64,000 nt of DNA, from assembly GCF_030409755.1 (NCBI RefSeq), contig NZ_JAUFQE010000002.1, positions 3,596,001 to 3,660,000 of the forward strand. Direction: 5' to 3'. Shown piece by piece: positions 1 through 64,000 of this stretch (its first letter is position 1; every line of letters starts with the position of its first letter). Position numbers and translations under genes: made by a program. The notes under the pieces were generated by a model. The model searched no databases and was not told where the DNA came from. It worked only from the letters and a program-made list of their open reading frames with translations. The DNA is from Vibrio lentus. Its GTDB lineage: Bacteria > Pseudomonadota > Gammaproteobacteria > Enterobacterales > Vibrionaceae.

Positions 1-291
1 TACAACACCAACACCATATTTTTCAAAAGATGGCAGTTTAATTCCAAGCTTAACGGCTTCTTCTAGCAAGAATTCGTGCGGCTTCTGTAGCAGGATACCT
101 GCACCATCACCAGAACACGGATCGCAGCCTTGGCCGCCACGGTGTTCCATACGTGCAAGCATATCGAGTGCTTGAGTTACTACATCATGAGATTTGCGAT
201 TCTTTAGATGCGCAACAAAACCGATACCACAAGCGTCATGCTCCAGTTCAGGAGTATACAGACCCTGTGAGTTCTGCTCTTGATCTACCAT
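1..291 (-). CDS. gltB: Glutamate synthase large subunit, N-terminal part (cut by window edge)
   Basis: Only the first 97 codons are inside the window, reading leftward from an ATG at 291. The large subunit of NADPH-dependent glutamate synthase makes two glutamates from glutamine and 2-oxoglutarate. The visible part is the start of the class II glutamine amidotransferase domain. Cys21, in EHDACGIGF, is the expected N-terminal nucleophile after removal of a 20-residue propeptide. The stretch LARMEHRGGQG followed by SGDGAGILLQKP is characteristic of GltB amidotransferase domains. The gene diverges from yhcC, the arrangement I recall from E. coli. The identification is firm; the rest of the protein cannot be judged here. 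Confidence 0.95.
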   Translation of the reverse strand, partial: MVDQEQNSQGLYTPELEHDACGIGFVAHLKNRKSHDVVTQALDMLARMEHRGGQGCDPCSGDGAGILLQKPHEFLLEEAVKLGIKLPSFEKYGVGVV

Positions 292-823
292 AGATACATC
301 CTTCCAGTTAAATCTAGGCGCAACTTATTTGTATATAAAGTTAGCCTTGTCCTTTTATATTTATGGGTCTAAACCTGCCTATGCTGGCGGTTTGAATCCT
401 TTCCGTATCTCGCAGGAAAAGTATTGCGAGAAAAACAATCCTTAGTGATATCCGTTTATTTTTAGCCACAAACTAGTGGTTTATATAGGTGGGATATGGA
501 TATCACCGACTTATTAACAAGTTTCCGTTGTAAGTAAATACACAAAAATAGCCAATATGTGTAAGTATCCTACAATTTTGTCTAGGCGAATTGCAATGAA
601 AGTTGCCCCATGTAGACCATTTTTTTCGTTTTATTTTGAATTTAATGTCTAACAAATGTGCAACATTAGGCAGATAGAGCCGATTTTTTGCATGTTTATT
701 GATATTTGATAGGTTGCTCGCAAAAGGCCTTGAGTAAACTAATTGGTTGAATTTTGCAGGGATGTAATTTTTTTTCAGAAATAGACTGATATTCATTCTT
801 ATTTACTTGAGCACTTTCAAAAT
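292..823. other. gltB-yhcC divergent intergenic region
   Basis: This 532-base AT-rich region holds no convincing gene; a 97-codon minus-strand frame at 503-796 has no ribosome-binding site or recognisable protein. It contains an imperfect palindrome: GTGATATCC at 445-453 pairs with GGATATCAC at 498-506, with a smaller CCAC/GTGG pair inside. It lies about 150-215 bases upstream of gltB and could be a leader structure or regulator site. I cannot assign it. Confidence 0.5.
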
Positions 824-1777
824 ATGCAATTACACGAGTTGGTTAATACTATCGGCCAAGACCTTCAGCGCCGTTATGGCGAAAAGGTTCACAAACTGAC
901 ACTGCACGGCGGTTTTAGCTGCCCAAACCGCGATGGCACAATCGGCCGTGGTGGGTGTACTTTCTGTAATGTCGCTTCATTTGCCGACGAACAAACTCAA
1001 ATTCAAAGTATTGCTGACCAGCTAAAAGATCGTGCGGGTGAAATTGCCCGAGCTAAGAAGTACCTTGCCTATTTTCAGGCTTACACCAGTACTTATGCTG
1101 AAGTACAAGTGCTCAAGAATATGTATGAAGAAGCGCTTAGAGCACCGGGTGCTGATATTGTTGGTTTGTGTGTAGGAACAAGACCTGATTGTGTTCCTGA
1201 TTCTGTGTTAGAACTGCTGGCGGGTTATGTGGAGCAAGGCTATGAAATATGGCTTGAGCTAGGCTTACAAACCGCAAACGACAAAACATTGAAGCGGATT
1301 AATCGTGGTCATGATTTTGCGGTGTATGAAACGATCACCCAGCGTGCACGTGCTCTAGGAATAAAGGTGTGTACCCACCTGATTGTTGGCCTGCCGAAGG
1401 AAACTAAAGCCGATAATCTTGAAACTTTAAACAAAGTACTCGCCGTTGGTACCGATGGTATCAAATTGCATGGACTGCATATTGTAGAGGGCAGCACTAT
1501 GGCCAAGGCGTGGAAAGCTGGCAAGCTCGAGGCACCAACGCTGGAGGAGTACATTGATATCGCCAGTGCAATTATCCAACGCACGCCTGCTCATGTGGTT
1601 TATCACCGAGTTTCTTCTGCTGCACGACGTCCAACACTGCTCTCTCCTTTGTGGTGTGAGAACCGATGGCTAGCGATGACAGAAATTGGTCGCTCGTTAG
1701 ACAAGACGGGCGCTCAAGGCATTGAAACGGGCGCCGCATTTGAATACACATTACCTGTATTAAACAGCGGGAATTGA
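824..1777 (+). CDS. yhcC: Radical SAM protein, YhcC/TIGR01212 family
   Basis: A 317-residue radical SAM protein close in length to E. coli YhcC (about 309). The cluster cysteines are C33, C45 and C48 in CPNRDGTIGRGGCTFC, the widely spaced pattern of the Elp3-like radical SAM branch rather than the common CxxxCxxC. Further family stretches are VGTRPDCVPD, LELGLQTA and a C-terminal ARRPTLLSPLWCENRW. The start is supported by alignment from the first residue with the E. coli protein; the upstream ribosome-binding site is weak. YhcC itself has no settled function that I know of. It sits between gltB and arcB as in E. coli, with a diguanylate cyclase gene inserted before arcB. Confidence 0.93.
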   Translation: MQLHELVNTIGQDLQRRYGEKVHKLTLHGGFSCPNRDGTIGRGGCTFCNVASFADEQTQIQSIADQLKDRAGEIARAKKYLAYFQAYTSTYAEVQVLKNMYEEALRAPGADIVGLCVGTRPDCVPDSVLELLAGYVEQGYEIWLELGLQTANDKTLKRINRGHDFAVYETITQRARALGIKVCTHLIVGLPKETKADNLETLNKVLAVGTDGIKLHGLHIVEGSTMAKAWKAGKLEAPTLEEYIDIASAIIQRTPAHVVYHRVSSAARRPTLLSPLWCENRWLAMTEIGRSLDKTGAQGIETGAAFEYTLPVLNSGN

Positions 1778-1869
1778 TAGATTTGAGCAGAAAGTAGGTA
1801 ACAGCAGATAATCCCCATAATTAGTGGTAACATTTCCCTCACAGAATTAATGGTAAAGATTGAGAGTAA

Positions 1870-3621
1870 ATGGAACTGGTTATGACTTGGTTGTGGGACA
1901 GGGCGTATGGCTACGGTATTTATATCGTGATCATTCTGCTTATTGGTCTCATCTGCTGGCACCTTTATTCTCGTTATCAGTTACATATAGAAAAACTTCT
2001 ACTTGCTACGCCATCACCACTCTACTTTGTCGACATCCGAAGTGGCGAAATTTTATATGCTAATCGTCAAGCGATGCAGTTACTCGGCATTCGTCAAATT
2101 GGTATCAATTTTCGCTTTCCCACCATCGAGAGTGAGAATAGCTTTCGTCATTATTTGACCAATCATCGTAACTCCCGAGCGTTTGAACAGCTTTCACTTT
2201 GGGCGCTTTCAGAGTTCGAATTTTTCAAAGTGAATTTGGTTGGTCGTCGGATCGTTTTTAGAAGTAAAAGCGCGTGGATGATCCATGCATCCCCCTATAA
2301 AAATACCGATGAAGAATATTCTCAAGAAGTGCGTGAGTTAAATGTCTCGCGTACTGCCTTAGACTCTTTATCTGAGTTGATCTATGTGAAAGATCCAAAG
2401 GGTGAGTTGGTTGCGAGTAACCGATCTTTTAAGAAGTTTTGGCATGGTCGCCCAGAAGAAGGCACCTTGAGTGTTTCTGGTGGTGCATTGAAAGGTCGTG
2501 TGAGTGAACGATCTTGGACCACGGATCAAGATGGCAAAAGTTGCCTGCTCGAAACATATCAAAGTGTTTTACTATCTCAAGATGGTGAAACCATAGGAAC
2601 GCTTTCTATTAGTCATGACGTGACCGACTGGCATGACATGCAGCAGAAACTGCGTGGTGAGATGGAAAGGCGTAAAGATACCGAAGTGGCTCTTGCTCAG
2701 CGTGACACCATCTTACAAAACATCTTAGAAGCGAGCCCTGACTCCATTGGTATCTTCAATGAGAACATGGTGTATCAAGCGTGTAATAAGCCGTTTGTGG
2801 CGGCGCTGGGTATCTCTGAAGTATCGGATTTAGTGGGTAAGCGTTTGCAAGATGTGGTGCCTAACAGCATGTACTTGCGTCTTTCAGATACGGATCAGCA
2901 AGTGCTTCATCAAGGTAAATCGCTGCGTTACATTGATAAGGTGGTTTCCAGTGATGGCGAGTTCACTTGGTATGATGTTGTGAAGTCACCGTTTAGGGAT
3001 CCGGCTTCGAGTACCAATGGTGTGTTGATCATGGCGCGTGATATCACCGAGCGTTATTTAGCGGAGCAGAAGCTTGAAGAAGCGAACCTTGAACTTGAAC
3101 GTTTGAGCTTTATGGACAGTCTTACTCAAGTCTCTAACCGACGTCGTTTTGATGAACAGTTATCGACACTGTGGCACTACCATGTGCGAGAGAAGTTACC
3201 ACTGACCATCATGCTGTGTGATATCGACTTCTTTAAAGGCTATAACGACTTTTATGGTCACCAACAAGGTGATGATGCACTCGTTCAGGTTTCTCAGGCA
3301 TTTAAGCAAGTGCTGAATCGTTCATCGGATTGTGTGGCGCGCTACGGTGGTGAAGAGTTCGGCTTTATTCTGCCTAATACGACGACTGACGGCGCATTGC
3401 TGGTGGCAAAACGCATTCATGACGAAGTACAAAAGCTCGGTATTGAACATCAAGACTCGGCAGTCTCTGAACTCGTGACAGTCAGTATCGGTATTATCTC
3501 TTATATACCGACACCGAATGATGAAATGGAGTCGGCGGTTGCATTGGCTGACAGCGCGCTCTATCAAGCGAAATCTGATGGCCGGAATCAATCAAGCGTA
3601 CATCCATCTTCAATTGGTTAA
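1870..3621 (+). CDS. Membrane-anchored PAS-GGDEF diguanylate cyclase
   Basis: A 583-residue sensor-type diguanylate cyclase, predicted to make cyclic di-GMP from two GTP at the inner membrane. One membrane segment lies at about residues 10-32. PAS-like domains follow at roughly 40-140 and 155-260, and a clearer one at about 275-395 ending in the PAC-type stretch MARDITERYLAEQ. A short coiled linker leads to a GGDEF domain at about 415-575. The active-site motif is GGEEF within RYGGEEFGFILP, so it should be active. RSSD, five residues before GGEEF, matches the RxxD inhibitory site for product feedback. It lies between yhcC and arcB, genes that are adjacent in E. coli, so it may sense redox or metabolic state together with ArcB. 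That link is inference; no specific ligand can be read from the sequence. Confidence 0.92.
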   Translation: MELVMTWLWDRAYGYGIYIVIILLIGLICWHLYSRYQLHIEKLLLATPSPLYFVDIRSGEILYANRQAMQLLGIRQIGINFRFPTIESENSFRHYLTNHRNSRAFEQLSLWALSEFEFFKVNLVGRRIVFRSKSAWMIHASPYKNTDEEYSQEVRELNVSRTALDSLSELIYVKDPKGELVASNRSFKKFWHGRPEEGTLSVSGGALKGRVSERSWTTDQDGKSCLLETYQSVLLSQDGETIGTLSISHDVTDWHDMQQKLRGEMERRKDTEVALAQRDTILQNILEASPDSIGIFNENMVYQACNKPFVAALGISEVSDLVGKRLQDVVPNSMYLRLSDTDQQVLHQGKSLRYIDKVVSSDGEFTWYDVVKSPFRDPASSTNGVLIMARDITERYLAEQKLEEANLELERLSFMDSLTQVSNRRRFDEQLSTLWHYHVREKLPLTIMLCDIDFFKGYNDFYGHQQGDDALVQVSQAFKQVLNRSSDCVARYGGEEFGFILPNTTTDGALLVAKRIHDEVQKLGIEHQDSAVSELVTVSIGIISYIPTPNDEMESAVALADSALYQAKSDGRNQSSVHPSSIG

Positions 3622-3788
3622 GACTATAAATTACTTCATTTCATTGACCGTGCTGTTTTTGCTTGGTCGGCATATTATTAATTAACCACGATATTGCTTT
3701 GAATCTCTTGCTGCGTGTGATGTAGCTAGCTTACCTCCCATCTTCAAACAGGGTAGAATGTTGCTAGTCTTATCGCATGGAGCGCTAA

Positions 3789-6122
3789 ATGAAACCCATG
3801 AAAAATCTTGCCCAGTATTACGTCGATCTGCTCGTAAAACTGGGGATTGTCCGCTTTTCTATCTTACTCGCCTTAGCGCTTGTTGCCCTCGCTGTTGTTG
3901 TGCAAGTAGGTATCACCCTAGCACTCAAAGGTAATGTCGATGATATCGACATTGTCCGTTCCGTTTTCTTTGGTCTGGTGATTACCCCTTGGGCGGTTTA
4001 TTTCCTTTCTGTGGTTGTTGATCAACTTGAAGAATCCCGTCAAAGGCTAGCTAAGTTAGTCTCTAAACTTGGCGATATGCGTGAACGTGACCAAGAACTC
4101 AACAACAAGCTCCAGCTTAATATTGAAAAGCTGAATCAAGAAATTGAAGAGCGTGAAAAAGCAGAAGAAGCTCGTGCGGAAGCGATGCACGACCTTGAGA
4201 ACGAGGTGTTTCAACGTGAACGTACTCAGCTCGAATTGGCTGAACGCACCGCACTGCTGCGCTCATTTATCGATGCTTCTCCCGACCTGATTTACTATCG
4301 TAATGAAGATGGTGTTTTCTCAGGTTGTAACCGTGCGGTTGAAGAGCTGACAGGGAAAACTGAGAAAGACTTAGTGGGTTTGACTCCTTGGGATGTCTAT
4401 AGCAAAGAGATCGCTCAACAGGTTATTGAAACCGATAAGAAAGTGTTTGCCGACAATCAAGCTCTGACCTACGACCAATGGCTGGAATATCCTGATGGTC
4501 GTAAGAGCTATTTCGAGCTACGTAAAGTGCCTTTCTACAGTAAAGATGGTCGTCATCTGGGCTTAGTGGGTTTTGGTCGCGATATTACGGAACGTAAAGA
4601 GCATCAAGAATCACTAGAGAAAGCCAGTCGCGATAAGACTACCTTTATCTCAACCATCAGTCATGAACTAAGAACGCCACTCAATGGCATCATCGGCTTG
4701 AGCCGTATGTTGTTGGATAGTCAGTTGACCACTGAGCAGCGTAAACACATGCAAACCATTAAGGTGAGTGCGGTGACGCTGGGTAATATCTTTAACGATA
4801 TTATCGATATGGATAAGTTTGATCGCCGTAAACTAGAGTTGCTTCCAACTCCGATTAACTTCGAAGATTTCGTTGCCGAGATGGAGAGTATCTCCGCTCT
4901 GATGGCAGAACAGAAAGGCTTACGATTCGATCTGGAAAGGTTATCGGACTTGCCAACCTCAGTTAAAGTGGATGGCACACGCCTAAGACAAGTGCTGTGG
5001 AACTTGGTCAGCAATGCCATGAAGTTCACCAAAGATGGTGGCGTGGTGATGACGGTCAGTGCAGATATCGACGGTGACTTTGCCGATATCACCATGGAAG
5101 TCGAAGATACGGGAATCGGCATACCTGAAAGCGAAGTCGATAAAATTTTCGCCATGTACTATCAGGTGAAGTCTGGTTCTGACAATCTGCATGCGGTAGG
5201 CACAGGCATTGGCCTTGCGGTATCGAAGCAGTTGATCAACATGATGGACGGCGACATTGACGTTACCAGTGAAGAGGGCTTCGGCAGTACCTTTACGGTT
5301 TCTATTCGTGTGCCGGTGAATCACGATACTCAGGCTCTGATTAAGACACCAAGAAAGCAGTCGAATCTTAAAATCTTCATGGTCGAAGATATTGAACTCA
5401 ACATTACGGTCGCTCGCTCTCTGCTGGAAAGCTTAGGTCATGAAGTTACGGTAGTGATGACAGGGCAAGAGGCACAAATTGTTTTCCATCCAGAAGACTA
5501 TGATTTGGTGTTGCTAGATATCCAACTGCCAGATATGACAGGTTTCGATATTGCTCAGTACTATCGAGAGAAATACAGCAAGCTACCGCCATTAGTCGCC
5601 TTAACGGCCAATGTTTTAAACAATAAACAAGAATATCTACAAAAAGGAATGGATGAAGCGATTAGTAAGCCACTGTCGGTGAAAGCCATCCAAGACGTGA
5701 TATCTAAATTTATTGAGAACACTCCTGAAGTGATAGAAAAAGCAGAGGTTGTTAAACCGGTTGTTTCTTCGATTGATACCACTTTGCTTGATACTGATAT
5801 GTTAGAGTCTTATGTTGACATTGTTGGACCGAAACCGGTTTTGGATAGCATCGTGATGTTTGAAGATATGATGCCGGAGTATATGGAAATATTGAACTCC
5901 AACATGGTCGCAAAAGATCAAGCGAGCATCGTTTCTGAAGCGCACAAGATCAAAGGTGCCGCAGGTTCAATTGGCTTGAAGCGTATTCAGCAAGTTGCTC
6001 AGAAAGCTCAATCACCAGATATGCCTGCTTGGTGGGAGAATATTTCAGATTGGGTCGATGAAATTAATAACGAATACCAGAATGACATTGAAGTCTTAAA
6101 GAGTTGGTTAAATCAAAGGTAG
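3789..6122 (+). CDS. arcB: Aerobic respiration control sensor kinase ArcB
   Basis: A 777-residue hybrid histidine kinase matching ArcB in length and layout. Two membrane segments (about residues 20-45 and 58-78) are followed by a coiled-coil linker (about 85-150) and a PAS domain (about 155-270). The kinase H-box ISHELRTPLNG places the primary His at residue 292. The ATPase domain shows NLVSNAMKFT and DTGIGIP. A receiver domain has its Asp near residue 577 in LLDIQLPDMTG, and a C-terminal HPt domain has its His near residue 719 in EAHKIKGAAGS. ArcB responds to quinone redox state and phosphorylates ArcA, whose gene lies close by at 6704-7420 on the other strand. That closeness is characteristic of Vibrio; the two genes are far apart in E. 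coli. Confidence 0.97.
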   Translation: MKPMKNLAQYYVDLLVKLGIVRFSILLALALVALAVVVQVGITLALKGNVDDIDIVRSVFFGLVITPWAVYFLSVVVDQLEESRQRLAKLVSKLGDMRERDQELNNKLQLNIEKLNQEIEEREKAEEARAEAMHDLENEVFQRERTQLELAERTALLRSFIDASPDLIYYRNEDGVFSGCNRAVEELTGKTEKDLVGLTPWDVYSKEIAQQVIETDKKVFADNQALTYDQWLEYPDGRKSYFELRKVPFYSKDGRHLGLVGFGRDITERKEHQESLEKASRDKTTFISTISHELRTPLNGIIGLSRMLLDSQLTTEQRKHMQTIKVSAVTLGNIFNDIIDMDKFDRRKLELLPTPINFEDFVAEMESISALMAEQKGLRFDLERLSDLPTSVKVDGTRLRQVLWNLVSNAMKFTKDGGVVMTVSADIDGDFADITMEVEDTGIGIPESEVDKIFAMYYQVKSGSDNLHAVGTGIGLAVSKQLINMMDGDIDVTSEEGFGSTFTVSIRVPVNHDTQALIKTPRKQSNLKIFMVEDIELNITVARSLLESLGHEVTVVMTGQEAQIVFHPEDYDLVLLDIQLPDMTGFDIAQYYREKYSKLPPLVALTANVLNNKQEYLQKGMDEAISKPLSVKAIQDVISKFIENTPEVIEKAEVVKPVVSSIDTTLLDTDMLESYVDIVGPKPVLDSIVMFEDMMPEYMEILNSNMVAKDQASIVSEAHKIKGAAGSIGLKRIQQVAQKAQSPDMPAWWENISDWVDEINNEYQNDIEVLKSWLNQR

Positions 6123-6129
6123 AAGAATA

Positions 6130-6573
6130 ATGAAAAAATTAGCATTCGCCGCATGCGTTGTGGCATTAGCGGGTTGTTCTGCACCACAAGTTGAATGGCA
6201 GCAAGACAATCAAGTAGAAGTATCTGCAGCAACAGTCACAATGAAAAGCAACCTTTGGCACAACAAGATGCCAACGATTGGCGAGACTCAAGATAAGACT
6301 CTGCATGGTGCTATCTACCTAGAGTCAGACTCACAACTGCCAGCAACGCTTGCGGTTGAGAGTGTGACGGTTAAACAGGGTGCAGACACCTTGTTGGTAA
6401 CGGCTGACGATCTTGATTTAAGAACGCACAGTGAAACTCAGTGGGAAGTCGCTTTTGTATGGCAGCTAGAGATCGACAGCGAACAGCCTGTTGATGTTGC
6501 AGTAGAGCTTAAAGATGGCGAAACCGTGAAGTGGTTGGTAGAGAAAGACGTGAAGGTTGATACTGTCTACTAA
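6130..6573 (+). CDS. Small predicted lipoprotein of unknown function
   Basis: A 147-residue protein with a lipoprotein signal peptide: a basic start, a hydrophobic stretch, then the lipobox LAGC with Cys16 as the lipidated residue. The mature part has no transmembrane segment and looks like a compact beta-rich domain. I do not recognise a family. It starts seven bases after the arcB stop and is probably co-transcribed with arcB; a strong terminator follows. The position next to arcB/arcA is suggestive but gives no function. Confidence 0.8.
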   Translation: MKKLAFAACVVALAGCSAPQVEWQQDNQVEVSAATVTMKSNLWHNKMPTIGETQDKTLHGAIYLESDSQLPATLAVESVTVKQGADTLLVTADDLDLRTHSETQWEVAFVWQLEIDSEQPVDVAVELKDGETVKWLVEKDVKVDTVY

Positions 6574-6609
6574 TTGACTTGCCTAATGGTTCACGTTGAA
6601 TGAATAACA

Positions 6610-6643
6610 AAAAAGGGAGAATGCGTTGGCATTCTCCCTTTTT
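6610..6643. terminator. Bidirectional terminator between the lipoprotein gene and arcA
   Basis: A stem of AAAGGGAGAATGC with its complement and a GTTG loop, flanked by A and T tracts. It can end both the arcB-lipoprotein transcript and the converging arcA transcript. Confidence 0.9.
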
Positions 6644-6703
6644 AATAACGATTGATTCGGCTTCTGATGTTAGCAGCACTAAACGGGCATAAGCGTAATC
6701 GAA

Positions 6704-7420
6704 TTAGTCTTCTAGGTCACCACAGAAGCGGTAGCCTTCACCGTGAATCGTAGCGATGATTTCTGGCGTACCAGAAACAGATTCAAAGTGCTTACGAATA
6801 CGACGGATTGTTACGTCTACAGTACGATCGTGTGGCTTAAGCTCACGGCCAGTCATCTTCTTAAGAAGGTCAGCACGTGTTTGGATCTTACCTGGGTTCT
6901 CACAGAAGTGAAGTAGAGCACGGAACTCTGAACGAGGTAGCTTGTAGCCTTCGCCATCTGGGCTAACCAGAGAACGACTGTTGATGTCTAGTACCCAACC
7001 GTTGAACTCGTACTTCTCAACGCTACGTTTTTCTTCTTGAACAGAGCTTGTGCTCATTGAACGGTTAAGAAGGTTACGTGCACGAATAGTCAGTTCACGA
7101 GGGTTGAAAGGCTTAGTGATGTAGTCATCAGCGCCGATTTCTAGGCCAAGGATCTTATCAACTTCATTATCACGACCCGTTAAGAACATAAGCGCTACAT
7201 TTGCTTGCTCACGTAGTTCACGCGCAAGTAGTAGGCCATTCTTACCAGGAAGGTTGATGTCCATAATTACAAGGTTAACTTGGTTGTCAGATAGCACTTG
7301 GTGCATCTCTTCACCGTCGCTAGCCTCAAAAACAGCATATCCCTCTGCTTCAAAAATACTCTTTAGAGTGTTACGAGTTACTTGCTCATCTTCAACGATA
7401 AGAATCTGCGGGGTTTGCAT
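6704..7420 (-). CDS. arcA: Two-component response regulator ArcA
   Basis: A 238-residue OmpR-family response regulator, the usual ArcA length. The start is the ATG at 7420 ([12 protein letters not shown]); the frame stays open 35 codons upstream, but those are AT-rich and unlike ArcA. The receiver domain spans about residues 1-120, with acidic residues near the start, phospho-acceptor D54 in VIMDINLPG, and the conserved Lys in [11 protein letters not shown]. The winged-helix DNA-binding domain covers about 135-235 and ends with [13 protein letters not shown]. ArcA represses aerobic respiration genes when phosphorylated by ArcB. It faces arcB across the shared terminator. Confidence 0.97.
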
Positions 7421-7998
7421 TTGGCGGTACCTAAATTTGTGACGAAACTGTGCTAATAGAATAAATTCTAGGCAAAAACATAACATACAGGTAATGTAAT
7501 TTTGATGATAACTTAAAGTTTTCAAAAAAACACTTACTTCCAGCTATCTGCCTTCCTTGAAGTATTGCCCAATAACGTAGATCCAGTACGCCTTTCAATC
7601 ATTCTGTTAGTGATTGCAATGGATTCTATAATGTTAACAGCATGCTAACAACGCGAGAATGTTAATTCCATTCACTTTGTTGATTTACATCAATTGCCGT
7701 ATCGCAACAAACTTTAATAGTATGGCTACAACTTAACCAATGTTATGGTGATTATTTAGCAGCAAAACTAGAATGATTATTCGAGGTAGTTATCACATCT
7801 CGCCTGCTAAAGACCAGATTATGAACCAAGGAAGCTGAAAGCTGTCCTTAGAGTCTAGTAGATAAATATGCGCAATCAACTCTAATTCAATATTAAATTG
7901 CGCATAGAACAATGAAAACAAAGGATTAATTCTAACAACATATAAAAGCATAGAGGCACACCCGCATTAGCCGGCAACGCCTTTCTCACGGAGGATAT
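7421..7998. other. arcA upstream region with an inverted repeat
   Basis: This 578-base AT-rich region without a credible gene should contain the arcA promoter. A perfect 10-bp inverted repeat, TATGCGCAAT at 7867-7876 and ATTGCGCATA at 7897-7906, lies about 90-130 bases before the RraA-like gene. It has no T-run after it, so an operator or mRNA structure is more likely than a terminator. A ribosome-binding site, GGAGG, precedes the next gene. Confidence 0.5.
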
Positions 7999-8484
7999 AT
8001 GCACGATATAACACCTGATTTGTGTGACGAGTTTGAAAGCAAAGTCACCCTACTGAACATGCCATTACAGAACTTCGGCCAACGTGGTGCGTTCTGGGGA
8101 AAAATTGTAACAGTTCGTTGTTATCACGATAATTCCAAGGTTCGTGAGGTTTTAGAGACCGATGGCTGCGGCAAAGTACTCGTTGTAGACGGTAATGGCT
8201 CGTGTCAAAAAGCGTTACTTGGCGACCAATTGGCGATTCTAGCCATAGAAAATGGTTGGGAAGGTGTCATTGTGAATGGTGCGGTTCGAGATGTGGCGAT
8301 GATGGCGCAGATGGATCTTGGTATTCAAGCTCTAGGAGCCTCTCCATTTAAAACTGAGAAGCACGGTGTTGGGCAAGTTAATGTCACGCTCACGGTACAT
8401 AATCAACTGATTCAACCGGGCGATTATATTTATGCTGACTGGAACGGTGTCTTAATCTCAACGGAATTGTTGATTGAATCTTAA
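7999..8484 (+). CDS. RraA-like protein / putative HMG aldolase family
   Basis: A 161-residue protein of the RraA / 4-hydroxy-4-methyl-2-oxoglutarate aldolase fold. Family stretches are [35 protein letters not shown] and [12 protein letters not shown]. The Arg-Asp pair in AVRD is the one used by the aldolases; E. coli RraA, the RNase E inhibitor, has Arg-Gln there. The length equals RraA, and the C-terminal [14 protein letters not shown] is typical. The true RNase E regulator is usually next to menA in vibrios, so this is probably a paralogue with either a metabolic or a regulatory role. It stands alone with its own GGAGG site. I am sure of the fold and unsure of the reaction. Confidence 0.85.
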
Positions 8485-8513
8485 CGGGCTTATCAATCAA
8501 GAAGTGAGATAGA

Positions 8514-8990
8514 TTAGAAACGAAAGCCCAATCCCACTTCAACACCGCGTTGCCACTCTTCATAATCAAGGGTGGCATGCATATCTAAATTGTCTGTTAG
8601 CTGGACACGGCTCGACACTTCGGCGGCCACTGACTTGTCGTTATCTTCTGTCTCGTCTTTATAGGTATGCAGAGAGCTGTTGAAAGAGATGCGTTCAGAG
8701 AATTGATAGCTCACTCCACTCAAGAAACCACTTTCGTATTTGAGAGAGTCACTGTTAATACGTGCTCCCACATAAAGGTCAACATCAGCAAATAGACTGT
8801 AGGAATAGCCGCTGTCTACTTTCCACGTATCAAAGCTTTCGCTAGAAGCGTTTTGGGTTGAGATAAAGAACTTATGAGAAGAGCTGTCTATCTGGCTTGG
8901 TAGCAGAGGTAAACCGCTTAATATAGGTAAGTCATCCGCAGAACAAACAGCAGGCACAGCAAAGACTAAAAGAATAAGTAATCTCTTCAC
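8514..8990 (-). CDS. Predicted exported outer-membrane-type protein
   Basis: A 158-residue protein starting at a GTG (8990) preceded by AGGAGTGGGAA. It has a clear signal peptide with likely cleavage after VCSA. The mature part has alternating polar and hydrophobic stretches rich in Ser, Tyr and Asp and ends in GLGFRF, a terminal aromatic residue typical of beta-barrel outer-membrane proteins. I do not recognise the family. The length would suit a small barrel of about eight strands. It converges with the RraA-like gene, with 29 bases between their stops. Confidence 0.7.
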   Translation of the reverse strand: MKRLLILLVFAVPAVCSADDLPILSGLPLLPSQIDSSSHKFFISTQNASSESFDTWKVDSGYSYSLFADVDLYVGARINSDSLKYESGFLSGVSYQFSERISFNSSLHTYKDETEDNDKSVAAEVSSRVQLTDNLDMHATLDYEEWQRGVEVGLGFRF

Positions 8991-9294
8991 TTCCCACTCC
9001 TGATGTCATTATTATTGTTCTTCGAACGTTATCGTTCAATTAAAGCACAGAATTTGTACGTTCGCTGCACAATCGATATAGCATTTTGTTATGACTATAT
9101 ATGCAACTGCTCACCTTTGTTTGTTTGATGAGTTAATCCAGTCTCTGAATGGCAGGCTGATGCAGGGTGTTTTATCCCTTAAATGACGGTTTGCTCTGAA
9201 AAACGGTGTGAATGTAAAAAAAACGCAACTTTTCATTGACGTCTAGTGGTAAAAATTGATACACGTAGAGTAAAGCACAAGCAGAGAATTTGAT

Positions 9295-9372
9295 ATGCAG
9301 CACGTAAGCCACCTAGTAATGACCACCACCATTATTATTACCGACATTCACATTGTTGGGGCAGGCTGCTAA
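9295..9372 (+). CDS. thrL: thr operon leader peptide
   Basis: A 25-codon leader starting at ATG 9295 with a dense run of regulatory codons: Met-Thr-Thr-Thr-Ile-Ile-Ile-Thr, then Ile-His-Ile further on. Ribosome stalling at Thr or Ile codons when those charged tRNAs are scarce should prevent formation of the downstream terminator. The position just before an intrinsic terminator and thrA is the classical thrLABC design. It is too short to be found by ordinary gene calling. Confidence 0.93.
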   Translation: MQHVSHLVMTTTIIITDIHIVGAGC

Positions 9373-9384
9373 GTAACGGATTTT

Positions 9385-9426
9385 AAAAAAAAGGCCTGTA
9401 TCCAACAAGATACAGGCCTTTTTTTG
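9385..9426 (+). terminator. thr operon attenuator
   Basis: A GC-containing stem, GGCCTGTATC pairing with GATACAGGCC around a CAACAA loop, flanked by A-rich sequence and followed by seven or more T. It lies between thrL and thrA and fits a transcription attenuator. Confidence 0.93.
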
Positions 9427-9456
9427 TACCATTTTTTATGACTTATGGAGAAAGGG

Positions 9457-11916
9457 ATGCGCGTTTTAAAGTTTGGAGGTTCATCATTAGCTGATGCAGA
9501 TCGTTTTTTACGAGCAGCAGATATCATCGCTAATAATGCCCAGCAAGAAGAGCTAGCCGTTGTACTATCGGCTCCAGGAAAAACGACTAATAAGCTGGTT
9601 GCTGTTATTGAAGCAGCACTAAAAAATGGTGAAGCGGATGTACAGATCACTGAGATCGAATCATCATTCGCTGCATTGTTTGCAGAGATTCAAGCGGTAT
9701 TGCCGTCAGTTGATGGCGCTGCGTTTCAAGAGCAGGTCGATACCTCTCTTGCTCAACTTAAGCAGTTCGTGAATGGTATTAACTTACTGGGCATGTGCCC
9801 GAACCATGTTAATGCTCGCATCATCAGTAAAGGTGAGCGAATCTCGATTCAGTTAATGAAAGCGGTATTAGAAGCGAAAGGTCAGCCAGCAAGCCTGATT
9901 GACCCAGTTCAATACCTGTATGCTAAAGGTGACCACCTTGAAGCGATGGTTGATGTGGACATTTCTACACAGAACTTCCGTCAATCGCCACTTCCACAAG
10001 GCCACGTTAACATCATGCCTGGCTTTACAGCAGGTAACGAAAAAGGTGAGCTAGTCACACTAGGTCGTAATGGTTCAGACTACTCTGCGGCTGTATTGGC
10101 AGCGTGTCTGCGTGCTGATTGTTGTGAGATCTGGACTGACGTCGATGGCGTTTACAACTGTGACCCACGCTTAGTGGATGATGCCCGTCTTCTTAAATCA
10201 CTTAGCTACCAAGAAGCGATGGAGCTTTCTTACTTCGGTGCTTCAGTTCTACACCCGAAAACAATCGCACCTATCGCACAATTCCATATTCCATGTCTGA
10301 TCAAAAACAGCTTCAACCCACAGGGTGCCGGCACTTTGATTGGCCAGGACACTGGCGAAGATAACCTAGCGATTAAAGGTATCACTACGCTAAGTGACCT
10401 AACGATGGTTAACGTCTCAGGCCCAGGTATGAAGGGCATGGTAGGCATGGCGAGTCGTGTATTCGGCGCGATGTCTTCTGCAGGCGTTTCAATTGTCCTT
10501 ATTACTCAATCTTCTTCTGAGTACAGCATCAGCTTCTGCATTGAATCGGCTGACAAAGTGAAAGCGAAACAAGTGTTATCAGATGCGTTTGAACTTGAAC
10601 TTAAAGATGGCCTATTAGAGCCCGTTGAGTTCATGGATGATGTTGCGATTGTGACGCTGGTGGGTGACGGTATGCGTACATCACGTGGTGTTGCTTCTCA
10701 GTTCTTCTCTTCTTTAGCAGAAGTGAACGTCAATATTGTTGCTATTGCTCAAGGTTCTTCTGAGCGCGCTATCTCTGCGGTTATCCCTGAAGATAAAATC
10801 TCAGAAGCAATCAAAGCGTGTCACGAAAACCTATTCAACTCTAAGCACTTCCTTGACGTATTCGTCGTTGGTGTTGGCGGTGTTGGTGGTGAGCTTGTTG
10901 ACCAAATCCAACGTCAACAAGGCAAACTGGCTGAAAAAGGCATCGTGATTCGCGTATGCGGCCTAGCAAACAGCAAAGGTTTGTTACTAGACAGCGACGG
11001 TCTACCGCTAGAACAGTGGCGTGATCGTATGTCGAGTGCGACAGAAGAGTTTAGCCTAGCGCGCTTAGCGGCACTTGTTCAACGTAACCACATTATCAAC
11101 CCAGTGTTGGTTGATTGTACGTCTAGCGAAGGTATTGCTGGACAATACGCAGATTTCCTAGCGGCTGGTTTCCACGTTGTAACACCAAACAAAAAAGCCA
11201 ACACGGCAAGCATGGCTTACTACCATCAGCTTCGTGAAGTGGCACGTAACTCTCGTCGTAAGTTGATGTACGAGACAACAGTAGGCGCAGGTCTACCGGT
11301 AATCGAAAACCTACAGAACCTAATCTCTGCAGGTGATGAGCTTGAGAAGTTCAACGGTATTCTTTCTGGTTCACTGTCTTACATCTTCGGCAAACTTGAT
11401 GAGGGTATGACACTCAGTCAAGCAACCAACATTGCTAAAGATAACGGCTTCACTGAACCGGATCCTCGTGATGATCTGTCTGGTATGGACGTTGCGCGTA
11501 AGCTGCTTATTCTTGCTCGTGAAGCGGGTATGGCACTTGAGCTTGAAGATGTTGAAGTTGACCAAGCATTGCCACCGGGTTTTGATGATTCAGGTACGGT
11601 TGACGAGTTCATGGCTCGCTTGCCAGAAGCGGATGCATACTTCAAAGAGCAGTCAGCTATCGCAGCAGAAGAAGGCAAAGTACTTCGTTATGTGGGTGAA
11701 ATCGCTGAAGGTAAATGTAAGGTTCGTATCGCAGCAGTTGATGGCGACGACCCAATGTTTAAGATTAAAGATGGCGAGAACGCTCTGGCATTCTACAGCC
11801 GTTACTACCAGCCAATCCCACTTGTTTTGCGTGGCTACGGTGCAGGTACTGAAGTTACAGCAGCAGGCGTATTCTCTGATGTGATGCGTACTCTTGGTTG
11901 GAAATTAGGAGTTTAG
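9457..11916 (+). CDS. thrA: Bifunctional aspartokinase I / homoserine dehydrogenase I
   Basis: An 819-residue bifunctional enzyme catalysing the first and third steps of threonine synthesis, matching E. coli ThrA (820). I chose the ATG at 9457 ([13 protein letters not shown]) because GGAG at 9447-9450 sits six bases upstream; an in-frame ATG at 9445 has no such site. The aspartokinase domain covers about residues 1-290 ([21 protein letters not shown]). Two ACT-type regulatory domains lie at about 310-460, where threonine feedback is expected. The homoserine dehydrogenase domain covers about 465-819, with the Rossmann motif [11 protein letters not shown] and TPNKKANT. It is the first structural gene after the attenuator. 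Confidence 0.97.
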
Positions 11917-11918
11917 GA

Positions 11919-12890
11919 ATGAGTTCAAGTGATATGGATGTTGTCGTTTATGCTCCCGCATCAATCGGCAATGTCAGTGTAGGTTTTGATGTGCTGGGGG
12001 CCGCTGTGTCTCCAGTTGATGGCACATTGCTTGGTGACCGAGTAATGGTTAAAGCCGGTGATGAACCATTCTCGCTAAAAACAGCAGGCAGCTTTGTTTC
12101 TAAGCTGCCAACTGAAACCAAAGAAAATATTGTCTACGACTGCTGGGTTGTGTTCTCTCGCGAGTTAGATAAGAAAGGTATCTCAGTTAAGTCTTTAGAT
12201 ATGACGCTAGAGAAGAACATGCCTATCGGCTCTGGTTTAGGGTCGAGTGCATGTTCAATTGTCGCAGCGCTTGATGCCTTGAACCGTTTTCATGGCCAAC
12301 CGTTGAATGAAACTGAACTGCTTGCTCTTATGGGTGAAATGGAAGGTAAGATTTCAGGTGGCATACATTACGATAACGTTGCGCCATGTTACCTTGGTGG
12401 TGTGCAATTAATGTTGGAAGAGCTTGGCATTATTAGTCAAGAGGTTCCATGTTTTGACGATTGGTATTGGGTAATGGCGTACCCAGGCATCAAGGTCTCA
12501 ACGGCTGAAGCGCGAGAGATCTTGCCTTCTCAGTATCGCCGTCAAGATGTGATTGCTCATGGTCGTCATTTAGCGGGCTTTATTCATGCTTGTCACTCTG
12601 GTCAGCCGGAGCTAGCCGCTAAGATGATCAAAGACGTGATTGCTGAACCATATCGTGAGAAACTGCTTCCAGGGTTTGCTGATGCACGCAAATATGCAAC
12701 GTCAGCAGGAGCATTAGCTACTGGAATTTCTGGTAGTGGCCCAACGCTATTTAGCATTTGCAAAGAACAAGATGTCGCCGAGCGTGTTGCACGCTGGTTA
12801 GAACAAAATTACGTACAAAATGAAGAAGGATTCGTCCACGTTTGTCGCTTAGATAAACAAGGTTCGATCGTTACAGGAAGTGAGTTATGA
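11919..12890 (+). CDS. thrB: Homoserine kinase
   Basis: A GHMP-family kinase of 323 residues that phosphorylates homoserine for ThrC. The ATP-binding loop is [13 protein letters not shown], the N-terminal motif is [14 protein letters not shown], and a C-terminal GHMP motif is [11 protein letters not shown]. The start at 11919 has AGGAG ending seven bases upstream, two bases after the thrA stop. An ATG at 11934 would give the about 318-residue form usual in vibrios, but its ribosome-binding site is weak. It overlaps thrC by four bases (ATGA), indicating translational coupling. Confidence 0.95.
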
Positions 12891-14173
12891 AGCTGTACAA
12901 CATCAAAGAAAACGATGAGCAAGTCTCTTTTGGCCAAGCCGTTCGTCAAGGTCTAGGTCGTAATCAAGGTCTATTTTTCCCATCAGAGCTGCCTAAGTTC
13001 GATGACATCGATGCACTACTTGCAGAGGACTTTGTCCCTCGTAGTTCAAAGATTCTTTCTGCTCTAATTGGTGATGAGTTACCAAAGGAACAGATTGATC
13101 AATTAGTGGATGCGGCATTCCAATTCCCAGCACCGATCAACCAAGTGAAAGATGGTGTTTACGCACTTGAACTGTTTCACGGTCCAACGTTAGCATTTAA
13201 AGATTTCGGTGGCCGTTTTATGGCTCAATCTTTGGCTGCGGTTTCTGATGGCGGTCAAATCACTATCTTAACGGCTACATCGGGTGATACTGGCGCGGCG
13301 GTTGCGCATGCTTTTTACGGCATGGAAAACATCAACGTTGTTATCCTATACCCGAAAGGCAAGATCAGCCCACTGCAAGAAAAGCTATTCTGTACGTTAG
13401 GTAAGAACATCCACACTGTAGCGATTGATGGCGATTTTGATGCGTGTCAGGCATTAGTAAAAGACGCGTTTGACGACGCTGAATTGCGCAAAGAGATTGG
13501 CTTAAACTCAGCTAACTCAATCAACATCAGCCGTTTGATGGCTCAGATCTGTTACTACTTTGAGGCGGCTTCTCAGCTAACCAAAGAGCAACGTGAAAAT
13601 CTGGTTATCTCTGTACCAAGTGGTAACTTTGGTAACCTAACTGCGGGTCTATTAGCGAAAGCGCTAGGCTTGCCGGTTAAACGCTTCATTGCAGCAACCA
13701 ACGAAAACGACACGGTTCCTCGTTACCTAGAAACAGGTGAATGGGCTCCAAAACCAACGGTTGCGACAACATCGAACGCGATGGATGTAAGCCAACCAAA
13801 CAACTGGCCACGTATCGAAGAGCTTTGCCAACTGAAAGGTTGGGGACTGGATACTTTGGGTAAAGGTAAAGTATCTGATGAGCAGAGTGCTGAATCAGTA
13901 CGCGACCTAAAAGCTCAAGGCTACCTGTGTGAACCTCATGGTGCGATTGCTTACCGTCTATTGGAAGAGCAACTGCAAGAGAATGAGACTGGCCTGTTCT
14001 TGTGTACGGCACACCCGGCTAAATTCAAAGAAGTGGTTGATGACATCTTAGGTACTGACATTGAACTTCCTGGCCCGCTGGCTAAGCACGCGGTGATGGA
14101 GTTGTTGTCTGAAGACCTAGACAATGATTTTGAAGCTTTGAAAGTGGTACTTCGCCGAGTTCAACCAGCTTAA
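12887..14173 (+). CDS. thrC: Threonine synthase
   Basis: A 428-residue PLP enzyme converting O-phosphohomoserine to threonine, the same size as E. coli ThrC. The PLP-binding Lys lies in [13 protein letters not shown], and the phosphate-binding stretches [14 protein letters not shown] and [12 protein letters not shown] are present. The start overlaps the thrB stop by four bases. A strong terminator follows, closing the thrLABC operon. Confidence 0.97.
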
Positions 14174-14221
14174 TCTGGTAGAGCACTAGAAGTGCAGACC
14201 TGTATAATTTAGGTCGTTGAG

Positions 14222-14256
14222 AGAAAGGTGAATGAGTAATCATTCACCTTTTTTAT
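14222..14256 (+). terminator. Terminator after thrC
   Basis: Stem AAAGGTGAATGA paired with TCATTCACCTTT around a short loop, followed by a T-run. Confidence 0.9.
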
Positions 14257-14362
14257 TGCCTGAGTGATTTTTAGAAGTAAGCTCTAGTGAAGTATTTTCT
14301 TCAGCTTGATGGGGTTGACTCAAGCTCGGTAACTGAACCAAAGTTTAATAGAAAGGGGTAGT

Positions 14363-15022
14363 ATGAATTTTTTGATTTTTCTTGGATCTGTACGTGAGAG
14401 CACACCGCCAAGACCTGCTCGATTAGGGATGAGAGTCAGTAAAGCGTGTGAAAAGTTACTAGTGGAGAAACATTCTGAGCATACGGTCGAAATCATCGAT
14501 CCTTTGAATTACGATTTTGGCGATGTGTTTAAGCCTGAGTTTTCATATCATCGTTCTAAAGTGCCAGCACATCTTGCAGAATTAGCCGACAAGATCGCAA
14601 AGGCTGACGGCTACGTGATGGTTAGCCCGGAATACAATCATTCGATGAGCCCAGCGCTAGCGAATATTCTCAATCATTTTGGCAGCTCGTTATTTTCATA
14701 TAAGCCGAGTGCGATTGTGACTTACTCTGCGGGTCAATGGGGCGGGGCAAGAGCATCCGTTTCGATGCGAACCTTCTTATCAGAGTTAGGTTGTTTACCG
14801 GTTTCTGCGATGATTCATCTTCCTAAAGCACAAGAAGTGTTTGATGAAGAGGGCTGCGTTGTTCAAGAGTCAGAACAAGCGCAATGGGATGAGTACATGA
14901 ACCGAACCTTCCATCAACTGATGTGGTGGGCACAAGGGGCGGCGTTGCAAAGAGAAAATATTAATCCAACTGCTTTAGCGAAAGCCTTCACCAAAGATCC
15001 TTCTCAACGAAATGCGCCATAA
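14363..15022 (+). CDS. NADPH-dependent FMN reductase family flavoprotein
   Basis: A 219-residue flavodoxin-fold protein. The N-terminal phosphate-loop region FLGSVRESTPPRPARLG and the central PEYNHSMSPALANILN are hallmarks of the NADPH-dependent FMN reductase / azoreductase-like family. GQWGGARASVSMRTFLSELG matches the later flavin-binding segment. It probably binds FMN and reduces small electron acceptors in the cytoplasm; the substrate cannot be read. GAAAGGGG lies just before the ATG. It stands alone, between the thr terminator and the grcA 3' remnant. Confidence 0.88.
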   Translation: MNFLIFLGSVRESTPPRPARLGMRVSKACEKLLVEKHSEHTVEIIDPLNYDFGDVFKPEFSYHRSKVPAHLAELADKIAKADGYVMVSPEYNHSMSPALANILNHFGSSLFSYKPSAIVTYSAGQWGGARASVSMRTFLSELGCLPVSAMIHLPKAQEVFDEEGCVVQESEQAQWDEYMNRTFHQLMWWAQGAALQRENINPTALAKAFTKDPSQRNAP

Positions 15023-15129
15023 CCCGATTTGATTGGTGGCAGTATTTGGTTAATTCTGAGTTAGCGTTGAGATACTTGGTTGATTTTGCGTTGAGATCGT
15101 TAGTAATAAGAAGTGGGTAATACCAAAAC

Positions 15130-15164
15130 TAAAAAAGCTTGGCCATTTCTGACCAAGCTTTTTA
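15130..15164. terminator. Bidirectional terminator serving native grcA
   Basis: Stem AAAAAGCTTGG paired with CCAAGCTTTTT, with A and T tracts on either side. It would end the leftward grcA transcript and the rightward reductase transcript. Confidence 0.85.
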
Positions 15165-15191
15165 AATCTTTAACGCTCTACTTTACTGAGA

Positions 15192-15362
15192 TTATAGAGA
15201 CTCAGTGAACGTACGTGCGATAACGTCACGTTGCTGTTCAGTAGTTAGAGAGTTGAAACGTACAGCGTAACCCGATACACGGATAGTTAGCTGTGGGTAG
15301 TTCTCTGGGTGAGCAACTGCATCTTCTAGCGTTTCACGCTTAAGAACGTTAACGTTTAGGTG
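15192..15362 (-). pseudogene. grcA: Native grcA 3' fragment (glycyl-radical domain), separated by the island
   Basis: The frame encodes the last 55-57 residues of autonomous glycyl radical cofactor GrcA (YfiD), including the radical-glycine motif [11 protein letters not shown] and the C-terminus TFTESL. It lacks the first about 70 residues, which lie 11 kb away at 26499-26711. The break falls at the His-Leu codons inside GGQHLNVN. The reading frame stays open into the island for about 38 more codons and even has an ATG there, but no ribosome-binding site was seen, so expression is doubtful. GrcA replaces the damaged radical domain of pyruvate formate-lyase. Joining this piece to the right-hand fragment gives a complete 125-residue protein, showing that the gene was intact before insertion. 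Confidence 0.93.
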
Positions 15363-15377
15363 TAAAGTTGGGGGTTT
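15357..15377 (+). repeat. Left attachment site: core TAGGTGT plus inner arm
   Basis: The core shared with the right end is 15357-15363. The inner arm, starting at 15363, reads TAAAGTTGGGGGTT and is an imperfect inverted copy of the right arm. The octamer TAAAGTTG also occurs at 19203-19210, at 26323-26330 and, inverted, at 19173-19180, all in non-coding island DNA. Confidence 0.8.
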
Positions 15378-15864
15378 GAAATTCACGAAAAAAGTGGAGG
15401 TTTTCTCGAAAAAATGATGACTTTCTGTTTTTTGGAAGATAAAAAACAAAAAAAGAAATCTATAGTTGAGCAACCAGAGGTTGAATCCGACCTTAGAACT
15501 TTACATGTGATTACAGGTGTAAAAAGTGTAAGTGGAAATCTATTTCTGTGGAATTATGCCTCGAATCGAACATTTCAAGCTGGAAGCTTGGTTGAAAATG
15601 GATGGCTTCACCACTGTACGGTGGAGGTAGTTGCATGATCAACACGAGGCTGAATTATTTACACATAATTGGCGCAATATGACCGCTGCTATTCTTTCTG
15701 AATGTGAGTTCTCGTTTTTATGAGGAGAGCGCCAAACTCGGCAATCATGCGAGGTGAAGACGCTACTAATTTAAGATTTATTTTTCGATGTATTCAAGAC
15801 TAACTCACTTTGGTTGTCCTGAGACCCGTTAAGGGTAAGTTTTGATTTTCATTTGACCTATAGT
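15364..15864. other. Island left end, no convincing gene
   Basis: About 500 bases. A 74-codon plus-strand frame at 15414-15638 has GGAGG 13 bases before its ATG, too far for a confident call, and its protein is not recognised. TGATGACT at 15415-15422 is a partial match to the motif repeated near the carried grcA. Nothing else could be supported. Confidence 0.5.
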
Positions 15865-15963
15865 TTACTTACGCAGCTCTTTGTAAAGTTTTACGCAAGA
15901 AGTGACTAGCACAACGATTGCCGTTGCGACTCTTACCGCCAAATACACACTGGCTAGATCCAT
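15865..15963 (-). CDS. Possible 32-residue membrane micro-protein
   Basis: A minus-strand frame of 32 codons starting at ATG 15963, with AAGGA six bases upstream, a good ribosome-binding site. The peptide has a hydrophobic core (VATAIVVLVTSCV) and a basic tail (KLYKELRK). That architecture resembles small type I toxin peptides such as TisB. No antisense RNA can be proven from sequence. A palindrome, CCAACTTTGAAGTTGG, lies upstream at 16057-16072. It may instead be a chance frame; the RBS and composition are the only support. Confidence 0.4.
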   Translation of the reverse strand: MDLASVYLAVRVATAIVVLVTSCVKLYKELRK

Positions 15964-16157
15964 GCTGTATCCTTGTTCTGAGGACTAGCAGAGCCACTCA
16001 GTACAAGTCATTGTTATCTGTTGAGAGTTTTACCTCTGTTCGCGGATAATTGCATTCCAACTTTGAAGTTGGGGCGAAGCGACACATTTAAATGGTTAAG
16101 TCTAGTGCGTGTCAGTGCTATGAATTAATTGAATAAATAAGTGTCAGAGTTCTTTGC

Positions 16158-16937
16158 TCAAAGATGTAGTTCCTGCTTCGCGAGGTTTTTAACGTACAGC
16201 ATTTGTTGATCTATCTCGTTCGATAGCCTTTCATACTCTTCTAATATGTGCTCGTACCATTCCCACATAGAGAGGCTCCCTTGTTCAGAGTTTTCCCATG
16301 TATATGAGTTATCTTTGAATTGGTGTGAAACTAGTTCTTTCAGGAAGGAGCTTACCTTTGCTATATCAGGAGATAAGTATATAGACTGTAACTCTATGTT
16401 ATTGATGGATATATTCAGGTTTTTGATATACTGCTTCTTTTTTAGTTCCAGCTCTGAAACATACTGTTCAGTATTGTATTTTCGATTGAATTTTTCCTTT
16501 TCCAATTTAATTTCTTGGTCAGCAGTTTCATAATAGTCTTTGACTTGCTCTTCTGGGTACATGTCTTCATCAATGCCAGAATAGCCACAGTTGTTTATGA
16601 AGATTTCGTAGTATGAGCCATCTACGGCCATACGGTCAGAAACATACTCTTTCATATCTAGAAGGTTCTTCCATACTTGGTCGTATGAAGCTTTCTTTGC
16701 TGCCCATACCTGCTGCATTGCCCATGACTTGTTTGCTAAATCGTCACGTATGCTTTCCACAATATCTGTATTCTTAATTAGTCTCTCGCGTATATCTTCA
16801 TTTTCTTCTGCTAAAGCTCGTAGTTTCCCTTTTTCTGGGAGATACCCATTCTTAAGATATCCAGTATAAATCGCCAGAATGATAGCTTGTACCGCAAGAA
16901 CAATTAAACCTATGACTGAGAAATCGGAAAAATTCAT
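16158..16937 (-). CDS. Membrane-anchored coiled-coil protein, partner of the Mrr-type nuclease
   Basis: A 259-residue protein with one N-terminal membrane segment (about residues 7-27) followed by a long, charged, mostly helical cytoplasmic part with likely coiled coils at about 35-75 and 135-180. I do not recognise a family. The start is well supported by AAGGAG seven bases upstream. It follows the nuclease gene by 37 bases on the same strand, so the two form an operon. The region is AT-rich compared with the core chromosome. As cargo of a mobile island beside a restriction-type nuclease it may be a sensor or anchor in an anti-phage pair; this is inference from context. Confidence 0.75.
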   Translation of the reverse strand: MNFSDFSVIGLIVLAVQAIILAIYTGYLKNGYLPEKGKLRALAEENEDIRERLIKNTDIVESIRDDLANKSWAMQQVWAAKKASYDQVWKNLLDMKEYVSDRMAVDGSYYEIFINNCGYSGIDEDMYPEEQVKDYYETADQEIKLEKEKFNRKYNTEQYVSELELKKKQYIKNLNISINNIELQSIYLSPDIAKVSSFLKELVSHQFKDNSYTWENSEQGSLSMWEWYEHILEEYERLSNEIDQQMLYVKNLAKQELHL

Positions 16938-16974
16938 ATTATCTCCTTATTGTGAGTTCTGACAGGGCAGCTAA

Positions 16975-17841
16975 CTACTGCTCTTCTGCGAACAGGAGCG
17001 AATCGAATTCTTCAATCTGAGAGTCATGTAACAAGTAAACTTGTTGAGAGTCAGCTAACTGGCGTGCAGACTTGGTAAAGTCATTATTTGTTACTACTAG
17101 TGCGAGATCTTTTTCATAGTAATCTCTAGCGGAAGAAACTTCTTGAACAGCTTTGTTTCCTACAGGCTTTGAGTACATTTTGCACTGGACTACCATACTA
17201 ACGCCATATTTTTCAGCTAGTACATCTGCTCCTTGATCTCCTGAGCCGCTAGTAGCGTAAGAGTCCCAACCTAGCTCAGTAAGTCTTTGTGATATCAGTT
17301 TCTCATACTCATATGGTGTAATATCATCGTTATCTTCTTGGTAGTTATCTGTATCACTTGAGGTCTCTGCTGCATCCCAAAGCACGGAAAAGACAGCGCT
17401 ACTCATCCCTAATAGTAAGTCACTTAAGTCATCAGTAAATAAATAGATCTCACCGTCAAATGACTTAGCAAGTTCTTTGTAATAGTTTGGAGCTGATTGA
17501 TATACGTAGTCTTCAATGGAGTACCTTCTTTTTTTTACAAATTTATCAATTTCCTTGTCAAAATCATCTGTATTTTTATCTCCATACTCATCAACATATG
17601 TTAGCTGCCTTTGCTTTCTTAGTAGAGGTTCAACGTAGTTATTTTCGATAAGCCAATACTCAAGTATCGCGGAGTTAATGTGAACAAGAACTATTGATTT
17701 GAAATCATCCCCTTCCTTAGTTTTACTTATGTCAAAATCGTGCTGGTTGAATCTTGTCCAAAATCCCTCTCCAGAAGCGATATCTTTGTCTAATTGCGCC
17801 AAGATATTTTGTTTAGAAAACTTATCTTCAAATAGAGACAT
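16975..17841 (-). CDS. Mrr-type restriction endonuclease-like protein
   Basis: A 288-residue protein with an Mrr-like PD-(D/E)xK nuclease domain in its last about 100 residues. It shows the N-terminal helix YEYEKLISQRLTELGW, then GSGDQGADV with D206, and VVQCK with Q219 and K221, the D-x(12)-QxK pattern of Mrr_cat domains. The N-terminal about 175 residues are unrecognised and acidic near 155-175. I chose ATG 17841 because AAAAGG lies four bases upstream; an in-frame ATG at 17856 has no such site. It is first in a two-gene operon with the membrane coiled-coil protein. Mrr-domain nucleases often restrict foreign or modified DNA, so a defence role is likely but unproven. Confidence 0.83.
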   Translation of the reverse strand: MSLFEDKFSKQNILAQLDKDIASGEGFWTRFNQHDFDISKTKEGDDFKSIVLVHINSAILEYWLIENNYVEPLLRKQRQLTYVDEYGDKNTDDFDKEIDKFVKKRRYSIEDYVYQSAPNYYKELAKSFDGEIYLFTDDLSDLLLGMSSAVFSVLWDAAETSSDTDNYQEDNDDITPYEYEKLISQRLTELGWDSYATSGSGDQGADVLAEKYGVSMVVQCKMYSKPVGNKAVQEVSSARDYYEKDLALVVTNNDFTKSARQLADSQQVYLLHDSQIEEFDSLLFAEEQ

Positions 17842-18066
17842 AAATCCTTTTAGCATTTTTTGGTTTCTCTTCTTGCTGTATTATGTAAACAATATAATAT
17901 TATTCTAAAGGTTAGTCATGTGATCTTGTTCGCATGGTTGTTAGGGAAGGGGCTTTACTAACGAATTGATAGTAAAGATATTATGGGCTTTTTACTGGAC
18001 TCAGGAATGCATCTTTATAGAAAGGGTGATTCCTGTTTAACAGTGCTTTCCGAACATAGATTACTA

Positions 18067-18949
18067 GGGCGTGTTGATCTTTCGTGAGTGTTTTTTGAAC
18101 AGCATGGTAAAGAGTTATAATTTGCTTCGCCAAAAGTAAAACCATAACCAATACCATGCCAAGAACAATGCTAACTGATATTCGCTGGGAACTGCTACTC
18201 CAAGTTATGAAAAGTACGGGTCGTATTTACGATAAAACTGAACATCGAATGACATTTGAAGGAATACTTTATCGAATGAGAACAGGCATTCCTTGGCGGG
18301 ATCTGCCCTCTGAGTTCGGAGAGTGGAGTACCGTTTACAGACGATTTAATCTTTGGTCAAAGAAAGGGGTTTTAGATAAACTTTTCAAAAGCTTATCTAG
18401 CATGGCAGATTTTGAATGGGTCTTTCTTGATGGCTCTATAGTTCGAGCGCATCAGCATAGTACAGGTGCAGCGACTGAAAGCTCAGAGCAAATAGGAAAA
18501 AGTCGCGGGGGCAACTCAACCAAAATTCACTTAGCCGTGGATAGTGGTGGCCTGCCGATTTGCTTTGATTTATCAGAAGGACAACGCCACGATATAGTGC
18601 ATGCCGAAAGCTTAGTTGAGCAACTCGATGAAGTGAATACCATCGTTTGTGATAAAGGATATGACAGCGAACCTTTCCGCATTTTTGTTAAGGAACGTGG
18701 CGGAGAAACAGTAATTGCTAAACGCAATTACGGACAAGATATAGACAAAGACAGTATGGATTGGTGTCTATACAAGTATCGTCACTTGGTCGAAAATGCC
18801 TTTGGGAGAATTAAGCATTATCGAGCTATTTCAATTAGATATGACAAGCTAGAAAGGAATTATGCCAGCATGTTATCGCTGGCATTCATGTTAATGTGGT
18901 TACCGATGTATTGTTGAACGCGAAATGTACAGCAAAGATCAACACGCCC
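18067..18949 (+). mobile_element. IS5-family insertion sequence inside the island
   Basis: About 883 bp with perfect 16-bp terminal inverted repeats, GGGCGTGTTGATCTTT on the left and its complement on the right. Both sides are flanked by TA, or CTAG if the end G is counted in the target. One transposase gene fills it. Removing the element and one target copy joins short flanking reading frames on the minus strand, suggesting that it landed in or beside a small gene. Confidence 0.88.
18156..18917 (+). CDS. IS5-family transposase
   Basis: A 253-residue DDE transposase encoded in a single frame. The N-terminal stretch RMRTGIPWRDLPSEFGEWST is typical of the family. Catalytic residues appear as Asp in FLDGSIVRAHQH, Asp in VCDKGYDSE, and Glu in LVENAFGRIKHYRAI. 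It seems complete and possibly active, since both inverted repeats are intact. The ATG at 18156 gives the usual start (MPRTMLTDIRWE); the upstream AACCATAACC has no strong ribosome-binding site. Confidence 0.92.
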   Translation: MPRTMLTDIRWELLLQVMKSTGRIYDKTEHRMTFEGILYRMRTGIPWRDLPSEFGEWSTVYRRFNLWSKKGVLDKLFKSLSSMADFEWVFLDGSIVRAHQHSTGAATESSEQIGKSRGGNSTKIHLAVDSGGLPICFDLSEGQRHDIVHAESLVEQLDEVNTIVCDKGYDSEPFRIFVKERGGETVIAKRNYGQDIDKDSMDWCLYKYRHLVENAFGRIKHYRAISIRYDKLERNYASMLSLAFMLMWLPMYC

Positions 18950-18993
18950 TAGCTATTTCACTTTTTTCTTCTACATCTTCCATCGTAACTCCC

Positions 18994-19160
18994 TTAGCCA
19001 AAGGTAAAGCCAAGAGCTACGGCTGTGTGTGAGATATCAACCATTGCAGCTAATTTACGTGGAGACACCTTACCCCCTCTGTTTCCAGTTGGTTATCGCA
19101 CCTAGAGAACAGTAGTGTTTGTCTATCTTGTGCTGCTGTTACGCAAGCAGTCATCCATTT
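18994..19160 (-). pseudogene. Decayed Cro-like regulator remnant
   Basis: Read leftward, different frames give pieces of a small Cro/YdaS-type repressor: ITNWKQRGG, broken by a stop, then VSPRKLAAMVDISHTAVALG in another frame. In Cro-like proteins these pieces are contiguous (turn, recognition helix, then SP-K). The mixture of frames indicates a frameshifted relic between the IS and the recombinase promoter region. It could be a former island repressor. The assignment rests on short motifs only. Confidence 0.35.
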
Positions 19161-19172
19161 TCGTGTTCCTTA

Positions 19173-19234
19173 CAACTTTACACATAAGTAAAATTTAATG
19201 CGTAAAGTTGCTTATCAAAAGTAGGTCATCAAAA
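19173..19234 (+). promoter_or_regulatory. Operator-like region upstream of the recombinase operon
   Basis: An inverted repeat AACTTTACaCAT (19174-19185) and ATGcGTAAAGTT (19199-19210), separated by 13 bases, includes two copies of the TAAAGTTG octamer found at the left end. It is followed by AGGTCATCAAAA (19223-19234), an exact complement of the motif repeated near the carried grcA. It lies about 100 bases before gmtY and probably contains promoter and regulator sites. Confidence 0.55.
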
Positions 19235-19330
19235 TGTGACCAAAGTAGACTGTTTGCCTTTCTTTTCTGTTGCTGCCTTGTGGTTTTTAAATGCTTGGAT
19301 GTAATATTGAGGTTGGTGGTTTTCTTGGAA

Positions 19331-20743
19331 ATGATGACTATGCATGAAGCTGAATCTTATGGTGAGTGCAAGATTAGACTTGGTTACTTTGAAGTTTGTC
19401 TTTATCCCAACCTTGTGGTGAAACAAGAAGATGGCGATGAATATCCAAATTTCAGATTGACAAAGTCAAGAAAAAAAGTGCCTTTGCTAGTCAGGGGAGA
19501 TGGTCATTTAGACTTTCCTGCAAACCTTTTTCTTAGGGATCGAGCGAAGACAACAAAATCCATTGCGTCAGATGCATATGCTCTCCTGATGTTCGCTAGA
19601 TGGCTCGATGGTGAGGGCAAGTCGTATAGGGATGTATTCAAAGACCCTGCTGATGGTGTAGTGCATCAGTTTGGTGAAGTGCTTAAAGCTCTGGTGAAAA
19701 ACAATGCATACCAGAAAGGTCATTTATCACTAAGCACAGCTAAAACATATGCTAGATCTATTGCTCGTTATTACAAGTTTTTGAATAAAGAGGCGATTTT
19801 GAAGTGGAGTTCTTCCCGTAAGCCTTTGGAATTCAAGACTACACGTATACCAAGACAAAAAAGAGATGATCTTGGTGAAAATGAGATGCTTAGTCATATA
19901 ACGAAGAACACCATGATCACAGTCCAGACCAACAGCTTGATGTCTGGCTTTCCCAAGGATATTGATATACCGAGGCATTTGTCTTTAAAGCCGATCACGC
20001 AAGAAGATCAAGATATTCTCTACCGATACCTTAACAGCAAGTTAGATCGTGCTTCTGGAAAAGAAAAGCAATTTTATCAGGCAGAAACCCAACAGCTATG
20101 GGTTGAACTTGGCATCAAAGGGGGCTTAAGAATCAATGAAATTGCCACATTGAATGAGAGTGCGATTTACCAACCTATGCATAATACTGAAACATGCTCT
20201 TTGGTTCTAGATGTCAAGGAAGGAGTTGAAACTAAGAACAGCAAAACCCGCACAACAGAGATACCTACGGAGCTAATGGAACGGCTCTTTGAGTACAAAT
20301 CATCTGCAATACGAACACAGGCTCTTAAGGATGCAAATGAGAAGGATTCTGAAAATTTAGAACACGACCAGTCAGAGCAGAATATTAATAAGTCAGATGA
20401 TGATATATCTAATGATGATCCGCGATTATTCATTAGCTCTTACTCAGCAGGCAATTATAGCAAGAAAACAATCCAGAAATTTTGGTCGGGAATCAGAGCT
20501 GAAATAAGGATGGAACACCCCAGTTGGTACTACAGATTTCATGACACTAGATCAACGTTTGCCACAGATTTTCTGATCAGAACAGCCTCAAAAAGCAAAT
20601 TACCCTACAGCTTCCATAGAGGAGAGCTGCAATCGCTCATGGGGCATTCTAAACATACTGAAACTGAAGCTTACGTTAGCTTTTTAGAGGATAAAGAAAC
20701 GTTTAGGCACATAGCGTCACGACACAACAAATTGGCTGCATAG
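19331..20743 (+). CDS. gmtY: Tyrosine recombinase, GmtY type
   Basis: A 470-residue tyrosine recombinase with a complete catalytic set: R267 in GGLRINEI, H404 and R407 in HDTRSTFAT, H439 in LMGHSKHTETEAY and nucleophile Y448. The N-terminal half should be the core-binding region. Three ATGs lie within nine bases (19331, 19334, 19340); GGAA at 19327-19330 fits 19340 best, so the true start may be three codons later. An open frame upstream to 19208 is hydrophobic and unlike recombinases. It is the first of four plus-strand genes, with ten bases to the next. The combination with a large zinc-cysteine protein, a second integrase and a small coiled-coil protein matches the Gamma-Mobile-Trio cassette as I recall it. 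The symbol is by recognition, not by search. Confidence 0.8.
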   Translation: MMTMHEAESYGECKIRLGYFEVCLYPNLVVKQEDGDEYPNFRLTKSRKKVPLLVRGDGHLDFPANLFLRDRAKTTKSIASDAYALLMFARWLDGEGKSYRDVFKDPADGVVHQFGEVLKALVKNNAYQKGHLSLSTAKTYARSIARYYKFLNKEAILKWSSSRKPLEFKTTRIPRQKRDDLGENEMLSHITKNTMITVQTNSLMSGFPKDIDIPRHLSLKPITQEDQDILYRYLNSKLDRASGKEKQFYQAETQQLWVELGIKGGLRINEIATLNESAIYQPMHNTETCSLVLDVKEGVETKNSKTRTTEIPTELMERLFEYKSSAIRTQALKDANEKDSENLEHDQSEQNINKSDDDISNDDPRLFISSYSAGNYSKKTIQKFWSGIRAEIRMEHPSWYYRFHDTRSTFATDFLIRTASKSKLPYSFHRGELQSLMGHSKHTETEAYVSFLEDKETFRHIASRHNKLAA

Positions 20744-20753
20744 GAGAAGGCAA

Positions 20754-23159
20754 ATGGCTAAAAGTCCAATACTTGATGTTCTTGGCACTGAACTAACAGC
20801 ACCTAAACCGATATCAATACCTGACAAAGTTTCATATCAAAATAGAGGCAATACCAGAACGCTAGTTTTAACTGAACTGGATGTGTATAAGCCTACCAGT
20901 ATCAAATATAAATATATTGAAAAGCTCAAAATTCAGATATTGGATAACATTAGAGCTGAGCAATACAGCCAAGCTAAGAACTTATATTTGGCAGCTAGGC
21001 ATTATTTACAGTATCTGGACAAAAAGGATATCGACCCTCTCTCCAAAGCTGGTTATCGAGCTTACTTTTCGCGAAAAGGCTTCCTTTGGACGCTAGTTGA
21101 GTATGGCAGCAGAACTAAAGCACATAGGTTCATGTATGAAGATGGTGAACCGCTAGGTATTTCTGAAAAAACGGCAGCAGGTAAAAAGCGGTTGTTAAAC
21201 GTTTTTTTCAAGTCAGTGGGGCTGGATATATTTTCTTGGGATAAGGGATTAAAACAATTCTCTCTAGCTGGATTACCAAAGAAGCCTACTTTCCCCTACT
21301 CTCCTAGAGAACATACCGAATCAATTCAAAAGCTTAATGAAATGTTCTTTATTATCGCTCCTTTGCTTATATCTGAGTTTAAAGGTGATACTACGTTCTC
21401 AAATTCAACAGAATTCGCGCATAAATTAGTAATAGAGTCTCTTGGGAAGACTAATACACCTTCTGGTTTATCAATGCTTTGCCTTCGAAAAAAAACACCA
21501 AGGGCGTTGTTTTCTTTCTGTATGGAGATTGCTTATTACATATTTTGTCATTACACCTCTTTCAACGATTCAGTGGTTGCTAGAGTATGTCGTCCAATCA
21601 GCATTACAAAATCAGGCGTAGAGGGCAAGTCATCAAAGTTTGCGAGAATTACAGCCTATAAAGGGCGTGGCAATAAAGTTGTGCAGTCCATGCTCAGTAA
21701 TGAAATCGCCAACCATGAAGGTGAACTGGAAGCCAGTATTGACAAGCGAAATGGCATAGCTTTTTTACTAATGCTTCAAGAACTATCTGCCACCTTTAAT
21801 CCTGATGAAAAAGGTTTGCTTATATATGATATTGATGAAGATGGAGAAGTTGTAGAGCTAGCTATTCGTTCAGATCATGATGAAGTTGCGAGGGAGCTTG
21901 AGCTGTTCGCTGATATTAGGGTGTCACTTATAGACCGTTTGTCTGAAGCATTTACTGAATTAGTGAAGCATAACAGGGTGCAAACATATAAGAAAACTCT
22001 GGCTGATGACCACTACGTGATCAAACATGAGACCAAGTATTATAAGCCAAGCACTAACCAGAGAACTCTAGCAATTCATCGTATAGCAACAGCTATCTTA
22101 CAGTGCATGACGAGTGATACATTGCGAACAGCTACAATCCCACTAACGTACTCTGATAAAGATGAAAATAATATCGTTACAGTTACCACTAAAGATACTG
22201 ATGGCAAACAGATAACATTTAAAGTGCCAGTGCAGCATATTGACGCTGTCAAATTGGTGGAAGAACTGGCGTTTGAAAGGAACTCTCCATACCGCTTTAC
22301 GCGAAACCCCAAAGGCATTAATCAATATACTGGAGAACATATTGACCTTACGGGACAAGAAGAAAGCCAGCGGCCTATAGAGCCAGCCAAAAATCCAGCA
22401 TATTTATTACCCAAAGGACGGAAACAAGAAACCACGCCTTACAATATGCACCCTGTTGATAGCGAGCTGCTGAGCATGTTGGGCATTAGCACTTCGTATT
22501 TTTTTATATCACTTAACTCTAGACGTATCAGGTTAACTAATGCTGACAATGAGTATCTGCAAGGTAATGAGTATTCAGCTCGCTTAATGCTTCAGAACTC
22601 CAAAGAGATATTTGAATCAAGGTATGTTAACGGACACCCTGAACGCAACAATGAAATCACTGCTCAGTCTATACAAATCCTAGAAGAAATTGCTAAGGGC
22701 GCGGATTTAGAGCTGGCAAAAGATATTGTCAGGAAAGACTGGAAAGTGGATGTATTAACATTTGACGAGTATTTGGCGAAAGGCAAACCCAAAACAAACC
22801 CCAACGGAACACATTGCAATGGTAAACCAGACTTTGCAGGCAAAGAGCATAAATTGGCAAAGGCTCAAGCAAAGAAAATGGAGGTATCTGAGGGGGGGGA
22901 TATAGCCTGTTTCCAGTATGACAAATGTTATGAATGTGGCTCGTGTAAGCTAGTAGAGCATCCATATCAGATCTATAAGTATATTTCTTTTTTGGATTCA
23001 TTGACTGACACTATTGACAATCATCCAGCAAATGTCGATGAACTAGAAGAACGACTGGATGGACTTGAGAGGGTTTTACAGGAAAATATTAGTGAAGAAG
23101 TGATTGAAGAAGCACTAAAAATCATGGAAGAGAAAGGCAGGTATTTCCTGTTTGCTTGA
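20754..23159 (+). CDS. gmtZ: Large integrase-like protein, GmtZ / VPA1269 type
   Basis: An 801-residue protein, second in the recombination operon, with a strong AGGAGAAGG site. It is recombinase-like but degenerate. A C-terminal segment, LNSRRIRLTNADNEYL followed by KEIFESRYVNG, resembles the HxxR and Tyr boxes but lacks the two histidines. The last about 130 residues contain cysteines in HCNGKPDF and CYECGSCKLVEHPY, a likely zinc-binding knuckle, then a helical tail. I assign it to the VPA1269-type GmtZ family from order, size and this cysteine-rich tail. It may hold DNA or partner proteins rather than cut. The exact role is not known to me. Confidence 0.75.
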   Translation: MAKSPILDVLGTELTAPKPISIPDKVSYQNRGNTRTLVLTELDVYKPTSIKYKYIEKLKIQILDNIRAEQYSQAKNLYLAARHYLQYLDKKDIDPLSKAGYRAYFSRKGFLWTLVEYGSRTKAHRFMYEDGEPLGISEKTAAGKKRLLNVFFKSVGLDIFSWDKGLKQFSLAGLPKKPTFPYSPREHTESIQKLNEMFFIIAPLLISEFKGDTTFSNSTEFAHKLVIESLGKTNTPSGLSMLCLRKKTPRALFSFCMEIAYYIFCHYTSFNDSVVARVCRPISITKSGVEGKSSKFARITAYKGRGNKVVQSMLSNEIANHEGELEASIDKRNGIAFLLMLQELSATFNPDEKGLLIYDIDEDGEVVELAIRSDHDEVARELELFADIRVSLIDRLSEAFTELVKHNRVQTYKKTLADDHYVIKHETKYYKPSTNQRTLAIHRIATAILQCMTSDTLRTATIPLTYSDKDENNIVTVTTKDTDGKQITFKVPVQHIDAVKLVEELAFERNSPYRFTRNPKGINQYTGEHIDLTGQEESQRPIEPAKNPAYLLPKGRKQETTPYNMHPVDSELLSMLGISTSYFFISLNSRRIRLTNADNEYLQGNEYSARLMLQNSKEIFESRYVNGHPERNNEITAQSIQILEEIAKGADLELAKDIVRKDWKVDVLTFDEYLAKGKPKTNPNGTHCNGKPDFAGKEHKLAKAQAKKMEVSEGGDIACFQYDKCYECGSCKLVEHPYQIYKYISFLDSLTDTIDNHPANVDELEERLDGLERVLQENISEEVIEEALKIMEEKGRYFLFA

Positions 23160-23198
23160 CTTTTACAAGACTCAAATGCTGTTAGGAAGGTATTTACA

Positions 23199-25400
23199 GT
23201 GAAAAACATCAAAAGTAAAAGCAATGCTAGAACCGTATCTTACGAAGAGTTTCTTAGCTACTTTGAAGAAGACCACCTAACTGATGTTCTCTTACCTGCT
23301 GTACAAAAAGGGGATTGGAAGTCTCTGGAAAAAATGCCTGTACTCAAAGAGAAAGGTACAGGTAAGCAAGTTATGTATTCCTGCAACTCATGGTCAGTCT
23401 CAGAGTTTGGCGATGGTTTTCAATCAGAAAGGTTGCTTTTTAATCACAGTACAAAAAAATCATTTGATGGTTACATTTTGCCAACTTGTTTCAGGAACCA
23501 AATCAAATGCTTTGCTGCTTGGGAACTTTTTTCAGACACCGTTCCTTATGGATATCAGAACATTTCTGATACGGTTGGTAAGCTTACTCATATTGCCAAA
23601 ACAGCAATTGATATTGGTCTGGAAGGGTTTCATGAACTCGATATTGATGCGATTTTCAAGATGATTAATGAGCAGGGCTTTACGGTTAACGGTAAAGGAA
23701 ACAAAACACTGTCAGCCATAAATAGACTTGTTCAAGCTTCTGCGCACATATCCATTGCTATACCGATCCATGAAAAGCTAAAGCCAGAAACATTTAATAA
23801 AGTTGTTACCGAATCCGAGCAGTATCCTGTTATCCCACACAGGCAGTTTCTCGAAATGGTAAATACTTCCTCTGATGAAATGCAGAATGCTTTTAAGCAC
23901 ATAGAAGCTCTAAGTGAAGCAACGGAATGTTATCTCGCGGAAACTGATTCGATTAAAGCCGATATAATTCATCGGCTAAGAACTGGAACGCTAAGTCTAA
24001 CTACGTGTTTAGCTCCAAGTTATAAGGATATGGCATTAAACATACAGAAGTCCTTTTTAGAAGCAGGTATTGCAATAGTTGATAACGAAAAAAATAGTAA
24101 CGATAAATGGCTTTCTGTGTGGAATGGCTACAAGATTCAGTACAGTTTTGATTGTGTAAAAAAGCACTACCCTGAGTTCAAGGTGGTGATAGGAAGTAGG
24201 ATCATAAAGGGAAGAAGCCAGTTCAATGATTACTTACGTGAACTTCAAGGACACTGTTGTTTTTTGTGCTGCTCATTAAGTGGTATGCGAATTGGAGAAC
24301 TATGGGGAGTATCTACAGAATATGGCGCTCAAGACCATATAAAAGTAAAAGGTGGGACAATTTACATGTTTACCACCAAGCAAGAGAAAATTACATTTGA
24401 TAGTCAGACCAAAGATGACATATATGTTACCAGCAGAACAGGGTTTCGAGCTTATCAGGTGCTTAATTCGATCCATAAGCCATTTAGGAAAAGGTTTAAA
24501 GAGGGGGAGTATTCATACTTTTTTGCTGCTCTAAGCGAAGTCTATCATCCTCAACCTATTGGTAAAGTTGGTTTTGGTAAGGTTGTAAACTCAGCAATCA
24601 ATACAATATATACAGACCTGCTCACGTTAAATTTGAATGACATAGATTTTTTGAAAGCTTCAGAACCTGAGAAGACGTTCAACGTTGGTGATAAATTCCA
24701 TTTTACTAACCACCAGTGCAGACGTTCTTTTGCTTATTATCTTATTGGTTATGAGTTAATGGATTACCCTCAATTGAAGCAGCAGCTTAGTCATGTTTCG
24801 ATGGCAATGACAAAATGGTATGCAAGAAATGCATGGTCATTTAAAAAGATTTACACCGAAGTTCAAAACATGCGAAATGCTAAATGCTCAAAATTGATTG
24901 CAAGGCTTTACTCGAAGCTTGCGAATAAAGAGCGTCTAGCAGGTGGTCTTGGTACTGGTTTGGTTCGAGATACCATGAAAGACAGAGATTACTTTTCTAA
25001 AAGAGAAAACCAAAGAAAGCTAGACGCAACCTATTGGGAAGACCAAATAAAAACAGGAAAAGTCCACATACACGCTATAGGACAAGGCATGTATTGCACA
25101 AAAAGAACCTGTGCAATGAGGGCATCCATTGACCTTTCTGAATGTGTTGGTTGCGCATGGGATATCATAGAAGATGCCTTAACAGCAGAATCATTGCGAA
25201 TGACAGCCATGAGAAACATCATATTGCTATTGGATAGCAATGAACTGAACAGAAGTAGTGCTACCAAGTACCTTCTTGATATTCGCTCAGCGGAAAAAAT
25301 ACTTCAGGATCTTGATTTTGAGCATGAAGTTTACGAGGTTCCAGATGAGCTGTTGGCGATAATTGATGGTAACGAGAACGTGGAGGTGGTTAATGTCTAA
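23199..25400 (+). CDS. Second catalytically complete tyrosine recombinase of the island
   Basis: A 733-residue protein starting at GTG 23199 with AGGAAGG upstream. Catalytic residues are R364 in SGMRIGELWG, H505 and R508 in NHQCRRSFAYYL, H532 in QLSHVSMAMTKWY and Y541. The C-terminus has cysteines in GMYCTKRTCAMR and ECVGCAWD, possibly a zinc site, which parallels the protein encoded just upstream. Its stop overlaps the start of the next gene by eight bases. In the cassette order it corresponds to the extra integrase between gmtZ and gmtX. Two active recombinases in one element recall the Tn554 and recombinase-in-trio designs. Confidence 0.85.
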   Translation: MKNIKSKSNARTVSYEEFLSYFEEDHLTDVLLPAVQKGDWKSLEKMPVLKEKGTGKQVMYSCNSWSVSEFGDGFQSERLLFNHSTKKSFDGYILPTCFRNQIKCFAAWELFSDTVPYGYQNISDTVGKLTHIAKTAIDIGLEGFHELDIDAIFKMINEQGFTVNGKGNKTLSAINRLVQASAHISIAIPIHEKLKPETFNKVVTESEQYPVIPHRQFLEMVNTSSDEMQNAFKHIEALSEATECYLAETDSIKADIIHRLRTGTLSLTTCLAPSYKDMALNIQKSFLEAGIAIVDNEKNSNDKWLSVWNGYKIQYSFDCVKKHYPEFKVVIGSRIIKGRSQFNDYLRELQGHCCFLCCSLSGMRIGELWGVSTEYGAQDHIKVKGGTIYMFTTKQEKITFDSQTKDDIYVTSRTGFRAYQVLNSIHKPFRKRFKEGEYSYFFAALSEVYHPQPIGKVGFGKVVNSAINTIYTDLLTLNLNDIDFLKASEPEKTFNVGDKFHFTNHQCRRSFAYYLIGYELMDYPQLKQQLSHVSMAMTKWYARNAWSFKKIYTEVQNMRNAKCSKLIARLYSKLANKERLAGGLGTGLVRDTMKDRDYFSKRENQRKLDATYWEDQIKTGKVHIHAIGQGMYCTKRTCAMRASIDLSECVGCAWDIIEDALTAESLRMTAMRNIILLLDSNELNRSSATKYLLDIRSAEKILQDLDFEHEVYEVPDELLAIIDGNENVEVVNV

Positions 25401-25875
25401 TGCTTTGGAAAAATATATCAATGCGATAGATGCTATTCGCTATGGTACATATACATCAAAGACGTTACTCAACAGAAAGACCGTTAAATTGAACTACAAT
25501 ACAGTAGAAATTGAAGCGGGAGTAACACGAGGTGCATTAAAAAAGCACCCAAACATCATGGAGAAGATTGATCTTATCAATGCGGGAAAAGATGGTGAGC
25601 AACAGGAACGCCAAGATGAGGTTGATAAAAGAGACGAAAAGTACAGCGAGTTAAGAGAACAAGTTGAACTGTTAAACAATAAGTTGGAAAGTCGAGACCA
25701 GTTGCTTGAGGAACAAGAAGATACTCTCAAGGGCTTGCAAGAGAATGAATTTCATCTCATATCGGCACTATTCGATTGCGTTCCCTTCAATGAGCGCGAT
25801 AAGTTGTTTGAGAATGCTGATAAGGAAGAGAGCGGTGGCAAGATTGTTCGGTTTGGGCAACCAGAAGAGAGATAG
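25393..25875 (+). CDS. gmtX: Small coiled-coil protein, GmtX / VPA1267 type
   Basis: A 160-residue protein starting at ATG 25393 inside the end of the integrase gene, with GGAGG six bases upstream. The N-terminal part (about residues 25-55, VEIEAGVTRGALKKHPNIM) looks like a helix-turn-helix. A charged coiled coil follows at about 65-115, with repeated Glu, Lys and Gln. The layout resembles TnpC of Tn554 and the small third partner of GMT cassettes. It could help orient recombination or act as the regulator binding the repeated motif; neither is shown. It is the last gene before a strong terminator. Confidence 0.72.
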   Translation: MSNALEKYINAIDAIRYGTYTSKTLLNRKTVKLNYNTVEIEAGVTRGALKKHPNIMEKIDLINAGKDGEQQERQDEVDKRDEKYSELREQVELLNNKLESRDQLLEEQEDTLKGLQENEFHLISALFDCVPFNERDKLFENADKEESGGKIVRFGQPEER

Positions 25876-25884
25876 CTAATGTAT

Positions 25885-25917
25885 GAAAAAGCCACAGATT
25901 TTAACCGTGGCTTTTTA
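25885..25917. terminator. Bidirectional terminator between gmtX and the carried grcA
   Basis: Stem AAAGCCAC paired with GTGGCTTT with A and T tracts on the two sides. It serves the rightward recombinase operon and the leftward carried grcA. Confidence 0.88.
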
Positions 25918-25931
25918 CTATGTGCTAAATC

Positions 25932-26309
25932 TTAAAGAGATTCTGTAAATGTACGAGCAATAACGTCACGCTGCTGCTCTGGAGTCAGAGAGTTAAAGCG
26001 TACAGCATAACCTGATACACGGATAGTTAGCTGAGGGTAGTTCTCAGGGTGTGCTACAGCGTCCTCTAGAGTCTCTCTTTTCAAGACATTGACGTTCAGG
26101 TGCTGACCACCTTCGATCCTCGGAGCAGTTTCGATTGCCACTTCACGGCTTTCGAATTCACCCAGTGCATCGACAGCAACAACTTGGTCTGCTTCGTAAC
26201 CTGAAGCTGCTGCTACGCAACGTGCTTCGTTCTTCTCTGTGTCTAGCAGCCAGATTGAATTGATTAGTTCGTCATTTGCTGCTTTTGAAATTTGAATACC
26301 TTGGATCAT
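25932..26309 (-). CDS. grcA: Complete grcA carried by the island (rescue copy)
   Basis: A full-length 125-residue GrcA with the radical-glycine motif [11 protein letters not shown]. Over the first 71 residues I count 14 differences from the native N-terminal fragment; over the last 55 there is one. It is therefore a diverged orthologue rather than a recent duplicate of the host gene. It keeps the host gene's orientation, 178 bases inside the island's right core, so the native promoter could read into it. AAGGT stands seven bases before the ATG. At the attachment core it has CAGGTGC instead of TAGGTGT, with the protein unchanged. It should supply the pyruvate formate-lyase repair function lost from the split gene. 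Confidence 0.95.
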
Positions 26310-26336
26310 AATATTTACCTTCTAAAGTTGACTTAA

Positions 26337-26426
26337 TTTTGATGACTTTTTTATTCTTGGAGGTCATCATTTTTACTTTTTTGATGACCTATTTAAAAGT
26401 GTGCTCTAAAATCATTTTGATGACCT
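26337..26426 (-). promoter_or_regulatory. Cluster of TTTTGATGACCT operators upstream of the carried grcA
   Basis: Exact TTTTGATGACCT lies at 26379-26390 and 26415-26426, a variant TTTTGATGACT at 26337-26347, and an inverted half AGGTCATCA at 26361-26369. The inverted half forms a 9-bp palindrome with 26382-26390. The same 12-mer occurs upstream of gmtY at 19223-19234, in the same orientation relative to its gene. This suggests one island regulator acting on both promoters. Confidence 0.65.
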
Positions 26427-26484
26427 GATTACTTATTGTTTTTACAGGTAAAAATGCCTTTAGGTCAGACTTTTTAAAGGAGTT

Positions 26485-26505
26485 AACTACCAACTATATA
26501 GGTGT
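26485..26505 (+). repeat. Right attachment site: inner arm plus core TAGGTGT
   Basis: The core is 26499-26505. The adjoining arm, ending at 26498, read on the minus strand is TATAGTTGGTAGTT, an imperfect inverted copy of the left arm. Confidence 0.8.
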
Positions 26506-26711
26506 TGACCACCTTCGATGCGTGGTGCTGCTTCGATAGCAACTTCACGGCTTTCGTATTCGCCTAGGTCTGCAGCTGAGATAACTTGGTCAGCTTCGAA
26601 ACCTGAAGTAGCAACAACACAACGAGCTTCATTCTTCTCGCTATCTAGTAGCCAGATTGAGTTTAGTAGGTCATCGTTTGCTGCTTTAGTAATTTGAATA
26701 CCTTGGATCAT
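26487..26711 (-). pseudogene. grcA: Native grcA 5' fragment cut by the island
   Basis: The frame encodes the first 71 residues of native GrcA ([13 protein letters not shown] to IEGGQHL), then Tyr-Ser-Trp and a stop contributed by island DNA, so 74 residues in all. It lacks the glycyl-radical domain and should not be functional as a cofactor. The native ATG, ribosome-binding site (GGAGAT) and upstream FNR-type promoter are intact, so this truncated frame is probably still transcribed and the transcript may continue into the carried grcA. Confidence 0.93.
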
Positions 26712-26809
26712 AACTATCTCCTAGTCCACTGAATGTGGTTTGATTATGGTGTTAACTTTCGATTTTTATTGAGCTGGGTAATATATACCTAATATTAGTA
26801 AGGTTAACA

Positions 26810-26876
26810 TTGATTTAAGTCAAAAAACAACCAAAAACCATATTTTTACAAAGGTGATTATATTGAGGTAAATCAA
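26810..26876 (-). promoter_or_regulatory. Tandem FNR-like boxes of the native grcA promoter
   Basis: TTGATTTAAGTCAA (26810-26823) and TTGAGGTAAATCAA (26863-26876) each match TTGATNNNNATCAA with one mismatch. Their centres are 53 bp apart. I recall E. coli yfiD having FNR sites at -40.5 and -93.5, the same spacing, so anaerobic activation of grcA is likely here. A TATATT-like -10 lies nearby at the expected place. Confidence 0.7.
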
Positions 26877-27037
26877 TAAATCCTTTGAAAACAAAGTAAT
26901 TACAAAATATTTTAAAGTATAAAAAATATTTAACAGTCTTATTTGTTGTAAGTTTACTACATTTGTTGTGTTTTTATTGAACTACAAACGATACGACCCT
27001 TTATTTATTAAGCATTCTGAAAGTGTAAAGTGATTTA

Positions 27038-27946
27038 ATGACAAACAATAATTCATCTTCAAAACCTCAAACCAATATTAAGTTTATTGGTGCTCATGTG
27101 TCTGCTGCGGGCGGTGTCGACCAAGCGCCAATGCGTGCTCGTGAGATTGGCGCCAATGCTTTTGCACTGTTCACCAAAAATCAAAGACAGTGGGCAGCAA
27201 AGCCGCTAGAAGCTAAAACCATCAGCGCCTTTAAAGCCAACTGCAAAATGTTAGGTTTTAGCGCTGAACACATCCTTCCTCATGATTCCTACCTTATTAA
27301 CTTAGGAGCACCAGAAGAAGAGAAGCTAGAGAAATCACGTGCGGCTTTTATTGACGAAATGGAGCGTTGTAATCAACTTGGACTAACGCTTTTGAATTTT
27401 CATCCTGGGAGTCATTTAAAGAAAATCTCAGAAAGCGAATGTTTGGCTAAGATCGCAGAGTCGATCAACTTGGCTCACCAAGCGGTGCCTGATGTGATTG
27501 CGGTGATTGAGAATACGTCGGGGCAGGGCACGAACCTTGGCTGGAAGTTTGAGCACCTAGCAGAGATCATCGACCAAGTAGAAGATAAGTCGCGTGTTGG
27601 TGTGTGTTTAGATACCTGTCATACCTTTACTGCTGGCTATGACCTACGAACAAAAGAAGCGTGTGAGCATACTTTTGCTGAGTTCGACCGCATCGTGGGT
27701 ATGCACTATCTAAGAGCAATGCACATCAATGATTCAAAAGCTGAATTCGCGAGTCGAGTCGATCGACATCATTCTTTAGGAAAAGGCGAAATTGGCTGGG
27801 ATTGTTTTGAGTATATTGCCTCTGATTCTCGCTTTAATGGTATCCCTCTTATCTTGGAAACCATTGATTCGACGATCTGGAAAGAGGAAATTCAACAACT
27901 TAGAATGTTTCATCGCTCAGCAACGGTAGTCAGCGAAGAAGCGTAA
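27038..27946 (+). CDS. nfo: Endonuclease IV
   Basis: A 302-residue AP endonuclease of the TIM-barrel, three-zinc type that repairs abasic sites in DNA. Hallmarks are [11 protein letters not shown] near the start, [37 protein letters not shown], and [12 protein letters not shown] followed by ILETID. It is longer than E. coli Nfo (285) because of a polar N-terminal extension of about 17 residues rich in Asn and Ser. Its upstream region is shared with the divergent native grcA. The ribosome-binding site is weak. Confidence 0.96.
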
Positions 27947-28052
27947 TAATAGAGGGGAAAATTTATTTCCGTCTATTTCTAATAATTGGCACCTTTCTTT
28001 CATAGTATTAAAGTGAATATGTAGTTCACGATGTCTTAGAGGAGGTGCCTTT

Positions 28053-28163
28053 ATGTATTCAATCACCCAAACTTCAACTGTTGCTGTCGCACGCCGTTTA
28101 CCAACACCAAACCGTCACGTGCATAACCACGGGCACCATCGTACACAGCAGAAAAGTGGTTAA
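28053..28163 (+). CDS. His-rich 36-residue micro-ORF upstream of ung
   Basis: A 36-codon frame with an excellent ribosome-binding site (GAGGAGG, six bases upstream). The peptide has five His in ten residues (RHVHNHGHHR). It is followed, about 70 bases on, by a long-loop stem and T-run before ung. It could be a small metal-binding protein or a leader peptide sensing histidine supply. I do not recognise it. The strong ribosome-binding site makes translation likely. Confidence 0.6.
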   Translation: MYSITQTSTVAVARRLPTPNRHVHNHGHHRTQQKSG

Positions 28164-28234
28164 TCGAGATAAACACAACTTGAACTGATTATTATGATTC
28201 ATCAACAAGTGAACCCTACACATCATGTTTATTG

Positions 28235-28297
28235 ATAGCTGTATGAGGTATAACTAGAGCCTAATTTAGGACAGTTAGCCGATACAGCTATTTTTTT
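28235..28297 (+). terminator. Terminator or attenuator before ung
   Basis: ATAGCTGTAT (28235-28244) pairs with ATACAGCTAT (28282-28291), followed by a seven-T run. The 37-base loop is long for a simple terminator and would allow an alternative fold. It lies between the His-rich micro-ORF and ung. Confidence 0.6.
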
Positions 28298-28343
28298 GTC
28301 TGGCGAAAGCCGCTAGAAACCTTGATGATTGGGAAGTAAAACG

Positions 28344-29024
28344 ATGAGCGCACCAAAGACTTGGGAATCCATTATTAATGATGAACGTGATAAAGCGTAC
28401 TTTCAGAGTATGCTCGCGTTTGTTGAACAGCAACGCAATAGTGGGAAAACCGTCTACCCTCCTCAAGAGCAGGTGTTCAGTGCTTTTGATATGACGCCTT
28501 TTGAGTCTGTACGCGTGGTTATCCTTGGGCAAGACCCTTATCACGGTGCCAACCAAGCTCACGGTTTAGCATTCTCTGTGCTGCCTGGCGTTAAAATTCC
28601 ACCTTCTCTGCGTAATATGTACAAAGAACTCGCACAAGATATAGAGGGCTTTGAGATCCCTAGCCATGGCTACCTCGACACTTGGGCATCTCAAGGGGTG
28701 TTAATGTTGAATACGGTGCTGACAGTAGAAGAGGCAAAAGCACACTCACATGCTAAGTGTGGTTGGGAAACCTTTACTGATACCATCATTGCTGAGCTGA
28801 ATCAGCGTTCTGAGCCGATCATCTTCTTACTGTGGGGCGCGCATGCCCAGAAGAAAGGTCAAGCCATTGATGCAGACAAACATCATGTGTTGGTTGCACC
28901 TCATCCATCACCATTATCAGCACGCCGTGGTTTCTTCGGTTGTCAGCATTTCTCGATGACCAACGAACTACTCTCTTCTATTAATCAACAGCCTATCGAT
29001 TGGACATTACCACTGGTACTGTAG
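28344..29024 (+). CDS. ung: Uracil-DNA glycosylase, family 1
   Basis: A 226-residue enzyme that removes uracil from DNA in base-excision repair. The catalytic water-activating motif [17 protein letters not shown] and the DNA-intercalating motif [13 protein letters not shown] are intact. The start ATG 28344 (MSAPKTWES) has GGGAAG upstream; a TTG 15 bases earlier is in frame but unneeded. Length equals other Vibrio Ung proteins. With nfo just upstream this forms a small base-excision repair neighbourhood, though the stem-loop between them suggests separate transcripts. Confidence 0.97.
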
Positions 29025-29110
29025 ATTGATGATTTTCTGAGCAGGGTCAAACCACAAATTGCTATCTTCATATACACTTATAAATAGTAGGTGTAATGGA
29101 GTGCAATACT

Positions 29111-29662
29111 ATGATGATTGAAAGGATAAGAAGAGAGCACGGTTATATGGCTCGTTTGCTCGCGATTCTCAAGAGTAAATTAGAGTGCCTAAAGCAAGAG
29201 CGTGACATTAACTATAGCTTGATCGCTGAGGTGGTTCATTACTTGATGAACCATTCAGATAAGGTGCATCACCCTAAAGAAGACATTATTTATCGTTACT
29301 ATCTCAAGCAGTACGGCAGTGACCAAGTAATTGAAGACTTGGAATTAGAGCATCAACTGCTTTCTGAGAAAACGGCTGACTTTTTAGGCTTGGTCGACAT
29401 GATCTTGCAAGATGCGGTTGTTCCTCAGCAGTTTTTTATTGAACAACTAGAAGGTTTTGTCGCTGTTCAGAAAAAGCATATGGAACTGGAAGAAAGGTTC
29501 ATTATCCCCAAGATTGTGGATGCGTTTACGGTACAAGATTGGCAAGAGGTCGAATCGCAATGGCAACTGCCTGAAGATGACCCTGTATTCGGCCAAACCA
29601 TCGCAGACCAGTATAAGCAGTTAGCAGATCGAGTTCGCCAAAGTGAAGGCGAATGTGTGTAG
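29111..29662 (+). CDS. Hemerythrin-like HHE domain protein
   Basis: A 183-residue helical protein. HHE-type metal ligands are suggested by REHGYMARLL, HYLMNHSDKVHHPKED, LELEHQLL and KKHMELEERFIIPK, matching a hemerythrin-like cation-binding domain with a di-iron site. I chose ATG 29111 because GGAG lies nine bases upstream; the ORF could extend to 29096. A possible role is oxygen, nitric oxide or iron sensing; the sequence does not decide which. It has its own terminator and no obvious operon partner. Confidence 0.88.
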   Translation: MMIERIRREHGYMARLLAILKSKLECLKQERDINYSLIAEVVHYLMNHSDKVHHPKEDIIYRYYLKQYGSDQVIEDLELEHQLLSEKTADFLGLVDMILQDAVVPQQFFIEQLEGFVAVQKKHMELEERFIIPKIVDAFTVQDWQEVESQWQLPEDDPVFGQTIADQYKQLADRVRQSEGECV

Positions 29663-29688
29663 TGAATGGATTGGCTCTCACAAAAAAT

Positions 29689-29712
29689 AAAGGCACCGTT
29701 TAGGTGCCTTTA
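29689..29712. terminator. Terminator after the hemerythrin-like gene
   Basis: Stem AAAGGCACC paired with GGTGCCTTT, with A and T tracts on either side; it can serve both converging genes. Confidence 0.85.
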
Positions 29713-29737
29713 TCATTCAATTTATTTGTTGTTCTGA

Positions 29738-29926
29738 TTAAAGCTTAATATCGTCTAAGCTAAAATCGAGACCGAGATTCATCTCTCTGAGCTCTTTCTC
29801 AAGCTGTTTACGATCGTTGATCGCCTCAATTTCTCGCCATTTTCGTTTAAGTGGTTTTGAGCGAGTCTTGGTAGCAACGCGTGGTAATTCTAGTTCTGAT
29901 ATTTCATCAAATTGAAAGTGGTCCAT
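29738..29926 (-). CDS. DUF3545 family small protein
   Basis: A 62-residue, highly charged protein. The central stretch KPLKRKWREIEAINDRKQLE is characteristic of the DUF3545 family found in vibrios and relatives. It has no signal or membrane segment and is probably a cytoplasmic helical protein. Function is unknown. A GGAGATAT site precedes the ATG. Confidence 0.8.
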   Translation of the reverse strand: MDHFQFDEISELELPRVATKTRSKPLKRKWREIEAINDRKQLEKELREMNLGLDFSLDDIKL

Positions 29927-30636
29927 AAGCTATATCTCCATCCGTGGGCTAGTCTTTACAGACTATTAGATACCATATTTGGTTCTACAATAACCTTGAT
30001 TTGTTTCTCATTTGTTTCAAATTCATGAAGGTTTTGTTTGTGTTTCCTATGCATGCTCACACATTACTGTTTATTTTCTGTATAAAAAACAAGCAAACAG
30101 ACTGACGTAAACGATTAAATTACGCGTGTTTTAATGTTAATTCATTGTGCGAAAGGAATAGTACTTTAACGACAATGCATACAGCTGCGTATTGTGTGAT
30201 GAGGGGGAGGGGTTTAATCGCTATAGAAAAAATCACAGTTCTTCACTAAACCTTGTAAAACCTAGGCTGGTGCTATTTTTATCGAATGTCATTCTTGTTA
30301 AACCAAGGCACTGGCCATTGTTGATATTATGTCCCGATAATGTGACTTTTATTGGGCTTGATTGTTGAAAGTTGTGTTAATAAAACGTGTGTTATTAGTG
30401 AAATGCCATTTAAATATTAATCTATTTGCATATTGATTTTTAGGCCATCTCGCTGCATTATCCGCCCGTCAAAAAATACACTGATACGTAAAATGGATGC
30501 ATGAAGCGACATTTACAATCTAGATCGCAACAAATAAATATAAAACGAATGCCGATACAACATTGACACTGGCATTGGCGATTTAGAGGAAGGCTCGGAA
30601 GCAAGATCGGTGCTTAAACTCAATTACGAGGTTCAC
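29927..30636. other. Long intergenic region before the alanine symporter
   Basis: About 700 AT-rich bases without a credible gene. I looked for a glycine riboswitch, known before a related symporter gene in V. cholerae, and found none of its conserved core. The last 100 bases hold a weak stem (AATGCC with GGCATT). Promoters for both flanking genes should lie here. Confidence 0.5.
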
Positions 30637-32067
30637 GTGACAGACTTAATCAATTTGATGAACGATCTCCTTTGGGGATCTATCTTAGTTTACTTACTCG
30701 TTGGTGTGGGTATCTACTTCACTGTACGACTAGGCTTCATTCAATTCCGCCATTTCGGCCACATGTTCTCTGTTCTTAGAAACAGCCGTAAAGCAGACAG
30801 TGCTGGTATCTCTTCTTTCCAAGCTCTTTGTACTAGTCTAGCTGCTCGTGTAGGTACAGGTAACATGGCAGGTGTTGCAGTTGCTCTTACCGCTGGTGGC
30901 CCTGGTGCTATCTTCTGGATGTGGCTAATTGCCATGCTAGGTATGGCAACATCGTTTGCAGAAAGCACACTGGCACAGCTATACAAAACGCGTGATAACG
31001 ACGGTAACTACCGCGGCGGTCCTGCATACTACATGGAGAAAGGCCTAGGTATGCGTTGGATGGGGGTTCTATTCTCTATCTTCCTAATCATCGCATTCGG
31101 TCTAGTCTTCAACGCAGTTCAAGCGAACGCGATTGCAAGTGCAATGAACACGGCATTCGACTTCGAGCGTAGCTACGTTGGTGTTGGTATCGTGATTATC
31201 TCTGCATTCGTTATCTTCGGTGGTATCCGTAAGATTGCTCGCACTGCAGAAATCATTGTTCCAATCATGGCACTGGCTTACTTAGCTATCGCTATCTACG
31301 TAATGCTAATGAACATTGAGAAAGTGCCTGAAGTTCTGGCTCTTATCTTCAAGAGTGCATTCGGTCTGCAAGAAGCAGCAGCGGGTGGCCTAGGTTACGC
31401 AATCGCACAAGCGATGATTAACGGCATCAAACGTGGTTTGTTCTCGAACGAAGCGGGTATGGGTTCTGCGCCAAACGCAGCAGCTTCTGCTACGCCTTAC
31501 CCACCGCACCCAGCATCACAAGGTTACGTGCAAATGCTAGGCGTGTTCATGGATACCATTGTTATCTGTTCAGCAACAGTAGCAATCATCCTGATGTCTG
31601 GTGAGTATGTACCACACGGTGAAGTAACGGGTATCGAACTAACGCAACGTGCACTAACAGCACAAGTTGGCGAATGGGGTGGCATCTTTGTAGCGGTAGC
31701 GATTTTCTTCTTCGCTTTCACTTCAATCATTGCAAACTACTCGTACGCTGAAACGAACCTTATCTTCCTTGAGCACAACAACAAGAAGGGCCTAGTGCTG
31801 TTCCGTATCGTTGTTCTGGGTATGGTTATGTTCGGTTCTCTCGCGACACTGCCAACGGTATGGGCATTAGCTGACGTATCGATGGGCCTAATGGCGATTG
31901 TTAACTTGGTAGCGATCATCTTGCTATCGGGTATCGTGATTAAGCTAGCGAAAGACTACAACCGTCAATTAGACGCGGGTAAAGTACCCACGTTCGATGC
32001 GGATGATTTCCCAGAGCTTAAAGCTCAATTGGAAGATGGTATTTGGGTTAACAACAAGAAGAAGTAA
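30637..32067 (+). CDS. Sodium:alanine/glycine symporter (AGCS family)
   Basis: A 476-residue inner-membrane transporter with about ten to eleven membrane segments that couples sodium to uptake of alanine or glycine. Family hallmarks are GVGIYFTVRLGFIQFRHF near the start, SLAARVGTGNMAGVAVALT, GGPGAIFWMWL and GLFSNEAGMGSAPNAAA. I chose GTG 30637 (first residues MTDLINLMND) because GAGG lies five bases upstream; another GTG at 30610 lacks this. It stands as a single gene with its own terminator. The exact amino acid preference is not visible. Confidence 0.93.
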   Translation: MTDLINLMNDLLWGSILVYLLVGVGIYFTVRLGFIQFRHFGHMFSVLRNSRKADSAGISSFQALCTSLAARVGTGNMAGVAVALTAGGPGAIFWMWLIAMLGMATSFAESTLAQLYKTRDNDGNYRGGPAYYMEKGLGMRWMGVLFSIFLIIAFGLVFNAVQANAIASAMNTAFDFERSYVGVGIVIISAFVIFGGIRKIARTAEIIVPIMALAYLAIAIYVMLMNIEKVPEVLALIFKSAFGLQEAAAGGLGYAIAQAMINGIKRGLFSNEAGMGSAPNAAASATPYPPHPASQGYVQMLGVFMDTIVICSATVAIILMSGEYVPHGEVTGIELTQRALTAQVGEWGGIFVAVAIFFFAFTSIIANYSYAETNLIFLEHNNKKGLVLFRIVVLGMVMFGSLATLPTVWALADVSMGLMAIVNLVAIILLSGIVIKLAKDYNRQLDAGKVPTFDADDFPELKAQLEDGIWVNNKKK

Positions 32068-32107
32068 TCTTGTTGGAGTGATTCATCACCCATCCTAAAA
32101 TCATTTG

Positions 32108-32138
32108 AAAGGCTAAGGTTTCGACCTTAGCCTTTTTC
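32108..32138 (+). terminator. Terminator after the alanine symporter
   Basis: Stem AAAGGCTAAGGT with TTCG loop and complement, followed by a T-rich tract. Confidence 0.92.
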
Positions 32139-32140
32139 TT

Positions 32141-32230
32141 TGCCTGCGATTTCGATCTGTCTGCAATTTATATCTGTCTGCGATTTTTCTTGGTGAGTAA
32201 TTTTTGCTTTGTCTGCGACCTTTTATTTAT
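32141..32230. repeat. Degenerate 17-18 bp tandem repeat
   Basis: About five loose copies of a CTGCGATTTnnnTCTGT unit follow the terminator directly. They are intergenic and have no visible coding role. Confidence 0.6.
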
Positions 32231-32362
32231 TAACGATTTTTCTTTGTAGGTGATTTATAAGTAGATCTGTCTATCAAAGTAATAGGAAGAGTCATAAAGA
32301 CAAGTTGATGTTTTTTCTATACTCTAGCTGCATCCAGTTAGATAACCGATTAGGGTAAAGTT

Positions 32363-33139
32363 ATGTTAGTTGTCGTTTCTCCAGCCAAGACATTAGATTA
32401 CGAATCACCATTAGCGACTGAGCGCTTCAGCCAGCCAGAGTTTGTTGAACACTCTGCAGAGCTTATTGAAGTGTGTCGTAAGCTGACACCTGCTGATGTA
32501 TCAGCACTGATGAAGGTAAGCGATAAGATTGCTGGTCTGAACGTGGCGCGCTTTGAGCAATGGAGCGAGACCTTTACCCAAGAGAATGCTCGCCAAGCTA
32601 TTTTGGCGTTCAAAGGTGACGTCTACACAGGCTTAGATGCTGAAACACTGTCGGACGATGATTTTGACTACGCACAGAATCACCTGCGCATGCTTTCTGG
32701 GTTATATGGTTTGCTTAAGCCGTTAGATCTGATGCAGCCATACCGCCTAGAGATGGGTACACGCTTAGCCAATGCTCGTGGCACCAACTTGTACCAGTTC
32801 TGGGGCAATATCATTACAGATAAGCTGAATGAAGCGTTGAATGCTCAAGGCGATAATGTGTTGATCAACCTAGCATCGAACGAATACTTTAAAGCGGTGA
32901 AGCCGAAGAGCCTTGATGGTCAAATCATCACGCCAGTTTTTAAAGACTGCAAGAATGGCCAGTACAAGGTGATCAGCTTTTACGCGAAGAAAGCGCGTGG
33001 CATGATGGCTCGCTACATCATTGAGAACAAAATCGATTCAGTGGAAGCACTGACCAAGTTTGATACGGCGGGTTACTACTTCGTTGAAGAAGAGTCGAAC
33101 GTGAAAGAGTTAGTCTTCAAGCGTGAAGAGCAAAACTAG
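32363..33139 (+). CDS. yaaA: Peroxide stress protein YaaA (DUF328)
   Basis: A 258-residue cytoplasmic protein, full length for the family. Motifs are [14 protein letters not shown] at the start, [32 protein letters not shown] and a C-terminal [14 protein letters not shown]. In E. coli YaaA limits free iron during hydrogen peroxide stress and binds DNA; a similar role is likely here. The ribosome-binding site is weak (AGGGTAAAG). It is a single gene followed by a T-rich hairpin shared with srmB. Confidence 0.95.
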
Positions 33140-33166
33140 TAGCCCCTGGCTAATTAGTTACTCTCG

Positions 33167-33203
33167 GTTTGAGTTTGAGTTTGAGTTTGAGTTTGAGTTT
33201 GAG
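33167..33203. repeat. Hexanucleotide GTTTGA tandem repeat
   Basis: Six consecutive GTTTGA units between yaaA and the terminator. Such a short-period repeat can vary by slippage; being outside genes it may have no effect. Confidence 0.9.
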
Positions 33204-33254
33204 GCCTAGTTATTTAGCCTGATAACAAGCCAGGCAATAATAAACCAGACAAAG

Positions 33255-33290
33255 AAAAGCCCCATGCAGATAACTGCATGGGGCTTTTTA
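33255..33290. terminator. Bidirectional terminator between yaaA and srmB
   Basis: Stem AAAAGCCCCATGCAG with ATAA loop and complement, T-run on one side and A-run on the other. Confidence 0.9.
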
Positions 33291-33314
33291 TTGAATCATT
33301 GAAAGGTGGTTAGA

Positions 33315-34580
33315 TTACTTGTTCTTAACGGCTTTCTTTTTCTTAGCGATTTTCTTTTTCTTAGCAATTTTTTGCTTCGCTACCGCTTTCTTGTCTTCTT
33401 TCTTCGGTTTCTTTTTCTTCGTTACCGCGGCTTTCTTATGCGTTGGACGCATGCCTTCGATGAAGCGCTCTTTGATCGCATCTTCAGTGTAACGAGCAAC
33501 ACGCTCAATCATTAGCTGATCGTGCGCTTCAATGATAGAAACCGCGTTACCTTTCTTACCTGCACGAGCCGTACGGCCGATACGGTGTAGGTAGACATCT
33601 GCTGTACGCGGCATGTCGTAGTTAATAACGTGGCTTACATCTGGAAGGTCGATACCACGAGCTGCGACGTCAGTTGCCAGCAGTACGTTGATAGAACCAT
33701 CGCGGAAACGAGAAATCGCGTTGTTACGACGATCTTGAGGCATTTCACCTTGGATCCATACACACGGGATCTGTGCGCTTTCTAATTGAGCTCGTAGGTC
33801 ACCTAGGCGGTCACGAGTCTTCAAGAAGATGATGCTGCGTTCAGCTTGCTCTGTGATGATATGTTTTAGGATATCAAGCTTGTGCTTAGCTGAATCGGCG
33901 CGGTGATACCATTGAGTGATCTTCTTACGTTCACGCAATGATGATTTCGCATCGATCTCTGCTGGGTTTTTCAGAAGATCTTCAGTGAAACCTTCAATAC
34001 CTTTACCTTCTAGCGTTGCTGAGAATAGTAAAGTTTGTTTACGCCAGCGACACTCTGCAGACAGACGGTCAACAACAGGACCAAAGCCCATGTCTAGCAT
34101 ACGGTCAGCTTCATCGAGAACTAACCATTCAATCGCACGGCAGTCAAAACGTTCGCCTTCAATGTATTCCATTAAACGACCAGGTGTTGCGACTACGATA
34201 TCTTGAGTTGTACTTAAGATGTCAGCGTGCTCTTGGTACATCACACCGCCCGTGATCGTGAAGATATTTAGGCTGGTGTATTTAGCAAGCTCACGTGCTT
34301 GTTCGGTGATCTGCATTGCTAGCTCACGCGTTGGCGTCAGGATAAGCATACGTGCAGGGCCAGATTTCTTACGTGGGAAATCCAGTAGGTATTGCAGTGC
34401 TGGCAATACAAATGATGCTGTTTTACCAGTACCTGTTGGCGCAGAAGCCAAAACGTCTCTTCCATCTAACGCTTGTGGGATTGCTTCAGCTTGTATCTGT
34501 GTTGGACGTTCGTAGCCCATTTCGTCAATTGCTTTAAGCAGCTCTTGGTTTAGATCGAGTTCTGCAAAGGTTCTGATCAC
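33315..34580 (-). CDS. srmB: DEAD-box ATP-dependent RNA helicase SrmB
   Basis: A 421-residue DEAD-box helicase that helps early 50S ribosome assembly. Motifs in order are Q motif region RPTQIQAEAIPQAL, Walker A ASAPTGTGKTASF, PTRELAMQ, LDEADRMLDMGF, the SAT motif in LLFSATLEG, and HRIGRTARAGKKGNAVS. The last about 45 residues are very rich in Lys (AVTKKKKPKKEDKKA, then two IAKKKK units), a basic RNA-binding tail. The neighbour trmN6 lies just upstream on the same strand; the pair srmB/yfiC is also adjacent in E. coli, there divergent. Confidence 0.95.
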   Translation of the reverse strand: MIRTFAELDLNQELLKAIDEMGYERPTQIQAEAIPQALDGRDVLASAPTGTGKTASFVLPALQYLLDFPRKKSGPARMLILTPTRELAMQITEQARELAKYTSLNIFTITGGVMYQEHADILSTTQDIVVATPGRLMEYIEGERFDCRAIEWLVLDEADRMLDMGFGPVVDRLSAECRWRKQTLLFSATLEGKGIEGFTEDLLKNPAEIDAKSSLRERKKITQWYHRADSAKHKLDILKHIITEQAERSIIFLKTRDRLGDLRAQLESAQIPCVWIQGEMPQDRRNNAISRFRDGSINVLLATDVAARGIDLPDVSHVINYDMPRTADVYLHRIGRTARAGKKGNAVSIIEAHDQLMIERVARYTEDAIKERFIEGMRPTHKKAAVTKKKKPKKEDKKAVAKQKIAKKKKIAKKKKAVKNK

Positions 34581-34687
34581 TGTTGTTTCTCCACAAGCAA
34601 TAAATGTTTCTGCCTCAAAAAGCAGACGATAAAAAAGAGTAGTCGGACATTATAGAAGCATTAGTGATTAGGATCACATGGTATTTG

Positions 34688-35416
34688 CTACATCTTGAGA
34701 TAAAAATCTTTAGTAAGGGCAATAAATGCCTCGCTATAACCGCCATCGTGATGGATCGTAAGCGATTCGCGCTGCAAATCTTGCTCGCAAGCAGGATCTT
34801 TAGACAATTCAAACAAGACTCGAAGTGCTGGTTTTCTATCTGTCGTTTTCACATCAAGGCGCTTTGCTAGGTACCAACCACATTGTTGGGCAAGCTTGAT
34901 GAAGCCTTCTCCTTCGGGCGTCGGCAGTATAAAACTGGCAGTGGCGGTTTCAGTTGTTACCTCGAAACATCGCTCAGCAAGTTGCAGATGATCCAAGCTG
35001 TCGGTATGTCTGGCGGTGGCTCTTTGGCTTTGCTGCGCCTGCTCTCCAGAGTTGAAGTAGGGAGGGTTACAAATTATTGCATCAAATCGTTGCGAGAAGT
35101 CCGTGGTTAGCACACTGCCATGATGAAGAGAGATGCGATCTTGCCATGGCGATTGCTTAATATTGACTGTTGCTGCATCAATGGCGTGCTGATCAATATC
35201 GATCGCTGAGATAGAGCTGTCTTCAAAACGTTGTGCAGCCATTAAGGCTAATAGCCCAGTTCCAGTGCCAATGTCGAGTATGGCTTCTTTATTAGTAAGG
35301 TTTGCCCACGCGCCAAGTAACACGCCATCGGTACTAACAGGCATGCCACTTTGTCCTCCGTAAATAGAGAATTTTTTGAAATTGAAGCTTTTGGTTTCTG
35401 TTTTTTTGTCTTTCAT
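34688..35416 (-). CDS. trmN6: tRNA1(Val) adenine-37 N6-methyltransferase
   Basis: A 242-residue class I SAM-dependent methyltransferase (YfiC). The N-terminal [20 protein letters not shown] is typical of the family, [12 protein letters not shown] is the SAM-binding loop, and AIICNPPYF carries the NPPY motif of N6-adenine methyltransferases. It modifies A37 of tRNA-Val1. Adjacent srmB supports the assignment. The sequence seems complete, with the stop at 34688 about 107 bases before srmB. Confidence 0.93.
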
Positions 35417-35730
35417 GAATATTCTGGATATCGATATATTTTAAGTGATTAGCTCTAATGTTAATTAATTGTATGGCTCAATGTTCTATTTGGGAATTCA
35501 TTGTTGTTAATTATGGTTAGTTTATAATTATGGCAATATTTCCATATCTAGTGAAATCCACTGCTTTTGGTTCTCAAATGCAAATTTATATGGTGTTTTT
35601 TTGTGGTGACTTGCAGCTAGCTAAGTGTTTCGTCATTATGCGCGACTATTTTATAGATTGATTGGCAGCCTTGAGCTGTAACATTCATGTAAGCACAACA
35701 TAAATTCATAAATATAATTAAGGATTATCT
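35417..35730. other. Divergent trmN6-brnQ intergenic region
   Basis: About 310 AT-rich bases that should contain promoters for both genes. No open frame with a ribosome-binding site, no terminator and no clear regulator palindrome were found. Confidence 0.45.
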
Positions 35731-37044
35731 GTGAAACAGAGTCTAAAACTAACAGATATAATGGCATTGGGCTTTATGCTTTTTGCGTTTTTCTTGGGTG
35801 CGGGTAACATCATCTTCCCACCTCTTGCTGGCCAATTGGCTGGTGACCACTTTCTTCCAGCGATGTCTGGTTTCCTGCTGACCGCCGTTGGTCTGCCGTT
35901 AATCACAATCGTCGCAGTTGCAGTGGCGGGTGGCTCTTGGGGTCACCTAACTAAAGATCTTCCAAAGCAAGCTGCTACCATCATGGCTGTGCTGATCTTT
36001 ATCATCATCGGTCCTGCATTTGCTGCACCACGTACCGGTCTTGTTGCTTATGAGATGGCGGTGAAACCGTTCTTCATCGATGCCTCTCAAGCTCACCTAA
36101 CTCTCTTTTCGATTGCATTTTTTGTGGTAGCGATGTTCTTCTCATGGTCGCAAGGTAAGCTTATCGACGTGATTGGTAAGGTACTAACACCTGCACTATT
36201 CGTTGGTTTGGTTGTACTTGCGATTGCTGTATTCGTTAATCCTCAAGGCGATATTCTTGCGGCTCATGGTGAGTACATCACTCAGCCAATGACTAAAGGT
36301 TTCCTTGAAGGCTACAACACCATGGATACTTTTGCTTCTTTGATGTTTGGTATGCTGATTGTTGACGCGATTCGTAGCAAAGGTATTACAGACCGTGCAG
36401 CGACGACTAAGTATCTGATCAGCGCAGGTTGCATTGCAGCAGCTGGTCTAGCGTTTGTTTACATCTCTCTGTTCTTCCTAGGCGCAACAAGTGCAACAGT
36501 TGCTGCGGGTGCCGACAATGGCGGCGCTATCTTAAGCCTTTACGTTCAATCGTTGTTTGGTCCTTCTGGTCAGCTAGTGCTTTCTGTGATCGTACTATTG
36601 GCGTGTCTAACAACAGCGATTGGCCTTGTATCAGCATGTTCTGATTACTTCAGCTCGCTAACGCCTCTGTCTTACAAGACTTGGGTAATCATTAACGGTG
36701 TCGCTTGTGCAACCGTAGCGAACGTAGGTCTTTCTCAACTGATTTCTCTGTCTGTACCAGTATTGTTTGCGCTTTACCCGGTCGCTATCGCTCTAGTCGC
36801 ACTGACGTTCTTGCGTAGCCGTTTCCCGAATCCAAAAGCGGCTTACCGCGTAGTGGTATTAGTATCGTTGATGTTTGCTCTAATTGATGGCGCTAAAGTA
36901 GCGGGTGTCGATGTGTCTGCACTTAAGATGCTGCCATTGTTCGAGATTGGTATGGGTTGGTTGCTTCCAACGGCTGCTGCAATCATCTGTATGTTCTTTG
37001 TTGGTAAATCAACAGAACAAGAGATGGCGGAAGAGACGGTTTAA
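35731..37044 (+). CDS. brnQ: Branched-chain amino acid transporter BrnQ
   Basis: A 437-residue inner-membrane carrier of the LIVCS family, with about twelve membrane segments, importing leucine, isoleucine and valine with a cation. Hallmarks are GFMLFAFFLGAGNIIFPP at the start and PRTGLVAYEMAVKPF, then GLVSACSDYFSSL. The GTG start has AAGGA seven bases upstream. Single gene with a strong terminator after it. Confidence 0.95.
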   Translation: MKQSLKLTDIMALGFMLFAFFLGAGNIIFPPLAGQLAGDHFLPAMSGFLLTAVGLPLITIVAVAVAGGSWGHLTKDLPKQAATIMAVLIFIIIGPAFAAPRTGLVAYEMAVKPFFIDASQAHLTLFSIAFFVVAMFFSWSQGKLIDVIGKVLTPALFVGLVVLAIAVFVNPQGDILAAHGEYITQPMTKGFLEGYNTMDTFASLMFGMLIVDAIRSKGITDRAATTKYLISAGCIAAAGLAFVYISLFFLGATSATVAAGADNGGAILSLYVQSLFGPSGQLVLSVIVLLACLTTAIGLVSACSDYFSSLTPLSYKTWVIINGVACATVANVGLSQLISLSVPVLFALYPVAIALVALTFLRSRFPNPKAAYRVVVLVSLMFALIDGAKVAGVDVSALKMLPLFEIGMGWLLPTAAAIICMFFVGKSTEQEMAEETV

Positions 37045-37095
37045 TCTTCCGTTGAGATTAAATCGTTAGTCCGTATTCAATATAAAGTTGAATAG

Positions 37096-37133
37096 AAAAG
37101 GCCTCATTACTTCGCAGTAATGAGGCCTTTTTG
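37096..37133. terminator. Terminator after brnQ
   Basis: Stem AAAAGGCCTCATTAC with TTCG loop, complement, then a T-run. Confidence 0.92.
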
Positions 37134-37173
37134 TATTCTGTTGTTTCGGAGCGTTCGGTTCGGTTTAAACCTA

Positions 37174-37727
<554 letters not shown>

Positions 37728-37877
37728 AGCAAACGTTCGATTTTAATTTCAGATGGCGGATTCTAACCATAAATCGGCTTCGATTGCAGCGATTATCCGC
37801 TCAAGTCGTAATTTTTATGGCATTCATATTTGCTCTGACATACTCTCAAAACAGTTTCCAATATTGTGAGTAACACT

Positions 37878-38792
37878 ATGCAGTCGCCTCAAGGGCAGAG
37901 CGCAGACCACGGTCTCGTTGAGCAGTTTTTAGATGCTATGTGGATGGAGAGAGGGTTATCAGAGAATACACTCGTCTCTTATCGTACGGATTTATCCAAA
38001 CTACTGACGTGGATGGAAAAGCATAATTATCGCCTCGATTTTATTAGCCTGTCAGGGCTACAAGATTATCAAGGTTGGTTAGCTGACGCCGATTTCAAGC
38101 AGACATCTCGTGCTCGTATGTTGTCTGCCATTCGTCGTTTGTTCCAATATTTACATCGCGAGAAAGTAAGAGCCGACGATCCTAGTGCGCTGTTGATCAG
38201 CCCGAAACTGCCGAAGCGCTTACCGAAAGATTTAAGTGAAGAGCAAGTGGATTCGCTTCTTGAAGCGCCAGATCCAAACGACCCTATTGAGCTTCGCGAT
38301 AAAGCGATGCTTGAGTTACTATATGCAACTGGACTTCGTGTGACTGAGCTCGTTAGCCTGACCATGGAAAACATCAGCCTAAGGCAAGGTGTGGTGCGTG
38401 TGATCGGTAAAGGTGGCAAAGAGCGCTTGGTACCAATGGGCGAAAATGCGGTCGATTGGATAGAGACATTTATCGAGCAAGGTCGCCCACAATTGTTGGG
38501 TGATAATAGTTCGGATGTGGTTTTTCCGAGTAAACGAGCGAAGCAAATGACCCGTCAAACGTTCTGGTATCGTATCAAGCATTATTCGGTGATAGCGGGT
38601 ATCGACACGGAATTATTGTCGCCACACGTATTAAGGCATGCTTTTGCAACGCATTTACTGAACTATGGCGCAGATCTCAGGGTCGTACAGATGTTGCTTG
38701 GGCATAGTGACTTATCGACAACCCAAATTTATACTCACGTGGCGACTGAAAGGCTGAAGCAAATTCACGCTCAGCATCACCCACGTGCTTAA
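37878..38792 (+). CDS. xerD: Site-specific tyrosine recombinase XerD
   Basis: A 304-residue recombinase that resolves chromosome dimers at dif together with XerC. The catalytic set is Arg in ATGLRVTELV, Lys in GKGGKERLVP, HVLRHAFATH, LLGHSDLSTTQIY and the final Tyr, all intact. ATG 37878 gives a length near the family's (298 in E. coli); an upstream GTG at 37866 is in frame and cannot be excluded. It is part of the core xerD-dsbC-recJ set and unrelated to the island recombinases. Confidence 0.96.
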   Translation: MQSPQGQSADHGLVEQFLDAMWMERGLSENTLVSYRTDLSKLLTWMEKHNYRLDFISLSGLQDYQGWLADADFKQTSRARMLSAIRRLFQYLHREKVRADDPSALLISPKLPKRLPKDLSEEQVDSLLEAPDPNDPIELRDKAMLELLYATGLRVTELVSLTMENISLRQGVVRVIGKGGKERLVPMGENAVDWIETFIEQGRPQLLGDNSSDVVFPSKRAKQMTRQTFWYRIKHYSVIAGIDTELLSPHVLRHAFATHLLNYGADLRVVQMLLGHSDLSTTQIYTHVATERLKQIHAQHHPRA

Positions 38793-38818
38793 ATCCATTT
38801 ATTTTTAAGGTGAACTTA

Positions 38819-39598
38819 ATGAGCGTATTACGCCGTCTTCCTCTATTAGCGCTTCCTCTCATGATTACTGCATGTAATGCATCAGAAGCGAAAGTAGAAC
38901 AAACATCAACAGCCGTAGAAGTTGCTTCAGCACAAGCTGTTGATACAACCGCGTTAACAAAGCGCTTTGAAAAAATCGGTATTAAGGTAGAGAAGATTGT
39001 TCCTTCAGATATCGATGGTCTGTTAGAAATTCAAACCAACAGCGGCATTATCTTTTCTTCTCCAAAGGGCGATCATTTTCTAGCGGGCACTCTTTACTCT
39101 TTGGATGACAACGGTAAGTTCAGCGACGTATTGGCCGAGCGTCAAGCTCCGCTTAATGCTGAAAAGGTCGCGGCATTGTCAGATACGGTTATCGAATATA
39201 AAGCCGATAATGAAAAGTACGTTGTGACGGTGTTTACTGACATTACGTGTGGCTACTGTGTTCGTCTACACAGCCAAATGCAAGGCTATAACGATCTGGG
39301 TATTACCGTTCGTTACATGGCTTACCCACGCCAAGGTGCGACCGGACAAGTTGCCGACCAAATGGCAGCAATTTGGGCTTCTGACGATCCAAAAGCAGCG
39401 ATGCACAGTGCTAAAGCAGAACGTAAAATGCCAGCAGCGGGCACAGACCTTAGCGAGCAGAAGCAAATCATAGCGAAGCAGTATCAATTAGGCCGTGAGC
39501 TTGGTATTAACGGTACACCTGCTATCGTGCTAGCAAGTGGTGAGTTGGTGAGTGGTTACTTACCACCAGCACAACTTCTTCAGCGTTTAGAGCAGTAA
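38819..39598 (+). CDS. dsbC: Thiol:disulfide interchange protein DsbC
   Basis: A 259-residue periplasmic disulfide isomerase with an N-terminal dimerisation domain and a thioredoxin-fold domain whose active site is CGYC in FTDITCGYCVRLHSQ. I chose ATG 38819 because AAGGTG stands seven bases upstream. Unusually, the signal peptide ends MITACNAS, matching a lipobox with Cys19, so the protein may be lipid-anchored rather than soluble. It lies between xerD and recJ as in E. coli. Confidence 0.94.
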   Translation: MSVLRRLPLLALPLMITACNASEAKVEQTSTAVEVASAQAVDTTALTKRFEKIGIKVEKIVPSDIDGLLEIQTNSGIIFSSPKGDHFLAGTLYSLDDNGKFSDVLAERQAPLNAEKVAALSDTVIEYKADNEKYVVTVFTDITCGYCVRLHSQMQGYNDLGITVRYMAYPRQGATGQVADQMAAIWASDDPKAAMHSAKAERKMPAAGTDLSEQKQIIAKQYQLGRELGINGTPAIVLASGELVSGYLPPAQLLQRLEQ

Positions 39599-39754
39599 GC
39601 TTTATTCTGAGCAAATCAGTTTGTTTTAGAATGGCATGATTTGTTCAGAGCGACGAGACTCGTTGAAAGATATCTAACCTTGTCGCTCGTTGTTTTAATT
39701 TCCCTACGTTTTTGATTTAAGGAGTGGCCTGATTGATATCGGGCCCATTTTTAT

Positions 39755-41491
39755 ATGATAGAGATCCAACGCCGCCCTGAGGTCGATACTTCAGTTTTAC
39801 CTGCTCACTTACCTGACTTGTTAAAGCGCATTTATGTGAGTCGCGGAATCGACAGTGCAGAGCAACTGGAGACGGCTGCGAAAGGCTTACACTCCTATCA
39901 AAAACTGGGCGGTATCGATGCCGCGGTAGAACTGCTTTTCAATGCGATTAAGCTTCAAAAGCGCATTATCGTTGTCGGTGATTTTGATGCTGATGGCGCG
40001 ACGAGTTCCGCTTTGTCGGTATTGGCACTGCGCATGCTGGGCAGTTCTAATGTCGATTACTTAGTACCAAACCGCTTTGAAGATGGCTACGGCTTGAGCC
40101 CAGAGGTTGTTGAACAAGCGATTGAGATTGGTGCCGAAGTGATCATGACCGTAGACAACGGTGTCTCTTCGATTGACGGTGTTCGCTTTGCTAAAGAGCA
40201 AGGCCTTGATGTGCTGGTTACTGATCATCACTTGCCTGGCTCTGAATTACCGATTGCCGATGCAATGGTTAACCCCAACCTAGAAAGCTGTACATTTCCT
40301 TCAAAAGCACTAGCGGGTGTGGGTGTGGCGTTTTACCTGATGATGGCGCTGTGTGTTCATATGCGTAAATTGGGTTGGTTCGCACAACATGGCATGACAG
40401 AACCTAAGTTGATGGAACTGATCGATTTGGTTGCGTTAGGTACCGTTGCCGACGTGGTACCACTCGATGAAAATAACCGTATTTTGGTTCATCAAGGTTT
40501 ACAACGTATCCGTGCAGGCAAAGCGCGTCCGGGTATTCAGGCCTTGATTGAAATTGCTAAGCGAGACGCTAAGCGTTTGGTCGCTTCTGATTTTGGGTTT
40601 GCACTTGGCCCTCGTATCAATGCCGCAGGCCGATTGGATGATATGTCGTTTGGTGTTGAGTTGTTGATGAGCAATAACATTCACGCCGCGCGTCGAATGG
40701 CCAGCGAGTTAGATGGCTTGAACCAAACACGTAAAGAGATTGAAGAGGGCATGAAACAAGAGGCGATGGCTTTTTGTGAGCGCCTTGAGTTCGGTAAAGA
40801 CGACTTGCCTTCCGGTTTAGCCCTGTTCCAACGTGATTGGCACCAAGGTGTGATTGGTATTTTGGCTTCGCGTATCAAAGATAAATATCACCGCCCAGTG
40901 ATCGCATTCGCTGATGGTGGGGAAGGCAGTATCAAAGGTTCATGCCGCTCGATTCCGGGTTTGCACATGCGCGATGCGCTTGACCGAATCGATACTCAAA
41001 ACCCAGGCTTGATCTTGAAGTTTGGTGGTCATGCAATGGCGGCCGGTTTGACCATTATGGAAAAAGACTTCGAGCGATTTAGTAAGATGTTTGATGACGT
41101 TGTGCGCAAAGAGCTCGGTGAGACGGCGCTGAAGGGCATCATCCTTTCTGATGGTGAGCTGTTACCAGAAGAGTTCTCAATGCACACCGCTGAAACGTTG
41201 CGTTCTGGTGGTCCTTGGGGGCAAGCTTTCCCAGAACCGATCTTTGATGGTGAGTTCAAAGTACTGCATCAAAAGTTGGTCGGTGAAAAACACCTTAAAT
41301 TGATGCTAGAACCTTTATACAAAGGCCATCCAACTAATGTAATGATCGATGGTATTGCCTTCAACGTTGATTTACGTCGCTGGCCTGATGCGTCCGTGAA
41401 AACGGTGAGTCTCGCATTTAAGCTGGATATCAACGAGTTTCGTGGCAACCAATCTTTGCAGTTGATGATTGATCATATTGAAGCCAAATAG
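39755..41491 (+). CDS. recJ: Single-strand-specific 5'-3' exonuclease RecJ
   Basis: A 578-residue DHH-family nuclease acting in recombination and mismatch repair. Metal-binding motifs are VVGDFDADGATSS, MTVDNGVSS, VTDHHLPG (the DHH) and a DHHA1 region with LKFGGHAMAAGLT. It aligns over its full length with E. coli RecJ (577). The start has no strong ribosome-binding site, but the N-terminal alignment supports it. Confidence 0.96.
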   Translation: MIEIQRRPEVDTSVLPAHLPDLLKRIYVSRGIDSAEQLETAAKGLHSYQKLGGIDAAVELLFNAIKLQKRIIVVGDFDADGATSSALSVLALRMLGSSNVDYLVPNRFEDGYGLSPEVVEQAIEIGAEVIMTVDNGVSSIDGVRFAKEQGLDVLVTDHHLPGSELPIADAMVNPNLESCTFPSKALAGVGVAFYLMMALCVHMRKLGWFAQHGMTEPKLMELIDLVALGTVADVVPLDENNRILVHQGLQRIRAGKARPGIQALIEIAKRDAKRLVASDFGFALGPRINAAGRLDDMSFGVELLMSNNIHAARRMASELDGLNQTRKEIEEGMKQEAMAFCERLEFGKDDLPSGLALFQRDWHQGVIGILASRIKDKYHRPVIAFADGGEGSIKGSCRSIPGLHMRDALDRIDTQNPGLILKFGGHAMAAGLTIMEKDFERFSKMFDDVVRKELGETALKGIILSDGELLPEEFSMHTAETLRSGGPWGQAFPEPIFDGEFKVLHQKLVGEKHLKLMLEPLYKGHPTNVMIDGIAFNVDLRRWPDASVKTVSLAFKLDINEFRGNQSLQLMIDHIEAK

Positions 41492-41536
41492 CGTTATCAT
41501 TCATTAAATGATGTTCACCATTTAGCCCCAAATTCA

Positions 41537-41567
41537 ACAAGCTCTGTTCAAAAACAGGGCTTGTTTT
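41537..41567 (+). terminator. Terminator after recJ
   Basis: Stem AACAAGCTCTGTT with its near-complement AACAGGGCTTGTT, followed by a T-run. It separates recJ from prfB. Confidence 0.8.
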
Positions 41568-41728
41568 CTTTCTTTCCCTTATAAATCCTACGTCTTTTTT
41601 CAGCCTGTCAAATTTATATCCCACTAAGTTATTGAATCTTGGCTTTCCACTCTAAAAAATTCTGTATCTCCGTCACACTTTTGAGTACAATTCTTCGGTT
41701 AAATTCTACTCATAAATGATGAGCTAAA

Positions 41729-42827
41729 ATGTTTGAAATCAATCCTATTAAAAACCGTCTGCAGGATGTGTCTGAACGCACAAATATCCTGAGGGGGTAT
41801 CTTTGACTATGACGCTAAGAAAGAGCGTCTAGAAGAAGTAAACGCAGAATTAGAACAACCGGATGTATGGAACGAACCTGAGCGTGCACAAGCGCTAGGT
41901 AAAGAACGTTCTGCATTGGAAGCGGTAGTAGAAACAATCGATTTACTTGACCAAGGTGTTGAGGATGTTGAAGGTCTATTAGAGCTTGCGGTTGAAGAAG
42001 AAGACCAAGAAACGTTTGACGAAATTGAACCAGAACTGGCTGAGCTAGAAGCTAAGCTAGAAAAACTAGAATTCCGTCGTATGTTTGCTGGCGATCACGA
42101 CGCATCAGATTGCTACATCGATTTACAGTCAGGCTCGGGCGGTACAGAAGCTCAAGACTGGACTTCAATGATGTTACGCATGTACTTACGTTGGGCAGAT
42201 TCGAAAGGCTTCAAGACCGAAGTTATCGAAGTGTCTGATGGTGATGTTGCTGGCCTTAAAGGCGCAACGGTGCGTATTTCTGGTGAATACGCTTATGGTT
42301 GGTTACGTACAGAGACTGGTGTTCACCGTCTGGTTCGTAAGTCACCATTTGATTCAAGTGGTCGTCGTCATACTTCATTTGCATCTGCGTTTATCTACCC
42401 AGAGATTGATGACAACATTACGATCGACATTAATCCTTCTGACTTACGTATTGACGTATACCGTGCCTCTGGCGCTGGTGGTCAGCACGTAAACACCACT
42501 GAATCGGCGGTACGTATTACTCACGTTCCAACCAACACAGTGGTTCAATGTCAGAATGACCGTTCGCAGCATAAGAACAAAGATCAAGCGATGAAGCAGC
42601 TACGTGCTAAGCTTTTTGAACTTGAGATTCAAAAACAAAATGCTGAAAAACAAGCGAGCGAAGAAACGAAATCAGACATCGGTTGGGGCAGTCAAATCCG
42701 CTCTTACGTACTGGATGATTCTCGTATCAAAGATTTGCGCACCGGCATCGAAAACCGTAACACTCAAGCGGTTCTTGACGGTGACTTAGACAAGTTTATT
42801 GAAGCTAGCCTGAAATCAGGTCTGTAA
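41729..42827 (+). CDS. prfB: Peptide chain release factor 2 (programmed +1 frameshift)
   Basis: RF2 of 365 residues, the E. coli length, read from ATG 41729 for 25 codons, then shifted +1 at an internal TGA (41804-41806) and continued to 42827. It releases proteins at UGA and UAA codons. The codon-recognition motif SPF occurs in RKSPFDSSG and the catalytic GGQ in [11 protein letters not shown]. The frameshift autoregulates the protein: low RF2 makes the ribosome pause at TGA. A simple reading from 41916 would miss the first about 60 residues. prfB and lysS are adjacent as in E. coli. Confidence 0.97.
41792..41807 (+). promoter_or_regulatory. prfB +1 programmed frameshift site
   Basis: AGGGGGTATCTTTGAC: a Shine-Dalgarno-like AGGGGG, the slippery CTT and the in-frame stop TGA followed by C. 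It is identical in layout to the E. coli RF2 site. Confidence 0.96.
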
Positions 42828-42925
42828 GCTTTACCAACTATTAAGCTTTACCAATAATATTGGTAAAAATGCCTATATTTGAAAAAATATAGCTGTCCAA
42901 ATTATAAAAGCAGGGTACATCTCTA

Positions 42926-44458
42926 ATGACTGATGCTGTTCAAAACGAAAACGCACAAGAAGCTTCTTCACCTGAAGAGAACAAACTAATCGCTGAGCGC
43001 CGCAGCAAGCTGGATCACATCCGCCTGAACTGCAAAGCTAACGGTCACCCAAATGACTTCCGTCGTGAGCACCTAGCTGGCGACCTTCAAGCGGAATTCG
43101 GTGAGAAGACTAAGGAAGAGCTAGAAGAGCTTAACCACATCGTTGCGATCGCTGGTCGTATTATGGCGAAGCGTGGTCCATTCCTTGCGATTCAAGAAAC
43201 TTCTGGTCGTATCCAAGCATACGCAGCGAAAGACGTTCAAAAAGTACTAAAAGAGAAGTACCAAGGCCTAGATATCGGTGACATCATCGGTGTTAAAGGT
43301 GCGCTTCACAAGTCTGGTAAAGGCGACCTTTACGTGAACATGGAAGAGTTTGAATTGCTAACGAAAGCACTTCGTCCTCTGCCAGAGAAGTTCCACGGTC
43401 TAACTGACCAAGAGATGCGTTACCGTCAGCGTTACGTTGACCTAATCGTGAACGAAGACTCTCGTAACACATTCATCGTACGTTCTAAGCTTGTGTCTTC
43501 AATCCGTAACTTCATGAGCTCAAAAGGCTACCTAGAAGTTGAAACGCCAATGATGCACGTGATCCCAGGTGGTGCAACAGCACGTCCATTCATCACTCAT
43601 CACAACGCACTAGACATCGACATGTACCTACGTGTTGCACCTGAGCTTTACCTTAAGCGTCTAGTAGTTGGTGGTTTTGACCGTGTATTCGAGATCAACC
43701 GTAACTTCCGTAACGAAGGTCTTTCTCCACGTCACAACCCAGAATTCACAATGATGGAATTCTACCAAGCGTACTCTGACTACAAAGATCTAATGGATCT
43801 AACGGAAGAGATGCTAAGCACAGCAGCGATGGACGTTCTTGGTTCTACTTCTATGCCTTACGGTGACGAAACAGTTGAGTTCGGTGGCACTTACGCTCGC
43901 ATGAGCATGTTCGATGCAATCAAACACTACACACCTGAAAATGCAAACATTCAAGCTCTGACTGAAGATGATCTTCAGAACAGAGAATTGATGGTTAAAA
44001 TTGCAGAGGAAGTGGGTCTGTACGTTGAGAAGTTCTGGACATGTGGTCAGCTTCTTGAAGAGATCTTTGGTGAAACGGCTGAGCCTCAGCTAATTCAACC
44101 AACGTTCATCACGGGTTACCCAGCGGACATCTCTCCACTGGCTCGTCGTAGCGACAGCAACCCATTCTTCACCGACCGCTTTGAGTTCTTCATCGGTGGC
44201 CGTGAAGTAGCGAACGGTTTCTCTGAGCTTAACGATGCACAAGACCAAGACGAGCGTTTCAAAGCACAAGTTAACGCAAAAGACGCGGGTGATGACGAAG
44301 CTATGTACTACGATGCAGACTACATTACTGCACTAGAGCACGGCCTACCGCCAACAGCGGGTCAAGGTATTGGTATCGATCGCCTAGCGATGCTATTTAC
44401 TAACACGCACACAATCCGTGACGTGATCTTGTTCCCGGCAATGCGTCCTCAAGCGTAA
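42926..44458 (+). CDS. lysS: Lysyl-tRNA synthetase, class II
   Basis: A 510-residue class II synthetase charging tRNA-Lys. An OB-fold anticodon-binding domain spans about residues 65-180 ([19 protein letters not shown]). The class II motifs are [17 protein letters not shown] (motif 1 region), [20 protein letters not shown] (motif 2) and [13 protein letters not shown] (motif 3). It follows prfB as in E. coli. A weak stem TTACCAATA/TATTGGTAA at 42848-42866 lies between them. A strong terminator follows. Confidence 0.97.
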
Positions 44459-44493
44459 TTTTCGCTGACAGGCCGTAACAGCCGATTCAATTT

Positions 44494-44519
44494 AAAAGCC
44501 ACCTTCGGGTGGCTTTTTC
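44494..44519 (+). terminator. Terminator after lysS
   Basis: Stem AAAAGCCACC, TTCG loop, GGTGGCTTTTT. Confidence 0.93.
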
Positions 44520-44731
44520 TGTTTCTCAGTGTTCAAAACCTTGCCTGTACCGCACTCTTGATTCGAAAAATCATTATTTCTGACATAGTCTTACTATTGA
44601 GACAAAAAATCTAAGATAGTCTCACTACTATACGTCTCTGCGCTGAATACGATCTCGCGGCATTTTTGTCGAACGATGAAGCAGTGACTCGTATTAGCCT
44701 GATTTAAATAAAAATAGAATAAGGAAGAAGG

Positions 44732-46066
44732 ATGGGAACTCAATTTAAGATGGATTCCTTACCAGGTTCTCTTATCGTCGTTGGTGGTGCGTACGAACCC
44801 TGGTTATCTGTATTAGAACAAGTGGGTTGGCAGTGTACCCAGTGTGCAGATTTACGAAAAGCCGATGCATTGATTGCCGACATAGGCCCATGCATTGGCA
44901 TTGTGGACCTTAGCCATGATGAGTTCAGCCTAAATGGCATTGCAAACTTGGTGAGTAACAATAAACAGGTTAGATGGCTCGCCTTTATCCGTGAATCGCA
45001 ATTAAGCTCCGATACTATTTGCCAGTTTATCGTTAACTTCTGTATCGACTTTTTCACGGCACCCATTCCAGATGCACAGCTACTGAGTACCATAGGTCAC
45101 CAGCTTGGGATGCTTAAGCTTGAGCAGAAAGTGTGGCCAAACTACGGCATTAACAACAATATGGGCTTGTTGGGCGACTCGGTGGCAGTAAAGCGCCTAA
45201 GAGACCAAGTAAAGCGTATTGGGCCGACTGATGTCAGCATCTTAATTTATGGCGAGAGTGGGGCTGGCAAAGAGACGATTGCACGCTCTATTCATCAAAA
45301 CTCTTCGCGCGCGCAAAAGCCATTTTTAACGGTCAACTGCCGAGCTCTGTCTGAGATGAGAATTGAGTCTGAAGTCTTCGGCATTTCAGCTCAGCTTGGT
45401 GCAGCCCCTTGTATGCTGGAAGAGGCGGACGGTGGCACGATATTGCTCAATGATGTGTTAGCGATGCCTCGCAATCAACAGTTGAATTTGTTGCGCTTCT
45501 TGCAAGAAGGCAAGGTAGAGACGGAGACTGGGTCAAAATCGGTGGATGTTCGTATTCTGGCGGCTAACTCTTCTGATATTGAAAAGGCATTGATTGAGGG
45601 TGACTTCAATGAAGAGCTTTACCACTACATCAATGTTCTACGAATTCAGGTTCCGAGCTTAAAAGAGCGGGTTAGTGATATCTCAGTGTTGGCCAATCAT
45701 TTCTTACGTCAGTATTCGAAAGAGTTTAATGCTCAAGCCAAGAGTTTCTCTGACGAAGCGCTTCGATCGATGAATCGTTATCACTGGCCGGGCAATGTCC
45801 GTGAGCTGATGAACCAAATCAAACGCGTGGTGTTGATGTCGGACTCAGTGATCATTGAAGATCATCAGCTGGATTTACCTAAGCAAAATGATGAGCGCCG
45901 TAGCCTCAAAAGTATCCGTGAGCGTTCAGAGCGAGATGCGTTGCTGATTGTTCTGGAATCTTATGGTGGTCAAGTATCGTTGGCTGCTAAGGAACTTGGA
46001 GTTTCGCGCGCAACCATGTACCGATTGCTGAACAAACATAGCCTTATTTCTGAAGGTGTTGTTTAG
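44732..46066 (+). CDS. vpsR: VpsR-type biofilm regulator (atypical bacterial enhancer-binding protein)
   Basis: A 444-residue protein aligning with V. cholerae VpsR, a cyclic di-GMP-responsive activator of exopolysaccharide genes. Receiver-like N-terminus (about residues 10-130) with conserved IGIVDLSHDEFSLNGIANLV. The AAA+ domain (about 150-385) has Walker A GESGAGKET but a degenerate Walker B (GGTILLNDV). The GAFTGA loop that contacts sigma-54 is absent: EVFGIS runs straight into LGAAP. A Fis-type helix-turn-helix (LAAKELGVSRATMYRLL) ends the protein. The loss of GAFTGA fits action with sigma-70, as reported for VpsR. Position after lysS is the V. cholerae order. Confidence 0.92.
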   Translation: MGTQFKMDSLPGSLIVVGGAYEPWLSVLEQVGWQCTQCADLRKADALIADIGPCIGIVDLSHDEFSLNGIANLVSNNKQVRWLAFIRESQLSSDTICQFIVNFCIDFFTAPIPDAQLLSTIGHQLGMLKLEQKVWPNYGINNNMGLLGDSVAVKRLRDQVKRIGPTDVSILIYGESGAGKETIARSIHQNSSRAQKPFLTVNCRALSEMRIESEVFGISAQLGAAPCMLEEADGGTILLNDVLAMPRNQQLNLLRFLQEGKVETETGSKSVDVRILAANSSDIEKALIEGDFNEELYHYINVLRIQVPSLKERVSDISVLANHFLRQYSKEFNAQAKSFSDEALRSMNRYHWPGNVRELMNQIKRVVLMSDSVIIEDHQLDLPKQNDERRSLKSIRERSERDALLIVLESYGGQVSLAAKELGVSRATMYRLLNKHSLISEGVV

Positions 46067-46107
46067 AACTCTCAATGAATTGATTTTATCCGGTTAGTGT
46101 CAATCTA

Positions 46108-46136
46108 AGAGCCACGCATGATGCGTGGCTTTTTTG
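46108..46136 (+). terminator. Terminator after vpsR
   Basis: Stem GCCACGCAT with ATGCGTGGC and a six-T run. Confidence 0.9.
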
Positions 46137-46230
46137 TTACCCACCGCTACAACTTCCAGTTGGCAGTCGCTGGCTGATAGATTGAGCTATTGGACGCTTG
46201 GTCGTTAAGAGAGATGTTCTGTGATTTTAT

Positions 46231-46851
46231 TGGCTCCTCAAAACCACCGCCTAGGGCGGTGGTGATTGTTCCTTGAGGCTATAGCCTGAAGAAGTGCCCA
46301 TGTTAGAAGTAACCTCTTATTCACCACAAGTAAGAGGAAACAACCACATGGGCGATTACAGAAGTTCATCACATGTCTATTGGCGTTGCAAATACCATAT
46401 AGTTTGGACTCCAAAGTACAGATATAAGATTTTGAAAGATAAGGTAGGAAAGGAGCTTTATCGTTCAATCTATATTTTGTGCAATATGAAAGACTGCGAA
46501 GTTTTAGAATTAAATGTTCAACCAGATCATGTTCATCTTGTTGTCATTATTCCTCCCAAGTTATCAGTATCGAGTTTGTTAGGAGTTTTAAAAGGCCGAA
46601 CAGCAATTCGACTTTTCAATAGATTCCCACATATACGTAAGAAATTATGGGGAAATCACTTTTGGGCTAGAGGGTATTTTGTAGATACGGTCGGTGTGAA
46701 TGAAGAAGTCATTCGGCGATATGTACGACACCAAGATAAGCAGGACATAGAGTATGAACAACAATTACAGTTATTGAAGAACTGATAGCGCGGACGCCCC
46801 CTTTTAGGGGGTTATAAAGCAAAACCGCCTTCTAAGAAGGCGGATATTTTT
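46231..46851 (+). mobile_element. IS200/IS605-family element, copy 1 (IS1004-like)
   Basis: A 621-bp element downstream of vpsR, preceded by TTTAT, its apparent target. It has no terminal inverted repeats or target duplication. Subterminal hairpins lie at the left (CCACCGCCTAGGGCGGTGG) and right (CCGCCTTCTAAGAAGGCGG). It encodes TnpA only, as in the IS200 group. By eye it is identical to the two other copies. Confidence 0.92.
46348..46785 (+). CDS. tnpA: IS200-type TnpA transposase (copy 1)
   Basis: A 145-residue Y1 HUH single-strand transposase starting at ATG 46348 (MGDYRSSSHVYW). The HUH motif is HVH in QPDHVHLVVIIPP and the catalytic Tyr is probably in IRRYVRHQ. The ribosome-binding GAGG lies within a hairpin (CCTCTTA with TAAGAGG), which would limit translation, as described for IS200. 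A longer frame from 46294 passes through that hairpin and is unlikely. Confidence 0.92.
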   Translation: MGDYRSSSHVYWRCKYHIVWTPKYRYKILKDKVGKELYRSIYILCNMKDCEVLELNVQPDHVHLVVIIPPKLSVSSLLGVLKGRTAIRLFNRFPHIRKKLWGNHFWARGYFVDTVGVNEEVIRRYVRHQDKQDIEYEQQLQLLKN

Positions 46852-47058
46852 ATAATCATAGTGAATATGTTATATATAAACTGATATGCAACTAATATTT
46901 TGGGTGAATCATTTGTTTTGAAATTGTTAATCAATTATCGGTTGAATAATATACTCACTTGGTTAGACTTTAACCGTGAAAGCAATGGTTTAACAAAGAC
47001 TTATTTGCTTTTATTATTTCATTTCTTTTTGGATTTTTTAGTTAGTTTGGAGGCGCAA

Positions 47059-47181
47059 ATGAAACATTTCGATTTTATACAGCATATTTGCGCGTCGTTT
47101 GATCCGTGTACTGACATGGTGACTGTTATGTCACAAGCATCAGCTATGGCCGATCGAAACACCCAAGATAAACCTAACTAA
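47059..47181 (+). CDS. Small hypothetical protein, 40 residues
   Basis: A 40-codon frame from ATG 47059 with GGAGG six bases upstream. The peptide (MKHFDFIQHICASF onward) has no membrane segment and I do not recognise it. The frame extends upstream to 46900 but that part is hydrophobic, AT-rich and lacks a ribosome-binding site. It lies about 110 bases before a DUF1127-type gene on the same strand, perhaps in one transcript. Confidence 0.55.
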   Translation: MKHFDFIQHICASFDPCTDMVTVMSQASAMADRNTQDKPN

Positions 47182-47290
47182 TAGATCCGTACCCTTATTT
47201 GGCTGCGGAAAAATAGCAGCTAAGTGAGAAGCCCTCATACTATCTAATACGCTATTTTTCCTCAGTTTATTCCACAACTGGAGAGTTATT

Positions 47291-47542
47291 ATGCGTCACT
47301 CAGTATATTTAAAACTAGCAACAGTCCTTATCCGTGCAGACCTTCGTCGTGAAGAGCGAGAATGGCAACGAAAAGTTCGTCGTAGTTCATATGATCTACC
47401 ATGGAACAATACCCACTTATTGAGAGATATTGGCCTTGAAGCCGATGGTCGACCAATTGGTTTTTCTGAGCCTGAAGTTGTCACGATTGAGCGCCGAGTT
47501 CGTCATCTTCGTCGAGTCTTAAGCGCGCGAATACCGACGTAA
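47291..47542 (+). CDS. DUF1127-like small protein
   Basis: An 83-residue, Arg-rich protein with GGAGAG seven bases before the ATG. The segment NNTHLLRDIGLEADGRPIG resembles the DUF1127 (YjiS-like) motif, where a Leu-x-Asp-Ile-Gly-Leu core is typical. It has no signal or membrane segment. Small DUF1127 proteins in other bacteria bind RNA or affect metabolism; no role can be assigned here. A hairpin (47549-47571) and a strong terminator follow. Confidence 0.7.
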   Translation: MRHSVYLKLATVLIRADLRREEREWQRKVRRSSYDLPWNNTHLLRDIGLEADGRPIGFSEPEVVTIERRVRHLRRVLSARIPT

Positions 47543-47548
47543 TCTTGT

Positions 47549-47571
47549 GGGGTGATAGCGCCTTTCACCCC
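47549..47571 (+). other. Hairpin after the DUF1127-like gene
   Basis: GGGGTGA pairs with TCACCCC. It has no T-run and may protect the mRNA 3' end. Confidence 0.5.
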
Positions 47572-47634
47572 TTAAGATAAACATCAGCGATAGTTATGGC
47601 GTCGAAAGCACAAGCTTTTGAACTAGATCTGGCC

Positions 47635-47664
47635 AAAAAAGAGAAGCACTTGCTTCTCTTTTTT
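47635..47664. terminator. Terminator downstream of the DUF1127-like gene
   Basis: Stem AAAAAAGAGAAGCA with its complement around a short loop, then T-rich sequence. Confidence 0.9.
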
Positions 47665-47756
47665 GCTTTTTTAAGCCGTTATGTATGATTTTTTAAGTTG
47701 TTATCTAGTAAAGGAAAAGAGTTCTACTAAGCTTTATGTAGCAATGGAGGCAGGCT

Positions 47757-48068
47757 ATGCAAAAGCATCAATTAGACATGTGGTTACATGGAGAGCATAA
47801 AGACTCTTATCAAACACCTAAAGTGTACGTTATTGGCTGTTCCGATATCTCGGAATATCTGTTGGCGGTAGAATATAAACACAAGCTGGAACCCGTTAAG
47901 CAAGACGGAGAACCGCTTCACTTTGGATCCTTAGATCAAGTGAAAGAGGAGTTGCTCCGGCTGGGCTTTGAAAAGGCATACCTGCGTTTGCACAATGCGT
48001 ATGATGAGTTTGGTAATGAACCAAGCCAAAGCTACTGCGATATAGAGCTAGCTCTAAAGCCGCATTAG
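47757..48068 (+). CDS. Small conserved protein, possibly DUF6482
   Basis: A 103-residue acidic cytoplasmic protein with GGAGG seven bases before the ATG. Features are YVIGCSDISEYLLAVEYKHK, then a Gly-Ser-Leu-Asp stretch and a C-terminal SYCDIELAL. I believe it belongs to DUF6482, a Vibrio-type family, but this is recall of a pattern and not certain. Function unknown. Confidence 0.65.
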   Translation: MQKHQLDMWLHGEHKDSYQTPKVYVIGCSDISEYLLAVEYKHKLEPVKQDGEPLHFGSLDQVKEELLRLGFEKAYLRLHNAYDEFGNEPSQSYCDIELALKPH

Positions 48069-48162
48069 AACGCCTCTGTAACACACGACAACCAATGTCA
48101 TCCATTGCGTTAGTCATTGGCGAAACAAGTGTTAATCGCAAGGCACAGTGGCTGTGAGCTAT

Positions 48163-48828
48163 TTATGCATAGTGTGTTGTGAGCAAGTTATGGGTGAACT
48201 GGGTTCGTAGGTAGAAACCACGAGGTTTGGTCTTGATAGGTTTCCCACTCGCACCATACGCTTCTGTTAGTACTCGGCTGTTTGCTGCTTTCGGTCGTAA
48301 ATGCAATGCTTCTCCGTGCCTTGCTGTGATCTGCTCAACATTGCCTAACACGATCAGCTCCATCAGTTCTTCCCAATCCCTTTTTAAGATCTCGTCTTCC
48401 GCTGGGGTTGGCGTCCAGAGTAAAGGGGATCCGACATGTCTTTCTGCAAGCGGGATCTCTCGCTCACCTTCTACGGGAATCCACAACACTTTAGAGAGCT
48501 TGTTTCGGACGTGACTGGTTTCCCATGTTAATCCTTGTACTCCCATTAAGGGGGCGACACAGACAAAGGTTGTTTCTAAAGGCTTGCCAGAATAACCAAT
48601 AGGAATACTTTTTAGTTCGATCCCTAGCTTAGCAAAATCTTGCTCTGGCTTACTGCCTGCTGCTGCACCCAAATGCCATTCTAATAGTTGCCCAACCCAG
48701 CCTTTATCGCGCTTAAGATCGTTTGGCATGATCATCTCAGCTTCATCTGCGAGCTCTTTGAATGTCATTCCGGCGATAGCATACGCTCTGTCTAAGAGCT
48801 CTTGTTGTGTTTGTGGTTCTGGTTTCAT
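48163..48828 (-). CDS. mutH: DNA mismatch repair endonuclease MutH
   Basis: A 221-residue endonuclease that nicks the unmethylated strand at hemimethylated GATC during mismatch repair. Active-site regions are [19 protein letters not shown], with Asp, Glu and Lys of the PD-(D/E)xK type, and [11 protein letters not shown] chose ATG 48828 (MKPEPQTQQ) because it gives the Vibrio family length and N-terminus; 16 codons upstream are hydrophobic and AT-rich. The gene diverges from rppH across a region rich in DnaA boxes. Confidence 0.96.
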
Positions 48829-48930
48829 AATAAAAGGCATGATCAAAAAAATGATTTTATCAGAAGTTATCACCAAATGCCGACTGGTTAAGAAATGATC
48901 TCATTGCTATAAAAGGGATCAAACTCATGG

Positions 48931-49408
48931 TTATCCACAGGTCATGAAGGTAATTAATTGAAATATTAATTTAGTGTATAAATAAACAGGGGTTTGTGGT
49001 GGATAAAATGCTTGCTAAATGGGGTTCAAAATGAATCTTTGACCCACCAGTGTGGATAAGCAGCGGAGTGGTTGATCTTTAACCATGTTTGATTTTGAAA
49101 AGATCTTTTGGTTTTTGACGATTATTTATTTTATGATTTTGTTTTTAAATTGATGATTTAATTTGTTTTTTATTGTTAATGGCGAGAGGGCAACTTTCGG
49201 TGTTGATGAATGTATGGATTAAAAAAAACGATTGCGGCTAATTCTTCACATAGTTATTCACAGAAAAGGTGAATAAATGTGGTCTATGTCTCACTCTTAT
49301 GTGGGTAACTAAGATTTGAGCAAAACTTATCCATATTCTTAGTTAATAGTCATAAATATAGCGCTTGTCACGTCACTAAGTTTGCTCCAATTGGGGATAT
49401 GTGGAAAA
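48931..49408. promoter_or_regulatory. DnaA-box cluster in the mutH-rppH gap, candidate DARS2-like site
   Basis: Three sites match TTATNCACA exactly: 48931-48939 (plus), 49051-49059 (minus) and 49254-49262 (plus). Four more have one mismatch: 48998-49006, 49268-49276, 49327-49335 and 49400-49408. The region is very AT-rich and without genes. E. coli DARS2, which reactivates ADP-DnaA to ATP-DnaA, lies as I recall in this same intergenic gap. Function here is inference. Confidence 0.65.
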
Positions 49409-49444
49409 ATCAGTGTAATTAAAAATTTAGATAGAGGTTGGCCA

Positions 49445-49963
49445 GTGATAGATGGCGATGGTTACCGATTAAATGTTGGTATTGTAATCTGTAACAACCA
49501 TGGTCAGGTCTTCTGGGCTAAACGATACGGGCAACATTCATGGCAATTCCCTCAAGGGGGAATAGATGAAGGTGAAACTCCGGAACAGGCAATGTACCGC
49601 GAGTTGTATGAAGAGGTTGGCCTTACAAAAAAGGATGTAAAAATCGTCGCGACAAGTCGTCATTGGTTACGCTATAAGCTACCCAAACGACTGGTTCGGT
49701 GGGATTCGAAACCTGTCTGTATTGGACAAAAACAGAAGTGGTTTCTTTTGCGCTTAGATTGCGATGAATCGCATATCAATATGCAGCGTGGAAGTACACC
49801 TGAGTTTGATGGTTGGCGTTGGGTGAGTTACTGGTACCCAGTTCGACAAGTTGTTTCTTTCAAGCGAGATGTTTACCGTCGAGCAATGAAAGAATTCGCA
49901 TCTTTAGCAATGCCGTTTAAAGAGCGAAAAACAAAAGGAAAACGCAAATTGCGTAGAGGTTAA
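49445..49963 (+). CDS. rppH: RNA pyrophosphohydrolase RppH
   Basis: A 172-residue Nudix enzyme that removes pyrophosphate from mRNA 5' ends and triggers decay. The Nudix box is [20 protein letters not shown] plus [23 protein letters not shown] and [16 protein letters not shown] are highly conserved RppH stretches. The start is GTG 49445 with GAGG seven bases upstream and family-typical start sequence. The gene is two bases from ptsP, so the two are an operon. Confidence 0.96.
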
Positions 49964-51844
49964 GCATGCTCAGCCAACTAAGGGAAATAGTTGAACACGT
50001 ATCAAGAGTTGAAGATGTGTCGACGGCTCTTGATATTTTGGTGAAAGAGACATGCAGTGCGATGCAGACAGAGTGCTGCACCGTGTATCTAGCGAATAAT
50101 GATATGCAGCGCCTTGAGTTGATGGCAACTCAAGGCCTGATCTTTGAAGGGAATAGTATTCAGATTGGTTTTGACGAAGGCTTAGTTGGTCTTGTCAAAA
50201 GAAGTGCTGAACCTATTAACCTTGCACAGGCATCTGCTCACCCAGCTTATAAGTTTTTTCCAGAACTAGGAGAAAGTGTTTATCACTCTTTTCTAGGCAC
50301 TCCGATTATCCATCGCAAGCAAGTGCTTGGCGTTTTGGTTATTCAACAGAAATCCCCTCGTTTATTCAGTGAGATGGAAGAGTCTTTCCTTGTCACTCTC
50401 TCTGCTCAACTTGCGGTTATTGTGGCGCATGCCCAAACTCAAGGCCATTGGCTTCTTGAGCAACAGAAGCTACCTGCGACCAAGGGTATTGCTGCATCAT
50501 CGGGCGTTGCGATCGGTGATTTATGGTGGGACAACACCCAGCCTGAATTAACCGATGTTTATCCAGCATCGACGCTCAATGTTGAAAGAGAGCATGAGTT
50601 GTTGGCTGTTGCCGTCGAAAATGCCCTCAATGACTTTAAGCGCATGCGAAAGCGTTTAGACAGTGAAATCAATAAAGATGCGTTGGCGATCTTTGATCTG
50701 TTTACTCACTTACTCAACGATCCGATGTTGCGTAAGGATCTGAAGAGTCAAATCCAGAAAGGCGATAAAGCCGATTGGGCATTAAGACAGGTTGTTGAGA
50801 GCTACTCGAATCGCTTTGCCCGTATGTCTGATGTCTACCTTCGAGAGAGGGCGCAAGACATTCGCGAGTTGGGTCAAAGGCTGCTTTATTTCCTTCACAA
50901 CTCAGAGCACGAACTGCGGACTCTAGATAAACCGATTATCTTGGTGGTACGTGAGTTAACGGCTTCTGTTTTAGCGTCGATTCCTAAAGAGAAGTTATTA
51001 GCTGTCGTTTCCTTGGAAGGGGCGGCGAACTCGCACGCGGCTATTTTATCTCGCGCGTTAGGCATTCCCTCGGTAATGGGGGTAAACCTCAACCTAGCTC
51101 AAGCCAATGGCAAACAAGCGATTGTCGATGGTTACAGCGGTGAGATCTTTATTGAGCCGACTCAGAGCCTACTGAGCGAATACCAAGGGCTAATTCTAGA
51201 AGAGAGTGAACTCTCCTCTATGGTTAACCGAGAATTATACTTACCTGCAAAAACCCAAGATGACCGACAGGTCGAGATCTTGCTTAATGCGGGCTTAAGT
51301 GCCGACACCAATATTGCGATCAACCAAGGGGTGGATGGCGTAGGCCTGTATCGAACAGAAATCTCTTTCTTGTTACAACAAAGGTTCCCGTCAGAAGACG
51401 AACAGTTCAAGCAGTATCGTTCTGTGCTCGCGAGTTATCCAGAGAAGCAAGTTGTGATGCGAACCTTGGATATTGGTGGCGATAAGGCGTTACCTTACTT
51501 CCCAATAGAAGAAGACAATCCATTCCTTGGCTGGCGTGGTATTCGTTTTACCCTTGATCATCCCGACATCTTTATTATCCAATTGCGTGCGATGTTACGT
51601 GCGAGTTGTGATAGCCAGAACTTGAGTATCTTGTTGCCGATGATCTCTAGCACTCAAGAACTGGATGATACTGTTCAACTCATTGAGCAAGCCTATGACG
51701 AAGTGCACGAGCTTGATAACCGAGTGCGTATGCCTCGTATCGGTATCATGATTGAAGTGCCATCCATGCTTTACCTTCTTCCGCTTATTGCGGATAAAGT
51801 TGATTTCGTTTCGGTGGGTACCAATGACTTAACTCAATATTTAT

Positions 51845-52465
51845 TGGCTCCTCAAAACCACCGCCTAGGGCGGTGGTGATTGTTCCTTGAGGCTATAGCC
51901 TGAAGAAGTGCCCATGTTAGAAGTAACCTCTTATTCACCACAAGTAAGAGGAAACAACCACATGGGCGATTACAGAAGTTCATCACATGTCTATTGGCGT
52001 TGCAAATACCATATAGTTTGGACTCCAAAGTACAGATATAAGATTTTGAAAGATAAGGTAGGAAAGGAGCTTTATCGTTCAATCTATATTTTGTGCAATA
52101 TGAAAGACTGCGAAGTTTTAGAATTAAATGTTCAACCAGATCATGTTCATCTTGTTGTCATTATTCCTCCCAAGTTATCAGTATCGAGTTTGTTAGGAGT
52201 TTTAAAAGGCCGAACAGCAATTCGACTTTTCAATAGATTCCCACATATACGTAAGAAATTATGGGGAAATCACTTTTGGGCTAGAGGGTATTTTGTAGAT
52301 ACGGTCGGTGTGAATGAAGAAGTCATTCGGCGATATGTACGACACCAAGATAAGCAGGACATAGAGTATGAACAACAATTACAGTTATTGAAGAACTGAT
52401 AGCGCGGACGCCCCCTTTTAGGGGGTTATAAAGCAAAACCGCCTTCTAAGAAGGCGGATATTTTT
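51845..52465 (+). mobile_element. IS200/IS605-family element, copy 2, inside ptsP
   Basis: A 621-bp copy, apparently identical to those at 46231 and 55459, in the same orientation. The target is TTTAT in the ptsP codons for Tyr-Leu-Leu. No target duplication, as expected for a Y1 single-strand transposase. This copy defines the element ends exactly because the empty site can be rebuilt from the split gene. Confidence 0.95.
51962..52399 (+). CDS. tnpA: IS200-type TnpA transposase (copy 2)
   Basis: Same 145-residue protein as copy 1, with HVH and Tyr motifs intact. The ribosome-binding site is in the same hairpin. Confidence 0.92.
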   Translation: MGDYRSSSHVYWRCKYHIVWTPKYRYKILKDKVGKELYRSIYILCNMKDCEVLELNVQPDHVHLVVIIPPKLSVSSLLGVLKGRTAIRLFNRFPHIRKKLWGNHFWARGYFVDTVGVNEEVIRRYVRHQDKQDIEYEQQLQLLKN

Positions 52466-52844
52466 TGGCGGTTGACCGGAACAATTCCCGCGTATCTGAT
52501 GTCTATGAATCCATGCACCCTGCAGTGATCATGGCATTGAAACACATCCATGATACTTGTAAGCAATATCAATTGCCTGTGTGTATATGTGGAGAGCTCG
52601 CGGGTGATCCAATGGGCGCATTGCTCTTGATTGGATTAGGGTATGAGACGTTAAGTATGAATACCTCAAATGTCGCAAGGACTAAGTATTTGATTCGTCA
52701 ATCTAAGCTTAGTGAACTGCAAGATTTGGCAAATGAGGCGCTATCAAAACCGTATGGAAGTGACATCTATAGTATGATGCTCAACTATTTCGAAGAGCGT
52801 GAATTTACAGGCTTCATTCGAGCGGGTAAAAAATAGGATTTAAC

Positions 52845-53636
52845 GTGTCATACGAACTCATTGGCTTGTTGGCAGGCCTTGGTGCTGTTGTTGGTGTTTT
52901 AGCGGGTTTGCTGGGCATTGGTGGTGGTTTGCTGGTGGTTCCAGCCTTGCTGTTTTTGCTTCCTAAAGCGGGTATTCCTCAAGAGTTTGCAATGCAGATG
53001 GCGTTAGCGACTTCGTTATCAACCATTATTGTTACCTCCGGATCTTCTGCGATTAATCACCTAAAGCTAGGCAACGTCGAGATCTTTGTTGTGAAGTGGC
53101 TGATGCCTGGAGTGGTGGTTGGTGGCTTCCTAGGTTCTTTCATCGCAGACGTTATTCCCGCGCAATATCTGCCGAAGGTATTTGGTGTGATTGTCTTGGT
53201 ATTGGCATTGCAGATGCTGCTATCCATTCGTTCAACAAGCCAAAAAGTAATGCCTAGTTCGGCAAAGACGATGATGTATGGCGGCGGAATTGGTGTGGTA
53301 TCGAGCTTAGCGGGTATTGGCGGAGGGTCTTTATCTGTGCCTTTCCTGAATCATCACGGTGTGGAAATGCGCAAAGCCGTAGGTTCATCTTCAGTATGTG
53401 GTTGTGTCATTGCGATTTCAGGGATGCTTGGATTCATTTGGCATGGTTCATCGGTTAACGATTTGCCCGCTTTCAGTTTAGGCTACGTGTATCTACCCGC
53501 TCTGGTTGCGATATCTTGTACGTCAGTGTTGACCACTCGAATTGGCGCTAAGTTGGCGACTCAACTGCCAACGCCAGTGTTGAAAAAATTCTTTGCGGTA
53601 TTTTTAATGTTTATAGCATCGATGATGCTGCTGTAG
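52845..53636 (+). CDS. TauE/SafE family membrane permease
   Basis: A 263-residue inner-membrane protein with about seven or eight membrane segments. Two repeats, GLLGIGGGLLVVPAL and SLAGIGGGSLSVPFL, mark the TauE/SafE (DUF81) family, whose members export sulfite, sulfoacetate or similar anions. GTG start with AGGA upstream. It follows ptsP closely (eight bases) and precedes lgt, so it was probably in the rppH-ptsP transcript, which the IS may now disturb. Confidence 0.9.
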   Translation: MSYELIGLLAGLGAVVGVLAGLLGIGGGLLVVPALLFLLPKAGIPQEFAMQMALATSLSTIIVTSGSSAINHLKLGNVEIFVVKWLMPGVVVGGFLGSFIADVIPAQYLPKVFGVIVLVLALQMLLSIRSTSQKVMPSSAKTMMYGGGIGVVSSLAGIGGGSLSVPFLNHHGVEMRKAVGSSSVCGCVIAISGMLGFIWHGSSVNDLPAFSLGYVYLPALVAISCTSVLTTRIGAKLATQLPTPVLKKFFAVFLMFIASMMLL

Positions 53637-53724
53637 TGTATTTCTCCGTTGGTTGTTTTGCTGAGTTGCTTAATTTCAGTGAAGCAGTTAACCCATTGTT
53701 TATTATTTAGATAGAGAGCCAAGT

Positions 53725-54546
53725 ATGTCTCAGGGTTTTATCGAATTCCCAAATATCGATCCTGTTCTTATTGAATTAGGACCAATCTCAGTTCGTTGGT
53801 ATGGCCTAATGTACCTGGTCGGTTTTATGTTCGCGCTTTGGTTAGCAAATCGCCGAGCTGATCAACCTGGTAGCGGTTGGACTCGAGAGCAAGTGTCAGA
53901 TTTACTGTTTGCTGGCTTTCTAGGTGTGGTGCTTGGTGGCCGTATTGGCTACGTAATTTTCTACAACTTTGACCTATTCCTCGCAGATCCTCTTTACCTC
54001 TTTAAGGTATGGACTGGCGGTATGTCTTTCCACGGTGGTTTGCTTGGTGTTATCACTGCGATGTTCTGGTATGCCAAAAAGAACGGTCGAACCTTCTTTG
54101 GTGTCGCAGACATGATTGCACCATTGGTGCCATTTGGTTTAGGTATGGGACGTATGGGTAACTTCATGAACAGCGAGCTTTGGGGCCGTGTGACTGATGT
54201 TCCATGGGCGATCGTGTTCCCTAATGGTGGTCCACTTCCTCGCCACCCATCTCAGCTTTATGAAATGGCGCTTGAAGGTATTGTGCTGTTCTTCATCTTG
54301 AACTGGTTCATCAAAAAGCCGCGTCCTCTAGGTTCTGTATCAGGGTTATTCCTAGCAGGATATGGTACATTCCGCTTCCTAGTTGAATATGTACGTGAAC
54401 CTGATGCTCAACTTGGCTTGTTCGGTGGGTTTATCTCGATGGGACAAATCCTATCACTGCCAATGGTTATTGTCGGTGCGCTGATGATGGTTTGGGCATA
54501 CAAGCGTGGTCACTACAAAGACGAATTACCACAACAAACGAAGTAA
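53725..54546 (+). CDS. lgt: Prolipoprotein diacylglyceryl transferase
   Basis: A 273-residue inner-membrane enzyme with seven membrane segments, attaching diacylglycerol to the lipobox Cys of prolipoproteins. Signature stretches are [43 protein letters not shown] and HPSQLYEM. Lies immediately before thyA (nine bases), as in E. coli. Confidence 0.97.
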
Positions 54547-54555
54547 GGAATTGGT

Positions 54556-55407
54556 GTGAAACAGTATTTAGATCTCTGTCAGCGTATCGTTGATGACGGT
54601 ACTTGGATTGAAAATGAACGCACGGGCAAGCGCTGCCTAACCGTGATCAATGCTGACCTTGAATATGATGTTGGTAATAACCAATTCCCACTGGTAACAA
54701 CGCGTAAGAGCTTTTGGAAAGCGGCAGTTGCTGAACTGCTTGGCTATATCCGTGGTTACGATAATGCTGAAGATTTTCGCAAGCTAGGAACTAAAACTTG
54801 GGATGCGAATTCGAACCTGAACGAGGCATGGCTGAATAACCCTTACCGTAAGGGTGAAGACGACATGGGCCGTGTTTACGGTGTTCAAGGACGTGCATGG
54901 GCGAAACCTGATGGCGGTCATATCGACCAACTGAAGAAGATTGTTGATGATCTAACTAACGGTATTGATGACCGCGGTGAGATCTTAAACTTCTACAACC
55001 CAGGCGAGTTCCATATGGGTTGTTTGCGTCCGTGTATGTACAGCCACCACTTCTCTCTGCTTGGTGACACTCTGTACCTAAACAGTACTCAGCGCTCTTG
55101 TGACGTACCTTTAGGTTTGAATTTCAATATGGTTCAAGTGTATGTGTTCCTCGCTATCATGGCGCAGATCACCGGCAAGAAAGCGGGTGTGGCTTATCAC
55201 AAGCTTGTTAACGCTCATATCTATGAAGATCAACTTGCACCAATGCGTGATGTTCAGTTGAAGCGTGAGCCTCTAGCTGGCCCTACATTCCATATCAATC
55301 CTGAAATTAAGTCTCTAGAAGATTTAGAAACGTGGGTAACGATGGATGACTTCTGGGTTGAAGATTACGAATGCCACGAAGCGATTAAGTACCCGTTCTC
55401 GGTGTAA
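54556..55407 (+). CDS. thyA: Thymidylate synthase
   Basis: A 283-residue folate-dependent enzyme methylating dUMP to dTMP. The catalytic Cys lies in [13 protein letters not shown] and the dUMP-binding motif in [15 protein letters not shown], followed by [13 protein letters not shown]. The start is GTG 54556 with AAGGA seven bases upstream. The active-site neighbourhood differs slightly from the E. coli enzyme but the key residues are present. It is second in an lgt-thyA pair; copy 3 of the IS sits in its terminator. Confidence 0.96.
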
Positions 55408-55429
55408 TTTAATCCGTTTTCTTTGATTG

Positions 55430-55456
55430 AAAGGCTGCCTCTGTGCAGCCTTTTTT
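55430..55456 (+). terminator. Terminator after thyA, entered by IS copy 3
   Basis: Stem AAAGGCTGC with GCAGCCTTT and a T-run; the IS inserts within the tail at TTTAT. Confidence 0.88.
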
Positions 55457-55458
55457 AT

Positions 55459-56079
55459 TGGCTCCTCAAAACCACCGCCTAGGGCGGTGGTGATTGTTCC
55501 TTGAGGCTATAGCCTGAAGAAGTGCCCATGTTAGAAGTAACCTCTTATTCACCACAAGTAAGAGGAAACAACCACATGGGCGATTACAGAAGTTCATCAC
55601 ATGTCTATTGGCGTTGCAAATACCATATAGTTTGGACTCCAAAGTACAGATATAAGATTTTGAAAGATAAGGTAGGAAAGGAGCTTTATCGTTCAATCTA
55701 TATTTTGTGCAATATGAAAGACTGCGAAGTTTTAGAATTAAATGTTCAACCAGATCATGTTCATCTTGTTGTCATTATTCCTCCCAAGTTATCAGTATCG
55801 AGTTTGTTAGGAGTTTTAAAAGGCCGAACAGCAATTCGACTTTTCAATAGATTCCCACATATACGTAAGAAATTATGGGGAAATCACTTTTGGGCTAGAG
55901 GGTATTTTGTAGATACGGTCGGTGTGAATGAAGAAGTCATTCGGCGATATGTACGACACCAAGATAAGCAGGACATAGAGTATGAACAACAATTACAGTT
56001 ATTGAAGAACTGATAGCGCGGACGCCCCCTTTTAGGGGGTTATAAAGCAAAACCGCCTTCTAAGAAGGCGGATATTTTT
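55459..56079 (+). mobile_element. IS200/IS605-family element, copy 3
   Basis: Third apparently identical 621-bp copy, same orientation, after TTTAT in the T-run of the thyA terminator. It leaves thyA intact, though it may alter read-through into the next gene. Confidence 0.93.
55576..56013 (+). CDS. tnpA: IS200-type TnpA transposase (copy 3)
   Basis: Same 145-residue transposase as the other two copies. Confidence 0.92.
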   Translation: MGDYRSSSHVYWRCKYHIVWTPKYRYKILKDKVGKELYRSIYILCNMKDCEVLELNVQPDHVHLVVIIPPKLSVSSLLGVLKGRTAIRLFNRFPHIRKKLWGNHFWARGYFVDTVGVNEEVIRRYVRHQDKQDIEYEQQLQLLKN

Positions 56080-56152
56080 TTCTGATGCTTGGCTTGCTTA
56101 CTATTTGTAAAACCAATAACCTTGAGTGGTCTTTTCTAACTACAGAACTACT

Positions 56153-57547
56153 ATGACTCGCTCGCATTGCTTTGTATTGCAACACGACTTTCCTGTTGCT
56201 TTCTACCCTGATAAAAATCAGTTAGTGGTTGATAGTGAAGCGATTCATTTAGAGCCATTACAGGCAAAGTTACTCAGTTATTTCATCGAAAATCGCGGGC
56301 AAGTAGTGAGCACTCAGCAGATAGCTGCTGATGTGTGGCAAAGAACTCAAGTGTCTGACAATTTGGTCAGACAGGTCATCAGTTTACTGCGCAGTCAGCT
56401 TCAGGATAAATCACGTCCATATCGCATTATTCAGACTATTCCTAAGCAAGGTTACCTGTTCGATGTTGAGGTGACTCAGCCGAGCGTTGAACCAACTCCC
56501 GTCGAGAGTGTCTCTCAACCTGAACCTAAAGCTCTTGTCGCTAAGTCCAAAAAGAAAACCATCGCACTGATTACAACCGCAGTATTCTCGATTGGCTTGA
56601 TTGCAACTTGGGCATGGCAAAGCGATATCCCAGCCAATGACGCTACGGTTATTTCTGCTCATCAAAGTGATGTGATTCCCGTTTATATCCATGACATAAC
56701 ACTCGATTCTGCGAATGATTATGAGATGTCAGAAAGTGTCTATAACTACCTTTTCTACGGGTTGAACTCGGCTAAAAACTTATCGGGTTACCATTTCTCT
56801 CAGCTTGCTAAGCAGAGTAAGCAATCACTTGCTGACAAGGGTGTTGAGCTTAAAAGCTGGCTGAAACAGAAGGATGACAGTTATGTACTGAGCGTGCTTG
56901 TGCAAAACAATCGCCAACTCAATCAAAACCAGAAAGTAGAAAAAACCTTTAGCCAAGATAGCTTTTTTGATGCTATTGGAGATGTCATTCTTGAGATCAA
57001 AGCCATTATTGCGCCAATGAATGCAGAGTATGGAGTGGCAAGCCATCGAGTGACTTCTATTGATAACTATGAAGATTGGAAGGTTATCTCTGAGGGAATA
57101 TCTCTTTTTTACCAAGGTAAAGGTGGTCAGCCATTTTCGGATATCGCTACTCAATTGGAAACGATTCAAGAGCAAGGGCGAGATAATTATCTGGTTAATG
57201 CTTTACTGTCGTATTCGGAATCTCTGGCTTACTTACAAGGCCATGAACAGGAAGATCGAGAACAAGCGTTACTATTGGCAAAGCAAGCTTTCGAGATGAA
57301 CCCACGTTGTGATATCGCTAATCTTACGTTGGGTCTTGCATTGTTAATTAACCAACATGCTAACCAAGCTTTCCCTTACCTCTCTTACGCTGCTGAAAGT
57401 ACACCGAGCCCTATCAGCTTTTATCTGCTCAGCGTGGCTGACAAGCTGTCGGACAACCCAAAAGGTTCGCAATACAACTATCAACGCTATACCGAAGTGA
57501 AAAAAGAGCATAACGGTCAACTGTTTGATCTTATTGAATCTTTATAA
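56153..57547 (+). CDS. CadC/ToxR-like membrane transcriptional regulator
   Basis: A 464-residue one-component regulator. The N-terminal about 105 residues form an OmpR/ToxR-type winged helix: LEPLQAKLLSYFIENRGQVV, then VSDNLVRQVISLLRSQL and RIIQTIPKQGYLF. A proline- and lysine-rich linker leads to a single membrane segment (about residues 140-158, IALITTAVFSIGLIATWAW). The periplasmic part is unrecognised, its end (about 350-450) being helical, TPR-like. The ATG at 56153 gives a normal start; a GTG at 56126 is also in frame. It could sense an envelope or host signal; nothing in the sequence identifies it. Confidence 0.87.
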   Translation: MTRSHCFVLQHDFPVAFYPDKNQLVVDSEAIHLEPLQAKLLSYFIENRGQVVSTQQIAADVWQRTQVSDNLVRQVISLLRSQLQDKSRPYRIIQTIPKQGYLFDVEVTQPSVEPTPVESVSQPEPKALVAKSKKKTIALITTAVFSIGLIATWAWQSDIPANDATVISAHQSDVIPVYIHDITLDSANDYEMSESVYNYLFYGLNSAKNLSGYHFSQLAKQSKQSLADKGVELKSWLKQKDDSYVLSVLVQNNRQLNQNQKVEKTFSQDSFFDAIGDVILEIKAIIAPMNAEYGVASHRVTSIDNYEDWKVISEGISLFYQGKGGQPFSDIATQLETIQEQGRDNYLVNALLSYSESLAYLQGHEQEDREQALLLAKQAFEMNPRCDIANLTLGLALLINQHANQAFPYLSYAAESTPSPISFYLLSVADKLSDNPKGSQYNYQRYTEVKKEHNGQLFDLIESL

Positions 57548-57764
57548 AAAATAAACCTTTCCTAAACCATGAAATGCGTTTTCAAACGAAGGTGTTTCGT
57601 GAGAGCTGATGGCTACGGTATTTCCGTAAGGTTTCCTTGTGCTAACAGGCTTCTCAACATGTTTGATTATTGTTTGGACTTAGGCTCGATTGCCTTGCAT
57701 CAAGCGTAAAAACATCGACTTTCACATACTGGTCACCAAATCATTTACTATTTGGGGTATACAC

Positions 57765-58241
57765 ATGTTGAAGAAGTTTGCTTTTCAGATCATTCCAATT
57801 CAGATCTTCTTATTCGTCTTTTGGTTCAAAAATGGCTTTATCGATAAAGTGATGGGCGTGCTACTTGGCTTCATTACACCCGATACCGCTTATTCGGGTG
57901 ACACTTGGGCTGGCTGGAAAGGCTATATTGTCGGCACTTGGGATAAGAGCCAAGTCGGTCATGTTTTACTGAGCCCTACGTTCGATTTTATGTTTCCTAT
58001 TCTGATTGCTTTGCAATGTTTACCATTTTTATTGGTACTTCGCTCGGTGATCGCTGGTGAATTCATGGCTGGTAAAGAACGCCCGTGGTTACTCTATGCG
58101 GCTTTTTCTTCTCTATTCGTGACAAGTTGTATGGCTTTCACTCAAACCATCACTGGCGCAAGCGATGGGCAATATTTGTGGCAGTTTATCGGTTTTAGCA
58201 TGGTGGCCATTATGTACCTGCGTAATGAGCAAGGTAAGTAA
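57765..58241 (+). CDS. Hypothetical integral membrane protein
   Basis: A 158-residue protein with about four membrane segments (near 8-25, 88-105, 115-135 and 140-155). The start at ATG 57765 (MLKKFAFQIIP) is supported by GGGG eight bases upstream; the frame continues further back without a ribosome-binding site. I do not recognise a family. It is in the same direction as the CadC-like gene but over 200 bases away. Confidence 0.7.
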   Translation: MLKKFAFQIIPIQIFLFVFWFKNGFIDKVMGVLLGFITPDTAYSGDTWAGWKGYIVGTWDKSQVGHVLLSPTFDFMFPILIALQCLPFLLVLRSVIAGEFMAGKERPWLLYAAFSSLFVTSCMAFTQTITGASDGQYLWQFIGFSMVAIMYLRNEQGK

Positions 58242-58249
58242 GCGTTTTT

Positions 58250-58454
58250 AGATGCGAGATAAGGGTAGATAGAAGCGAGTAAACGGGATACGAAGATCAA
58301 AAGCCCGTCATTCCCTAGACTGACGAAGGAAGGAGTAGGGAATCTCTGGGTGTTGTGTTAGGTAGATTCCCTATCACGCTCGTTCCTCGCTGTAGGGAAT
58401 GACGGTTTTTATCTGCTTTTGCTTTTCGTCACTCGCTACTCGAATCTCGCATCT
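58250..58454. repeat. 205-bp palindromic repeat element
   Basis: Outer arms AGATGCGAGAT (58250-58260) and ATCTCGCATCT (58444-58454); inner arms CCGTCATTCCCTA (58305-58317) and TAGGGAATGACGG (58393-58405); a second inner pair TAGGGAATCT (58336-58345) and AGATTCCCTA (58364-58373). The arms are about 60 bp and imperfect. It has no ORF and looks like a MITE or interspersed repeat of the kind common between Vibrio genes. Confidence 0.75.
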
Positions 58455-58470
58455 TTGTCTTTCAAAAAAG

Positions 58471-58500
58471 AAAAAGCCCGCAACCTAGGTTGCGGGCTTT
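58471..58500. terminator. Terminator before the converging Na/Pi gene
   Basis: Perfect stem AAAGCCCGCAACC with GGTTGCGGGCTTT, with A and T tracts on the two sides. Confidence 0.92.
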
Positions 58501-58525
58501 GCTATAAGCGATGTTTGTTTTGCTA

Positions 58526-59671
58526 TTAAGCAGTCAGTGCTAACACGCTACCTGGCAGTACAAGGAATACCGCAACAAGATAACCAGCCACTACAGCTTT
58601 GTTTTTCACTGCCATGTCTGAAATGATATCAGCTGCTTTCACTGGTAGTTCACGTAGGAACGGAATACCAAAGATGAATACCGTTGCCATGATGTTGAAC
58701 ACCAAGTGTACTAGAGCAATCTGTAGTGCGAATACTGCGAACTCACCAGATACTGCTGTCGCTGCTAATAGCGCGGTAATACACGTACCGATGTTTGCAC
58801 CCAAAGTGAATGGGTAAACGTCACGTACTTTAAGAACACCTGAACCAACTAGTGGAACCATCAAGCTTGTTGTCGTTGAAGAAGACTGAACAAGAATAGT
58901 AACGATAGAGCCAGAAGCGATACCGTGGATAGGACCACGACCGATTGCGTTCTTTAGAATCTCACGAGCACGGCCAACCATTAGGCTCTTCATTAGCTTA
59001 CCCATTACCGTGATAGCTACGAAGATAGTCGCGATACCTAGAACGATAAGCATAACCCCACCAACAGTGTCGCCAAACGTTGATAGTGGTTCTTTAATCG
59101 CACTTACAACAGGCTTAGTGATTGGCTTGATGAAGTTAAGACCACCCATGCTCATATCACCTGTTGCTAGCATCGGTGATACTAACCAGTGAGAAATTTT
59201 CTCTAGAATACCAAACGCCATCTCTAGTGGTAGGAAGATAGCAACGGCTAATAGGTTAAAGAAGTCGTGAATCGTCGCACTTGCGAATGCACGTTTGAAT
59301 TCATCTTTACAACGAACATGACCAAGGCTAACTAGCGTATTGGTTACCGTAGTACCAATGTTTGCACCCATGATCATAGGGATTGCTAGCTCAACAGGTA
59401 AACCACCGGCCACAAGGCCAACGATAATTGAAGTAACTGTACTTGATGATTGAATAAGTGCTGTAGCCACTAAGCCAATCATTAAGCCTGCAACTGGGTG
59501 GGAAGCAAATTCGAAAAGAACCTTTGCTTGCTCGCCTGTTGCCCATTTGAAGCCTGTACCAACCATTGAAACTGAAAGTAATAGTAGGTAAAGCATGAAT
59601 GCCAAGTTAGCCCAGCGTAGCCAACGAGTTGTGCTCGAGATAGGCGCTGCTGCAGTAGTAGCTTGGTTCAT
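58526..59671 (-). CDS. nptA: Na+/phosphate symporter, NptA type
   Basis: A 381-residue inner-membrane transporter of the Na/Pi cotransporter family, with about eight to nine membrane segments. The duplicated QSSS motif occurs in LIQSSSTVTSIIV and LVQSSSTTTSLMV, and MGANIGTTVTN and LGANIGTCITA repeat as well. The start ATG 59671 has GGAG eight bases upstream; a longer frame to 59746 lacks this. Vibrio NptA is recalled to import phosphate with sodium. Single gene with its own terminator. Confidence 0.9.
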   Translation of the reverse strand: MNQATTAAAPISSTTRWLRWANLAFMLYLLLLSVSMVGTGFKWATGEQAKVLFEFASHPVAGLMIGLVATALIQSSSTVTSIIVGLVAGGLPVELAIPMIMGANIGTTVTNTLVSLGHVRCKDEFKRAFASATIHDFFNLLAVAIFLPLEMAFGILEKISHWLVSPMLATGDMSMGGLNFIKPITKPVVSAIKEPLSTFGDTVGGVMLIVLGIATIFVAITVMGKLMKSLMVGRAREILKNAIGRGPIHGIASGSIVTILVQSSSTTTSLMVPLVGSGVLKVRDVYPFTLGANIGTCITALLAATAVSGEFAVFALQIALVHLVFNIMATVFIFGIPFLRELPVKAADIISDMAVKNKAVVAGYLVAVFLVLPGSVLALTA

Positions 59672-60060
59672 AATGTTTTCTCCATTGGACCGTTTAAGTC
59701 TGTGTTTGGTCTGTTTGTTTAATCTGAGCGTGATGTTAGAGAACAAATATTTCAGTAATATTACATTTTGGTTTAGGTGAGACTTTTTTGTGATGATTTG
59801 CTCTTTAAATATTCCACTAGCTAATGTGGTTGTTTTAAGTTGCTGTTTTTAATTGGTTTTTAATGATTTCTCTATAGGTGATATAGATCTTAAAAGTTAG
59901 AGAAAAATTGAAAATAATCGCCCAAATATTACATTATGAAATCACACACTTCGAAAAAATAAGTGGTAATGACGATTTAAGTTAGGTTTTTCCGAGTTTG
60001 TTGAGTGGGCGTGTCATATTTGATATAAAAGGTTATCAACTCTTTTAATACGGCACACTT
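59672..60060. other. Divergent nptA-nhaR intergenic region
   Basis: About 390 AT-rich bases with the promoters of both genes. No coding or repeat structure could be supported. Confidence 0.45.
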
Positions 60061-60951
60061 ATGTCGCACCTCAACTATAACCATCTTTATTACTTCTGGA
60101 TGGTTTGCAAACAAGGCTCTGTTACTAAAGCCGCAGAAGCTCTGTTTTTAACGCCACAAACCGTAACGGGTCAGATAAAAGCGTTAGAAGAACGTATGGA
60201 TGGCAAGCTAACAAAGCGTAATGGTCGCAGTGTTGAGCCGACAGAGCTTGGGCAGTTGGTATTTAAGTATGCCGATCGTATGTTTGGCCTGAGCTACGAA
60301 ATGCTAGATATCGTGAATTATAGCCAGCACTCCAATATTCTGTTTGATGTGGGTGTTGCGGATGCACTGTCCAAAAGATTAGTCAGTAAGATATTGATGT
60401 CGACTATCCCACCCGATAACAGCATTCATTTACGCTGTTTTGAGTCGACCCATGAAATGCTACTCGAGCAACTGTCTCAGCATAAGCTCGATATGATTCT
60501 TTCAGACTGCCCTGTCGATTCAAGCCAAAGCCCAGGCCTTTTCAGTAAAAAACTGGGTGAGAGTGGAATGAGTTTTTTCTGTTCTGGCAAAGTTGAAGGG
60601 ATTAGTTTTCCCGCTGTGTTAGAAGAAAGGAAGCTTTTGATCCCTGGAAGTCGAACTTCTATGGGGCGAAAAGTACTGCAATGGTTTGATCGACAAGGTT
60701 TAAAACCCGATATTTTGGGCGAATTTGATGATGTTGCTTTGATGAAAGCTTTTGCGCGTTATCACCATGATGCCATTTTCCTTGCTCCCACTCTTTATAT
60801 GTCTGAAGTGGAAGAAGACACCTCTTTGCAACTTTTGTGTGATATTGAAGAGTTAAAAGAAGAGTACTACGTCATATTTGCTGAACGGATGATCCAACAT
60901 CCAGCAGTAAAAAACGTATGTGACGCAGATTTTAGTAAATTGTTCGAATGA
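60061..60951 (+). CDS. nhaR: LysR-family transcriptional activator NhaR
   Basis: A 296-residue LysR regulator. The helix-turn-helix is [20 protein letters not shown] near the N-terminus, and [19 protein letters not shown] is the NhaR-specific start. The C-terminal effector domain is full length. NhaR activates sodium/proton antiporter genes in response to sodium. The neighbours hlyU, rpsT, murJ and ribF are the usual ones; nhaA is not in this window. Confidence 0.93.
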
Positions 60952-61052
60952 GTTAGTTTGTTAATGAATTGATATCGATTATCATATCCAAGCAATATGC
61001 CGTAAATATTGATTGCCCGTAGTTGGCGTAATAGGTCGTTGGGAGCCAGACT

Positions 61053-61346
61053 ATGAACTTAAAAGAGATGGAGAAGAACTCGGCGCAGGCCGTTATTCTA
61101 CTCAAAGCCATGGCCAACGAGCGACGTTTACAGATCTTGTGCTTATTGCATGGCACAGAACTGTCGGTCGGGGAGTTATGTGGCAAGTTGGAATTGAGTC
61201 AATCAGCGTTATCTCAGCATCTTGCTTGGTTGAGAAGAGATGGCTTAGTCGAAACTCGTAAAGAAGCTCAGACGGTGTATTACACATTGAGCAGTGAAGA
61301 AGTAAAAGCGATGATTAACCTACTGCATGGTATGTACTGCAAGTAG
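61053..61346 (+). CDS. hlyU: HlyU-type ArsR-family regulator
   Basis: A 97-residue winged-helix ArsR/SmtB protein matching V. cholerae HlyU, a virulence gene activator. The recognition helix region is LELSQSALSQHLAWLRRDGL, and YYTLSSEEVKAMI lies at the end. It lacks the metal-binding cysteine pair of true ArsR proteins; two Cys (CLLHG and GMYCK) could be redox-active. GGAG stands eight bases before the ATG. The nhaR-hlyU-rpsT order is as in V. cholerae. Confidence 0.93.
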   Translation: MNLKEMEKNSAQAVILLKAMANERRLQILCLLHGTELSVGELCGKLELSQSALSQHLAWLRRDGLVETRKEAQTVYYTLSSEEVKAMINLLHGMYCK

Positions 61347-61497
61347 CTTATTGCTGGTGGATTAGCTCATTTCCTATCAGAAATAAGATAGGCACAAGGA
61401 AGTGTCGCTATTTATTAGTGAGGCTTAAGAACCATTATTAGCTAGGCTTAAACAGCTATTAGTAAGACTTCGAGATGTGTTCGCCAAATTTCAGATA

Positions 61498-61527
61498 TAA
61501 AAAAACCGGCCGAGGCCGGTTTTTTTC
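61498..61527. terminator. Terminator between hlyU and rpsT
   Basis: Stem AAAAACCGGCC with GGCCGGTTTTT, usable in both directions. Confidence 0.9.
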
Positions 61528-61552
61528 GTTTTGCGTTGTAATCAAATTTCTA

Positions 61553-61813
61553 TTAAAGAGCTTTGATTGCAGCAGCGAAACGAGACTTATGACGTGCAGC
61601 TTTATTCTTATGAATAAGGCCTTTAGTCGCCATGCGGTCTAGAAGAGGTGTAACTTCTACAAGAGCAGCAGTTGCAGCTTCTTTATTGCCAGCTTCAATA
61701 GCTGCAATAGTTTTTTTCATGTAAGTGCGCATCATAGAACGACGGCTAGCATTGTGCTGGCGACGTTTCTCAGCTTGGATAGCGCGCTTCTTAGCAGATT
61801 TACTGTTTGCCAA
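61553..61813 (-). CDS. rpsT: 30S ribosomal protein S20
   Basis: An 86-residue very basic protein that binds 16S r[22 protein letters not shown] and [16 protein letters not shown] are standard S20 sequences. TTGGGAG precedes the ATG. The gene diverges from murJ. Confidence 0.97.
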
Positions 61814-62063
61814 GGTCTAACTCCCAAAAACTTAGTTCGGTGACAATTTAAGGGCGAGGACTATCCCTCATAGGCGCTTAATTGTCAAATGATTTGTGCA
61901 AAAACCAATCTCAGCCAAACAAATTTTGGTATGGAAAGGTCATCGCGGTTAAGATGGCGGGGATTCTAACAGCATTTTTAGACCAATGCTAATAATTATG
62001 CTTCTTAGGATAGGATAGTATTTATCCTTGATTGAAAGTAATCAACCAGTGTCAGAGGTTTGT

Positions 62064-63626
62064 GTGAGTAAACGACTATTAAAGTCAGGGCTGATTGTCA
62101 GTGTAATGACTTTTGTTTCCCGTGTCTTGGGGCTAGTACGTGATGTCGTAGTAGCAAACTTAATGGGGGCAGGAGCAAGTGCAGACGTATTTTTCTTCGC
62201 CAATAAAATTCCTAATTTTTTACGTCGGCTGTTTGCCGAAGGTGCTTTTTCTCAAGCCTTTGTACCAGTATTAACGGAATATCACGCCGCAGGTGATAAA
62301 GATAAAACTCGAGACTTGATAGCAAAGGTGTCCGGTACTCTTGGGGTATTGGTTTCTATTGTTACGGTGCTTGGGGTATTAGGCTCTGGGGTTATCACCG
62401 CAATGTTCGGTGCGGGTTGGTTTATTGATTGGCTTAATGACGGCCCCTCGGCGCCTAAGTTTGAACTCGCCAGCCTAATGCTGAAAATTACTTTTCCTTA
62501 TTTATGGTTCATTACGTTTGTCGCTTTATCAGGTGCAATCCTTAATACCATGGGCAAATTTGCGGTTTCGTCATTTACGCCTGTGTTCTTGAACGTAATG
62601 ATCATTGCTTGTGCTTGGTTTCTTGCTCCTAATTTAGAACAACCTGAAATTGGTTTATCCATCGGCGTTTTTCTTGGAGGCTTAGTTCAATTCCTGTTCC
62701 AAATGCCTTTCTTGATTAAAGCGGGAGTACTGGTTAAGCCTAAATGGGGTTGGAGAGATCCGGGCGTGGTTAAGATCCGCACGTTAATGATCCCTGCTTT
62801 GTTTGGTGTCTCAGTGAGTCAAATCAACTTGTTGTTCGATACCTTTATTGCCAGCTTTCTAGCAACGGGCTCTATCAGTTGGTTGTATTACTCGGATCGA
62901 CTATTAGAATTCCCACTCGGTTTGTTTGGTATCGCCATTGCGACGGTTATTCTTCCTGCTTTATCCCGTAAGCACGTTGATGCCGAAGGTGAAGGGTTTG
63001 CTCATACCATGGACTGGGGGGTGCGCATGGTACTGCTGCTCGGCATTCCTGCGATGTTCGGCCTTATTGTGTTAGCAAAACCGATGCTGATGGTGCTGTT
63101 TATGCGCGGAGAGTTTTCTCCCCATGATGTTAATCAGGCTTCCATGTCTTTAGTGGCGTACGCTTCAGGTTTGCTGAATTTCATGCTTATTAAAGTATTG
63201 GCTCCCGGCTATTACTCTCGTCAAGACACTAAAACACCAGTTAAGTACGGCATCATTGCGATGGTGACTAACATGGTGTTCAACGCAATCTTCGCTTATT
63301 TCTATGGTTATGTTGGTTTGGCAATCGCAACGGCGTTGTCTGCGTTCGTGAACATGACTCTGCTTTATCGTGGTTTGCATCTAGCGGGTGTTTATCGTTT
63401 AACCAAGACTACATTGTTGTTTAGCCTTAAATTATTGATCTCAGGTACGGTAATGATTGGCGTGATTTTATGGCAGCTAGACAATATGCAATTGTGGCTT
63501 GATTGGGGCTTTAACCAAAGAGCGTTGACACTAACAGGGTTGATCGCACTTGGCGCCTTTGCTTATATTGTGTCGATACTGGTTTTAGGTATCCGAGTAA
63601 AACATTTAAAAGCAGCGACAGATTAA
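62064..63626 (+). CDS. murJ: Lipid II flippase MurJ
   Basis: A 520-residue inner-membrane protein of the MOP superfamily with about 13-14 membrane segments that moves lipid II across the membrane for peptidoglycan synthesis. Family stretches are FVSRVLGLVRDVVVA, NKIPNFLRRLFAEGAFSQAF, VSQINLLFDTFIASFLATGS and APGYYSRQDTKTPVKYG. I chose GTG 62064 because GAGG lies close upstream; the TTG at 62028 is less likely. Followed by ribF, as in E. coli. Confidence 0.95.
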   Translation: MSKRLLKSGLIVSVMTFVSRVLGLVRDVVVANLMGAGASADVFFFANKIPNFLRRLFAEGAFSQAFVPVLTEYHAAGDKDKTRDLIAKVSGTLGVLVSIVTVLGVLGSGVITAMFGAGWFIDWLNDGPSAPKFELASLMLKITFPYLWFITFVALSGAILNTMGKFAVSSFTPVFLNVMIIACAWFLAPNLEQPEIGLSIGVFLGGLVQFLFQMPFLIKAGVLVKPKWGWRDPGVVKIRTLMIPALFGVSVSQINLLFDTFIASFLATGSISWLYYSDRLLEFPLGLFGIAIATVILPALSRKHVDAEGEGFAHTMDWGVRMVLLLGIPAMFGLIVLAKPMLMVLFMRGEFSPHDVNQASMSLVAYASGLLNFMLIKVLAPGYYSRQDTKTPVKYGIIAMVTNMVFNAIFAYFYGYVGLAIATALSAFVNMTLLYRGLHLAGVYRLTKTTLLFSLKLLISGTVMIGVILWQLDNMQLWLDWGFNQRALTLTGLIALGAFAYIVSILVLGIRVKHLKAATD

Positions 63627-63696
63627 TACTGATTAGTATATAATCCGTCGGTTTCACACAATAAATGATGCAAATAACAGGTTTTAGCTGATCACA

Positions 63697-64000
63697 ATGG
63701 AACTGATCCGAGGTATACACAATATTAAAGCGCAGCATCATAGCTGTGTATTAACCATAGGTAACTTCGATGGTGTTCATTTAGGGCATCAAGAGGTTCT
63801 GAGTCAGGTTTCTAAACAAGCTGCAGCATTAGGGCTCCCTTCTGTTGTCATGACGTTTGAGCCGCAACCTATGGAGTTGTTTGCCAAAGGTAAAGCACCA
63901 GCACGTTTAACTCGCTTACGAGATAAATACGTGCAACTGAGTAAGCTAGATATCAGTCGTTTATTGTGTGTGAATTTTAATCAGTATTTTGCAAGCTTGT
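63697..64000 (+). CDS. ribF: Bifunctional riboflavin kinase / FAD synthetase, N-terminal part
   Basis: The first 101 codons are inside the window; the gene runs off the right edge. The adenylyltransferase motif TIGNFDGVHLGHQEVL and TFEPQPMELF are diagnostic. RibF converts riboflavin to FMN and FAD. It lies 70 bases after murJ, the conserved order leading to ileS. Confidence 0.95.
   Translation, partial: MELIRGIHNIKAQHHSCVLTIGNFDGVHLGHQEVLSQVSKQAAALGLPSVVMTFEPQPMELFAKGKAPARLTRLRDKYVQLSKLDISRLLCVNFNQYFASL

Follow-up and report, generated by a model that had tools for sequence, protein, structure and literature searches.

An SE-type element that splits grcA in Vibrio lentus, carries a complete grcA and has a second copy in pflB

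The split grcA gene and the copy beside it

The window analysed here is a stretch of 64,000 nt from Vibrio lentus (GCF_030409755.1, contig NZ_JAUFQE010000002.1, positions 3,596,001-3,660,000 of the forward strand). In this window, grcA, the gene for the autonomous glycyl radical cofactor, is interrupted at its His-Leu codons by an 11.1-kb element (15357-26505). Both fragments of the native gene, which a preliminary description had reported as split within GGQHL, were located on the minus strand: the 5′ part consists of codons 1-71, followed within the element by YSW and a stop codon (26487-26711), and the 3′ part runs from HLNVNV through the glycyl-radical domain to the stop codon (15192-15362). 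The insertion point separates the N-terminal part of GrcA from its radical domain. The element body, of SE (strand-biased circularizing integrative element) type and with no strand assigned, spans 11,135 bp (15364-26498). It is flanked by two spacers that read ACACCTA in the gene orientation: one at attL (15357-15363), adjoining motif C and host-derived by the SE rule, and one at attR (26499-26505), adjoining motif C' and donor-derived by that rule. The extent originally given, 15357-26505, is exact and takes in both 7-bp spacer copies in full. By eye, the element has short AAAGTTGG / ATAGTTGG-like ends with a 2-base offset.

As previously described, the element brings a complete grcA, which lies on the minus strand (25932-26309), encodes 125 aa and matches NCBIfam TIGR04365 with 221.5 bits (cutoff 170). 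The match is full-length and includes the RVSGYAVRF loop, and the E. coli YfiD structure 6owr was matched over residues 1-125. Carried and native GrcA are identical at 110 of 125 residues, in agreement with the differences first counted (14 of 71 and 1 of 55). The carried gene is opposite in strand to the core genes of the element. Its position immediately within the right end, 177 bp past the truncated frame and in the same direction as the interrupted gene, makes transcription from the promoter of the host gene probable.

The carried transcript is predicted to end at its own terminator-like hairpin, located between grcA and srap (25886-25916, minus strand; -15.9 kcal/mol; 0 of 200 shuffles as good) and absent from a separate scan listing that also covered sigma-70-type sites. 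The native grcA has a similar hairpin (15131-15164, minus strand; -24.1 kcal/mol; 0 of 200 shuffles as good), now severed from its promoter. The segment between attR and the carried gene (26310-26480, minus strand) contains repeated GTCATCA motifs, noted by eye, and a consensus scan, which is weak evidence, listed no sigma-70-type site on the grcA strand within it. Upstream of the native gene are two sites (26810-26823 and 26863-26876), each with one mismatch to what we take to be the FNR-box motif, although the number of such sites in the window is at chance level.

Class, relatives and origin

The SE class was assessed by the core operon, recombinases with the R-HxxR-H-Y residues, imperfect inverted repeats C/C' (13-19 bp) and a short spacer. 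All core genes lie on the plus strand and are homologous to those of SE-6283: intA, a tyrosine recombinase gene whose true start is probably near residue 42 of the frame (19208-20743; 30% identity, 2e-40); tfp (20754-23159; 25.8% over 90% by tblastn to pSEA1, 5e-55); intB, a second tyrosine recombinase gene (23199-25400; 28%, 9e-95); and srap, for an auxiliary recombination protein (25363-25875; 24%, 5e-07 in a single comparison). The intA-tfp-intB operon with srap at one end matches SE-6283 in order and homology, and the catalytic R, HxxR, H and Y are aligned in IntA and invariant in IntB. The spacers agree with the rule that attL reflects the target and attR the donor, with 7 bp fitting better than the published 6 and the donor itself unseen. 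Three cargo genes lie between attL and intA: a frame without a family match (16158-16937, minus strand), a gene for an Mrr-type nuclease domain protein with a possible role in defence (16975-17856, minus strand) and an IS5-family transposase gene (18156-18917, plus strand; NF033580, 261.4 bits, cutoff 110).

The label "GMT-type" used in the preliminary description was not retained, as the gene set is that of SEs and no core protein of the window matches GmtY (NCBIfam NF040693) at E 1. Membership among GMT islands, judged by GmtY, was rejected for two distant relatives as well; the IntA of the relative in genome G044 scored 15.9 bits against a GmtY cutoff of 340. No GmtX or GmtZ model appeared among the NCBIfam matches, in a library that may lack them. 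The G044 relative is weakly matched, under cutoff, by GmtY and by the VPA1267 family, which is presumably linked to GMT. In excerpts of papers citing Mahata 2024, GMT islands appear as mobile, defence-rich and common in Vibrio.

Distant relatives of the element were found in two of 226 other genomes of the genus (G044 and G046; Tfp 43-44% identical), so that the comparison with related genomes called for at the outset did reveal other islands at grcA. Both split grcA at the same codons, have the same architecture and carry a complete GrcA (86% identical) that adjoins attR in the same orientation; none of the three elements seen at grcA is without a carried grcA. Relatives lacking the island and yet having two grcA copies had been named as evidence against rescue. 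This was not seen in genome G015, which has a grcA among those nearest to the native gene of the host: a single full-length grcA and two matches in all were present among the matches listed. For Vibrio aestuarianus, protein clusters include a Tfp with 86% identity to that of the element and a GrcA with 95% identity to the carried protein, possibly but not necessarily from one island. Two scans of named genome contigs, from which near relatives of the window genome were possibly excluded, confirmed no Tfp relatives. Self-comparison of seven stretches (8.8 to 20 kb) of SE relatives with 29-34% Tfp identity revealed no duplicated target gene, a weak negative because a known positive (L037), which stops short of attR, also showed none; another stretch, L039, did show a grcA pair.

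The host element's carried grcA is foreign, as first proposed, since the native gene groups with its close relatives and the carried copy falls elsewhere in the trees. In the DNA tree, the host native genes are grouped apart from the carried genes; in the protein tree, unlike the DNA tree, the carried proteins of G044 and G046 lie inside the host native GrcA clade (99/94). The data neither support nor reject one common origin for all the carried genes (p-AU 0.546 and 0.198). Among these genes, dN/dS is 0.052-0.070 (NG86; n=3, two of them close kin), to be read with caution near saturation because dS is 1.4-1.9 for the pairs that involve G000. Such low values suggest purifying selection on the carried genes.

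Any island can pick up one ordinary gene, and the carried grcA could in principle be passenger cargo whose match to the target is coincidental or a by-product of imprecise excision. This reading is very improbable: two lineages with Tfp only 43-44% identical both carry grcA beside attR in the same orientation, and the carried gene is full-length, unlike the host gene and low in dN/dS. Moreover, SE-6283 does likewise with bcp (excerpts of PMC5991714 and PMC9345347). Chance is excluded because the same element also lies in the homologous codons of pflB, as described below, and relatives lie at the same grcA codons in two genomes.

SE-6283 (Tn6283) of Vibrio alfacsensis is the closest parallel in design. 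According to the available excerpts, it resides in the conserved gene bcp and carries a bcp homolog (PMC5991714, PMC9345347), and it is further alike in spacer exchange and in occurring in several copies per genome (also PMC10214605); its four core genes are homologous to those of the V. lentus element and in the same order. By contrast, the targets here are grcA and pflB, the carried grcA is on the other strand from the core genes, the core is only 24-30% identical and three cargo genes separate attL from intA, instead of the core lying directly at the end. Additionally, and as far as those excerpts go, the present element differs in that one cargo gene faces two targets and in that the carried gene differs from the target site by silent changes. 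In Vibrio cholerae S24, excerpts of PMC4405046 describe the island RME, which lies in the conserved gene recA and brings a divergent complete copy; this copy functions against UV in E. coli, and a harmless insertion was argued likewise. RME differs, however, in its 32.8 kb, its 9-bp inverted repeats and the reported occurrence of both orientations and an empty site. GInts resemble the element in having three recombinase-like genes and a small fourth gene and in being site-specific, and in P. aeruginosa PA_D16 two near-identical GInts occupy the ends of duplicated ribonucleotide reductase genes (excerpts of PMC5385486, which describe no gene rescue). Nevertheless, they are set apart from SEs by sequence (main text of PMC10214605).

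Silent changes around the integration site

The carried grcA uses unusual synonymous codons near the integration site (codons 67-75). When codon typicality relative to 44 native genes was profiled jointly in 116 sliding windows, the ten windows with the lowest values all started at codons 61-70, and all ten overlap the site. When typicality at the site was compared with that of the rest of each gene, using a codon window chosen after seeing the data (the sliding-window scan was not), the carried genes of G044 and G000 gave the two lowest differences among 44 genes (41 native, 3 carried), and that of G046 the sixth lowest, tied at printed precision. The genes are not uniform in this respect: in the one of G046, unusual codons are confined to the left half of the site, with z near 0 on the right half, and in the G000 gene most of the lowest window (74-83) falls past the site.

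Since the radical domain of the rescue protein is almost the same as that of the host protein, the differences at the site are silent ones. Judging by this codon pattern, silent recoding likely protects the carried gene against the element that bears it, so that this copy would not itself be a target. An alternative, which we consider rather doubtful, is that the unusual codons stem only from the carried grcA being foreign or having a weaker codon bias, and not from self-protection. It would agree with whole-gene mean z values below native (-1.11 for G000, -0.77 for G046 and -0.70 for G044) and with the typical right half of the G046 site. Nevertheless, the joint deficit is deepest precisely at the integration site, and the ranks of the site-minus-rest differences also speak for shielding. 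Rescue copies in engineered gene drives such as TARE are recoded. Such drives break a target and at the same time provide a copy that rescues it (PMC7046741), although they are man-made nuclease systems in animals, whereas the element described here is natural and recombinase-based.

The second copy in pflB

A further copy of the element is present in the genome, beyond what the earlier reader could see. It splits pflB at the same Gly-Gly-Gln-His-Leu site, in codons homologous to those of grcA, and the two copies are identical without a difference over 11,159 bp (window positions 15358-26516). The presence of this identical pair in a single genome is in keeping with copy-out. The split pflB is the sole match to pyruvate formate-lyase (PFL) detected in the genome, and a search with GrcA as query found no further radical domain in it. 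Long identical repeats are prone to misjoining, and a single island with one chimeric site would be an assembly artefact. We regard this as scarcely credible: each copy lies between flanks specific to its site, the left spacer of the pflB copy retains the base of pflB, and searches of the genome revealed no intact pflB or native grcA.

As in the G044 and G046 elements, attL and attR spacers differ in the pflB copy, where they are ACACCTT and ACACCTA. The intact pflB of G044 and G046 reads CAACACCTT, which is what the SE rule demands if grcA was the donor. From these spacer bases, we infer that the element was copied from grcA to pflB by the SE copy-out mode, leaving both sites occupied; with a spacer of 6 bp, as published for other SEs, this direction would be unreadable.

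At pflB, the carried grcA again lies 177 bp behind the truncated frame. GrcA/YfiD is a spare part for damaged PFL (PMC8683613), and the carried protein may, with somewhat less than even probability, act in trans and give truncated PFL the radical domain that it lacks. In E. coli PFL numbering, the cut corresponds to residue 705. In E. coli, radical uptake with YfiD is 32-fold lower for PFL truncated at residue 695 (tPFL) than for PFL cut at 733, and binding was undetected by ITC (PMC8683613). Because of the position of the cut and this poor uptake, PFL rescue may fail, and the E. coli biochemistry suggests that GrcA function at pflB would be weak. There is about an even chance that rescue holds at grcA and that the pflB copy is a collateral hit abolishing PFL activity, with GrcA useless there. 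The poor activation of tPFL 1-695 with YfiD fits such a loss, as do the intact pflB genes of G044 and G046 and the identity of the two copies, which makes the insertion recent; a recent insertion cannot show that PFL is still active, with selection not yet visible. On the other hand, activated tPFL:YfiD matches the wild type in turnover, and activation rose fourfold when YfiD was in fivefold excess (PMC8683613). Furthermore, the retained Vibrio PFL is about 10 residues longer than tPFL, and the carried gene follows 177 bp behind it.

Taken as a whole, the data are best explained, with high probability, by an SE-type element that breaks grcA, rescues it with the carried grcA and has moved a copy to pflB; the target rescue by cargo proposed in the preliminary description thus remains the best reading. 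The fuller combination of a recoded-rescue SE aimed at the glycyl-radical site common to two anaerobic pyruvate metabolism genes, with silent shielding, replacement of GrcA at grcA and a two-piece PFL of truncated PflB plus GrcA at pflB, is put forward only tentatively and is unlikely to hold in every part. Of the site and the design, both raised at first as possibly new, only the site may be so: rescue of a broken target by cargo is known, as it was published for SE-6283 with bcp (excerpts of PMC5991714, PMC9345347) and RME with recA (excerpts of PMC4405046), the latter being the only case of such rescue that surfaced among the papers listed in our search. In the literature searched, including the main text of PMC10214605 without its supplements, no report was found of grcA or pflB as SE targets, nor of silent recoding or of one cargo gene facing both targets.

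Few integrative elements are known that both break and replace a conserved gene, and the present one adds a target to them. Where strong conservation leaves the protein no room to vary, silent recoding suggests a way for an element to spare the copy that it carries for rescue. Finally, since GrcA is a natural spare part of PFL and the genome shows no other PFL gene, the pflB copy offers a natural test of a central enzyme running as two pieces.

An integrative element within grcA

The native grcA, which lies on the minus strand, is interrupted by an element at 15357-26505, a range that takes in both copies of a 7-bp spacer. The 5′ part (26487-26711, minus strand) keeps codons 1-71, continues with YSW and ends inside the element, and the 3′ part (15192-15362, minus strand) starts with HLNVNV. 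As the preliminary description held, both for these limits and for the cargo, the element carries a complete grcA on the strand of the native gene (25932-26309). Carried and native GrcA are identical in 110 of 125 residues, and their genes differ in 78 of 375 bases. Another cargo protein (16975-17856) has an Mrr-type nuclease domain and is possibly a defence gene product.

The same description had called the element a GMT-type island. The NCBIfam GmtY model does not support this label; all four core proteins match those of SE-6283 on plasmid pSEA1, namely IntA (30% identity, 2e-40), Tfp (25.8%, 5e-55), IntB (28%, 9e-95) and Srap (24%, 5e-07). Strand-biased circularizing integrative elements (SEs) are described as common in Vibrio and as forming circles by a copy-out-like route that leaves no empty site, with integration giving an attL with 6 bp of the target and an attR with 6 bp of the donor (PMC10214605).

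Tfp matches at E 1e-3 occur in 54 of the 227 genomes of the genus, and the Tfp alignment is matched at 1e-40 in 26 of 329 genomes of the family. Among the strong matches, identity exceeds 40% only in this genome (G000) itself and in G044 and G046 (43-44% to G000). Both of the latter have a grcA interrupted at the codons hit in G000, a complete carried GrcA with 86% identity to that of G000, and an intact pflB with a frame of 763 codons. Their elements are identical over 492 bases at the left end and 141 at the right, although they encode different Tfp proteins. The junction string of G000 occurs twice in G000 and in none of the rest of the 227 genomes. A Tfp 86% identical to that of G000 is known from Vibrio aestuarianus. 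The G044 element (L037 3815-12521) has defence-like cargo, with matches to PADLOC BovA, SIR2, HerA and PDC-S32 and an AbiJ N-terminal domain.

The rescue of a broken target by the element's own copy is an already known design, because it has been published for SE-6283 in bcp, which brings its own bcp homolog (PMC5991714, PMC9345347), and for the recA mobile element (RME), which sits in recA and brings a divergent but functional copy of that gene (PMC4405046); SE-6283 was compared with the RME in PMC5991714. A figure legend gives five locations, each of which, apart from that on pSEA1, lies within a bcp gene and also carries a bcp (PMC9345347). At least 23 of the 227 genomes have, among the matches listed, a Bcp with 85% identity or more to that of SE-6283. 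Fifteen of these 23 also have a Tfp match, at E 2e-32 or better in 12; in each of these 12, both genes lie on one contig within 5 kb of each other. This Bcp forms a distinct lineage (G039, G114 and others) that is 85-94% identical to the SE-6283 copy; the other matches listed reach no more than 80%. For the grcA and pflB targets, the silent recoding and the two-target arrangement, no report was found among the literature matches listed.

Elsewhere in the window, Rfam models identify a Thr operon leader (9308-9426, plus strand) and a gltS motif (346-450, minus strand).

Origin, probable recoding and predicted expression of the carried gene

In the DNA tree, the host-native grcA genes group with those of G015, G029, G017 and G179, and the carried copies lie apart from the host-native genes, in a clade that holds three native genes. 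With the site columns left out, the carried genes require two changes on the tree, and both trees are compatible with a single clade of carried genes (p-AU 0.546 and 0.198). The protein tree gives the same picture for G000: its carried GrcA clusters with two database proteins, of which one is from V. aestuarianus (94/96). The carried copies of G044 and G046, in contrast, sit on a long branch within the clade of host-native proteins. The V. aestuarianus GrcA P0009 is 95% identical to the carried GrcA and, within the conserved PENYPQL stretch, has Ser in place of Tyr. The NG86 dN/dS is 0.052-0.070 among carried genes and 0.049-0.096 between carried and host native genes, ratios that are only rough because dS is high (0.37-1.93 among carried genes). 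Some members of the genus may lack GrcA: the grcA of G086 is apparently broken, with two overlapping pieces matched (G086:C44:245309-245682), and no full-length match was found in G105 and G145.

Codon typicality was taken, per codon, as the share of native genes with the same codon for the same residue, in 41 fetched genes (most of them among the best hits of the 224 matching genomes) and three joined host genes. In 10-codon windows, the lowest z of the carried genes is -4.92 in G000 (codons 74-83), -3.90 in G046 (62-71) and -3.50 in G044 (62-71), and the ten lowest of the 116 windows of the joint profile all begin at codons 61-70. In the 27-bp core, the carried genes have 5 (G000), 7 (G044) and 6 (G046) base differences from the site of their host, all silent; the corresponding numbers for the other native genes, compared with these host sites, are 0-5, 0-6 and 0-5. 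Thus, the carried sites lie at the margin of the native range or outside it, and they are unusual within their own genes; the sample is three carried genes, two of them closely related, and the right half of the site is unremarkable in G046.

The carried grcA has its own predicted terminator-like hairpin. In the interval from attR to the start codon, the scan lists no sigma-70-type match on the strand of the gene, and the hairpin predicted there has no T run behind it on that strand. One sigma-70-type match (26807-26780) and two FNR-box-like sites lie in the native promoter region; the window total of such sites is at chance level (47 of 100 shuffles equal or exceed it), and none was found near the pflB promoter. 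Thus, we infer that the carried grcA is read through from the host promoter.

A second copy in pflB and the probable direction of movement

The carried GrcA has five matches in G000: itself in both element copies, each half of the native grcA and a further radical-domain piece, which is part of pflB at locus L006. The second element copy and the pflB pieces lie outside the window (L006 1913-15331, G000:C2), and the grcA-site and pflB-site elements have an exact common block of 11,159 bp. At L006, the truncated PFL (pyruvate formate-lyase) frame (1913-4036; Pfam PFL-like, 715.1 bits), which reaches EGGQHL and then YSW, is followed by the carried grcA, the remaining element, the radical domain of PFL (located within 15050-15331) and, farther along, an activase gene like pflA (16701-17441, named by eye). 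The only match of a PFL search of G000 is this split pflB, apparently its sole PFL gene. At both sites, a frame with a TTG start leads out of the element into the orphaned glycyl-radical domain (window 15192-15473; L006 15050-15331), and it might in principle be expressed.

In gene orientation, the attL and attR spacers are ACACCTA and ACACCTA at grcA of G000, ACACCTT and ACACCTA at its pflB, ACACCTA and ACATCTT in G046, and ACACCTA and ACATTTG in G044. The spacer is read here as 7 bp because attR bases 5 and 7 differ between G044 and G046 beside 141 identical element bases. The intact pflB of G044 and G046 reads CAACACCTT at the site. The left spacer of the pflB copy consists of pflB's own bases and the right spacer is of grcA type, which points to the grcA site as the probable donor; this direction is readable with a 7-bp spacer and unreadable with a 6-bp one. 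The attR spacer of G044 (L038, G044:C1 about 674550) has the sequence found at the carried-grcA site of the G046 element, and that of G046 has the sequence found at the site in a second PFL gene of G179 (L110). Spacers may record earlier insertion sites.

GrcA and truncated PFL

In E. coli, GrcA (YfiD) restores PFL cleaved by O2 (PMC8683613). According to the same source, PFL cut after residue 733 reaches, with YfiD, a radical uptake near that of intact PFL (15.9 vs 17.2 uM). With the cut after residue 695, radical uptake is 32-fold below that of the 733 cut and no binding was seen by ITC; once activated, the complex has normal turnover, and extra YfiD helps. By alignment, the pflB cut of G000 is equivalent to residue 705, between these two. 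Rescue of the truncated PFL by the carried GrcA is uncertain but possible. The element itself is a real, well-supported SE, with cargo that could replace its broken target.
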